NCBI GenBank assembly: GCA_937880875.1 | Contig: CALGRI010000465.1 | Location: 1 to 41,624, forward strand | Direction: 5' to 3' | Length of the DNA: 41,624 nt | Source: an uncultured Pseudomonadota bacterium | GTDB taxonomy: Bacteria > Desulfobacterota > Desulfobacteria > Desulfobacterales > Desulfobacteraceae | Shown here: positions 1-41,624 of the stretch, piece by piece | Numbering within the stretch: position 1 is the first letter of the stretch | How the letters are laid out: each line of letters begins with the position of its first letter | Program-made: the position numbers and the translations under genes | The notes under the pieces: generated by a model | Databases searched by the model: none | Told to the model about the DNA's origin: nothing | The model's input: the letters and a program-made list of their open reading frames with translations, nothing else

Positions 1-55
1 TCAGGATTTTGCAGCAACGCAGTAGATGGGTGAGTTTTCGTTCAAACACTAATTA
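1..55. repeat. Right arm of palindromic MITE-like element (cut by window edge)
   Basis: These bases equal the right arm of the palindromic element seen whole at 13217-13373. The terminal inverted repeat is at 26-49 and the outer 9-base inverted repeat CACTAATTA at 47-55. The left arm is outside the window. Confidence 0.75.
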
Positions 56-78
56 GAAACGAGGACTGGAAAAAGGTC

Positions 79-1116
79 ATGATAACAGATAAAAAGGGAT
101 TATATCTATCGGGTATCAATAAAACCTATGGGCAAGTAGAAGCAGTCAAGGACGTTACCCTTGAAATAAAATCAGGGGAATTCTTTACCCTGCTGGGTCC
201 TTCCGGCTGTGGCAAAACAACATTGCTGCGCATGATCGCCGGTCTGGAGCTCCAGGATTCAGGCAGCGTAATCCTGGAAGATCAGGATATCACCAGACTG
301 CCCGCCATTAAACGACAGATCAATACCGTTTTCCAGAGCTATGCGCTTTTTCCCCACCTCAATATTTTTGAAAATATTGCCTTTGGGCTTCGTTCCAGAA
401 AAATCCCAGAAAAAGAAATAAAAACCAGGGTTCAGAAATCTCTGGATATGCTTGAGCTTGGAAGCATGCCCAAACGGTATCCCCATCAGCTTTCCGGCGG
501 TCAGAACCAGCGGGTGGCACTTGCCCGCGCCCTGGTAAACGAACCCAAGGTGCTGTTGCTGGATGAACCCATGTCAGCCCTGGATGCCAAATTACGGGCC
601 CAGGTTCAGGTAGAGCTCCGACGGTTGCAGCAAAAACTGGGGCAGACCTTTATACTGGTTACCCATGATCAGGATGAAGCCCTTGTGGTGTCTGATCGGA
701 TTGCGGTAATGAAGGATGGAGAAATCATTCAGTTCGGTACGCCGGAAGAGGTTTATGATTTTCCCAAAAATAAATTTGTTGCAGAATTTTTAGGGGCAGC
801 AAATCTGCTTGCCGGCAGATTCCATGACGGGGTGTTCCATACGGATATCGGCCCCCTTGATCTGGACGTACCGCCTCCCTGGGAACACGGCGTTATTGCG
901 ATCAGGCCTGAATGGATAAACGTTCTGGATACAAAACCGGATAAAAATGGTATCCGGGCAAAGGTCAGCGAGATCATTTACCGCGGCACAAACCGGGATC
1001 TCTGGTTTGAACCCGGCCCGATAAGGGTCAGGAGCAGTACCTATAAGCACTTTAAAATTGGAGATGAACTCTGGCTGGAACTGGCACCAAAAGAACTGGT
1101 GGTGCTCAATGAATAG
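79..1116 (+). CDS. potA: Polyamine ABC transporter ATPase PotA (copy 1)
   Basis: This is the ATP-hydrolysing subunit of a spermidine/putrescine-type importer, acting at the inner face of the cytoplasmic membrane. The 345-residue protein has Walker [10 protein letters not shown] at residues 40-48, the ABC signature [15 protein letters not shown], Walker B VLLLDEP followed by the D-loop SALD, and the switch histidine in [11 protein letters not shown]-terminal TOBE-like region follows (about residues 240-345). The length is typical of PotA (about 350-380). ATG follows a GGACTGGAAAAAGG stretch. It is first in potABCD-aguAB and overlaps potB. Because agmatine-degrading genes follow directly, agmatine or putrescine is the likely cargo; this is inferred from context, as the ATPase does not define substrate. 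Identical to 13397-14434. Confidence 0.93.
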
Positions 1117-2014
1117 GCTGATGATCTGGTATGGCGAGCTGCTTTCCCAGAAGAAGCTCATCAAAAGAGGGGCCTTGTTCCTGAGTCCGGGCATGTTGTG
1201 GTTGATAATTTTCCTGATACTTCCGGGTTTGATACTGATCCTTGTCAGCTTTGCCGGCAGGGGAGCTTATGGCGAACTGGTCTGGGAGTTTGGCCTGGAG
1301 AATTATAAACGGCTCATGGGGTTTGGTATATTCGGATGGACCCCGGACTATATCATTATTCTTCTGCGCTCTGTATGGGTGGCCTTTGTCACCACAGGCT
1401 TAGCCGTTGTGCTCTCTTATCCGCTGTGTTTTTTTATCGCACGAAAGCCTGAAAGAACCCGGTATATCTGGCTGATGATAGTGATTATCCCCTTCTGGAC
1501 CAATATGGTCATCAGAACCTACTCCTGGTTTTTGATTTTAGCCCCGGAACTGCCATTTGCCAAACTGGCAGCATATTTTAAAATTATCTCGCCGGGAATG
1601 GCCCTTTATCCCAGCGCCTTTGCCGTTTATCTGGGGATGATTTCCATGTTTCTGCCCTTTGTAGCCCTGCCGCTTTTTTCAAGTGTTGAACGTCTGGACT
1701 GGACCCTGGTTGAAGCAGCACAGGATCTGTATTCGTCAAACACACGAATTTTCATGCATGCCATTTTACCCCAGACCCTGCCCGGGCTTTCTGTTGGCAT
1801 TATTCTGACCTTTGTTCCTGCCATGGGAATGTTTGTTGTTCCGGACCTTCTGGGAGGAGCAAAATATATGCTTGTGGGAAATCTGATTCAACAGCAGTTT
1901 GGTGCCAGCCGAGACTGGGCCTTTGGTGCGGCAATCAGCATGGCGTTAATGGTATTGACCATGGTCAGTCTTTATTTGTATAGAAGAAAAAACAAAGGTA
2001 TGGAGTTGTTATGA
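1109..2014 (+). CDS. potB: Polyamine ABC permease PotB (copy 1)
   Basis: Membrane permease of the PotB/PotH type with about six hydrophobic spans, 301 residues from the chosen start. I chose ATG at 1109 (MNRLMIWYG) over an upstream in-frame ATG at 1058. It overlaps the potA stop by 8 bp, and the upstream alternative would add residues coded inside potA. The binding-protein-dependent permease EAA-like loop is seen as [15 protein letters not shown] followed by ILPQTLPG, the site that contacts the ATPase. The early segment [14 protein letters not shown] is the first membrane span. Its stop overlaps the potC start (ATGA), consistent with translational coupling and one complex. Identical to 14427-15332. 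Confidence 0.92.
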
Positions 2015-2811
2015 GAAAGATTAATCTGATTATTAATATAATGGCTTTTGGGACCATGGGGTTTTTGTATCTTCCGCTGATGGCTGTGGCATTTTTTTCC
2101 GTGAATAATACAAAATACGGCCTTGCCTGGAAGGGATTTACACTTGACTGGTATATACAGCTGTTTCACAACGAGGTGATCCTTCAGGCGGCCTGGAACA
2201 CACTGATTCTGGCTGTTGTATCCACCCTTGTTTCCACTGTTCTTGGGACCGCGCTTGCAATAGGCATGGACCGGTTTCCCTGGCCCAGAAAAATGAACAC
2301 AGTTCTGGATCTTACTCTTCACCTTCCCGTGATCATACCGGATATCATCCTTGCGGCAGCTCTGGTGGTTGCGTTTGGATTTCTGCGGGGCGTATCATCA
2401 TTGTTTGAACCGGGTCTCTTCAGTATGATCATTGGCCACATTACCTTTCAGGTGGCATTTGTAGCACTTGTGGTCAGAAGCCGTCTTGTCAGCATCGGAA
2501 AAGACATTGAAGAAGCAGCAAGGGATCTGTATGCAAGCACTTCTTATCTTTTATGGAAAATCACCCTGCCCTTATTGATGCCAGGCATTGTTGCCGGTGC
2601 CATGCTTGCCTTTACCTTGTCTCTTGATGACTTTGTAATCAGTTTTTTTACAGCTGGCCCAGACTCGGTAACCCTTCCATTGTATATTTTTGCAGCAGTA
2701 AGACGAGTTGTAACCCCGCAGATTCATGCGCTGTCAACCCTGGTTTTATTTGCCACGATACTTCTTGTGGGTGTCATGGAACGGTTTACAAGGAAAATTA
2801 ATACAAAATAG
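2011..2811 (+). CDS. potC: Polyamine ABC permease PotC (copy 1)
   Basis: Second permease of the importer, 266 residues, the usual PotC/PotI length. The hydrophobic start MAFGTMGFLYLPLMAVAFF is followed by further spans. The ATPase-contact loop reads IEEAARDLYASTSYLLWKI then LPLLMPGI, and FTLSLDDFVISFF matches the conserved late region of PotC proteins. It starts at the ATGA overlap with potB and is followed, 48 bp after its stop, by the binding-protein gene. With PotB it forms the membrane channel of the complex. Identical to 15329-16129. Confidence 0.93.
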   Translation: MRKINLIINIMAFGTMGFLYLPLMAVAFFSVNNTKYGLAWKGFTLDWYIQLFHNEVILQAAWNTLILAVVSTLVSTVLGTALAIGMDRFPWPRKMNTVLDLTLHLPVIIPDIILAAALVVAFGFLRGVSSLFEPGLFSMIIGHITFQVAFVALVVRSRLVSIGKDIEEAARDLYASTSYLLWKITLPLLMPGIVAGAMLAFTLSLDDFVISFFTAGPDSVTLPLYIFAAVRRVVTPQIHALSTLVLFATILLVGVMERFTRKINTK

Positions 2812-2859
2812 ATATTGTTTAAACGTTGCGATAATAACCAAACGATTAAGGAGGATGAA

Positions 2860-3912
2860 ATGAAAAAATTATTGTTAATGGCTATTGTATTATTTGTTTT
2901 TTTATCAGGAACCGCATGGTGCGGGAGCGGCGAATTGAAAATATTTACATGGTCTGAATACATGGATGAAGTCAATTTTCCAAAGGAATTTGAAAAAGCC
3001 ACGGGTATCAAAGTGAGTCTGGATCTGTATGAATCAAATGAAGATATGATGGCGAAACTGCAATCCGGCGGATTGGGGCAATATGACATTATTATCCCAT
3101 CAGACTATATTATGCCAAGCCTTATTCAGTTAAATATGCTAACGCCCCTTGACCACTCAAAAATACCCAATTTGAAAAACCTGAGTAAAAAGTTTGCCAG
3201 CCCGGTTTTTGATCCGGGCAATAAATATTCAGCCGGGTGGCAGTGGGGAACGGTTGGATTGATGTATAACAAGAAAAAATTAAGCCCGGCAGATGTTGAG
3301 TCCTGGTCCATTATATTTGATCCCGAAAAAAAACCAGGAACCTTTTATCTGATTGATTCTGTCAGGGAAATGCTGGGGATCACCCTGCTGTATCTGGGAT
3401 ATGATTTTAACTCCATCAACCCGAAAGAACTGAAAGAGGCTGCCGATCTTCTTGTCAGCACAAAGAAGAGAGAAGCCTGTCTGGGATTTAAAGGTGGTGT
3501 GGGTGGTAAAAACGATGTTATTTCCGGAACAGCTGCTGCTGCACTGGTTTACAATGGCGATGCCGTTCAGACCGTTGCCGAAGATCCGGATACCTATGGT
3601 TTTATCGTGCCAAAGGAAGGCAGCGCCATATGGATAGACTCCATGTGTATCCCTGCCAAAGCCCCAAACCTGGATTCTGCACACAAGTGGATCAACTGGG
3701 TTCTGGATGCCAAAGTAGGTGCCGAGCTTTCAAATTATAATCATTTTGCAACACCCAATGCAGCGGCCATGCCCTATCTTTCCAAAGAAGACCTGAATAA
3801 CCCGGGTGTATGGCCCACCCCGGAAATTATTGAAACTTTAAGATTTGTAAAAGACCTTGGGAAAGACAATCATATTGCCGACCAGGCATGGACAAGGGCA
3901 AAGTCCCATTAA
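2860..3912 (+). CDS. potD: Periplasmic polyamine-binding protein PotD (copy 1)
   Basis: Extracytoplasmic solute-binding protein that delivers polyamine to PotBC, 350 residues. ATG at 2860 is chosen because AAGGAGGATGAA directly precedes it and it begins a typical signal peptide (MKKLLLMAIVLFVFLSGTAW). An upstream in-frame TTG at 2815 would prepend a hydrophilic stretch. The mature protein opens with LKIFTWSEYMD and contains YESNEDMMAKL and YDIIIPSDYIM, hallmarks of the PotD/PotF family. Later WQWGTVGLMYNKK and YNGDAV are also family-like. Whether agmatine, putrescine or spermidine is bound cannot be told from sequence; the adjacent aguA-aguB favours agmatine. Identical to 16178-17230. Confidence 0.92.
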   Translation: MKKLLLMAIVLFVFLSGTAWCGSGELKIFTWSEYMDEVNFPKEFEKATGIKVSLDLYESNEDMMAKLQSGGLGQYDIIIPSDYIMPSLIQLNMLTPLDHSKIPNLKNLSKKFASPVFDPGNKYSAGWQWGTVGLMYNKKKLSPADVESWSIIFDPEKKPGTFYLIDSVREMLGITLLYLGYDFNSINPKELKEAADLLVSTKKREACLGFKGGVGGKNDVISGTAAAALVYNGDAVQTVAEDPDTYGFIVPKEGSAIWIDSMCIPAKAPNLDSAHKWINWVLDAKVGAELSNYNHFATPNAAAMPYLSKEDLNNPGVWPTPEIIETLRFVKDLGKDNHIADQAWTRAKSH

Positions 3913-3985
3913 CGATTATGATTCAAACATGATGGCGGCCAAGATGTATTGCCGCCATCATGTTATTTTTGAGGGGAAAAAATCT

Positions 3986-5080
3986 ATGTCCAGAATATTG
4001 GGGACAACGCCAAGACAGGATGGTTTCAGGATGCCGGGTGAGTTTGAGCCCCATGAAAAATGCTGGATGCTGTGGCCTGAACGACCGGACAATTGGCGGT
4101 TGAATGCAGTACCTGCCCAGAACGTATTTTCCCTGGTTGCCCAGGCCATATCCCGGTTTGAACCCGTGGCCATGGGAGTATCCAAACACCAGATTGAAAC
4201 TGCCCAAAACAGCCTGCCATCTGAAATTGAAATTGTTCACATTGAATCAGATGATTCGTGGATGAGGGATACAGGACCCACATTTGTTAAAAATGATAGC
4301 AATGAAGTCCGGGGGGTGGACTGGGATTTTAATGCCTGGGGCGGGCTTAACGGAGGGATATATTTCCCATGGGATAAAGACATCTGTGTGGCCAAAGAAG
4401 TTTTGAAACATGGAAAAATAGACCGGTATAAAGCTTGTATTATCCTTGAAGGCGGTGCCATCCATACGGATGGTGAAGGCACATTAATTACAACAGAAGA
4501 GTGCCTGTTGAACCCTAACCGGAATCCGGATCTTTCAAAGACCCAGATAGAAAACCATTTAAAAGAATATTTGAATGTAGAAAAAATCATCTGGCTGGGA
4601 AAAGGGGTGTTCATGGATGAGACAGACGGCCATGTGGACAACCTGTGCTGCTTTACAAGGCCCGGAGAAGTCCTGCTTCACTGGACAGATGACAAGACAG
4701 ATCCCCAGTATGAAATATCCTGTGATGCCTTTGACAGGCTCTCAGGTTCTGTTGATGCAAAAGGCAGAAAAATAAAAATTCATAAAATCCATCAGCCCGG
4801 CCCATTGTATATGACCGAGGCGGAAAGCCTGGGGATTGAAAAAAAGCCCAATGTCGCACCAAGGAACGATGGGAACAGGCTGGCGGCATCCTATGTGAAT
4901 TTTTATATTGCCAATAATGGTATTGTCATGCCTTTATTTGATGATCCCCATGATAAAGCTGCCATGGAAAAAATAAAAAGCCTTTTCCCGGAGAGAATTG
5001 TGGTGGGTATCTATGCCCGGGAAATACTTCTCGGGGGAGGAAATATCCATTGTATCACCCAGCAGCAGCCAGGTGTTTAA
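3986..5080 (+). CDS. aguA: Agmatine deiminase AguA (copy 1)
   Basis: Hydrolyses agmatine to N-carbamoylputrescine and ammonia in the cytoplasm. The family is the Porphyromonas-type peptidyl-arginine deiminase/agmatine deiminase (PAD_porph) guanidino-modifying superfamily. The start at 3986 (MSRILGTTPRQDGF) follows GAGGGGAAAAAATCT and gives 364 residues, the normal AguA length; a start at 3857 would overlap potD by 56 bp and is rejected. The substrate/catalytic elements DSWMRDTGP, EGGAIHTDG, FMDETDGHVDN and the catalytic Cys356 in GGGNIHCITQQQP are all present. It lies 73 bp after potD and 81 bp before aguB, so import and first degradation step are in one operon. Identical to 17304-18398. Confidence 0.95.
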   Translation: MSRILGTTPRQDGFRMPGEFEPHEKCWMLWPERPDNWRLNAVPAQNVFSLVAQAISRFEPVAMGVSKHQIETAQNSLPSEIEIVHIESDDSWMRDTGPTFVKNDSNEVRGVDWDFNAWGGLNGGIYFPWDKDICVAKEVLKHGKIDRYKACIILEGGAIHTDGEGTLITTEECLLNPNRNPDLSKTQIENHLKEYLNVEKIIWLGKGVFMDETDGHVDNLCCFTRPGEVLLHWTDDKTDPQYEISCDAFDRLSGSVDAKGRKIKIHKIHQPGPLYMTEAESLGIEKKPNVAPRNDGNRLAASYVNFYIANNGIVMPLFDDPHDKAAMEKIKSLFPERIVVGIYAREILLGGGNIHCITQQQPGV

Positions 5081-5161
5081 ACATGAACGCATATTGTCTG
5101 AGGACATATTGCCTGAGGACATACTGGTGGATATGATCGGTTAAAACAAGGAGAAAAAACC

Positions 5162-6055
5162 ATGTCAACGGTTTGGGTTGCTGCCACCCAGATGGCCTGC
5201 ACAACGGATCGCGATCAGAATATCTTGACTGCGGAAAAACTGGTTCAAGAGGCGGCCCAAAAAGGTGCCCAGATTGTGTTGCTTCAGGAGCTTTTTGAAA
5301 ATCTTTATTTCTGCCAGGAGGAAAAGGCCGAGCATTTCAATCTGGCAAGCACTTTAGAAGAGAATAGAGCGGTCAAACATTTTAGTACCATTGCAAAAAA
5401 ATTAAATATTGTATTGCCCATCAGTTTCTTTGAAAAAAAGAACAATGCCCATTACAATACCACTGCCGTGATTGATGCCGACGGAAGCATACTGGGAATT
5501 TACAGAAAATGTCATATACCCGACGGTCCCGGGTATGAGGAAAAATTCTATTTTAATCCTGGGGATACGGGTTTCAAGGTATGGCAGACAAAATATGCGT
5601 GTATCGGTGTGGGCATCTGCTGGGATCAGTGGTTCCCGGAAGCAGCCAGGATCATGGCGTTAAAAGGCGCTGAGATTATTTTTTATCCCACAGCCATTGG
5701 ATCAGAGCCTGCCAATGGTGCCCTGGATTCAAAGGAGCACTGGCAAACCTGCATGCAGGGACACGCTGCCTGCAATATGATCCCGGTTGTGGCATCCAAC
5801 AGGATCGGTACGGAATCATTTGATAGATCCAGCATCAGCTTTTACGGATCATCCTTTATCACAGACAACATGGGCCGTATTCTCACCCAGGCCAACCGGA
5901 CAGATGAAGCCGTGATCCTTTCAAATTTTGATCTTGAACAATTTAAGATCCAGAGAGCTTCATGGGGACTTTTCAGAGACAGAAGACCTTCCCAGTACAG
6001 GATCTTGCTCACAAGTGGTGGTGAAAACAATGGGCCTGTCTATGATCCGGAATAA
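5162..6055 (+). CDS. aguB: N-carbamoylputrescine amidase AguB (copy 1)
   Basis: Nitrilase-superfamily amidase converting N-carbamoylputrescine to putrescine, CO2 and ammonia. The 297-residue length is standard. The catalytic triad is visible: Glu43 in LLQELFENLYFC, Lys116 in YRKCHIPDGPGY and Cys153 in GVGICWDQWFPE. AAGGAGAAAAAACC precedes ATG. It completes the agmatine-to-putrescine route begun by aguA. The protein is identical to the second copy except near the C-terminus (GPVYDPE here, GPAGDPE at 18480-19373), where the long repeat stops matching. Confidence 0.95.
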   Translation: MSTVWVAATQMACTTDRDQNILTAEKLVQEAAQKGAQIVLLQELFENLYFCQEEKAEHFNLASTLEENRAVKHFSTIAKKLNIVLPISFFEKKNNAHYNTTAVIDADGSILGIYRKCHIPDGPGYEEKFYFNPGDTGFKVWQTKYACIGVGICWDQWFPEAARIMALKGAEIIFYPTAIGSEPANGALDSKEHWQTCMQGHAACNMIPVVASNRIGTESFDRSSISFYGSSFITDNMGRILTQANRTDEAVILSNFDLEQFKIQRASWGLFRDRRPSQYRILLTSGGENNGPVYDPE

Positions 6056-6098
6056 AAATCAATGACCTTAAATAACGCTTCATAGGAAAAATTTATTC

Positions 6099-6668
6099 AT
6101 GTTAGACAACATTTTAGAAAATAAAGTCAGAATACATACACGGGATATTCAACTTGCCACCTACCCTCACACAGGCTCCCGGGTGATTGTTCACGGTGTT
6201 TTAAAAGACGAACGATACATAAGAATATTTGATGTGACAGGAGCTGTTATAGAACCAGGAATCATTCACCACATGGATGTAAAGCTATTGATAAAGCCAG
6301 ATCCCCTCATGATAGAAGATGCTGAGGCAAAGATGATCCAGGTCCCCATGACTGAATGCACCACCACCCTTGATACAATAGAAAAACTAAAAGGGCTTGA
6401 GATTAAATCAGGATTTTCAAAAAATATCAGGGATATCATGGGTGGGAAAAAAGGATGCACCCATCTTTGCCAGTTGGTCATTGCTATGGGCCAGGAGATT
6501 GTCCATGGCTGGCTGACCCAGAAAAGAAAAGATAACTCATCTATGCCAAAGGATCTTGACAATTTCAGCGAAAAAAATTTTTTAATCGATTCCTGCCGGC
6601 TGTGGACCCGGCAAGGACCGAAAATGAAAAGCCTTGAGCAGGCAATAAAGGCCGGGCATTCTTTTTAA
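6099..6668 (+). CDS. DUF2889 domain protein
   Basis: A 189-residue cytoplasmic protein without signal peptide or membrane span. I recognise the DUF2889 pattern: an N-terminal half beginning RIHTRDIQLATYPH, and a later GGKKGCTHLCQLV motif carrying two cysteines and a histidine. Function of this family is unknown to me. It starts 43 bp after aguB on the same strand, so it is likely co-transcribed with the first polyamine operon. It has no counterpart after the second operon copy: there the corresponding DNA is missing. It is convergent with atl, only 8 bp separating the stop codons. Confidence 0.7.
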   Translation: MLDNILENKVRIHTRDIQLATYPHTGSRVIVHGVLKDERYIRIFDVTGAVIEPGIIHHMDVKLLIKPDPLMIEDAEAKMIQVPMTECTTTLDTIEKLKGLEIKSGFSKNIRDIMGGKKGCTHLCQLVIAMGQEIVHGWLTQKRKDNSSMPKDLDNFSEKNFLIDSCRLWTRQGPKMKSLEQAIKAGHSF

Positions 6669-6676
6669 CGCAAGTT

Positions 6677-7018
6677 TTAATAAGGCCTTTCCATTTGAAC
6701 AGGCTTGATCCATAAGTAAACCTTTAGATCAATGGTATCACTTTTAGAAAATTTAACACCCTCTGATTCAAGAAGCGCCTTTTGCAATTCATACCCCTGG
6801 GACGGCCTCAAGGATATTTTTCCCTTTGAGTTGATAATACGATGCCATGGCAGATCATGCTTTCTTGACATTGAATGAAGCAGCCTTGAAATCTGGCGGG
6901 CACCATTTGGTTTTCCGGCAAGGGCGGCTGCCCTACCATAGGTCAGCACCTTCCCTTCAGGAATATTGTAAATAATATTCAATGCTTTCTGGGTGAATCG
7001 TGTATACATGTCTGCCAC
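6677..7018 (-). CDS. atl: Alkyltransferase-like DNA-binding protein (Atl/MGMT family)
   Basis: 113-residue protein of the O6-methylguanine-DNA methyltransferase DNA-binding domain family. The normal active-site PCHR is replaced by PWHR (Trp58), and the helix-turn-helix/arginine-finger region reads PNGARQISRLLH. This is the signature of alkyltransferase-like proteins, which bind O6-alkylguanine and flip it without dealkylating, handing lesions to nucleotide excision repair (known for Atl1/eAtl). Size fits the family (about 100-115). There is no evident link to polyamine metabolism. A truncated copy of its 3' end survives at 19406-19536. Confidence 0.88.
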   Translation of the reverse strand: MADMYTRFTQKALNIIYNIPEGKVLTYGRAAALAGKPNGARQISRLLHSMSRKHDLPWHRIINSKGKISLRPSQGYELQKALLESEGVKFSKSDTIDLKVYLWIKPVQMERPY

Positions 7019-7021
7019 CTT

Positions 7022-7249
7022 GCCATGTTTACCCTTTTTTTACAATTTTTAACGACTTTACATGCCCTTGAGCTTTATTATTGGGGAATCAGCAAAATCC
7101 CCGCCTCCAGAACAGCAATCTTTATTAACCTGATCCCAGTCACGGCCGTCCTGTTAGGCTGACTGATTTTAGGTGAGATATTAAACGCAAAGCAGATTAT
7201 GGCAACGGTTATTGTCATTTCCGGAGTTTTGCTCAACAATAAACGATAG
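7022..7249 (+). pseudogene. EamA/DMT transporter C-terminal remnant with internal stop
   Basis: The plus strand reads an EamA-type drug/metabolite transporter tail. From 7076 it gives ISKIPASRTAIFINLIPV, then TAVLLG, a TGA stop at 7160-7162, then LILGEILNAKQIMATV and an end at 7249. Family members have a tryptophan (TGG) at the stop position, so a single G-to-A change explains it. No N-terminal two thirds are present, and its left edge runs into the atl start, so this is a dead fragment. Part of it, with the same TGA, recurs at 19531-19561. Confidence 0.75.
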
Positions 7250-7266
7250 GAAATTGTGAGGGAAGC

Positions 7267-7716
7267 TTATTTTTCCCAGTCGTTACGGTTTCTCAACAAT
7301 TGCAGGCGAATTGAAACTTCCGTTTTAAGGATTCCATCGATTTTGTTGATTTGTTCAATAAGCGTTCGAAGTTCGTCCTGGGATTTGGCACTGAACTCCA
7401 CATCAAAATCAAATGCGCCTGTGAGGTGGGCGATATACCATACACGATTAATCTCATGGAGCTGTTTTTTGACATTATCAATTTTTTTAATATCAACTCT
7501 AATGCAGATATTACCCCTGAACACATACCCCAGTTTCTGTTGGTTAACGACAGCTACGATCTGTATAATTTCATCTTCAAGCATTTTTTTTATTCGTTTT
7601 CGAATGGCTGTCTCGGATAGATTTAATTTTTTGGCGATCTCTGTATTGGGTGTTCTGCCGTTTTGATTCAACAGCTTAATGATTTCAGTATCAATATCAT
7701 CGACGTGTAAATTCAA
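7267..7716 (-). CDS. Lrp/AsnC-family transcriptional regulator
   Basis: Feast/famine-type regulator, about 149 residues. The N-terminal winged helix covers DDIDTEIIKLLNQNGRTPN and AKKLNLSETAIRKRIKKM. A RAM (ligand-binding) domain follows, in which YIAHLTGAFDFDVEF is the characteristic strand. I place the start at TTG 7716 because GAGGTG lies six bases upstream; a TTG at 7728 is also in frame. It is transcribed divergently from gabT and the fusion gene across a 346-bp region rich in TCGAAT-type motifs. It is therefore the probable local regulator, sensing a polyamine-derived amine or amino acid (inference). Confidence 0.88.
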   Translation of the reverse strand: MNLHVDDIDTEIIKLLNQNGRTPNTEIAKKLNLSETAIRKRIKKMLEDEIIQIVAVVNQQKLGYVFRGNICIRVDIKKIDNVKKQLHEINRVWYIAHLTGAFDFDVEFSAKSQDELRTLIEQINKIDGILKTEVSIRLQLLRNRNDWEK

Positions 7717-7838
7717 TGTGCACCTCAAAAGTGGTTTGCAGTCCTGAAAAAGGCATGAAAAATAATTTTCCCGATCAGGGCATTTATAAAAGTTAACAAT
7801 TCAAATGGTTCCTATCATGGTGTCCGAAAAAACACAAG

Positions 7839-7922
7839 TTCGAATATCGAATATTCGATTTACGCACTTAAAAAATCGTAGACTCATACTAAATTCGAAA
7901 TAAAAAGATTGACAATCGAATT
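7839..7922. promoter_or_regulatory. Candidate Lrp-family operator cluster
   Basis: The divergent region contains repeated TCGAAT-like words: TTCGAATA at 7839-7846, a perfect 12-base palindrome TCGAATATTCGA at 7847-7858, ATTCGAAAT near 7892-7900 and ATCGAATT at 7915-7922. Their AT-rich dyads and spacing resemble multi-site Lrp binding. The last site overlaps the -35 proposed for gabT. The regulator gene is adjacent. Confidence 0.5.
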
Positions 7923-7937
7923 AGATTCTATTAGTTG
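7909..7937 (+). promoter_or_regulatory. Candidate promoter for gabT operon
   Basis: A perfect -35 TTGACA lies at 7909-7914. At 17-bp spacing the -10 would be TAGTTG (7932-7937), a poor match, as expected for an activated or regulated promoter. It lies about 125 bp before gabT. Confidence 0.4.
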
Positions 7938-8062
7938 GATCGATAGGGGTCTTTAGCATTTAATCAAAAAGGCGGGTGATCTGAGCTTCAAATTAATAAA
8001 AAGAAACCTGAAAAATTAAAGGCAGATGCCAGCCAGACTAAAATTATATTAGGAGATTTAAA

Positions 8063-9370
8063 ATGACGTCAATAAGCCAGGAACTCAATGAACGAAGAAA
8101 AAAAAGTGTCCCCCAGGGTCCGTTTAATACAACCAGCGCCTTTATCAAAAAGGCGCAAGGGGCAAGTATGACAGATGTGGATGGAAAAACCTATATTGAT
8201 TTTGCGGGCGGGATTGGTGTTAACAATGTAGGACACTGCCATCCAAAAGTGGTTCAAGCCATAAAGGATCAGGCAGATTTATATATTCACACCTGTTTTC
8301 ATGTTGCCATGTATGAACCTTATGTCGCGCTTGCCGAACGATTAAATGCTCTGGCACCCGGAGCCTTTGAAAAAATGACCCTGTTTGCGAACTCAGGTGC
8401 CGAGGCCGTTGAAAATGCTGTAAAAATATCCCGGTATGCCACTAAACGCAGCGGTATTATCTGTTTTGACAATGCATTTCATGGCAGGACCCAACTGGCC
8501 ATGAGCCTCACCAGTAAAGTAAAACCATATAAATTCAATTTCGGACCGTTTGTGCCGGAAATTTACAGAATGCCCTATGCCTATTGCTATCGATGCCCCT
8601 TTAACTTGAAATATCCCTCCTGTGAAACAGCCTGTGCTGATTATCTTGAAGAGTTCTTTATTGGCAATGTTGCCCCTGAAAACACGGCAGCCGTTATTGC
8701 AGAACCGATCCAGGGAGAAGGCGGATTTATTACCCCCCCGCCTGAGTATTTTCCAAAACTTCAAAAAATATGTGCCAAATATGACATTTCCCTGATCATT
8801 GATGAAATTCAGTCGGGTGCCGGAAGAACGGGCAAGTTTTTTGCTATAGAACACTGGGGGGTGGAACCGGATATAATCACCCTTGCAAAAAGTTTTGCCG
8901 GCGGCATGCCATTAAGTGCTGTGATTGGACGGAAAGAACTGATGGAAGCCCCACATGTAGGTGGCCTTGGGGGGACATATGGTGGCAACCCGCTATCCTG
9001 CAGAGCAGCCCTCGCTGTCCTGGAAATATTGTTTGACGATGGGCTCTTAAAAACCGCTCAAAGCCTTGGAGAAATCCTGCTGGAAAGATTTACTTCCCTT
9101 CAGAAAGATCATGAAATAATCGGTGAAGTCAGGGGAAAGGGTCCCATGCTGGGCTTGGAACTGGTCCAGGACAGAATAACCAAAGAGCCTGCCACTGAAA
9201 AGGCTAAAAAACTGGTCCAGCTCTGTTATGAAAAGGGGTTGTTCATATTGTCCTGTGGAAATTATGGCAATATTATCAGAACGCTCATGCCCCTTGTGAT
9301 AACGACAGAAGAGCTTGACAAAGGGCTTTCAATCCTTGAAGAAAGCTTCTATGAAGTGGAAAAACAATAA
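8063..9370 (+). CDS. gabT: 4-aminobutyrate (GABA) transaminase, class III
   Basis: PLP-dependent class III aminotransferase, 435 residues, closely resembling GabT from memory: an N-terminal ELNERRKKSVPQG, DFAGGIGVNNVGHCHPKV, NSGAEAVENAVKISRYATKR, IAEPIQGEGGF, IDEIQSGAGRTGKFF, and GGLGGTYGGNPLSC. The Schiff-base lysine is Lys276 in TLAKSFAGG. A cysteine-bearing insert (YCYRCPF, then PSCETAC) is notable and absent from E. coli GabT. Expected reaction: GABA + 2-oxoglutarate to succinate semialdehyde + glutamate. AGGAG precedes ATG. It is first in the gabT-fusion-ferredoxin operon, 16 bp before the fusion gene, whose product would make GABA. Another omega-amine substrate cannot be excluded. Confidence 0.85.
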   Translation: MTSISQELNERRKKSVPQGPFNTTSAFIKKAQGASMTDVDGKTYIDFAGGIGVNNVGHCHPKVVQAIKDQADLYIHTCFHVAMYEPYVALAERLNALAPGAFEKMTLFANSGAEAVENAVKISRYATKRSGIICFDNAFHGRTQLAMSLTSKVKPYKFNFGPFVPEIYRMPYAYCYRCPFNLKYPSCETACADYLEEFFIGNVAPENTAAVIAEPIQGEGGFITPPPEYFPKLQKICAKYDISLIIDEIQSGAGRTGKFFAIEHWGVEPDIITLAKSFAGGMPLSAVIGRKELMEAPHVGGLGGTYGGNPLSCRAALAVLEILFDDGLLKTAQSLGEILLERFTSLQKDHEIIGEVRGKGPMLGLELVQDRITKEPATEKAKKLVQLCYEKGLFILSCGNYGNIIRTLMPLVITTEELDKGLSILEESFYEVEKQ

Positions 9371-9386
9371 AGGAGATGAAATCTAA

Positions 9387-12300
9387 ATGATCGACTTAGA
9401 AGAATATCATCCCGATGATTATAAACTCAGGGATATCAAAGCGGCTAAAAAAGAAGTGGATGAAATCATTGAAATCATCCTTAAGCCGACAAAAGAAATA
9501 TCTCTTGAAATCAGACAGGAGATGTCGAGAAAAACAGTTCGAAACTTCCGGGATCATATTAATAAGGGTTTTCTTGAGTATCGAAAATCAGTAACCGAAG
9601 CAACCGGATTTGCCGTCACTGAATGGACAGGACAGGGCTCCGTCCTTGTGGATGCACTGGACAGGGAATTTCTTGACCTTTTGGGTGGATTTGGTCTTTA
9701 TTCCTATGGCATCCGCCATCCCAAAATTGTAGCCGCGGTAAAAGCCCAGCTGGATAGATCTCCCCAATACAGCCAGGAAATGCTGGACCCCTTAAGGGCG
9801 CAGCTGGCAAAAATACTGGCATTGCTGACACCCGGTAAAATCCAGTATGGATTTTTTGCCAATTCAGGAACCGAAGCCGTGGAAGGTGCCATGAAGCTGG
9901 CCAAGCTTTACACAGGCCGCAAAGGGTTTATTTCCATGCTCAGAGGGTTTCACGGGAAAACGCTGGGAGCTCTTTCCCTGATGGGCAAAAGGATGTTCAG
10001 ACAGCCTTTGCTGCCGCTTCTTGACGGCGTCAGACAGATCCCGTTTGGCGACCTTGCCGCTCTTGAACAGGAATTGGCATCTGCCAGGACGGTTGGTGAT
10101 GATATTGCAGCGGTTGTGGTTGAGCCGATTCAGGGTGAAGCCGGTGCCATTGTACCGCCGGATGATTACCTGCCGGGCGTTCGTGAGATTTGCGATCATT
10201 ATGGGGTGCTTTTAATCGCTGACGAAGTACAGACCGGATTTGGACGAACCGGTAAAATATTTGGTGTGGATCACTGGAATGTGAAACCCGACATCATGTG
10301 TTTTGGCAAGGCTCTGGGCGGTGGTGTCGTGCCCATGTCAGCTTTCATGTCAACACCCAAAATCTGGAAATGCCTGGAACCCAACCCCTTTATGCATACC
10401 ACCACCACGGGTGGCAACCCCCTTGCCTGTGCCTCTGCCCTTGCCGCTATCTCCGTTCTTCTGGACGAAGATCTTGCAGACCAGGCCAAACAAAAGGGCG
10501 AATATGTTCTTGAAAAATTAGGAGACCTCCAGGAACGGTATCCAGGAATCCTGGCCCATAAAAGAGGACTTGGACTTCTTCTGGGCATGGAATTTCACAC
10601 GGATGGTATCGGGTACAAGGTGGCATCAGGTTTGTTTTCAAGGGGGGTGATCACAGCCGGGACCCTTACCAATTCAAAGAACATCCGGTTTGAACCCGCC
10701 TTGAACGTGCCCTGGGAAATTCTTGATGAATGCCTGAACCGGATAGAAGATGTCTTTAAATCCATTGAGCTTCCAAAGGGGAAACCAAATGAATACCTTT
10801 ATACCGGGCAGGTCCTTCATGTGGATTTGACCAAAAAAGAGATTCAGTCCAAGACAATCCCCCAGAACCTTCGTACCCAATATATTGGCGGATGGGGACT
10901 TGCCGTAAAATATCTCTATGATTTGATTGATCCAAAGGTTGATCCCCTGTCACCGGAAAATGCCTTTGTAATCATGACAGGGCCTGTGTGTGGAACGCTT
11001 GTGCCCACATCCGCCCGCACCTGTCTGGTATCTAAATCACCCAAAACCGGAACGATTTTTGAATCCAATATTGGCGGTTCCTTTGGGCCGGAACTCAAAT
11101 TTGCCGGATATGACGGCATTGTTGTAACCGGGAAAGCTGACAAGCCTGTCTATCTTAAAATTGAAGATAATGTAGTCACCCTGGAAGATGCGGCACCTTT
11201 GGTGGGTAAAGGGATTTTTGAAACAGAAGCATGGCTCAAAAACAAAATTGATTTTGATATCAAGACCCTTTCCATTGGTCCTGCAGGTGAAAATTTGATC
11301 GAGTTTGCCTGTGTCGGGTCTGAATCATACCGGCAGATGGGACGCGGGGGTGCCGGGGCATTGTTTGGCGCTAAGAATTTAAAAGCAATTGCCGTCCGGG
11401 GAACGGGCGGCGTCCAGGTCAATGAAATGGGGGCATTTTATGAAAAAGTGGTTGAACATACAACGGAGAATTTTCTCACCAACGATAATATGTGGGCGTA
11501 TCATCACGGCACGGCCATGCTGGTGGATGTTACCAATGAAATGGGAATTCATCCCACTAGAAATTTTTCAAAGGGCGTGAGCAACGGCCGTCTGAGCCTG
11601 AATGCCGAGGCCATAGATGATATAAAAATCGGTGACCGCTCATGTGCTTCCTGTCCCATGGGATGCGGAAAGTTTACTTCCCTTAACGGCACCCAGATGG
11701 AAGGCCCGGAATATGAGACCCTTTGTCTGGGAGGGTCAAACTGCGAGATTCATAATCTTGAAGCCGTCATGAAATTCAACCGGCTCTGTGATGATTATGG
11801 CCTTGATACCATGTCAACGGGTAATATCATCGGTCTTGCCATGGACATAACTGAATCCAGTCTCCATGACTATGGTATCCGGTTTGGCAATGCAGAAGAA
11901 TATCTTTGTTTAATAGAAGAAATCGCCATGGGATCTACACAACGCGGAAAAGACCTGGCCCTGGGCGCCAAAAAACTGGCTGCAAAACATGGTGCCGAGG
12001 ATATGGCAGCCCATGCTAAAAATCTTGAAATGCCGGCTTATGACCCCCGTGGCAACTATGGAATGGCTCTGGGATATGCCACGTCCGAGCGGGGCGCGTG
12101 CCACTTAAGATCCTTTACGCTTTTTGAAGATGAACCCTTTAAGGTCAAAGAGATGACCCAGGCAGTTATGAAAAATCAGAATATTAATGCTGTCAAATGG
12201 TCCATGGGTCTTTGCGATTTCTGGGGGACAGTGGATACATCCATTATGGCGGATTTTATGACAAAGGGACTGGGCAAAAAAATATCAGGCCGGGATCTGG

Positions 12301-12551
12301 AAAAGGCCGGGGAAAGAATATGGAATCTTACACGGCTGTTCAACTTAAAGGCCGGATTTACGGCTGCTGATGACACCATTTCAGATAGACTCCTTAATAA
12401 AGCACTGGAAAACGGCCCCTATGAAGGCAAGAAATTTGACCTTAAGGCTCTGGCTCAGATGAAGGCCCTTCTGTATCACTTAAGGGGATGGGATACTGAA
12501 GGACGACCCCTTGAGAAAAAGCTTGAAGAACTGGATCTTTTGGATGCCTGA
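9387..12551 (+). CDS. Putrescine aminotransferase-aldehyde:ferredoxin oxidoreductase fusion
   Basis: Single 1054-residue frame with two complete enzymes. Residues 1 to about 462 match E. coli PatA-type putrescine aminotransferase (HINKGFLEYRKSVT, SQEMLDPLRAQLAKILALL, FFANSGTEAVEGAMKLAK, PIQGEAGAIVPP, HTTTTGGNPLACASALA), with PLP lysine Lys308 in CFGKALGGG. From about residue 470 a full AOR follows (about 585 residues, normal family size). It has GGWGLAVKYL, GPAGENLIEFA, 4Fe-4S ligands Cys753/756/760 in CASCPMGC with Cys943 in MGLCDF, EGPEYE at 772-777, GLDTMSTGN, and YDPRGNYG with His906. Expected chemistry: putrescine transaminated to 4-aminobutanal, then oxidised by a tungstopterin centre to GABA with reduction of ferredoxin. 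No signal peptide, so cytoplasmic. GABA transaminase precedes and a polyferredoxin follows. The substrate assignment is inferred from PatA similarity and context. Confidence 0.9.
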   Translation: MIDLEEYHPDDYKLRDIKAAKKEVDEIIEIILKPTKEISLEIRQEMSRKTVRNFRDHINKGFLEYRKSVTEATGFAVTEWTGQGSVLVDALDREFLDLLGGFGLYSYGIRHPKIVAAVKAQLDRSPQYSQEMLDPLRAQLAKILALLTPGKIQYGFFANSGTEAVEGAMKLAKLYTGRKGFISMLRGFHGKTLGALSLMGKRMFRQPLLPLLDGVRQIPFGDLAALEQELASARTVGDDIAAVVVEPIQGEAGAIVPPDDYLPGVREICDHYGVLLIADEVQTGFGRTGKIFGVDHWNVKPDIMCFGKALGGGVVPMSAFMSTPKIWKCLEPNPFMHTTTTGGNPLACASALAAISVLLDEDLADQAKQKGEYVLEKLGDLQERYPGILAHKRGLGLLLGMEFHTDGIGYKVASGLFSRGVITAGTLTNSKNIRFEPALNVPWEILDECLNRIEDVFKSIELPKGKPNEYLYTGQVLHVDLTKKEIQSKTIPQNLRTQYIGGWGLAVKYLYDLIDPKVDPLSPENAFVIMTGPVCGTLVPTSARTCLVSKSPKTGTIFESNIGGSFGPELKFAGYDGIVVTGKADKPVYLKIEDNVVTLEDAAPLVGKGIFETEAWLKNKIDFDIKTLSIGPAGENLIEFACVGSESYRQMGRGGAGALFGAKNLKAIAVRGTGGVQVNEMGAFYEKVVEHTTENFLTNDNMWAYHHGTAMLVDVTNEMGIHPTRNFSKGVSNGRLSLNAEAIDDIKIGDRSCASCPMGCGKFTSLNGTQMEGPEYETLCLGGSNCEIHNLEAVMKFNRLCDDYGLDTMSTGNIIGLAMDITESSLHDYGIRFGNAEEYLCLIEEIAMGSTQRGKDLALGAKKLAAKHGAEDMAAHAKNLEMPAYDPRGNYGMALGYATSERGACHLRSFTLFEDEPFKVKEMTQAVMKNQNINAVKWSMGLCDFWGTVDTSIMADFMTKGLGKKISGRDLEKAGERIWNLTRLFNLKAGFTAADDTISDRLLNKALENGPYEGKKFDLKALAQMKALLYHLRGWDTEGRPLEKKLEELDLLDA

Positions 12552-12599
12552 TTTGAATATATCAACCAGATACAAGGATTAAGATAAGGAAAAAAGTGA

Positions 12600-13145
12600 A
12601 TGGAAAAATTACTTTTGGCCATCCCTAATAGATGCACGGGATGTAATCGATGTACATATGTTTGTTCAGCTCTAAAAGAGGGGATGTTTATACCCTCTAA
12701 GGCCAGAATAAAAATCAATAATTTTGCCCACCAGGGATATTCAGTGCCCAGCATTTGTTTTCAGTGCCCCGGCGCAGACTGCATGAAAGCCTGTCCCGAA
12801 GGCGCCATCATTAAAAACGAAAGGGGGGTTATTGCCATTAATATCAAGAAATGCACCAAATGCGGTGACTGCGTTGAAGCATGCCCCTACGGGATGATGG
12901 AGCAGTATGACTCTGGGATGCCTTACAAGTGTGATCTTTGTGGCGGCAGTCCGGCATGCATAGAAGAGTGCAATTTTGGTGCACTTGTGTTCAAGGAATC
13001 AGACACCATATCCCGAAAACAAAGGGCCCAGCAGATGAAACAACGAAGTACGCAGGGCTCCCCTCGGTCCAAGCGTCATGAACTGGCTGTCAATATTCTT
13101 GACCAGGCGGTCAGAGTACCCCGCACATCAGGATATCTGGGGTAA
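12600..13145 (+). CDS. Four-cluster [4Fe-4S] ferredoxin-type electron-transfer subunit
   Basis: 181 residues with sixteen cysteines in four [4Fe-4S] motifs: Cys12/15/18/22, Cys53/56/61/65, Cys85/88/91/95 and Cys111/114/120/124. The arrangement matches the HycB/DmsB-like iron-sulfur subunits often encoded beside aldehyde:ferredoxin oxidoreductases. No Tat or Sec signal is present, so it should act in the cytoplasm. The C-terminal 45 residues are basic and lack cysteines. It starts 48 bp after the fusion gene, with AAGGAA upstream, and ends the operon. It is the likely electron acceptor of the AOR domain, or a relay from it to ferredoxin or a membrane complex. Confidence 0.88.
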   Translation: MEKLLLAIPNRCTGCNRCTYVCSALKEGMFIPSKARIKINNFAHQGYSVPSICFQCPGADCMKACPEGAIIKNERGVIAINIKKCTKCGDCVEACPYGMMEQYDSGMPYKCDLCGGSPACIEECNFGALVFKESDTISRKQRAQQMKQRSTQGSPRSKRHELAVNILDQAVRVPRTSGYLG

Positions 13146-13216
13146 AAGAAAATTTTTGTATTTTTACTCTTAAATTAATATGTTAAAGAATAAAAAGGTA
13201 TAAGAAATATTGTGAA

Positions 13217-13373
13217 TAATTAGTGCCTGACCGAAAACCCCGTGTTTGGGCGAAAAGTTGCCCATATACAAGGCGCAAAAAATCTTGAAACCGGAGTGTA
13301 CTACTGTACATGAGGATTTCAGGATTTTGCAGCAACGCAGTAGATGGGTGAGTTTTCGTTCAAACACTAATTA
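13217..13373. repeat. Palindromic MITE-like intergenic element
   Basis: A large imperfect palindrome. The outer inverted repeat TAATTAGTG/CACTAATTA is at 13217-13225 and 13365-13373. The inner arms GTGTTTGGGCGAAAA... (13242-13265) and its partner (13344-13367) share most positions. Further in, AAATCTTGAAACC pairs with GGATTTCAGGATTT, and the centre is GTGTACTACTGTACAT. No open frame is present, so it would be a non-autonomous element or a structured intergenic repeat. It sits between the ferredoxin gene and the second potA, and the left limit of the repeat visible in this window falls inside it. Confidence 0.7.
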
Positions 13374-13396
13374 GAAACGAGGACTGGAAAAAGGTC

Positions 13397-14434
13397 ATGA
13401 TAACAGATAAAAAGGGATTATATCTATCGGGTATCAATAAAACCTATGGGCAAGTAGAAGCAGTCAAGGACGTTACCCTTGAAATAAAATCAGGGGAATT
13501 CTTTACCCTGCTGGGTCCTTCCGGCTGTGGCAAAACAACATTGCTGCGCATGATCGCCGGTCTGGAGCTCCAGGATTCAGGCAGCGTAATCCTGGAAGAT
13601 CAGGATATCACCAGACTGCCCGCCATTAAACGACAGATCAATACCGTTTTCCAGAGCTATGCGCTTTTTCCCCACCTCAATATTTTTGAAAATATTGCCT
13701 TTGGGCTTCGTTCCAGAAAAATCCCAGAAAAAGAAATAAAAACCAGGGTTCAGAAATCTCTGGATATGCTTGAGCTTGGAAGCATGCCCAAACGGTATCC
13801 CCATCAGCTTTCCGGCGGTCAGAACCAGCGGGTGGCACTTGCCCGCGCCCTGGTAAACGAACCCAAGGTGCTGTTGCTGGATGAACCCATGTCAGCCCTG
13901 GATGCCAAATTACGGGCCCAGGTTCAGGTAGAGCTCCGACGGTTGCAGCAAAAACTGGGGCAGACCTTTATACTGGTTACCCATGATCAGGATGAAGCCC
14001 TTGTGGTGTCTGATCGGATTGCGGTAATGAAGGATGGAGAAATCATTCAGTTCGGTACGCCGGAAGAGGTTTATGATTTTCCCAAAAATAAATTTGTTGC
14101 AGAATTTTTAGGGGCAGCAAATCTGCTTGCCGGCAGATTCCATGACGGGGTGTTCCATACGGATATCGGCCCCCTTGATCTGGACGTACCGCCTCCCTGG
14201 GAACACGGCGTTATTGCGATCAGGCCTGAATGGATAAACGTTCTGGATACAAAACCGGATAAAAATGGTATCCGGGCAAAGGTCAGCGAGATCATTTACC
14301 GCGGCACAAACCGGGATCTCTGGTTTGAACCCGGCCCGATAAGGGTCAGGAGCAGTACCTATAAGCACTTTAAAATTGGAGATGAACTCTGGCTGGAACT
14401 GGCACCAAAAGAACTGGTGGTGCTCAATGAATAG
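13397..14434 (+). CDS. potA: Polyamine ABC transporter ATPase PotA (copy 2)
   Basis: Identical in sequence to the copy at 79-1116 (345 residues; Walker [10 protein letters not shown] at 40-48, LSGGQNQR signature, Walker B VLLLDEP). Unlike copy 1, its full upstream DNA is visible. It follows the ferredoxin gene by 251 bp, with the palindromic element in between. Read-through from the gabT-fusion-ferredoxin operon is therefore possible unless that element terminates transcription. Confidence 0.93.
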
Positions 14435-15332
14435 GCTGATGATCTGGTATGGCGAGCTGCTTTCCCAGAAGAAGCTCATCAAAAGAGGGGCCTTGTTCCT
14501 GAGTCCGGGCATGTTGTGGTTGATAATTTTCCTGATACTTCCGGGTTTGATACTGATCCTTGTCAGCTTTGCCGGCAGGGGAGCTTATGGCGAACTGGTC
14601 TGGGAGTTTGGCCTGGAGAATTATAAACGGCTCATGGGGTTTGGTATATTCGGATGGACCCCGGACTATATCATTATTCTTCTGCGCTCTGTATGGGTGG
14701 CCTTTGTCACCACAGGCTTAGCCGTTGTGCTCTCTTATCCGCTGTGTTTTTTTATCGCACGAAAGCCTGAAAGAACCCGGTATATCTGGCTGATGATAGT
14801 GATTATCCCCTTCTGGACCAATATGGTCATCAGAACCTACTCCTGGTTTTTGATTTTAGCCCCGGAACTGCCATTTGCCAAACTGGCAGCATATTTTAAA
14901 ATTATCTCGCCGGGAATGGCCCTTTATCCCAGCGCCTTTGCCGTTTATCTGGGGATGATTTCCATGTTTCTGCCCTTTGTAGCCCTGCCGCTTTTTTCAA
15001 GTGTTGAACGTCTGGACTGGACCCTGGTTGAAGCAGCACAGGATCTGTATTCGTCAAACACACGAATTTTCATGCATGCCATTTTACCCCAGACCCTGCC
15101 CGGGCTTTCTGTTGGCATTATTCTGACCTTTGTTCCTGCCATGGGAATGTTTGTTGTTCCGGACCTTCTGGGAGGAGCAAAATATATGCTTGTGGGAAAT
15201 CTGATTCAACAGCAGTTTGGTGCCAGCCGAGACTGGGCCTTTGGTGCGGCAATCAGCATGGCGTTAATGGTATTGACCATGGTCAGTCTTTATTTGTATA
15301 GAAGAAAAAACAAAGGTATGGAGTTGTTATGA
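14427..15332 (+). CDS. potB: Polyamine ABC permease PotB (copy 2)
   Basis: Identical to 1109-2014: 301-residue permease with about six spans and the ATPase-contact loop [15 protein letters not shown]. Start chosen at ATG 14427, overlapping the potA stop by 8 bp; its stop overlaps potC. Confidence 0.92.
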
Positions 15333-16129
15333 GAAAGATTAATCTGATTATTAATATAATGGCTTTTGGGACCATGGGGTTTTTGTATCTTCCGCTGATG
15401 GCTGTGGCATTTTTTTCCGTGAATAATACAAAATACGGCCTTGCCTGGAAGGGATTTACACTTGACTGGTATATACAGCTGTTTCACAACGAGGTGATCC
15501 TTCAGGCGGCCTGGAACACACTGATTCTGGCTGTTGTATCCACCCTTGTTTCCACTGTTCTTGGGACCGCGCTTGCAATAGGCATGGACCGGTTTCCCTG
15601 GCCCAGAAAAATGAACACAGTTCTGGATCTTACTCTTCACCTTCCCGTGATCATACCGGATATCATCCTTGCGGCAGCTCTGGTGGTTGCGTTTGGATTT
15701 CTGCGGGGCGTATCATCATTGTTTGAACCGGGTCTCTTCAGTATGATCATTGGCCACATTACCTTTCAGGTGGCATTTGTAGCACTTGTGGTCAGAAGCC
15801 GTCTTGTCAGCATCGGAAAAGACATTGAAGAAGCAGCAAGGGATCTGTATGCAAGCACTTCTTATCTTTTATGGAAAATCACCCTGCCCTTATTGATGCC
15901 AGGCATTGTTGCCGGTGCCATGCTTGCCTTTACCTTGTCTCTTGATGACTTTGTAATCAGTTTTTTTACAGCTGGCCCAGACTCGGTAACCCTTCCATTG
16001 TATATTTTTGCAGCAGTAAGACGAGTTGTAACCCCGCAGATTCATGCGCTGTCAACCCTGGTTTTATTTGCCACGATACTTCTTGTGGGTGTCATGGAAC
16101 GGTTTACAAGGAAAATTAATACAAAATAG
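15329..16129 (+). CDS. potC: Polyamine ABC permease PotC (copy 2)
   Basis: Identical to 2011-2811: 266-residue permease with loop IEEAARDLYASTSYLLWKI. ATGA overlap with potB indicates coupled translation. Confidence 0.93.
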   Translation: MRKINLIINIMAFGTMGFLYLPLMAVAFFSVNNTKYGLAWKGFTLDWYIQLFHNEVILQAAWNTLILAVVSTLVSTVLGTALAIGMDRFPWPRKMNTVLDLTLHLPVIIPDIILAAALVVAFGFLRGVSSLFEPGLFSMIIGHITFQVAFVALVVRSRLVSIGKDIEEAARDLYASTSYLLWKITLPLLMPGIVAGAMLAFTLSLDDFVISFFTAGPDSVTLPLYIFAAVRRVVTPQIHALSTLVLFATILLVGVMERFTRKINTK

Positions 16130-16177
16130 ATATTGTTTAAACGTTGCGATAATAACCAAACGATTAAGGAGGATGAA

Positions 16178-17230
16178 ATGAAAAAATTATTGTTAATGGC
16201 TATTGTATTATTTGTTTTTTTATCAGGAACCGCATGGTGCGGGAGCGGCGAATTGAAAATATTTACATGGTCTGAATACATGGATGAAGTCAATTTTCCA
16301 AAGGAATTTGAAAAAGCCACGGGTATCAAAGTGAGTCTGGATCTGTATGAATCAAATGAAGATATGATGGCGAAACTGCAATCCGGCGGATTGGGGCAAT
16401 ATGACATTATTATCCCATCAGACTATATTATGCCAAGCCTTATTCAGTTAAATATGCTAACGCCCCTTGACCACTCAAAAATACCCAATTTGAAAAACCT
16501 GAGTAAAAAGTTTGCCAGCCCGGTTTTTGATCCGGGCAATAAATATTCAGCCGGGTGGCAGTGGGGAACGGTTGGATTGATGTATAACAAGAAAAAATTA
16601 AGCCCGGCAGATGTTGAGTCCTGGTCCATTATATTTGATCCCGAAAAAAAACCAGGAACCTTTTATCTGATTGATTCTGTCAGGGAAATGCTGGGGATCA
16701 CCCTGCTGTATCTGGGATATGATTTTAACTCCATCAACCCGAAAGAACTGAAAGAGGCTGCCGATCTTCTTGTCAGCACAAAGAAGAGAGAAGCCTGTCT
16801 GGGATTTAAAGGTGGTGTGGGTGGTAAAAACGATGTTATTTCCGGAACAGCTGCTGCTGCACTGGTTTACAATGGCGATGCCGTTCAGACCGTTGCCGAA
16901 GATCCGGATACCTATGGTTTTATCGTGCCAAAGGAAGGCAGCGCCATATGGATAGACTCCATGTGTATCCCTGCCAAAGCCCCAAACCTGGATTCTGCAC
17001 ACAAGTGGATCAACTGGGTTCTGGATGCCAAAGTAGGTGCCGAGCTTTCAAATTATAATCATTTTGCAACACCCAATGCAGCGGCCATGCCCTATCTTTC
17101 CAAAGAAGACCTGAATAACCCGGGTGTATGGCCCACCCCGGAAATTATTGAAACTTTAAGATTTGTAAAAGACCTTGGGAAAGACAATCATATTGCCGAC
17201 CAGGCATGGACAAGGGCAAAGTCCCATTAA
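16178..17230 (+). CDS. potD: Periplasmic polyamine-binding protein PotD (copy 2)
   Basis: Identical to 2860-3912: 350 residues with Sec signal peptide, LKIFTWSEYMD near the mature N-terminus and YDIIIPSDYIM. Because no residue differs, the two copies cannot have diverged in substrate preference; any benefit would be dosage or separate regulation. Confidence 0.92.
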   Translation: MKKLLLMAIVLFVFLSGTAWCGSGELKIFTWSEYMDEVNFPKEFEKATGIKVSLDLYESNEDMMAKLQSGGLGQYDIIIPSDYIMPSLIQLNMLTPLDHSKIPNLKNLSKKFASPVFDPGNKYSAGWQWGTVGLMYNKKKLSPADVESWSIIFDPEKKPGTFYLIDSVREMLGITLLYLGYDFNSINPKELKEAADLLVSTKKREACLGFKGGVGGKNDVISGTAAAALVYNGDAVQTVAEDPDTYGFIVPKEGSAIWIDSMCIPAKAPNLDSAHKWINWVLDAKVGAELSNYNHFATPNAAAMPYLSKEDLNNPGVWPTPEIIETLRFVKDLGKDNHIADQAWTRAKSH

Positions 17231-17303
17231 CGATTATGATTCAAACATGATGGCGGCCAAGATGTATTGCCGCCATCATGTTATTTTTGAGGGGAAAAAA
17301 TCT

Positions 17304-18398
17304 ATGTCCAGAATATTGGGGACAACGCCAAGACAGGATGGTTTCAGGATGCCGGGTGAGTTTGAGCCCCATGAAAAATGCTGGATGCTGTGGCCTGAAC
17401 GACCGGACAATTGGCGGTTGAATGCAGTACCTGCCCAGAACGTATTTTCCCTGGTTGCCCAGGCCATATCCCGGTTTGAACCCGTGGCCATGGGAGTATC
17501 CAAACACCAGATTGAAACTGCCCAAAACAGCCTGCCATCTGAAATTGAAATTGTTCACATTGAATCAGATGATTCGTGGATGAGGGATACAGGACCCACA
17601 TTTGTTAAAAATGATAGCAATGAAGTCCGGGGGGTGGACTGGGATTTTAATGCCTGGGGCGGGCTTAACGGAGGGATATATTTCCCATGGGATAAAGACA
17701 TCTGTGTGGCCAAAGAAGTTTTGAAACATGGAAAAATAGACCGGTATAAAGCTTGTATTATCCTTGAAGGCGGTGCCATCCATACGGATGGTGAAGGCAC
17801 ATTAATTACAACAGAAGAGTGCCTGTTGAACCCTAACCGGAATCCGGATCTTTCAAAGACCCAGATAGAAAACCATTTAAAAGAATATTTGAATGTAGAA
17901 AAAATCATCTGGCTGGGAAAAGGGGTGTTCATGGATGAGACAGACGGCCATGTGGACAACCTGTGCTGCTTTACAAGGCCCGGAGAAGTCCTGCTTCACT
18001 GGACAGATGACAAGACAGATCCCCAGTATGAAATATCCTGTGATGCCTTTGACAGGCTCTCAGGTTCTGTTGATGCAAAAGGCAGAAAAATAAAAATTCA
18101 TAAAATCCATCAGCCCGGCCCATTGTATATGACCGAGGCGGAAAGCCTGGGGATTGAAAAAAAGCCCAATGTCGCACCAAGGAACGATGGGAACAGGCTG
18201 GCGGCATCCTATGTGAATTTTTATATTGCCAATAATGGTATTGTCATGCCTTTATTTGATGATCCCCATGATAAAGCTGCCATGGAAAAAATAAAAAGCC
18301 TTTTCCCGGAGAGAATTGTGGTGGGTATCTATGCCCGGGAAATACTTCTCGGGGGAGGAAATATCCATTGTATCACCCAGCAGCAGCCAGGTGTTTAA
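17304..18398 (+). CDS. aguA: Agmatine deiminase AguA (copy 2)
   Basis: Identical to 3986-5080: 364 residues with DSWMRDTGP, ETDGHVDN and catalytic Cys356 in GGGNIHCITQQQP. Start at 17304 for the same ribosome-binding-site reason as copy 1. Confidence 0.95.
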   Translation: MSRILGTTPRQDGFRMPGEFEPHEKCWMLWPERPDNWRLNAVPAQNVFSLVAQAISRFEPVAMGVSKHQIETAQNSLPSEIEIVHIESDDSWMRDTGPTFVKNDSNEVRGVDWDFNAWGGLNGGIYFPWDKDICVAKEVLKHGKIDRYKACIILEGGAIHTDGEGTLITTEECLLNPNRNPDLSKTQIENHLKEYLNVEKIIWLGKGVFMDETDGHVDNLCCFTRPGEVLLHWTDDKTDPQYEISCDAFDRLSGSVDAKGRKIKIHKIHQPGPLYMTEAESLGIEKKPNVAPRNDGNRLAASYVNFYIANNGIVMPLFDDPHDKAAMEKIKSLFPERIVVGIYAREILLGGGNIHCITQQQPGV

Positions 18399-18479
18399 AC
18401 ATGAACGCATATTGTCTGAGGACATATTGCCTGAGGACATACTGGTGGATATGATCGGTTAAAACAAGGAGAAAAAACC

Positions 18480-19373
18480 ATGTCAACGGTTTGGGTTGCT
18501 GCCACCCAGATGGCCTGCACAACGGATCGCGATCAGAATATCTTGACTGCGGAAAAACTGGTTCAAGAGGCGGCCCAAAAAGGTGCCCAGATTGTGTTGC
18601 TTCAGGAGCTTTTTGAAAATCTTTATTTCTGCCAGGAGGAAAAGGCCGAGCATTTCAATCTGGCAAGCACTTTAGAAGAGAATAGAGCGGTCAAACATTT
18701 TAGTACCATTGCAAAAAAATTAAATATTGTATTGCCCATCAGTTTCTTTGAAAAAAAGAACAATGCCCATTACAATACCACTGCCGTGATTGATGCCGAC
18801 GGAAGCATACTGGGAATTTACAGAAAATGTCATATACCCGACGGTCCCGGGTATGAGGAAAAATTCTATTTTAATCCTGGGGATACGGGTTTCAAGGTAT
18901 GGCAGACAAAATATGCGTGTATCGGTGTGGGCATCTGCTGGGATCAGTGGTTCCCGGAAGCAGCCAGGATCATGGCGTTAAAAGGCGCTGAGATTATTTT
19001 TTATCCCACAGCCATTGGATCAGAGCCTGCCAATGGTGCCCTGGATTCAAAGGAGCACTGGCAAACCTGCATGCAGGGACACGCTGCCTGCAATATGATC
19101 CCGGTTGTGGCATCCAACAGGATCGGTACGGAATCATTTGATAGATCCAGCATCAGCTTTTACGGATCATCCTTTATCACAGACAACATGGGCCGTATTC
19201 TCACCCAGGCCAACCGGACAGATGAAGCCGTGATCCTTTCAAATTTTGATCTTGAACAATTTAAGATCCAGAGAGCTTCATGGGGACTTTTCAGAGACAG
19301 AAGACCTTCCCAGTACAGGATCTTGCTCACAAGTGGTGGTGAAAACAATGGGCCTGCCGGTGATCCGGAATAA
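18480..19373 (+). CDS. aguB: N-carbamoylputrescine amidase AguB (copy 2)
   Basis: 297 residues, same Glu43/Lys116/Cys153 triad as copy 1. It differs only in two residues near the C-terminus (GPAGDPE versus GPVYDPE), caused by three base differences at 19357-19360. The change is outside the catalytic core, so function should be equal. No DUF2889 gene follows it. Confidence 0.95.
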   Translation: MSTVWVAATQMACTTDRDQNILTAEKLVQEAAQKGAQIVLLQELFENLYFCQEEKAEHFNLASTLEENRAVKHFSTIAKKLNIVLPISFFEKKNNAHYNTTAVIDADGSILGIYRKCHIPDGPGYEEKFYFNPGDTGFKVWQTKYACIGVGICWDQWFPEAARIMALKGAEIIFYPTAIGSEPANGALDSKEHWQTCMQGHAACNMIPVVASNRIGTESFDRSSISFYGSSFITDNMGRILTQANRTDEAVILSNFDLEQFKIQRASWGLFRDRRPSQYRILLTSGGENNGPAGDPE

Positions 19374-19405
19374 AAATCAATGTCCTCCCAATGAAAGCAC
19401 AAGTT

Positions 19406-19536
19406 TTAATAAGGCCTTTCCATTTGAACAGGCTTGATCCATAAGTAAACCTTTAGATCAATGGTATCACTTTTAGAAAATTTAACACCCTCTGATTCAA
19501 GAAGCGCTTTTTGAAGTTCATACCCCTGGGACGGCC
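19406..19536 (-). pseudogene. Truncated atl 3' fragment
   Basis: Encodes the last 43 codons of Atl (ending YLWIKPVQMERPY), aligned to 6677-6807 with a few substitutions (for example GCGCTTTTTGAAGTTCAT versus GCGCCTTTTGCAATTCAT). The part carrying the PWHR active site and the start is missing. It is joined at ACGGCC (19531-19536) to the EamA remnant. An open minus frame runs through the junction to about 19633, but its upstream part resembles nothing and has no convincing start signal. Confidence 0.85.
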
Positions 19537-19561
19537 GTCCTGTTAGGCTGACTGATTTTAG
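19531..19561 (+). pseudogene. EamA remnant fused to truncated atl
   Basis: Matches 7142-7172 of copy 1's flank, including the TGA nonsense codon in TTAGGCTGACTGATTTTAG. It shows that copy 2 once carried the atl-EamA flank and lost about 340 bp between two ACGGCC motifs (6802-6807 and 7142-7147 in copy 1 coordinates). Confidence 0.8.
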
Positions 19562-19779
19562 ACCATCCTCCACACTCCCGATTTTATCAGTTCTTAAAAA
19601 AAATGTATGAAACTGACTTAATTTTCCAAACAATTACTGAAAAAAATAAAAACTACCGCCATTTTGAAAAATCACAATTAAATTTGGTATTCTTAAAAAT
19701 TACACGCTTTTACAGTGTCAAGGATAGAGATAATTATCCTTGACAGCAGAAATACTTCTATATGATAAAAAAAAGTGGC
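19562..19779. other. AT-rich non-coding stretch with a hairpin
   Basis: No credible gene is seen. A hairpin has arms TGTCAAGGATA (19717-19727) and TATCCTTGACA (19736-19746) with an 8-base loop. It lies just past the 3' end of the minus-strand gene at 19780-20208, so it could stabilise or end that transcript, but no clear U-tract follows. Confidence 0.4.
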
Positions 19780-20208
19780 TTAACTGAGTGTCCAAAATAT
19801 CGGGGGAGGATCAATCACACCAATCTCTAATAATTGAGATGCTGAAACGATTCCACCATAATCATATAAACTGTACCCAGTTCCAAGTAGTATAGCGCCA
19901 TAGGTGAAACACAAGGTTATACAATCAAAGGACTTATTTGGTCTTTCATGTTCCGTGTAGACATTATACAATCCAAAAAGCATTGCAGGGAAACCTCCCG
20001 CCTCAATTGATGCAGCAATCCAATCGTGTTTAATAGTAAGGATTGTAACCCAAGCAGGAACTCCTAAAATATAAATTAACCAGCCAAAAAGCTTTAAATT
20101 TTTCTTCCTATGATGGTTTCGTTTACCTTCAGATAAAGCAAAGCAAATTTTATTTATTAGATAAAAAGAACCTCCCCAAATTTGTAATATCAAATCCATA
20201 TAGCGCAT
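19780..20208 (-). CDS. Hypothetical membrane protein
   Basis: 142 residues that I do not recognise. Hydrophobic stretches are seen around LILQIWGGSFYLINKICFAL, LFGWLIYILGVPAWVTILTI, WIAASIEAGGFPAMLFGLY and ITLCFTYGAILLGTGY, suggesting three to four membrane spans with a basic loop (EGKRNHHRKKN) between the first two. The size and Trp/Tyr/Gly-rich spans loosely recall small PnuC-like transporters, but I have no motif to support that. It stands alone on the minus strand between the repeat's right flank and an aldehyde dehydrogenase gene. It is more AT-rich than its neighbours, which may mean recent acquisition. Confidence 0.55.
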   Translation of the reverse strand: MRYMDLILQIWGGSFYLINKICFALSEGKRNHHRKKNLKLFGWLIYILGVPAWVTILTIKHDWIAASIEAGGFPAMLFGLYNVYTEHERPNKSFDCITLCFTYGAILLGTGYSLYDYGGIVSASQLLEIGVIDPPPIFWTLS

Positions 20209-20270
20209 TGCCTGCCATTTTTGAATGTTACCTTTGATTATCAGACTTTTTGACCGGATAACAGATAAAA

Positions 20271-20305
20271 ATCACCTACCTCATGCATAGCAAGAGGTAG
20301 GTGAT
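20271..20305. terminator. Strong inverted repeat, possible terminator (minus strand better)
   Basis: A perfect 12-bp stem, ATCACCTACCTC (20271-20282) and GAGGTAGGTGAT (20294-20305), with an 11-base loop. Read on the minus strand the stem is followed by TTTTTATCTG; on the plus strand by TAAAATAAATAAAAAT. It lies 63 bp upstream of the hypothetical membrane gene and may insulate it. Confidence 0.5.
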
Positions 20306-20550
20306 TAAAATAAATAAAAATCTTTTCTATTAACCCATCCTCCTTAACCATTATGTATGGGCAATATAAGATATGTTACAAAATGTCCTATTGTGACAAT
20401 TTGACTTTTCTATTGTTTTATCCAATTAATTATGTTCCACTTCTAAAAATATTAAGTTTTTTGCTTCTTTTTATATTCCGGCAGTGCTCTTGTAAAAATA
20501 CAAAAAAGAAGCAGTAAATTTCAATAATAAAACTTGGGGATAGAGAAGTA
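20306..20550. other. Intergenic region upstream of aldehyde dehydrogenase gene
   Basis: AT-rich leader with no gene. Nothing approaching a consensus promoter stands out; TTGTAAAAATACAA near 20490-20503 is a small dyad. The ribosome-binding site for the next gene is a weak GATAGAGAAG. Confidence 0.35.
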
Positions 20551-22083
20551 ATGGAATTTATTCGCATAAAAAATTTTATTGACGGCAAATGGGAAGAGGA
20601 AATTGATGTTGAGTATGTACCTTTGTTCAATCCGTCAACGGGAGAGCAGATTGGGGAAGTGCCGCTTTCAACAAATAAAACATCTTTACGGGCAGTTGAA
20701 TCATCTGCCCGAGCATATGAGTTATGGCGGAAAATGTCCATTTCAAGGCGAATGGGATATATTTTTGAGATGCGAAGAGCCATGGCAGACAATGCCGAAA
20801 CCCTTGCCGTATCTATTGCTGTAGATCAGGCCAAGCATATCAGTGAAGCCAGGGGTGAAGTAGGCCGGGTCATTGAACTTATAGAAGCAGCCTGCTCAAT
20901 CCCCACGCTCATCCAGGGGGAGACCCTTGATATGATTGCCGGAAATATTAACGGGCGAGTCATACGCCAGCCTTTAGGTGTTTTCGGTGGCGTAGCACCC
21001 TTTAATTTTCCAGCCCTGGTATTTGGATGGTTTATCCCCTGGGCCATTGGTGTAGGCAATACCTTTGTTTATAAACCGTCTACCCAGTCACCTCTTTTTA
21101 TGCAGAAGATGGGAGAAATTTTTAATGAAATCAATCTTCCGCCGGGAGTTGTCAATATTATTCACGGGAACCGCAAGGTGCCTGAAACCTGGTATAATCA
21201 CCCTGCAATTTCAGGTGTATGTCTTGTAGGTTCCACACCTACTGCTAAAAAAATCGCCGAAGGGTGTGCCCATGGAGCCAAACGGACAATGCTTTTGGGT
21301 GGTGCGAAAAATTATCTCGTTGTTATGGAAGATGCAAACCTTGATGTGTTTATCGAGAACTTTGTTCACTCCTGTTACGGGTCAGCCGGGCAGCGCTGTC
21401 TTGCCGGTTCCATTGTGGCTATTGTTCCTGAAATATATGATAAAGTCATAGAGAGGATTGTCGAGGTATCCAAAACCATAAAAGTCGGAGATGCCATGGA
21501 TCCTGATGTTTATATGGGCCCTGTGATTTCAGCACAGGCAAAAAAGACCATTGAGAAATATATCGAGATTGGGATTGAGGGTGGTTCAAATCTTATTATG
21601 GATGGACGGAACCCGGATCTCCCCGACAAAAATAAGAATGGATACTTTGTTGGGCCAACTGTTTTCACAGATGTGACCCCCTGCAGAACCATTATCAAGG
21701 AGGAGATCTTCGGTCCTGTTGTCTCGGTAATGAAAATCGAGGGTATTGACGATGCCCTTGAACTTATCAGGGGGCAGGAGTTTGGAAATGGTGCCTGTAT
21801 ATTTACAGACAATCTTTTTTATACGGAACGATTCATTTCAGAAGCAGATGTGGGCATGGTAGGAGTTAATGTAGGGGTGTGTGCTCCACATCCATATCTG
21901 CCGTTTGGCGGTATCAAAGGCTCTTTGCTTGGCTCAGACAAGGTCCAGGGCAAAGACGGTATTGACTTTTTTACCCAGAATAAGGTGGCAACCGTTCGTT
22001 TTTTGGCTCCTAAAGGATACAAAACAGAACAGGAAAGAAAAGTTCTGCCAGACAGTTCCGTAAGATCATGCGTGGCCCGGTAA
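20551..22083 (+). CDS. mmsA: CoA-acylating methylmalonate-semialdehyde dehydrogenase-type enzyme
   Basis: 510-residue aldehyde dehydrogenase of the MmsA/IolA subgroup. PLGVFGGVAPFNFPALV is the subgroup's cofactor region. The catalytic cysteine is Cys283 in GSAGQRCLAG. The glutamate that acts as general base in hydrolytic aldehyde dehydrogenases (ELGGK) is absent: the site reads LGGAKNYLVV (residues 249-258), as in CoA-dependent enzymes. Expected reaction: methylmalonate or malonate semialdehyde + CoA + NAD+ to propionyl- or acetyl-CoA + CO2 + NADH. The C-terminus is slightly extended (KVLPDSSVRSCVAR). It is followed after 101 bp by a TRAP transporter, suggesting catabolism of an imported acid. 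Use on succinate semialdehyde from the polyamine route is possible but not supported by a motif. Confidence 0.8.
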   Translation: MEFIRIKNFIDGKWEEEIDVEYVPLFNPSTGEQIGEVPLSTNKTSLRAVESSARAYELWRKMSISRRMGYIFEMRRAMADNAETLAVSIAVDQAKHISEARGEVGRVIELIEAACSIPTLIQGETLDMIAGNINGRVIRQPLGVFGGVAPFNFPALVFGWFIPWAIGVGNTFVYKPSTQSPLFMQKMGEIFNEINLPPGVVNIIHGNRKVPETWYNHPAISGVCLVGSTPTAKKIAEGCAHGAKRTMLLGGAKNYLVVMEDANLDVFIENFVHSCYGSAGQRCLAGSIVAIVPEIYDKVIERIVEVSKTIKVGDAMDPDVYMGPVISAQAKKTIEKYIEIGIEGGSNLIMDGRNPDLPDKNKNGYFVGPTVFTDVTPCRTIIKEEIFGPVVSVMKIEGIDDALELIRGQEFGNGACIFTDNLFYTERFISEADVGMVGVNVGVCAPHPYLPFGGIKGSLLGSDKVQGKDGIDFFTQNKVATVRFLAPKGYKTEQERKVLPDSSVRSCVAR

Positions 22084-22184
22084 TGGTCTATCGTTAAATT
22101 AAAATGGGTATTTTAACTGGGTGGGGCAAAGCATAAAATGTTCAGCAATGCCTCCCTACAACTACCATATAGAGAGGAATTCAA

Positions 22185-23174
22185 ATGAAAAAAGTAGTAA
22201 GTATTTTAATTGCTGGTATGGTTTTGATGGCATTCGCAGTTACACCTGCTTTTGCCGGGAAAAAGAAAATTTGTAAATTGGGGCATGTCAACTCACCCGC
22301 ATCTATTTTTCAGTTCGGTGCAGTGGCATTTAAAGAAGCTGTGGAAAAAGAGCTCCCCGACTGGACCATCGAATTATATCCGTCCGGCGGTTTGGGCGGG
22401 AGCCTGGCCATGATTCAGGGTCTGACCCTGGGAACTGTGGATATTTACACCGAATTTATCAACATTTTGGCCGATCTGCTTCCCGAATACAATGTCTTTG
22501 CCGTACACTATAAATTCGATTCAGTGGATGAATACGAATTGTTCATGAATTCGCCAACTTTTGCCAAGATGAACGAGAAAATGATCAAGAAGAACGGCAT
22601 CACCAATATGGGCAACATGCGGGCCGGCAGCGTGTACAATCAGTTCAGCAATAAACCGATGTATACAGTCGAAGATGCAAAGGGTGTTATCGGTCGTGTG
22701 GCTCAGATGGCACCGCTGGTACAGTGCTGGCTGGCCTACGGCGCAAAGCCGACTTCCATGGACTGGGGCGAGATCTATACCAGCCTTCAGACCGGGGTTA
22801 TCACCGCTATCGACAACCCGATTCTCGATATGTACGATGAAAAATTTCATGAGGCTGTCAAGTATCTCAATATGACCAACAACATTTATAATATGATTTC
22901 CTATAACACGAGCATGGCATTCTGGGAAAAATTGAGCGACAAGGAAAAGGATGTATTCACGAGAGCCATCAGGGTCGCCAGCATAAAAGGCGAGATGGAA
23001 GTGGAAAAACGGCTGGACGGTGTCAAGGCGGAGCTAAAAAGTAAAGGCATTCAAACCATCCAGACAGACACATCCGGATTTAAAAAGGCGGTACAAAGCA
23101 ATATTAACACCATTCTTAAAGGTAACAAGGATGCCATTGCCATTTACGAGAAAATCATGAAAAAGGATTTTTAA
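22185..23174 (+). CDS. dctP: TRAP transporter substrate-binding protein DctP
   Basis: Periplasmic binding protein of a tripartite ATP-independent transporter, 329 residues, the usual length. A Sec signal peptide ends AVTPAFAGKK. Family features are LYPSGGLGGSLAMIQGLTLG, the carboxylate-binding arginine region GRVAQMAPLVQ, and EIYTSLQTGVITAIDNP (normally Q-x-GVVDG-x-E-P), the last being somewhat divergent. The cargo is probably an organic acid, but cannot be named. GAGAGG precedes ATG. It is separated from dctQ by 159 bp that contain a stable hairpin, an arrangement that commonly raises binding-protein yield over the membrane subunits. Confidence 0.88.
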   Translation: MKKVVSILIAGMVLMAFAVTPAFAGKKKICKLGHVNSPASIFQFGAVAFKEAVEKELPDWTIELYPSGGLGGSLAMIQGLTLGTVDIYTEFINILADLLPEYNVFAVHYKFDSVDEYELFMNSPTFAKMNEKMIKKNGITNMGNMRAGSVYNQFSNKPMYTVEDAKGVIGRVAQMAPLVQCWLAYGAKPTSMDWGEIYTSLQTGVITAIDNPILDMYDEKFHEAVKYLNMTNNIYNMISYNTSMAFWEKLSDKEKDVFTRAIRVASIKGEMEVEKRLDGVKAELKSKGIQTIQTDTSGFKKAVQSNINTILKGNKDAIAIYEKIMKKDF

Positions 23175-23215
23175 TTCAACGTGCCGGCTGTTGCAGGCAA
23201 TTTCTAAAACAAGCA

Positions 23216-23249
23216 TTTCCTGCCGGTCCCCCTGGGTTCCGGCAGGAAA
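23216..23249 (+). terminator. Intercistronic hairpin between dctP and dctQ
   Basis: Arms TTTCCTGCCGG (23216-23226) and CCGGCAGGAAA (23239-23249) form a perfect 11-bp stem with a 12-base loop. A T-run appears only 10 bases later (ATTTTTT), so partial termination or mRNA 3'-end protection of dctP is likelier than full termination. Confidence 0.6.
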
Positions 23250-23333
23250 CTACCGGTTATTTTTTAAAAGATAACCGCCCATTCCGTAGAAGGCAGGTAC
23301 TTTTGTATTTTCAATAAAAAATGGGAGACCCAG

Positions 23334-23837
23334 ATGAATATTGTTCAAGTTTCGGATAAAGTACTTGATGCCATTAACACCTTCATGGAATACATGATGG
23401 GTATTTTATTTCTGTCGTTGGTATGCATAACATTTCAGGAGGTGCTTCGGCGGTACCTTTTTAACGACCCGACACATTGGGCCTCGGAATTGAGCCGATT
23501 CCTCCTGATCTGGATGACCTTTACAGGTGCCTGCATCGTCACCCGGCTCGTGACTCATCTTACCATGGGGTTTACCATTCATAGGTTTGTCAATCAATCT
23601 ACGAGTAGATTGATCAAGATATTCATTGCTGCTGCTGCTGCGATCAGTATGATTGTTCTGACATATTACAGCGGCAAAGTGACGCTGCTGGCAGGATACC
23701 GGCCCGCTCCCATGACGGGTATCTCCATGTACTATGTCTGGGCGGCTCTTCCCATTAACGGTGCCATCATGTCCCTTTATATGATCGCGGAGATGGTTAG
23801 GCATATCTTTGAAAAGGAAGAGGAGGTGACCCCATGA
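23334..23837 (+). CDS. dctQ: TRAP transporter small membrane subunit DctQ
   Basis: 167 residues with four hydrophobic spans (near MEYMMGILFLSLVCITF, FLLIWMTFTGACIV, IFIAAAAAISMIVLTYY and AALPINGAIMSLYMIAE). The DctQ motif between spans one and two is visible as FQEVLRRYLFNDPTHWASEL. It partners DctM in the inner membrane. The stop overlaps the dctM start (ATGA). Confidence 0.9.
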   Translation: MNIVQVSDKVLDAINTFMEYMMGILFLSLVCITFQEVLRRYLFNDPTHWASELSRFLLIWMTFTGACIVTRLVTHLTMGFTIHRFVNQSTSRLIKIFIAAAAAISMIVLTYYSGKVTLLAGYRPAPMTGISMYYVWAALPINGAIMSLYMIAEMVRHIFEKEEEVTP

Positions 23838-25114
23838 TTTATATTTTTGCTACCATGTTTATCTTCTTTTTTTTCGGTATGCCCATCGCCTTTGGCATAT
23901 TATCCAGTACCATTTATTATCTCCTCTTTTCAGGGGAATCTCGGGAATTACTCGCGTTTTCCACCCGGGTAATCTCTGCCTCAGACTCCTACGTCCTTTT
24001 AGCGGTCCCTTTTTTCATGCTGGCGGCTGAGCTTATGAACGAAGCTAAAATAACGGAACGGATTTTTTCTTTTGCCAAATCCCTGGTGGGGCACATCCCC
24101 GGAGGATTGGGTCATGTCAATATTATTGCCAGTATGATCTTTGCCGGCATGTCCGGCTCCGGACTGGCTGATACTGCCGGCCTGGGAAAAGTTGAAATTA
24201 AAGCCATGAAAGATGAAGGTTATGACCCTGCCTTCAGCGCTGCAGTAACCGCATCTTCGGCCATTATCGGACCCATTATCCCCCCCAGTATCTGTATGGT
24301 AGTGGGCGCTGTCGTGACCAATACTTCTGTTGGCCGGATGCTGGTGGGTGGCATTTTCCCCGGTATCATGATGGGGCTCGGTCTCATGCTGGTGGTTTAT
24401 TTTCTATCTAAAAAGAGAGGCTACCCAAAAAAGGAACGGGCGGCCATGAAGGATATATGGAAGCAACTGACAGCCACGGGCCCGGCCCTTTTCACACCGG
24501 TTATTCTGGTGGGCGGTATTCTCTCGGGTATGTTTACTCCCACGGAGGCAGCTGCCGTCGCCTGCATCTACGCCATGATTCTGGCCATGGTCTTTTATCA
24601 GGCCTTTGGCGTAAAAAGATTATTTCGCATTTTTATTAATGTGGGTACGGCTACGGGTGCGCTGCTCTTTGTTATGTCTGCGGCAGCAGCCCTGGGTACG
24701 TTGGCTTCACGGGCTCAAGTACCTCAGAATCTGATGAAGGCGATCATGTCCATAACCACTAATCCTACGGTGACCATGTTTATTATCGTGGGGTTGCTCA
24801 TTTTGCTGGGTATGATTATGGAGGATCTGTCGCTGCTGGTTATCATGGGGCCTTTGCTGCTTCCCGTGGTTTTAAAGCTTGGAATCAACCCCGTTCACTT
24901 CGGTGTGGTAATGGTATTGACCCTTCAGCTGGCTATGATTACACCGCCCGTGGGTATGGGATTTTATATCACCTGCCACCTGGCTGATGTGGACGCGCTG
25001 TCTTACAGTAAAGAGATCATCTGGTTTGTCCTGGTTTTGATTGTGGTGGTCGTATTGATGGTCCTGATTCCCTCTCTGGTAACCTTTTTGCCGGATTTTT
25101 TCTTTGGAAAGTAA
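23834..25114 (+). CDS. dctM: TRAP transporter large permease DctM
   Basis: 426-residue permease of the DctM type with about twelve spans; standard length. Typical elements are FFFGMPIAFGIL at the N-terminus, LLAVPFFMLAAELMN, GMSGSGLADTAGLGKVEIKAM, SAIIGPIIPPSICMVV, FTPTEAAAVACIYA and a late TPPVGMGFYI. It forms the transport channel with DctQ using an ion gradient. Coupled to dctQ by an ATGA overlap. Confidence 0.92.
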   Translation: MIYIFATMFIFFFFGMPIAFGILSSTIYYLLFSGESRELLAFSTRVISASDSYVLLAVPFFMLAAELMNEAKITERIFSFAKSLVGHIPGGLGHVNIIASMIFAGMSGSGLADTAGLGKVEIKAMKDEGYDPAFSAAVTASSAIIGPIIPPSICMVVGAVVTNTSVGRMLVGGIFPGIMMGLGLMLVVYFLSKKRGYPKKERAAMKDIWKQLTATGPALFTPVILVGGILSGMFTPTEAAAVACIYAMILAMVFYQAFGVKRLFRIFINVGTATGALLFVMSAAAALGTLASRAQVPQNLMKAIMSITTNPTVTMFIIVGLLILLGMIMEDLSLLVIMGPLLLPVVLKLGINPVHFGVVMVLTLQLAMITPPVGMGFYITCHLADVDALSYSKEIIWFVLVLIVVVVLMVLIPSLVTFLPDFFFGK

Positions 25115-25220
25115 TCCTGGGGGCACTGTGATTTGGTACAGATTATTTTTTCCAACGGTTATCAGCCAATAAATGTTGCCTGACAGCCGGGAAATAACTT
25201 TTTTTTAAAGGGAGATTCCA

Positions 25221-25685
25221 GTGTTTAAAACCATACTATACCCAACCGATTTTTCAGATACTGCCGGTAAGAGCCTGGACTACTTAAAACAACTGCGCAA
25301 TGCCGGGGCCCAAAAAATTATTCTTCTTAACGTCATCCACCAGCGGGTTCTGGACACCCTTGAAACCATTCACAAGGCAGCGTACTTTCAGGATGCCCGA
25401 TACCATGAGGACAGGGATGAAGTAGAACTGCGATTTGAAAAAGACCGAAGAAATAAGATGGCACCCATTGCGGCTGAACTTACGGCTGCTGGGTTTGAAG
25501 TTAAAATTAGAGTCGAAAAAGGGTATCCGGTCAAAGAAATTCTTAAAGTTGAAAAAGAAGAGGCAGTTTCCGCCATCGTCCTGGGTTCACACGGCAGGAA
25601 CAATATACTCGGGGCTCGCATAGGATCGGTTTCCGAAAAAGTGATTCGCAGGGCGGTTTCGGCCGTATTGCTTGTTAAGCGTTAA
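25221..25685 (+). CDS. Universal stress protein (UspA family), TRAP-associated
   Basis: 154 residues, beginning FKTILYPTDFSDTAGKSLDYL and ending with the nucleotide-binding loop GSHGRNNILGARIGSVSEK, the ATP-binding type of UspA. The start is GTG at 25221, preceded by GGGAGA. It sits 106 bp after dctM on the same strand. Usp proteins encoded with TRAP systems (for example TeaD with TeaABC) are known to bind ATP and modulate the transporter; the same role is inferred here. Confidence 0.87.
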   Translation: MFKTILYPTDFSDTAGKSLDYLKQLRNAGAQKIILLNVIHQRVLDTLETIHKAAYFQDARYHEDRDEVELRFEKDRRNKMAPIAAELTAAGFEVKIRVEKGYPVKEILKVEKEEAVSAIVLGSHGRNNILGARIGSVSEKVIRRAVSAVLLVKR

Positions 25686-25702
25686 AATGCAGTAAAATCT
25701 GT

Positions 25703-25843
25703 GTGCGTAAAGGTCTTGAAGGCCATATACGATTCAAAGATTTTAATGGCTACAGGAACCAGGGTAAGTTTACGCCGTCTATGATCCGTTGGGAAAACGG
25801 CCAGCGGAAATACCTGGATATTCTTCTAAAATGGGGGGAATAA
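25703..25843 (+). pseudogene. Possible C-terminal remnant of an ABC solute-binding protein
   Basis: A 46-codon frame between the Usp and UroD-family genes reads a protein-like tail (IRFKDFNGYRNQGKFTPSMI, then RWENGQRKYLDIL). It resembles the end of branched-chain-amino-acid-type binding proteins (Peripla_BP_6), where a GKFTP/RW-x-NG pattern is common. There is no ribosome-binding site. It could be chance; I give it low confidence. Confidence 0.3.
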
Positions 25844-25924
25844 TCTTATTCCAGCCTTTTAACAGTGGAAATTGATACTATTTCATGAGTACGACATACA
25901 ATTATAAAAGGTAGATAAACCCAA

Positions 25925-27007
25925 ATGGTTGATTTTAAAAATAATTACACCTTTCTTCAGGAGGGGGCAAAACGCCAGGAAGAAGCAAACAAGGGGATAC
26001 CGGACAGAGTACCGGTTATAGCCCAGATGCCTGAGTTTGCAAGAAAAGAACTCGGACTGGGAACTCGGGAATTTTATTCCAGTCCGGAACTGATCGCGGC
26101 CGGGACATTGGAAATAATGGAAAGATATGGTATTGACGGCCCTTACCTGGATTTTGATGTCTACAATATTGAACCGGAAGGTCTTGGCATGGAGGTCCTT
26201 TGGAGTGATGAATCCCTTCCAGATTTAAACTATGCAAAACCGATTATTATTGATGAAAATGATCTGCAAAAGATCAAGACCCCGGATTTTGATTCTGCCG
26301 GACGTTTCTCGTATGTTCTCAAAATGTATCATCAATATGAAAAATTGACTGGGGGTATATTACCGCCTTTCCGATGTTCTGCTCCGTTTACTCTGGCAGC
26401 CAATATTCGAGGGATCAGTAACCTGCTGATTGAAATTTTCATAAAACCTGATTTTGTAAAAGATCTGCTGGATCGAATCACAGAAAAAGTTCTGGTACCC
26501 TGGTTGTTACGGGTTAAAAAAGAATTTCCCAATTTAAAAGAGATAGGAGCCGATGATGCCTTGGGATCTCTGCCCATTGTCAGCCCGGAGATTATGCGGG
26601 ACTGGGTCATCCCTTCCGTCCTAAAACTCAGGGAACTTGTGGGGCCGGAAGTTTCTGTGCCCAACTGGGTAGGGGAGCATTATCTGCCCAATCCGGGGGT
26701 CATGTTGGATATGAAAAAACAGGTGAGTCCGAATATTATTCGAGTCCAGGACCCGGATGTGGAAAAACTGGGGCCCGCTATTTTTAAAGAATATGCAAAT
26801 AGACACAATATTAATCTCTGTCTTGGAGTCGGGGCATCTTTTTTGGATAGCGCCACTGCTATAGAAGTGGAAGAAAGGGTTAGAAACTATTTGCATATCG
26901 GAGCTCCCGGCGGAAGATTCACGCTTTATCTGTGCGCTCTGTCCGCCGTCACGCCACGGGAAAACGTTCGTGCTGCTGTCAGGGCTGTCAGGGAATATGG
27001 GAAATAG
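25925..27007 (+). CDS. Uroporphyrinogen decarboxylase-family protein (methyltransferase-like)
   Basis: 360 residues of the UROD/MtaA fold. The N-terminus (RVPVIAQMPEFARKELGLG) and GPYLDFDVYNIEPEGLGMEV, with the C-terminal GAPGGRFTLYLCALSAVTPRENVRAAV, match corrinoid-dependent methyltransferase relatives rather than HemE. In MtaA-type enzymes zinc is held by HxC and a distal Cys. Here the cysteines Cys299 (NLCLG) and Cys337 (LYLCA) are present, but the histidine position holds asparagine. No corrinoid protein is encoded nearby, so the methyl donor is unknown. A role in the preceding catabolic cluster is possible but unproven. Confidence 0.75.
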   Translation: MVDFKNNYTFLQEGAKRQEEANKGIPDRVPVIAQMPEFARKELGLGTREFYSSPELIAAGTLEIMERYGIDGPYLDFDVYNIEPEGLGMEVLWSDESLPDLNYAKPIIIDENDLQKIKTPDFDSAGRFSYVLKMYHQYEKLTGGILPPFRCSAPFTLAANIRGISNLLIEIFIKPDFVKDLLDRITEKVLVPWLLRVKKEFPNLKEIGADDALGSLPIVSPEIMRDWVIPSVLKLRELVGPEVSVPNWVGEHYLPNPGVMLDMKKQVSPNIIRVQDPDVEKLGPAIFKEYANRHNINLCLGVGASFLDSATAIEVEERVRNYLHIGAPGGRFTLYLCALSAVTPRENVRAAVRAVREYGK

Positions 27008-27281
27008 CAAAAGTATTTTGAGAACCCTTTCATAGTTTTAAAACAATTAATAATTAAATAAAAAACATAATTGCTTACATGAATGTGTTTGTTTTACTCG
27101 ACAGTAATGATGGTATCATGAGTGACGAGTAAATTTCGAAATTGAGCGACAACTTCCAAAAGATATAAGCAGGGTCCTGGATCGGGGCAATGGTAACAGT
27201 TTTAACGTGAAATCATGATTTTTTCTTAAAATGCCAACCACAATAGTTGGTATCTTCAATTTTTAACTGCCAGCCATGAAA
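27008..27281. other. Gene-free AT-rich stretch left of IS remnants
   Basis: No gene is recognisable. It contains a small dyad CCAACCACAATAGTTGG near 27236-27252. It probably includes decayed insertion-sequence DNA, since it borders a clear transposase fragment. Confidence 0.35.
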
Positions 27282-27419
27282 TTAATTTTCAAAATTCGGA
27301 TCTAAAAGATCAATTTTCTCAAATTGAAATAATTGCGCGACTGTTTCCTCGTTCTTTAATGCGGCTAAGGCAACCTTGGCTTTGAATTCAGGGCTGTATT
27401 GCTTTCTTTTCCTCTTCAT
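27282..27419 (-). pseudogene. IS3-family OrfA transposase fragment
   Basis: Minus-strand frame of 45 codons starting MKRKRKQYSPEFKAKVALAA and continuing LKNEETVAQLF. This is the typical N-terminus of IS3-family OrfA (helix-turn-helix part). After ETVAQL the sequence leaves the family pattern (FQFEKIDLLDPNFEN) and stops, so only about the first 30 residues survive. No OrfB follows. Confidence 0.8.
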
Positions 27420-27460
27420 CGTCAACTCCTTTCATTTGGGGGTTGATTCAGAGCTTAGCA

Positions 27461-27697
27461 CATTGTTCGCTTTTTGGGGACCATCGTAATATAAAGGATA
27501 ATCCAAGGCTTGTGAATGAAATCCCCCGGGGAACAAAGCGGTTTAAAACCATCCAGCGGTACCGCTCAGCCTCGGAAAGGGCAAACAGTACGATCAAGGA
27601 AGATTTAACCTGAAGGTCACGCGTGAAAATTATTGAGAAACCCATTGTATATAACAAGGAAAGAGCTGACATATTAGCTCTTATCCAAAGGGAGTGA
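27461..27697 (+). pseudogene. DDE transposase C-terminal fragment
   Basis: The plus strand reads HCSLFGDHRNIKDNPRLVNE, then IPRGTKRFKTIQRYRSASER and ANSTIKEDLT, followed by a TGA stop, a short insertion and IEKPIVYNKERADILALIQ. This is the tail of a DDE transposase in which the R-S-A-S-E-R-x-N-S-x-x-K-E stretch is characteristic. N-terminal and catalytic parts are absent, so it is a decayed insertion sequence. Confidence 0.7.
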
Positions 27698-27956
27698 CGT
27701 CTTCTTATTGGCCAGGCTTATCTCTTTTTTAAGGGTCATCTACTGACTCAACAATAACCTTTTTCCTGATGGCAATTTTCTCACACTATTTTTGTGTTTT
27801 TTTATTTACACTTTCCCTGTTTTTGAAGAAAGTTTACTTGATTTGAAGCTCGCAAATAGCGTCACACAGATAGACACAAATTGAAAAGAGTGGTAAGGTG
27901 GATCGCCGTTAACATGATTACCGGCGCACAGATTTTTTAGGGAGCCTCATATTGAA
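27698..27956. other. Upstream region of the PBP1B gene
   Basis: AT-rich, no gene. I see no consensus promoter. The nearest purine-rich site (TTTAGGGAGCC) is about 12 bases from the ATG. Confidence 0.35.
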
Positions 27957-30281
27957 ATGAAAAAATCACGCCTGATAACGATCCTTGTTCTTGCGGGGAT
28001 GCTGGGTGGCGGAGTTGCCTTTTATCTCTATTTTTCAGGGTTTACCCGGGTGGTTGTGAAAAAATTTGAAGGCCGGCTCTGGGAGCTGCCGGCCCGGGTA
28101 TACGCACGCCCCCTGGCCCTGTATCCTGGATTGTCTCTTTCGCTGGATGCGTTTGTTCAGGAACTTTCTCTGCTGGCCTATCACAAAGTGGAAAAACCCC
28201 AGGAGCTGAAAACTGCCGGGGAATATTTTCAAGATCAAACAGAGGTCACATTTTTCTGCAGACCTTTTAATTTCGGGGATAAAACATCTGCTTCCTTCCG
28301 GTTGAAAGTCAGGTTTGAGGCCGGAAGGGTTGCCGGGCTGAAAAATCTGGATAACGGTATTGCACCGGAGATGGTGGAACTGGACCCGGTCCTTGTGGGC
28401 AGTTTTTATCCCATTTCAGGTGAGGACAGGATCCTCACATACCTGAAAGAGATCCCCCCCCTTTTGCCCAGAACCATTCTCTGCGTGGAAGACCGGACTT
28501 TTTATACCCACCATGGGGTAGATCCAAGGTCCATTTTCAGGGCACTGTGGGTGAATCTCAAAAACAGTCAACGGACCCAGGGCGCCAGCACCCTTACCCA
28601 GCAGCTGGCCAGAAATTTTTTTCTGACCAATGAAAAGACCTGGATTCGCAAGGTGAATGAGCTTTTCATGGCACTTGTCCTGGAACTGAAGTATGACAAG
28701 GACGAGATTCTGGAAGCCTATGTCAATGAGGTCTACCTGGGGCAGGATGGGGATCGGTCCATCCACGGGTTTGGTCTGGCCTCGGTTTTTTATTTTGGGA
28801 CTGCTGCCCGCAATTTGGAAATTCATGAAACAGCACTCCTGGTGGGGATGCTCAAGGGCCCGTCCCAGTATAATCCCAGAAAATTTCCCGACCGGGCCAT
28901 AAACCGACGTAACACAGTGTTAAAGATGATGCATGACCAAAAGATCATTTCAGAACGTCAAATGATAAAAGCCCTGGCAAAACCCCTGGGGGTCATCGAA
29001 GATCCTGTTCATGGGAATTCTCTGTTTCCCGATTATCTGGATTTGGTCAAACGGCAGTTGTTGAAAGAGTACCGGGAAGCGGAGTTAAGATCCATGGGGC
29101 TAAGGATTTTTACGGCCCTGGATCCCCAGGTTCAACAGGCAGCCGTAAATGCGGTCCAGGGACAGCTCAAAAAAATCGCCGCACACAAAGGTCTTCCGGA
29201 AGAAAACCTTGAAGCCTCGGTGGTGGTGACCAGTTCTGGCAGCAATGAGATTCAGGCAGTGGTGGGGGGAAAGCATCCTTTTTCCATGGGGTTTAACCGG
29301 GCGCTGGATGCCAGACGTCCCATCGGATCCCTGGTTAAACCGGTTGTGTTTCTGGCGGCACTCAGCCGCCCGCAGGCCTATACCCTGATCACCCGGGTGG
29401 ATGATGGGAAAATCACTCTGAAGGAGCCTGATGGAAGCAGCTGGAGCCCCAGGAATTTTGACCGGCAATACCATGGCCAGGTGCCGCTTTATCTTGCCCT
29501 GGTCCATTCCTATAATTCGGCAACCGTGCGGATAGGGATGGATATCGGGCTTGAAGCGATATGGAACACCCTTAAGCACATGGGAATTACCGAAAAGCCG
29601 TCCCTGTATCCGTCCTCCCTTCTGGGAACCCTTGAAATGTCCCCTGTTGAGGTGGCCCAGATATACCAGACCCTTGCTTCCGGCGGATTTTATTCCCCTG
29701 TCAGGAGCATCCGGGCCATTTACACTGCTGAAGGGGAGCTCCTGCAGCGGTATCCGTTGACCATTGAACAACACCTGGACCCTGGCGCGGTCTTCCTTGC
29801 GAACAAGATGCTCCAGGCAGTTGTGTTGGATGGAACGGCAAAAAACCTTGAAAAAATATTGCCCAGGGAACTTGGCGTTGCCGGGAAGACAGGAACGACA
29901 AATGAGTTGAAAGACAGCTGGTTTGCAGGGTTTACCGGCAGCCGGGTGGCGGTTGTGTGGGTGGGCCGGGATGACAATCAATCCTGCAATCTCACAGGCG
30001 CTTCCGGGGCCATGCAGATTTTCGGGGATCTCATGAATCAGATCCCGAACCAGCCCTTGACCTTGGTGGCGCCGGAGAGTATAGAATGGGCGGTGATTGA
30101 TGCTGAGACAGGTCTTCGAACAGATGAAGCCTGCCCCGGGGCCATGGTCATCCCCTTTATCAAGGGTTCCGTGCCCAAAGAAATGTCTTCCTGCACGCGC
30201 GGGATCATTCCGTTGCAGACCCAGGAAAAAACGCTGACCCCCCGGGCCCTCTTTGATTATTTAAAGGATTTGTTCAAATGA
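27957..30281 (+). CDS. mrcB: Bifunctional peptidoglycan synthase PBP1B
   Basis: Class A penicillin-binding protein, 774 residues. A short cytoplasmic start is followed by one membrane anchor (ILVLAGMLGGGVAFYLYF) and a UB2H-like region (about residues 45-150) typical of PBP1B. The glycosyltransferase (GT51) has catalytic Glu178 in VEDRTFYTHHG and the GASTLTQQLARNFFL motif. The transpeptidase has SLVK with nucleophile Ser458, SYN at 518-520 and KTGT with Lys644. It polymerises and cross-links glycan strands in the periplasm. Its stop overlaps the start of a TPR lipoprotein gene by 4 bp, suggesting a protein partner. Confidence 0.93.
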   Translation: MKKSRLITILVLAGMLGGGVAFYLYFSGFTRVVVKKFEGRLWELPARVYARPLALYPGLSLSLDAFVQELSLLAYHKVEKPQELKTAGEYFQDQTEVTFFCRPFNFGDKTSASFRLKVRFEAGRVAGLKNLDNGIAPEMVELDPVLVGSFYPISGEDRILTYLKEIPPLLPRTILCVEDRTFYTHHGVDPRSIFRALWVNLKNSQRTQGASTLTQQLARNFFLTNEKTWIRKVNELFMALVLELKYDKDEILEAYVNEVYLGQDGDRSIHGFGLASVFYFGTAARNLEIHETALLVGMLKGPSQYNPRKFPDRAINRRNTVLKMMHDQKIISERQMIKALAKPLGVIEDPVHGNSLFPDYLDLVKRQLLKEYREAELRSMGLRIFTALDPQVQQAAVNAVQGQLKKIAAHKGLPEENLEASVVVTSSGSNEIQAVVGGKHPFSMGFNRALDARRPIGSLVKPVVFLAALSRPQAYTLITRVDDGKITLKEPDGSSWSPRNFDRQYHGQVPLYLALVHSYNSATVRIGMDIGLEAIWNTLKHMGITEKPSLYPSSLLGTLEMSPVEVAQIYQTLASGGFYSPVRSIRAIYTAEGELLQRYPLTIEQHLDPGAVFLANKMLQAVVLDGTAKNLEKILPRELGVAGKTGTTNELKDSWFAGFTGSRVAVVWVGRDDNQSCNLTGASGAMQIFGDLMNQIPNQPLTLVAPESIEWAVIDAETGLRTDEACPGAMVIPFIKGSVPKEMSSCTRGIIPLQTQEKTLTPRALFDYLKDLFK

Positions 30282-30787
30282 AACAGTTTAAAATGCTCAT
30301 ACTTGGCCTGATGGCAGGTGTCTTTTTCTCCTCCTGTGCAAGCTATGAGAAAAGCCAGCCGTCCCATGTTCCCCCGGAGAAGAAGCCTTCTGTGGCTATT
30401 TCAAAGGAAAGATCCCGCCCGGAAGGGGAATTGCCACAGATTGGCGCGCGCCAGGCTTCGGTGCCCCGGGAGAAATTCCAGCCGGAGATTCTCCATACCC
30501 TGAAAAAAAGAGCCGCGCAGCAGATTCAGGCATACAAACTGGATGCAGCGGTTGTCACCCTGGAACAGGCTCTGGGCATAGATGCCCAGGACCCTTTGCT
30601 CTGGCATCTCATGGCCCGGGTCAAGCTCGCCCAGAAAAATTTGCAGCAGGCCGAGCACCTGGCGAAAAAATCCAATATCTTTGCCGCAAATGACCCAGCC
30701 CTCCAGAAAAAAAACTGGGACATCATTGCAGAATCACTTGATTTGCAGGGGAAGATCAGTGAAGCCGAGGCAGCCCGAAAAAACTGA
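30278..30787 (+). CDS. TPR lipoprotein, possible PBP1B activator
   Basis: 169 residues. The N-terminus MKQFKMLILGLMAGVFFSSCAS is a lipoprotein signal peptide with lipobox-like FSSC. A proline- and charge-rich linker (about residues 25-65) leads to a helical TPR region (about 75-165) containing LDAAVVTLEQALGIDAQDPL and ARVKLAQKNLQQAEHLAKKS. It is coupled to mrcB by an ATGA overlap. In gammaproteobacteria PBP1A/1B need outer-membrane lipoproteins LpoA/LpoB; LpoA has a TPR-like domain. An analogous role here is an inference from coupling, not homology. Confidence 0.75.
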   Translation: MKQFKMLILGLMAGVFFSSCASYEKSQPSHVPPEKKPSVAISKERSRPEGELPQIGARQASVPREKFQPEILHTLKKRAAQQIQAYKLDAAVVTLEQALGIDAQDPLLWHLMARVKLAQKNLQQAEHLAKKSNIFAANDPALQKKNWDIIAESLDLQGKISEAEAARKN

Positions 30788-31248
30788 TGTGATTAGAGCT
30801 TAATTTATTAAAAATGGTGTCTCATTTCTATTGACACATTCCGTCCTGTTAAAAAAGGGCTTTGCAAAATCATATGGTAAGCTGTTTTTTATAAACAGCT
30901 AATTTTGCTGATAATATTGGAGAACTTACCATGGCGATGAACCTGGAATTTGAACCGTTTACCTATTGAACGATTAACTGAGAATGGCCCGGGATTTGCC
31001 TAAAACTTCGCTTAAAACTTTCGCTGGGGCTTTCACCTCAAATAGTAATCCCCGTTCTTTAAAATCAATCGAACCTGATTTGATCTTAAAAAAGAATTAT
31101 TTTAACTTTCTTAAAGTATGATCAAAATTACATAGTATTTTTTTCTTCAAACACTGGAATCTTTTCAAAAAAAAGGGTAATAATTATGTTTTAAAATGAC
31201 ATATTTACAAGATCATCAATCTTTTTTGGATTGAGAAGGGAGAGGACA
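30788..31248. other. Intergenic region with structured hairpin
   Basis: The stretch holds a nested hairpin (GCAAAAT 30864-30870 with ATTTTGC 30902-30908; AGCTGTTT 30880-30887 with AAACAGCT 30893-30900) and a broken gene fragment described separately. The rest (31000-31248) is AT-rich. The ribosome-binding site for asd (GGGAGAGGAC) is clear, but no strong promoter is visible. Confidence 0.45.
30931..31000 (+). pseudogene. Frameshifted N-terminal gene fragment
   Basis: ATG at 30931 after TTGGAGAACTTACC reads MAMNLEFEPFTY then TGA. Shifting by one base after the TAT codon continues as ERLTENGPGFA to a stop, so the two pieces read like one protein start broken by a one-base indel. I do not recognise the family. 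The hairpin just upstream and the lack of any continuation suggest a decayed mobile element or an abandoned gene. Confidence 0.35.
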
Positions 31249-32355
31249 ATGAAAAAAGTTGGAATTGTAGGTTGGCGTGGAATGGTTGGGTCAGTACTCA
31301 TGGAAAGAATGATAAAGGAAAATGATTTCAAATTATTTACTCCTCTTTTTTTCACAACCTCCCAGGCAGGACAGGCTGCACCGGATGTGGGTATTGATGT
31401 GCCGCCTCTGGTTGATGCTTATGATATAGACCAGTTGCTGGACATGGATATTATCCTGTCCTGTCAAGGAGGGTCATATACTGAAGCTATTCGTCCAAAG
31501 CTTGCCGAAAAGAACTGGGATGGATACTGGATTGATGCTGCATCAACCTTGAGAATGGATGATAAAAGTATTATTGTACTTGATCCGATAAACCGCAAGG
31601 TCATTGATAATGCTTTGTCCGACGGCATTAAAAATTATATTGGCGGCAATTGTACGGTATCTCTCATGCTCATGGCCCTGGGAGGATTATTTGAAAACGA
31701 TCTGATAGAATGGATGACCTCCATGACATACCAGGCTGCCTCCGGGGCCGGTGCAAAAAATATGGAAGAACTTGTGGCCCAGATGCAGATTATCGGCAAA
31801 ATGGCTGCCCCAGTTCTTACCAACCCCGTATCTGCTATCCTGGATCTGGATAAAAATGTCATCGGAACAATGAGATCGGGTGCATTTCCTGTTCAAAACT
31901 GGGCCGTTCCTCTGGCAGCAAGCCTGATCCCATGGGTTGACAAGGCAATGGACAATGGTCAGACAAGAGAGGAATGGAAGGGCTTTGTTGAAACCAACAA
32001 AATCCTTGGACGGTCAGACAACCCGATTCCCATTGACGGCCAATGTGTCAGAGTAGGTTCCATGAGATGCCACAGCCAAGCATTTACAATCAAATTAAAA
32101 AAAGATGTTCCCTTAAATGAAATTGAAGCCATGCTGGCCGAGAATAACTCTTGGGTTAAAGTGGTTCCCAATTTAAAGGAAGATACCATCAAAAATTTGA
32201 CCCCTGCTGCAGTGACTGGAACCTTGACTGTTCCTGTGGGGCGGATCAGAAAGATGAATCTTGGAAACGATTTTCTTACTGCTTTTTCAGTGGGGGATCA
32301 ATTGCTCTGGGGTGCGGCTGAACCGCTTCGCCGGATTCTGAATATAATTCTTTAG
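31249..32355 (+). CDS. asd: Aspartate-semialdehyde dehydrogenase
   Basis: Reduces aspartyl phosphate to aspartate semialdehyde for lysine/diaminopimelate, threonine and methionine synthesis. The start at ATG 31249 ([15 protein letters not shown]) follows GGGAGAGGAC; an in-frame TTG at 31231 is disregarded. 368 residues, matching the E. coli-type enzyme. Nucleotide-binding [11 protein letters not shown], catalytic Cys135 in [20 protein letters not shown], the catalytic histidine in RCHSQAF, and the end [15 protein letters not shown] are all present. It is convergent with the amino-acid permease gene, with only 4 bp between stops. Confidence 0.96.
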
Positions 32356-32359
32356 TCTG

Positions 32360-33268
32360 TTATTGCTTTAAGGCATATTTTCTTTCAAGAAAGGCAACAG
32401 ATCGTGAAAAGGGGAATGTCAGGATAAAATAAAGAATCGTGATGGTGATCCAGATTTCAAATGTCAGAAAAGTTGCAGCCATCAGTTCCATCCCCTGAAA
32501 GGTCAGTTCCTGGATTGAAATAACAGATACAATGGCAGAGTCTTTTATGGTGGATATGAACTGCCCTGCAAGGGGAAATGCCACCTTTCTGAAGGTTTGG
32601 GGCAAAATCACGAGCAAAAATGTCTTTTGCCTTGACAAGCCAATGGACCATGAGGCCTCCCATTGACCCTGGGGTATGGAAATAATCCCTCCCCGGATAA
32701 TCTCTGATACATAAGCACCTTCATAAATGCCCAGGGCAATAATCGCTGAGATAAAAGAATTGATCTGATCAGGCCTGGCAAACAAAAAGCCTGTGATCTG
32801 CTGAATCGTATTGGAGCTGCCCCTTAGCCATCTATCCAGATAAAGTGCATCCAAAAACTGGCTTGATACAAAATAATAAAAAATAATGACCAGCACCAGG
32901 GATGGAATGTTCCGAATGGTTTCCACATAGGTTCTGCTTACAAATCGCTGCTCAAATGATCCTTTTGCACCCATGACTCCGGATATGGTCCCCAGAAAAA
33001 ATCCTATAAGCGTTGACCAGATACTGAGTTTAATTGTTGTGAAAAAACCAATTATGAGAATATTTGCTTTGAGCTTTCCTGTCATTGGATCTAAAAAAAA
33101 GAAATAAGATGGAATTGCCTCCCATTCCCATTTATAGTCAAGGACCTGGTTCATCCTTGAAAAAAATAAAGATATGACAGCAATAATGACAATAATCACT
33201 GCCATATCAATGAAGGTAAATTTTAAGGATTTTTTATTTAACAAGGTCTTCCCAGTCTTTTGATCCAA
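32360..33268 (-). CDS. Polar amino-acid ABC permease (HisM/GlnP type), second permease
   Basis: 302-residue permease with an N-terminal span (FIDMAVIIVIIAVISLFF) and the amino-acid-permease core: YVETIRNIPSLVLVIIFYY, IALGIYEGAYVSEIIRGGI, IPQGQWEASWSIGLS (ATPase-contact loop) and KDSAIVSVISIQELT. The ATG at 33268 overlaps the binding-protein gene by 35 bp; a TTG at 33244 would shorten this, so the start is uncertain. It is the last gene of the cluster and pairs with the permease at 34062-34835. Confidence 0.87.
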   Translation of the reverse strand: MDQKTGKTLLNKKSLKFTFIDMAVIIVIIAVISLFFSRMNQVLDYKWEWEAIPSYFFFLDPMTGKLKANILIIGFFTTIKLSIWSTLIGFFLGTISGVMGAKGSFEQRFVSRTYVETIRNIPSLVLVIIFYYFVSSQFLDALYLDRWLRGSSNTIQQITGFLFARPDQINSFISAIIALGIYEGAYVSEIIRGGIISIPQGQWEASWSIGLSRQKTFLLVILPQTFRKVAFPLAGQFISTIKDSAIVSVISIQELTFQGMELMAATFLTFEIWITITILYFILTFPFSRSVAFLERKYALKQ

Positions 33269-34028
33269 ACCAGTATGCTTTTTTCTCTTCTAAAAATCCC
33301 TGGGCATGCATGTTCAAAATCCAGTTGTTAAAATAATTGAGTGCATCATGGTCTCCTTTTTTAAGGGCAAACCCAATGGGCTCTTTGGTAAAATTTTCCT
33401 TGATGGGAATAAATAATTTATCCGGATATTTGAGTGCATGGAATACGGGCATGGGAGCAGAAGAAACCACAGCATGAACCCGACCCAGATTTAACTCCTG
33501 GAGTGCCTGGCTCTCGTTTTCAAACAACTTTAAGGTTGCATTGGGCATATGTTTTCTGGCTGCCTGTTCTGCTGTTGTACCCATGCGAACGGCAATACTG
33601 ACATCCTTTTTATTAAAATCTGCCAGAGATGAAAAGCCTTTTGCCATGTCTTTGTGGGCAACCATTGACATACCAGAGTAGTCATAGGGGATAGTAAAAT
33701 TCACTTTTAAATTCCGATTCGGGGTAATCCCCATTCCGCCAATAATCACATCAAACTTACCAGTTAAAAGAGCCGGGATAATGCCTGACCATGCAGTGGG
33801 AACAAACTCTATTTTAACGCCCATATCCTGGGCCAGTTTTTTGGCAACATTTATTTCAAATCCTGTTAAGTTGCCTTGTTTATCTTTCATGGCCCAGGGC
33901 ACGAATGTGGACATCCCCACCCTTATAACCCCTTGTTTCTGAATCTTTTCAATAACACTCTCCTGAGCGGACAATATACCTGCCATCAATAAGAAAAACA
34001 TCACACTTAAGCATAAAATTTTTTTCAT
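33234..34028 (-). CDS. Amino-acid ABC transporter substrate-binding protein
   Basis: 264-residue periplasmic binding protein (SBP_bac_3 family). The signal peptide MKKILCLSVMFFLLMAGILS ends near SAQE. Family motifs include GVIRVGMSTFVPWAMKDKQG, LTGFEINVAKKLAQDMGVK, IEFVPTAWSGIIPALLTGKF and DVIIGGMGITPNR, then RMGTTAEQAARKH in the second lobe. The ligand is a polar amino acid or analogue; ASTFVPWAM-type pockets do not allow a more exact guess. Transcribed between the two permeases. Confidence 0.9.
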   Translation of the reverse strand: MKKILCLSVMFFLLMAGILSAQESVIEKIQKQGVIRVGMSTFVPWAMKDKQGNLTGFEINVAKKLAQDMGVKIEFVPTAWSGIIPALLTGKFDVIIGGMGITPNRNLKVNFTIPYDYSGMSMVAHKDMAKGFSSLADFNKKDVSIAVRMGTTAEQAARKHMPNATLKLFENESQALQELNLGRVHAVVSSAPMPVFHALKYPDKLFIPIKENFTKEPIGFALKKGDHDALNYFNNWILNMHAQGFLEEKKAYWFGSKDWEDLVK

Positions 34029-34061
34029 TTTTTTATATCCTTTCTAAATTCCCTACCAACC

Positions 34062-34835
34062 TTATTGGTTGATAAATTTAAGTTGGTTTTCAAATCGCCT
34101 GATTATAAAAGAAAGACTGGCAGTAATGACCAGATAACATAATGCCACAGCAAACCAGATTTCAAAAGTTAAAAATGTTTCAGAAACAATTCTCTGACCC
34201 TGCATGGTCAGGTCATAGATGGAAATCGTACTGACCAGTGCTGAATCTTTTATTAATGACACACTTTGACCGGCAAGCATTGGAAGGGTCTGCCGCAGCA
34301 TCTGGGGAATGATCACTTTGATGTAAATAACCGGTATAGACATTCCAATGCTCTGGGCAGCCTCAAATTGTCCCTTTGGAACATTGATTATACCGGAACG
34401 GATAATCTCTGAAGAATAAGCACCCTCAAACAGACTTAGAGCAATAACTGCGGAAGTAAAAGCCGGTATATTAAATACCGGCGATATCACAAAATAGATT
34501 AAAAATATCTGGATAAGTAGCGGGGTGTTGCGGATGGTTTCAACATAGAGCCATGATATAGATTTAAGCATGGGCGAAGAAGACAACCTTGCAAAGGCAG
34601 ACAAAAACCCGAGGATAAAAGAAAGCACAAGACTAATGGAAGAAATTTTAAGGGTAATTAAAAGACCTTCCAACAAAAGTCCTTTGGTAAATTCACCATT
34701 TTCAAAGACAAACAAATAGGGCTTAATCCTGTACCACTGCCAGTTATATTCAAGATTTCGGTATCCGACAATGAATATAATGACAATAAAAAAAATGAAT
34801 AAAAAAGGCTTGAGGCCCTTGTTCACGCGTTTCAT
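34062..34835 (-). CDS. Polar amino-acid ABC permease (HisQ/GlnP type), first permease
   Basis: 257 residues with spans near PFLFIFFIVIIFIVGY and LKISSISLVLSFILGFLSAF. The core motifs are YVETIRNTPLLIQIFLIYF, FEGAYSSEIIRSGIINVPKG, QFEAAQSIGMS (ATPase-contact loop) and IKDSALVSTISIYDLTMQG. First gene of the minus-strand cluster, 33 bp before the binding-protein gene. No ATPase gene is in the cluster or elsewhere in this window apart from potA, so the ATPase must come from another locus. Confidence 0.88.
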   Translation of the reverse strand: MKRVNKGLKPFLFIFFIVIIFIVGYRNLEYNWQWYRIKPYLFVFENGEFTKGLLLEGLLITLKISSISLVLSFILGFLSAFARLSSSPMLKSISWLYVETIRNTPLLIQIFLIYFVISPVFNIPAFTSAVIALSLFEGAYSSEIIRSGIINVPKGQFEAAQSIGMSIPVIYIKVIIPQMLRQTLPMLAGQSVSLIKDSALVSTISIYDLTMQGQRIVSETFLTFEIWFAVALCYLVITASLSFIIRRFENQLKFINQ

Positions 34836-34881
34836 TGATTGACCTTTGTCTTTTTAATAAAGACAAAAGATAACATGTAAT

Positions 34882-34925
34882 AAAAAAACCTGCCACCTTA
34901 AATCTTGAAGGCGACAGGGTTTTTT
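34882..34925 (+). terminator. A/T-flanked hairpin
   Basis: AAAAAAA, then CCTGCCACCTT (34889-34899) facing AAGGCGACAGG (34908-34918) with two mismatches, then GTTTTTT. The symmetric flanks would allow termination in either direction. Lying between divergent operons it may be an attenuator or a relic of a gene end. Confidence 0.55.
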
Positions 34926-35101
34926 AAGGGCAACACTTTTTTCACGCCCTTATTCTTCTATATCTGGCTAACCAGGTTTTCGGATTCAAAAGATGGCGCG
35001 GGCTCAAATTTTGCGCCCACAGGATCATCAATTCTAATTCTAAAAGCGATCAAAACACCTGAAAACCAGGAAAAAGTATATAGATATCAATCTTGTATCG
35101 G

Positions 35102-35130
35102 TTGACATACCCACCGGCCTTCGATATAAA
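35102..35130 (+). promoter_or_regulatory. Near-consensus sigma-70 promoter
   Basis: TTGACA (35102-35107), exactly 17 bases, then TATAAA (35125-35130). The first codon of the downstream gene is 91 bp past the -10. It should drive the dehydratase-type operon. Confidence 0.75.
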
Positions 35131-35220
35131 AACCGACAGAAAAAATTATCTTTAAAATCCTCCAGGATGAAGAGATTGAAAAGCTTTGCCAAAAAGGGGA
35201 AGAAACAGGAGAAGAAGAAT

Positions 35221-36333
35221 ATGAAGGAAATAAATATTTTTTGTGATGCAATAAAAGATGTGTCCGTTGTTGCTTCCAAAATCAAAGCAGGTCAAAAAAA
35301 AATTGTTGGTTACCTTTGCTCCTATGCACCAGAGGAATTGATATATGCAGCTGGTTTTCATCCCATGCGGCTGTTTTCCTCAAAATCAGATATTGTGCTG
35401 GCCGAACAACACCTTCAGGCCTATTGCTGTTCTCTGGTCCGGGGTGTGCTGGAGGACAGCCTGTCAGGACGGCTTGATTTCCTTGATGGAACCGTGTTCC
35501 CCCATACCTGTGATTCCATCCAGCGTTTGAGCGACATCTGGCGTATGAATGGGAAATATGAATTTTTTGCAGATGTGGTCCTGCCTGCCAAACTCAACAC
35601 CCAAAGTGCAAGAACCTATATGAAGGATGTTTTGACCAAATTTAAAAAAGACCTTGAAGCCGCAGTGGGAAGAGAAATCACCAATGCAGATCTTCAGGCA
35701 TCCATTAAAAAATTCAATCTCATCAGAAAAAATCTGTCAAAAATTTATGCACTTCAATCTCAAAGACCCGGGATCATAAAAGGCGCTGACCTTTATGCCA
35801 TTGTAAAGGGATCCATGGTGATGGACAGAGATGAGGTGGCTGACCTTCTGCCAGCCATTGTGGCCAAACTTGAAAAAGTTGATGTTCCCCAAAAAAGTGT
35901 AAAACGAATCGTTGTGTCCGGTTCCATCTGCGATTCCCCTGATATTTATACAGCCATGGAAGCGGCCGGAGGTGTTATTGTGGGAGATGACCTTTGCACA
36001 GGCCAGCGATGGTTTGAAGGTGAAATTCTGGATGATGAAAATCCCATAAATGCCATTGCAACAAGATTACTGGATCGCATAATCTGTCCTGCAAAACATT
36101 CAACACCAACTGCCCGCGGCGAGAATATGGTTTCACTTGCAAAAAAGAACAGGGCCGACGGTGTCATTTTCATGCTGCTCAAATTCTGTGATCCCCATGC
36201 ATTTGATTATCCCTATTTAAAAGAATTCCTTGACAAAGAAGGCATAAAGAACATGCTTATTGAAATGGATGATCAGCAGCAAAACTCAGGGCAGTTAGCC
36301 ACCCGTTTTGAAACCTTTATTCATATGATTTAA
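35221..36333 (+). CDS. 2-hydroxyacyl-CoA dehydratase/benzoyl-CoA reductase-type subunit
   Basis: 370 residues from ATG 35221 (MKEINIFCDAI), chosen because AGGAGAAGAAGAAT precedes it; an in-frame ATG at 35167 would add a lysine-rich leader. The HGD-D family opening VGYLCSYAPEELIYAAGFHPMRL is split here by its Cys. AYCCSLVRGVL, FPHTCDSIQRLSDIW and a late VIFMLLKFCDPHAFDYP carry the cysteines expected to ligate a [4Fe-4S] cluster. Such subunits pair to remove water from 2-hydroxyacyl-CoA, or to reduce aromatic CoA esters, after activation by an ATPase. The exact substrate is not readable. The partner subunit and activator follow. Confidence 0.88.
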   Translation: MKEINIFCDAIKDVSVVASKIKAGQKKIVGYLCSYAPEELIYAAGFHPMRLFSSKSDIVLAEQHLQAYCCSLVRGVLEDSLSGRLDFLDGTVFPHTCDSIQRLSDIWRMNGKYEFFADVVLPAKLNTQSARTYMKDVLTKFKKDLEAAVGREITNADLQASIKKFNLIRKNLSKIYALQSQRPGIIKGADLYAIVKGSMVMDRDEVADLLPAIVAKLEKVDVPQKSVKRIVVSGSICDSPDIYTAMEAAGGVIVGDDLCTGQRWFEGEILDDENPINAIATRLLDRIICPAKHSTPTARGENMVSLAKKNRADGVIFMLLKFCDPHAFDYPYLKEFLDKEGIKNMLIEMDDQQQNSGQLATRFETFIHMI

Positions 36334-36347
36334 AAAGGATTTGCCAT

Positions 36348-37577
36348 ATGTCAGAAACGCTTTCAGAAAAAAGAAAAATAAAATGCGGAAAAAAAATGCG
36401 GGATATCATGACCACCTATTATCTGGATGCCATGACTGCAGGACAGAACAACAAACAAGTTGCCTGGATCACTTCTGGAGGTCCTGTAGAGCCTTTGGTG
36501 GCAATGGATATCATCCCCGTTTACCCTGAAAACCATGGTGCCATGATAGGCGCTTCCAAAATGGGAGAAGATCTATGCATTAAAGCCGAAGATATGGGCT
36601 ACAGCTCTGATCTGTGTTCCTATGCAAGGGCAGATATCTCATGCTCAATTGTCAAGGGAGGGCCTATCGGAGGATTGCCTAAACCAGACATGCTGATCTG
36701 CTGCAATAATATCTGCGGCACTGTGCTAAAATGGTATGAAGTCCAGGCAAGGTATTATAAGGTGCCGCTGTTTATTCTGGATACCCCTGTATGCCATACC
36801 CGATATTCCTCTGAAATAGCCAGGTATGTCCGGACCCAAATTGATGAATATATTGTCTTTCTAGAAACAATGACAAAAAGAAAATTTGACTATGACAAAA
36901 TGGCACAGGTGGGCAGACTTGCCTATGAGGCCCAGCAGCTCTGGCAAAAAGTCCTCAACACCACTGCCCACAAGCCATCGCCCATGTCTGCTTTTGATGC
37001 ATTCTTTTTCCTTGCCCTGATCGTCACATTGCGGGGTACTCAAATCGCTGTTGATTTCTATAAGGAACTGCTGGAAGAAATGGAGCAGCGTATACAGACC
37101 GGTATCAGCATGGTTCCCGATGAAAAATACAGGCTTTTATGGGATAATCTGCCAGTGTGGTATCGACTCAAATGGCTGTCCCAAAAATTTTCCGATCACA
37201 ATGCCTGCCTTGTGGCAGACACGTACACATCTGCCTGGTGCGGTGCCATAAAATATACAGATGAAAACAATTTTTTAGATTCCATGGCCGAAGCCTACAC
37301 CATGATCTATCTGAATATCGGTGTTGACCAGATGGCAGACCAGGTGCTTGACATGATAAAATTTTATGATGCCGATGGTTTTGTGATGCATTCAAATCGC
37401 TCCTGCAAGCCCTACTCTTTCGGACAGATGGATATTATGCGAATCGTCCGGGAAAAGACAAATATTCCTGTTCTCATGATAGAGGCTGACATGGTGGATC
37501 CCAGAAGTTTTTCACAATCCCAGATAGAAACCCGGATTGATGCTTTCATGGAAATCATCAAACAAAGGAACAATTGA
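36348..37577 (+). CDS. 2-hydroxyacyl-CoA dehydratase/benzoyl-CoA reductase-type second subunit
   Basis: 409 residues, starting 14 bp after the first subunit with AAAAAGGA upstream. Family features: WITSGGPVEPLVAMDIIPVYPENHG, DLCSYARADISCSIVKGG and DMLICCNNICGTVLKWYEV hold cysteines for a [4Fe-4S] cluster. Late VMHSNRSCKPYSFGQMDI and VLMIEADMVDPRSFSQSQIE match the HgdB/BcrB-type C-terminal domain. The two subunits would form the heterodimeric component. No CoA-transferase or CoA ligase is found in this window, so the substrate is unknown. Confidence 0.88.
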   Translation: MSETLSEKRKIKCGKKMRDIMTTYYLDAMTAGQNNKQVAWITSGGPVEPLVAMDIIPVYPENHGAMIGASKMGEDLCIKAEDMGYSSDLCSYARADISCSIVKGGPIGGLPKPDMLICCNNICGTVLKWYEVQARYYKVPLFILDTPVCHTRYSSEIARYVRTQIDEYIVFLETMTKRKFDYDKMAQVGRLAYEAQQLWQKVLNTTAHKPSPMSAFDAFFFLALIVTLRGTQIAVDFYKELLEEMEQRIQTGISMVPDEKYRLLWDNLPVWYRLKWLSQKFSDHNACLVADTYTSAWCGAIKYTDENNFLDSMAEAYTMIYLNIGVDQMADQVLDMIKFYDADGFVMHSNRSCKPYSFGQMDIMRIVREKTNIPVLMIEADMVDPRSFSQSQIETRIDAFMEIIKQRNN

Positions 37578-37578
37578 T

Positions 37579-37674
37579 ATGAACTTTTATCTTAAATATT
37601 TTGATCTTAAAATCAAGGTGTGTCTCGTTACCGGCCAGACATTTATGGTAGATGGAGGAGCAACAGCCATATGA
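37579..37674 (+). pseudogene. Fossil C-terminal tail of a short-chain dehydrogenase (SDR)
   Basis: ATG at 37579 opens a 31-codon frame ending VTGQTFMVDGGATAI, which is the standard C-terminal motif of classical SDR enzymes (V/I-TGQ-x-xx-VDGG). The upstream portion (MNFYLKYFDLKIK) is not SDR-like. Its TGA overlaps the ATG of the activator gene (ATGA at 37671-37674). It might still be translated to couple the activator to the subunits. Confidence 0.65.
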
Positions 37675-38438
37675 TTTATGCAGGTATTGATATTGGTTCA
37701 ATTACAGCCAAGGCAGCCTTGATAAAAGACAACCAGCTTTTGGGAACCCATGTCATAGCAACGGGGTATGATCCCATAAATGCCGGGATCAAGGTGTTTG
37801 AGGCGCTTTTAAAAAAAAATAAACTTTCCAAGAAACAAATAAATGCCATTATTTCCACAGGCTATGGCCGTTCCAGTGTAAATTTTGCAGACAAGACCCT
37901 GACGGAAATCATCTGTCATGGAACGGGTGCCTATTTTATAAACCCTGAAATCCGTGGGATCATAGATGTCGGTGGTCAAGACAGCAAGGCAATTTTTCTG
38001 AATAACAGCGGTCAGGTGGAAAACTTTGCCATGAATGACAAATGCGCCGCAGGTACAGGACGATTCCTTGAAGTCATGGCAAAGGCCCTGGAAGTTGACC
38101 TGGAACAATTGGGTGACTTCAGCCTCAAAGCAGACAAACCTTTAAAAATAAGTAGTATCTGTACTGTGTTTGCAGAATCAGAAGTCATTTCCATGATTGC
38201 AGGACAGGAAAAAAGAGAAAACATCATTGCCGGTATTCATGAGTCTGCTGCTGCCCGGGTTGCCATTCTTGCCAGTAAAATTAAAATCAAAGAACCTGTA
38301 ATGATGACCGGGGGTGTGGCAAAGAATAAAGGTATGGTCAAGGCCCTTGAAAAGCGACTTGGATTTAACCTCATTGTAGGGGGGCTGGCCCAGGAAAATG
38401 GCGCCATTGGTGCTGCAGTCCTGGCATCAAGGCTGTAA
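37671..38438 (+). CDS. ATP-dependent activator of the dehydratase/reductase (HgdC-like)
   Basis: 255 residues from ATG 37671, preceded by GGAGGAGC. ASKHA-fold ATPase of the CoA-substrate-specific activase family: phosphate-1 loop GIDIGSITAKAALI, IDVGGQDSKAIFL, adenosine loop MTGGVAKNKGMVKALEKRL. The bridging [4Fe-4S] cysteines of the homodimer are Cys125 in NDKCAAGTGRFLEV and Cys164 in SSICTVFAESEVI. It couples ATP hydrolysis to low-potential electron transfer from ferredoxin into the dehydratase subunits. It may draw on the same ferredoxin pool as the AOR fusion (inference). Confidence 0.92.
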   Translation: MIYAGIDIGSITAKAALIKDNQLLGTHVIATGYDPINAGIKVFEALLKKNKLSKKQINAIISTGYGRSSVNFADKTLTEIICHGTGAYFINPEIRGIIDVGGQDSKAIFLNNSGQVENFAMNDKCAAGTGRFLEVMAKALEVDLEQLGDFSLKADKPLKISSICTVFAESEVISMIAGQEKRENIIAGIHESAAARVAILASKIKIKEPVMMTGGVAKNKGMVKALEKRLGFNLIVGGLAQENGAIGAAVLASRL

Positions 38439-38454
38439 TATTTTGAGGTATATT

Positions 38455-39513
38455 TTGATTTTATTAAATATCATCAGGCGTTATTGGTGCATCAGCATCA
38501 TTTTTTATCTTTTATTTTTTTCAACCAGTGCATGGTCCAAAGATCCCTCTGAACTTCAGACTGTTCAGCTTTTCTTTGAAAATGACCTTTTCGGGGACAC
38601 GGATAAATATTATACCAATGCCGTCCAGATTACCTGGCTTTCCAATGATCTGAAGCGATACAGGGATGACGAGCGCCTGCCTGAATGGTCCTTACCCATC
38701 ATCCATTCCATCATCAAGGCCTTCCCCTTTTCAAGCGTGCCGGGAAGTGTTCATAATGTCGGCATTTTACTGGGGCAGCAAATCTATACTCCTTCTGATA
38801 TCCAGACAATGACATTGATAGAAGCAGAACGACCCTATGCCGGATTCCTGTATGGCGGGCTTGCCCTGCACAGCAAAACCGATACCATCCTTGACACCCT
38901 TGAAATCGTCCTGGGAGTTGTGGGTCCTGCTGCCAAAGCTGAGTTTGCACAGAACACAGTACATGATTTAAGGGACATCCCCACAGCAAAAGGATGGGAC
39001 AACCAGCTTCAAAATGAACCAGCCATCAGGTTTTCCTGGCAGCGCAAATGGCGGCTGCACAGCATGGAATTATTGGATATCCTGGATTATGATTTAATTT
39101 CTCATGCTGGATTAGCCCTGGGTAATGTTAAAACATCGGGCAATGCTGGGGGTGAAATCCGTTTCGGGTATAATATCCCAAAGGATTTCGGGTCTGATGT
39201 GATCCGGGCCGGTGCAGGGATCAGCGCACCTGTCAGTGCAGATTTAAAACAAGGCAATACTTCATGGGGCATGCATCTATTTGCCAGCTCCCAGGTTGAA
39301 GGCGTAATTCATGACATATTTCTTGATGGCAACACCTGGGAACATAGCCACAGCGTTGATAAAAAAAGACTGGTGGCTGACCTTTCTCTAGGATTGGCCT
39401 TTAACTTTGACATGTTCAAACTGACCTACCGGCATCTTTTCAGCACCAAACAATTTGACAACCAGAAACAGGGTCATATCATCGGATCACTGACGTTGAC
39501 CCTCTCGTTTTAA
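38455..39513 (+). CDS. lpxR: Outer-membrane lipid A 3'-O-deacylase LpxR family
   Basis: About 352 residues. I place the start at TTG 38455 because GAGG lies six bases upstream and a signal peptide follows (IIFYLLFFSTSAWSKDP). The LpxR signature is clear: VQLFFENDLFGDTDKYYTNA near the mature N-terminus, GQQIYTPSDIQT, ERPYAGFLYGGLALHS and HDLRDIPTAKGWDNQLQNEP. The end GHIIGSLTLTLSF is a terminal beta strand with C-terminal Phe, as expected for an outer-membrane barrel. The family removes the 3'-acyloxyacyl chain from lipid A. It begins 16 bp after the activator gene, an unrelated neighbour functionally. Confidence 0.85.
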   Translation: MILLNIIRRYWCISIIFYLLFFSTSAWSKDPSELQTVQLFFENDLFGDTDKYYTNAVQITWLSNDLKRYRDDERLPEWSLPIIHSIIKAFPFSSVPGSVHNVGILLGQQIYTPSDIQTMTLIEAERPYAGFLYGGLALHSKTDTILDTLEIVLGVVGPAAKAEFAQNTVHDLRDIPTAKGWDNQLQNEPAIRFSWQRKWRLHSMELLDILDYDLISHAGLALGNVKTSGNAGGEIRFGYNIPKDFGSDVIRAGAGISAPVSADLKQGNTSWGMHLFASSQVEGVIHDIFLDGNTWEHSHSVDKKRLVADLSLGLAFNFDMFKLTYRHLFSTKQFDNQKQGHIIGSLTLTLSF

Positions 39514-39544
39514 ATTTACTGATCTTTTATCCTGATTTTGATAT

Positions 39545-40174
39545 CTATTTTTGTTTTTTCATCCGCTGAACCAGGGCATCCATCGATTCCCCATTGGGCG
39601 CCATGGCCATGGGGTTTAGTTCAACAAGCTCTTCCCATGCCCTTATACCGCCGGGAACATCGTTCAAATCGTGCAATAGTACAACTCCCTTGTTAAATCT
39701 CGCAGTTTCAAAGGAGGGATCAATTAAAATGGCTTTATCAAATGCTTCAATGGCTTTTTCAGGTTGACCATTCCTCCGGTACATCACCCCCAGATCAGTT
39801 ATAACCCCTGTTTTTCCAGGCTCGATTGCCAGAGATTTTTCATATGCGTCAATGGCATTTTTTACCTGATCTGAATCAAAGAAAAGGTGTCCCAACTGAG
39901 CCCATGCCTCTGCATCTTTAGGATTTTTTTCTAGATATTGTTCAAGTTTTAAAATTTCTGCAGAAACCTCGATTGAATTATCCTGTTGCCCCATTGCCGG
40001 GTTATTATTTGGAGCTGCATTGCCCTTTACCTGGACCTGTTTATCAGCTGCAAGTTTAAATGAAGAATATATAGTCCCGCCGATGAATCCAATGAACAAG
40101 GACACCACAACCGCAATAATCAGGGTCTTGTTTTGTACGTAGTCTTTGTTTTGGATTTCTGTATTTTTCGCCAT
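39545..40174 (-). CDS. Membrane-anchored TPR protein
   Basis: 209 residues. One span near residues 18-36 (LIIAVVVSLFIGFIGGTIY) is followed by a Gln/Asn-rich linker and TPR repeats: LEKNPKDAEAWAQLGHLFFD, NAIDAYEKSLAIEPGKTGVI, GVMYRRNGQPEKAIEAFDKA and FNKGVVLLHDLNDVPGGIRA. The shape recalls CcmH/NrfG-like TPR scaffolds, but no haem-lyase partner is nearby. A scaffold function at the membrane is all that can be said. It is convergent with lpxR (31 bp between stops). Confidence 0.8.
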   Translation of the reverse strand: MAKNTEIQNKDYVQNKTLIIAVVVSLFIGFIGGTIYSSFKLAADKQVQVKGNAAPNNNPAMGQQDNSIEVSAEILKLEQYLEKNPKDAEAWAQLGHLFFDSDQVKNAIDAYEKSLAIEPGKTGVITDLGVMYRRNGQPEKAIEAFDKAILIDPSFETARFNKGVVLLHDLNDVPGGIRAWEELVELNPMAMAPNGESMDALVQRMKKQK

Positions 40175-40295
40175 ATTTAAACCTTTTATTTTGATTGTTA
40201 TGAGGTCCTAACATAATCACAAAAACTAAGACGGCAATGAATTTAAAACAATCCGGCTTATGCATTTTTTATGCATGCATATACGCTTTTGCAAT

Positions 40296-40682
40296 TTATT
40301 TTGGCACGGGTTTTTTCCCCAGGGGTGCAAAGCAGACACCTGCCAGCCTGAAATGTGCAAACCCGAAAGGTATGCCAATAATGGTCAGGCACATGCTGAC
40401 CCCGGCAATGATATGGGATATGGCAAGCCAGATCCCGGCCAGGATAATCCATAAAAAATTAGCAAGCCCTGTCCCGATTATCCTTTCCTCTCCAAGGACA
40501 CGGGAATCCACAAGCTCTTTTCCAAAAGGAAAAGCCGCAAACCCTGCAATTCTGAATGCTGCAATCCCAAATGGAATGCCGATTATGGTAATGTAAAGCA
40601 GGCAGCCCAGCAGAACCCATAAAATCCAGGCCAGAAGACCGCCACCAAAAACAAACCATAAAATATTCAATATTAATGCCAT
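40296..40682 (-). CDS. yccF: YccF-family inner-membrane protein
   Basis: 128 residues from ATG 40682 (MALILNILWFVFGG), preceded by GAGGAGAATAAA. The YccF family shows two internal repeats, and both are present: LLYITIIGIPFGIAAFRIAG and MCLTIIGIPFGFAHFRLAG. Four hydrophobic stretches are expected. Function is unknown in general. A longer frame to 40739 adds a charged leader without a good start site. Downstream (minus strand) is the TPR protein gene, 121 bp away. Confidence 0.9.
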   Translation of the reverse strand: MALILNILWFVFGGGLLAWILWVLLGCLLYITIIGIPFGIAAFRIAGFAAFPFGKELVDSRVLGEERIIGTGLANFLWIILAGIWLAISHIIAGVSMCLTIIGIPFGFAHFRLAGVCFAPLGKKPVPK

Positions 40683-41039
40683 TTTATTCTCCTCTTCGAA
40701 ATTAATTTTCTTTATATGCGGTTTCACCCTTTCCCACAAGTCAATCTGTAATTCAAAAAGAAAAATTTTAACCTGCTCAACTTTTCACAGCCCAGCTTGT
40801 TTCCATCAAATTTATTAAAAGAGTCCTTTTTTTAATAAATCAGTGTTTACCCTGATTGTTTTCTTATAAACCCCGATATATAACATAAAAAGTTCTTTTT
40901 TTTCTCTGTGAACTTTTAAATTTTGACCGGGCAAAAGTTATAAATACTTGCAACAATTCATAATTTTTCAAATATTCAACGTGTATGCCATACTTTGAAC
41001 AATACAATCATAGCTGAATGTGGCAGGCTTACTGGAATG
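40683..41039. other. AT-rich intergenic region with hairpin
   Basis: No gene is recognised. AAAAAGTTC (40887-40895), a T-rich run and GAACTTTT (40910-40917) form a stem with T-tracts that could act as a terminator for the minus-strand flavoprotein gene at 41040. Confidence 0.45.
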
Positions 41040-41624
41040 TTATTGCCGTGCTGCAGTGGCATAACGTTGAATAACCGTTTCAACCGATTCAACGATCTCT
41101 ATACCGCTGACACTTTTACCTGCCTGAAAAAAATCCTTATAACTTATACCTTTAAGCGAGGCTTTTTTAAGCTGCCATATAGATTTTAGTGTATAAAACA
41201 TACGCATATAATGTTTGCCTTTAGGGTGTCTTAAAAGCTTTTTAGCCAGCCAATTAGCCTTGGTCCCTGTCTTTTCGATATAAGGTGTTTTAATTACAGC
41301 CACAGGCACACCCGAAATTTTATCGGTGAGAACAATGTCATCTTCATGCGCATCAACAATTGCCTTTTTATAATCTTTGTGTACCCGGCATTCCGTTGTG
41401 GCAATAAAGCGAGTACCCATCTGCACACCTGCGTATCCCATATCTAAAGCTTTAATAAAATCATCTTCACATCCAATCCCGCCGGCACAAATAAGAGGAA
41501 CATCCAATCCGGACAAGTCTTCATAAAGTTGTTCCTGAATTTTTTCTCCTGCATGCCCTCCTGCTCTGGAATTAACACAAATAAGTCCATCCACACCGCC
41601 TTCTATGGCTTTTTCAGCCCATCT
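41040..41624 (-). CDS. Nitronate monooxygenase-like flavin oxidoreductase (5' end outside window)
   Basis: The C-terminal 194 codons are visible; the frame runs open past base 41624, so the N-terminal part is missing. FMN-binding TIM-barrel features of the 2-nitropropane dioxygenase/nitronate monooxygenase family are present: GLICVNSRAGGHAG, LICAGGIGCEDDFIKALDMG and YAGVQMGTRFIATTE. The family oxidises nitronates or acts as NAD(P)H-dependent enoyl reductase (FabK-like); the substrate cannot be told from this part. The tail (residues after KLLRHPKGKHYM) is longer than in short family members. Confidence 0.88.
   Translation of the reverse strand, partial: RWAEKAIEGGVDGLICVNSRAGGHAGEKIQEQLYEDLSGLDVPLICAGGIGCEDDFIKALDMGYAGVQMGTRFIATTECRVHKDYKKAIVDAHEDDIVLTDKISGVPVAVIKTPYIEKTGTKANWLAKKLLRHPKGKHYMRMFYTLKSIWQLKKASLKGISYKDFFQAGKSVSGIEIVESVETVIQRYATAARQ

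Follow-up and report, generated by a model that had tools for sequence, protein, structure and literature searches.

A PatA–aldehyde oxidoreductase fusion of sulfate-reducing bacteria: a likely bifunctional enzyme of putrescine catabolism

The window analysed here – the whole 41,624-nucleotide stretch of contig CALGRI010000465.1 (assembly GCA_937880875.1), from an uncultured member of the Desulfobacteraceae – carries a gene in which a complete PatA is followed by a linker of about ten residues and then by a complete aldehyde oxidoreductase of the AOR/WOR family (Table 1). We consider it very likely that the product is a bifunctional enzyme of putrescine catabolism whose AOR half makes GABA, although there are no activity or metal data. 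This assignment is based on the two complete domains, the conservation of their residues, the single clade formed by the fused AOR domains, the gene context and the presence, next to unfused PatA in relatives, of either a dehydrogenase or a free-standing AOR. We judge the fusion to be a new bifunctional architecture built from two known enzyme families; the pairing was not found in the open-licence literature searched, but most subscription papers lay outside the scope of that search, and novelty is hence unproven.

Table 1. Features of the fusion gene and its surroundings in the window
Feature	Position	Strand	Basis
PotABCD-like polyamine-type ABC transporter, copy 1	79..3912	+	best NCBIfam models PotA, PotB, PotC and PotD, all below cut-off
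Agmatine deiminase AguA, copy 1	3857..5080	+	TIGR03380, 582.4 vs 381.8
N-carbamoylputrescine amidase AguB, copy 1	5162..6055	+	TIGR03381, 459.6 vs 410.25
GABA transaminase, ending about 17 bp ahead of the fusion gene	8063..9370	+	TIGR00700, 542.8 vs cut-off 506.65
PatA–AOR fusion gene, 1054 aa	9387..12551	+	single open frame; three Pfam domains; found in 22 genomes
Class III aminotransferase domain, residues 82–456, PLP Lys308	9630..10754	+	Pfam PF00202; NCBIfam PRK11522 above cut-off; YgjG residue match
Short linker, about residues 463–471	10773..10799	+	alignment of 19 fusions, which have no start codon in common around the junction
AOR N-terminal domain, residues 474–673	10806..11405	+	Pfam PF02730
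AOR domains 2 and 3, residues 688–1051 (Thr709, Cys753/756/760/943, Glu777, Tyr885, His906)	11448..12539	+	Pfam PF01314; listed residues in 19/19
AorA-like electron-transfer subunit, 181 aa, 16 Cys	12600..13145	+	9mqx_E and 8c0z_C, each the partner of an AOR, are the nearest solved chains
Second PotABCD–AguA–AguB copy	13397..19373	+	1–6038 identical to 13319–19356
Aldehyde dehydrogenase nearest CoA-acylating methylmalonate-semialdehyde dehydrogenase	20551..22083	+	TIGR01722, 435.3 vs 448.5, below cut-off

In the mechanism that we propose, the PLP half would shift one amino group of putrescine onto an oxo acid (2-oxoglutarate or pyruvate), giving 4-aminobutanal, which the AOR half – with a pterin-bound metal, expected to be tungsten, and one [4Fe-4S] cluster – would oxidise to GABA before most of it becomes 1-pyrroline. 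The two electrons would pass from the AOR cluster to the AorA-like four-cluster protein encoded by the adjacent downstream gene, which would hand them on to ferredoxin or another carrier of low potential; GABA would then be handled by GABA transaminase. What is inferred here comprises both reactions, the identity of the metal, complex formation with the Fe–S protein, the ultimate electron acceptor and any direct site-to-site transfer.

As originally predicted, a single frame joins a complete aminotransferase to a complete AOR: all 1054 residues are open without a stop, and the Pfam matches are Aminotran_3 (E 1.5e-93), AFOR_N (E 1.1e-75; profile positions 1–199 of 199) and AFOR_C (E 3.4e-107; positions 2–385 of 385). 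The residues named in that prediction – Lys308, Cys753/756/760/943, His906 and the EGPEYE motif – were also right, and these positions are identical in all 19 complete fusions. Median dN/dS is far below 1 in both the aminotransferase region (0.023) and the AOR region (0.066; six fusions, 15 pairs), but dS is saturated at about 2, and some pairs gave no usable value: one of the 15 for the AOR region, three for the linker and five for the N-terminal part.

The in-frame fusion is present in at least 22 distinct genomes, 21 of them in the window's own order of sulfate-reducing bacteria and one outside it. Several families carry it, and its distribution is patchy (4 of 26 genomes in the window's own genus). 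There are 23 fusion loci in all, from which the 19 complete copies were used for the alignment, residue counts and trees; two copies at contig edges (G040/L011 and G199/L106), one with a late start (G138/L107) and one that is cut (G233/L108) were left out, the last of these ending at residue 778 with no Fe–S gene found adjoining it. The fused AOR domains form one clade in the AOR tree (support 100/99); in the PatA tree the fused copies group together with just 80/100 support. The E-value limits set for the genome searches were strict (1e-150 to 1e-250), and the class sample, which largely repeats the order sample, yielded no fusion genome beyond it. The only scan of the whole collection, made with six window-typical peptides, overlooked 70%-identical copies that were later found, and more divergent fusions may therefore exist elsewhere. 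A match in KSB1 (L017) was rejected as a fusion in another phylum: it is a GABA transaminase beside an unfused PatA, with no AOR found on the 6.4-kb contig.

The aminotransferase half passes one curated model of putrescine aminotransferase, PRK11522 (NF008570; 637.5 vs 612 bits), but not a second, TIGR03372 (495.8 vs 658.65), whose cut-off is also missed by the two unfused PatA relatives scanned (482.3 and 503.3); we therefore label it PatA-type rather than a TIGR03372 equivalog. The prediction of a PatA-type enzyme thus holds by the first model and by the putrescine residues kept, and lacks the backing of the second model. Lys308 aligns with the PLP lysine of Escherichia coli YgjG, Lys300, and all 16 PLP and putrescine residues given in the available part of the YgjG structure paper (PMC4244111) are identical in the window protein. 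These include Gln119, which that part of the paper describes as holding the far amino group of putrescine, together with Lys183, Phe327 and Leu419, described there as distinguishing YgjG from its relatives (PMC4244111). Across the 19 fusions, ten of 12 such residues tracked are invariant, one is Phe in 16 copies and Tyr in three, and one is Thr in 18 and Pro in one.

In the AOR half, Cys753/756/760/943, the [4Fe-4S] ligands, align with Cys288/291/295/494 of Pyrococcus furiosus AOR and are found in every complete fusion; His906 aligns with His448, and Glu777, the last residue of EGPEYE (772–777), with Glu313, all correspondences with P. furiosus being placed by manual count on an alignment. The second-shell residues listed in the accessible part of PMC12096430 (Thr243, Glu313, Tyr427 and His448, P. 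furiosus numbering) have their counterparts – Thr709, Glu777, Tyr885 and His906 – in 19 of 19 complete fusions. Because AORs accept a wide variety of substrates, this half does not reveal which aldehyde is oxidised.

The AorA-like gene comes next after the fusion in 22 of the 23 loci, and its 16 Cys residues, invariant in all 13 aligned copies, are expected to bind four [4Fe-4S] clusters; we infer that the protein is probably the first electron acceptor of the fusion. The original prediction did not mention it. Among the neighbours in the 23 loci are PotA (12 loci), GABA transaminase (11) and AguA (9), counts that, like that of the AorA-like gene, depend on the identity thresholds of the script and are affected by the many flanks that end at contig ends. 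As far as gene content can tell, the putrescine reading is well supported by this context of a polyamine-type importer, agmatine-to-putrescine enzymes, a GABA transaminase and the AorA-like gene. The aldehyde dehydrogenase further downstream scores far under the cut-off for aminobutyraldehyde dehydrogenase (PRK13473, 261.3 vs 615), and its connection with the pathway is uncertain. Taken with the PRK11522 score, the YgjG and AOR catalytic residues and the unfused relatives, the locus supports the route from putrescine through 4-aminobutanal to GABA that had been put forward originally.

In E. coli, the step after PatA is catalysed by an NAD(P)-dependent dehydrogenase, PatD. A gene above the cut-off of PRK13473 was present in all eight searched unfused-PatA genomes of one genus (g4), in each of which it directly adjoins a PatA gene; elsewhere, such a gene was found in one of 20 searched fusion genomes, in none of five with unfused PatA and AOR and not in the single other genome. 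The g4 loci (among them L062, L063, L064, L066, L068, L069 and L070) share the set of Pot-type transporter, PatA, AguA and AguB, but their PatA is unfused and a PRK13473-type dehydrogenase stands where the fusion has its AOR. In four further genomes (L071, L109, L113 and L114) unfused PatA is followed by a separate AOR, and in L111 the order is PatA, agmatinase-like gene, AOR, Fer4; beside the unfused PatA of L112, L017 and L018, neither an ALDH nor an AOR was seen among the ORFs matched to the reference set. Given the dehydrogenase next to PatA in the eight g4 genomes and the free-standing AOR next to it or close by in the five others, the AOR appears, by comparison of loci, to take the place of the NAD-dependent 4-aminobutyraldehyde dehydrogenase. 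As the eight dehydrogenase genomes are of one genus, this swap represents few independent events; one g4 genome (G019, a MAG with 9% contamination) has the fusion and no such dehydrogenase. In another fusion genome (G739), a gene for an aminobutyraldehyde dehydrogenase lies about 6.7 kb away from the fusion, and the AOR therefore need not be the sole route there.

The same two reactions could take place without channelling, the fusion setting a 1:1 ratio and joint expression while 4-aminobutanal/1-pyrroline is released and rebound, and to this we give not quite even chances. The existence of unfused PatA–AOR neighbours, presumably functional, and the variable sequence of the linker are in keeping with it; the linker length, constant to within one residue in the 19 aligned copies, and the retention of the fusion across several families speak against it, without proving channelling. 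Only tentatively do we suggest the more elaborate arrangement in which the fusion is complexed with its AorA-like partner, the PLP site hands 4-aminobutanal to the metal site without release, and electrons leave at ferredoxin potential through a chain of four-cluster subunits, perhaps a filament as in Aromatoleum AOR; if true, this would be a PLP–tungsten enzyme with channelling, through which anaerobes conserve energy when they break down polyamines. The AlphaFold2 model of the fusion (16-row alignment; mean pLDDT 55.6) was too poor for judging site distances and, like that of the Fe–S protein alone (mean pLDDT 35.8), was not used.

It is rather unlikely, if still conceivable, that other diamines (cadaverine, 1,3-diaminopropane) or other amines are used as much as putrescine: YgjG accepts cadaverine too, according to the available part of PMC4244111, and a paralogous AT–AOR–Fer4 operon in the same genome as the fusion (L073), with a different aminotransferase, adjoins a polyamine-type transporter, but in several fusion genomes the gene adjoining the fusion is AguA/AguB or of the arginase/agmatinase family, which points to putrescine. 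Operation in reverse – reduced ferredoxin driving the AOR from GABA to 4-aminobutanal, which PatA would aminate to putrescine – is very improbable; some AORs do reduce non-activated acids, as the accessible part of PMC12096430 states, but the importer, the putrescine-producing AguA/AguB and the GABA transaminase in the locus favour breakdown, and relatives carry aminobutyraldehyde dehydrogenase at that place. A merger of two genes by sequencing or assembly error can be set aside, for although the window belongs to a fragmented MAG and has an exact repeat close to the fusion, the fusion lies in unrepeated sequence between the repeat copies, and the 19 complete in-frame copies come from different genomes, of which some consist of just one or two contigs (two in G057; one each in G150 and G254), which excludes the stop or frameshift at the junction that would have refuted the original prediction. 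An internal start for a free AOR is likewise disfavoured: no start codon near the junction is common to all 19 copies, and one (L095) has none within the 40 codons examined, which argues against separate translation of the AOR without excluding it.

A covalently attached transaminase with a predictable product points to the likely aldehyde of one AOR clade, in a family in which, by the part of PMC12096430 available, many clades are known as sequences only and the role often seems to be the detoxification of a broad spectrum of aldehydes. Unfused PatA–AOR and GABA-T–AOR neighbours suggest likely aldehydes for further clades. A further suggestion is that polyamine breakdown in some anaerobes runs at ferredoxin potential and not via NAD(P)H; the fusion could also be a natural scaffold for amine-to-acid biocatalysis.

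The known enzyme closest to the first half is E. coli PatA/YgjG (best PDB matches 4uox and 8cpl, E about 1e-139), whose PLP and putrescine residues are conserved in the fusion; YgjG, however, stands alone, whereas the fusion carries an AOR. The second half matches AOR sensu stricto (1aor of P. furiosus, 9mqx AOR and Aromatoleum AorB, 8c0z) over its full length, with the cluster Cys and four second-shell residues in common, but is joined to an aminotransferase, and in the window protein it differs from the P. furiosus homodimer subclade in having, by manual alignment count, Lys where P. furiosus AOR has Glu332, which with His383 makes up the pair of Fe-bridging ligands. An AorA-like Fe–S partner accompanies 8c0z and 9mqx, as it does the fusion; of the Aromatoleum-type AorABC system, the four-cluster AorA-like partner is thus present, with no gene for an AorC-like FAD/NAD subunit among the annotated window genes. 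PtTamH (PMC9594044), so far as the available part of its description goes, likewise combines, in one naturally occurring fusion, a transaminase and a redox enzyme whose two steps are linked by an aldehyde, but its redox partner belongs to another family (an NADH thioester reductase), its substrates are fatty and it works in the biosynthetic direction, from acyl thioester through aldehyde to amine.

As originally predicted, a putrescine aminotransferase of the PatA type and a tungsten-type aldehyde oxidoreductase (AOR) lie within one frame: its 1054 residues run uninterrupted through three Pfam domains, and the active-site residues first assigned from the sequence alone prove correct by alignment. 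Among 19 complete fusions, mean column identity is 81%, and the linker joining the halves varies in sequence while keeping its length to within one residue. All 19 keep the cluster cysteines, the lysine and aspartate of the PLP site and the counterparts of the four second-shell AOR residues given in a recent review (PMC12096430). On the aminotransferase side, all 16 mapped PLP and putrescine residues of the E. coli enzyme (YgjG), as named in its structure paper (PMC4244111), are identical in the window protein; of the 12 traced through the 19 fusions, ten are invariant, the others changing from Phe102 to Tyr (in three) and from Thr340 to Pro (in one).

Positions of the fusion, its domains and the other features discussed
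Feature	Sequence	Position	Strand
PatA–AOR fusion	window	9387-12551	+
Aminotran_3 (Pfam)	fusion protein	residues 82-456	
AFOR_N (Pfam)	fusion protein	residues 474-673	
AFOR_C (Pfam)	fusion protein	residues 688-1051	
AorA-like Fe–S protein gene	window	12600..13145	+
PotABCD–AguA–AguB, two copies	window	1-6038; 13319-19356	
Two HGD-D subunits with BcrAD/BadFG ATPase	window	35167-38438; 38398-39513	
AOR of 511 aa beside the fusion in G057	L056	12628-14163	
Cut fusion copy in G233	L108	8012-10546	
Unfused paralogous operon, window's own genome (contig C207)	L073	183-8026	
Tandem AOR–Fe–S pairs in G086	L115	4469-10657	
GABA transaminase adjoining separate AOR	L012	6769-9930	

Directly after the fusion comes a gene whose 181-aa product contains 16 cysteines, none of which varies among the 13 copies aligned; the nearest solved relatives of this protein are the small subunits from two AOR complexes. 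This Fe–S partner is the next gene, on the same strand and after a gap of 7–606 bp, in 22 of 23 fusion loci. A GABA transaminase gene ends about 17 bp upstream of the fusion, and the window further encodes agmatine deiminase, N-carbamoylputrescine amidase and a polyamine-type ABC transporter. The three enzymes exceed curated-model cut-offs; for the transporter genes, polyamine models are the best matches, yet the scores fall below cut-off. Inside the fetched flanks of the 23 loci we find AguA in 9, PotA in 12 and GABA transaminase in 11, counts that depend on script thresholds, with many flanks ending at contig ends. An arginase/agmatinase-family gene is present in one fused (L100) and one unfused (L111) locus, the latter slightly under the agmatinase cut-off (160.3 vs 174.3).

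From family membership and gene context, we propose that putrescine would be transaminated to 4-aminobutanal, which the AOR half would oxidise to GABA, the electrons passing through the Fe–S protein to an unidentified low-potential carrier and GABA being taken further by the transaminase; none of these reactions has been measured. Channelling between the halves is unproven, and the predicted structures are too poor to bear on it.

The transporter and agmatine genes (PotABCD–AguA–AguB) occur twice in the window, identical over all 6038 bases; as the contig starts within this repeat, it may reflect either recent duplication or an assembly repeat. Elsewhere, an LpxR-like outer membrane protein follows two 2-hydroxyacyl-CoA dehydratase-type (HGD-D) subunits with a BcrAD/BadFG ATPase. 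In G057, the AOR beside the fusion aligns without three cluster cysteines and without the catalytic Glu and is therefore probably degenerate.

The fusion occurs in 8 of 86 searched genomes of the window's family – counting its source, a MAG of 528 contigs – and the seven other copies are 84–96% identical, one (G040) being cut by a contig edge. It is found in 20 of 389 sampled genomes of the order (the copies in G040 and G199 begin where their contigs do, and that in G138 has a late start within the frame) and in 3 of 395 of the phylum, including one outside the order (G739), in whose family the sole other searched genome has an unfused AOR instead. This amounts to 22 distinct genomes, several of them (G057, G138, G150 and G254) assembled as one or two contigs, plus G233 with a cut copy; named records include Desulfotignum and Desulfobacula MAGs. 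Even within the window's own genus distribution is patchy (4 of 26 genomes). The copy in G233, a single-contig genome, is cut at about residue 778, and no Fe–S partner gene was found in the 20-kb stretch around it.

In the AOR tree, the fused domains form a single clade (support 100/99), whose sister comprises unfused AORs likewise adjoined by an Fe–S partner gene, one of which (L073) belongs to the window's own genome and adjoins another aminotransferase; the fused PatA domains also cluster, with weaker support (80/100). On the simplest reading, which is inferred, PatA and an AOR accompanied by its small subunit were fused just once; inheritance, losses and some transfers came after.

That paralogous operon (L073) also holds a polyamine-type ABC transporter and an AorA-like Fe–S protein; its aminotransferase exceeds the GntE model NF041362 (547.8 vs 525), and its AOR is 58% identical to the fused one. 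About 16 separate loci of this genome match the AOR half. G086 carries a tandem of two AOR–Fe–S pairs with an extra Fe–S gene in between, the AORs being 55–56% identical to the fused one.

Relatives with unfused PatA differ in what lies beside it. In one genus (g4), PatA is 69–72% identical and, at the main loci, next to an aldehyde dehydrogenase gene. The model PRK13473 (aminobutyraldehyde dehydrogenase), representing the apparent NAD-dependent alternative to AOR, was searched in 34 genomes, which did not include G163, G199 and G233, three that have fusion copies: it is exceeded in all eight g4 genomes with unfused PatA, directly adjoining a PatA gene in each, in one of 20 fusion genomes (G739), in none of the five where unfused PatA coexists with a separate AOR, nor in the one other genome (G262). 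Being all of one genus, the eight are not independent. In four genomes (L071, L109, L113 and L114), a separate AOR of a different clade directly follows unfused PatA; in a fifth (L111), PatA is followed by the agmatinase-like gene, an AOR of the sister group of the fused clade and its Fe–S partner. At three further unfused loci (L112, L017 and L018), no aldehyde dehydrogenase or AOR lies beside PatA among ORFs matched to the reference set. GABA transaminase adjoins a separate AOR in L012, L013, L061, L105, L113 and L114, and these AORs form a further clade of their own; this adjacency suggests that succinic semialdehyde, too, is perhaps handled by AOR in these bacteria.

Searches of open-licence literature, some of them combining AOR with putrescine, 4-aminobutanal or aminotransferase, listed no paper on such a fusion, and the words fusion, fused and aminotransferase are absent from the main text of the tungsten-enzyme review (PMC12096430). 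Joining PatA to an AOR thus appears new, whereas transaminase–redox fusion as such is known: PtTamH (PMC9594044) is likewise a natural fusion of a transaminase with a redox domain, of a different kind than AOR.
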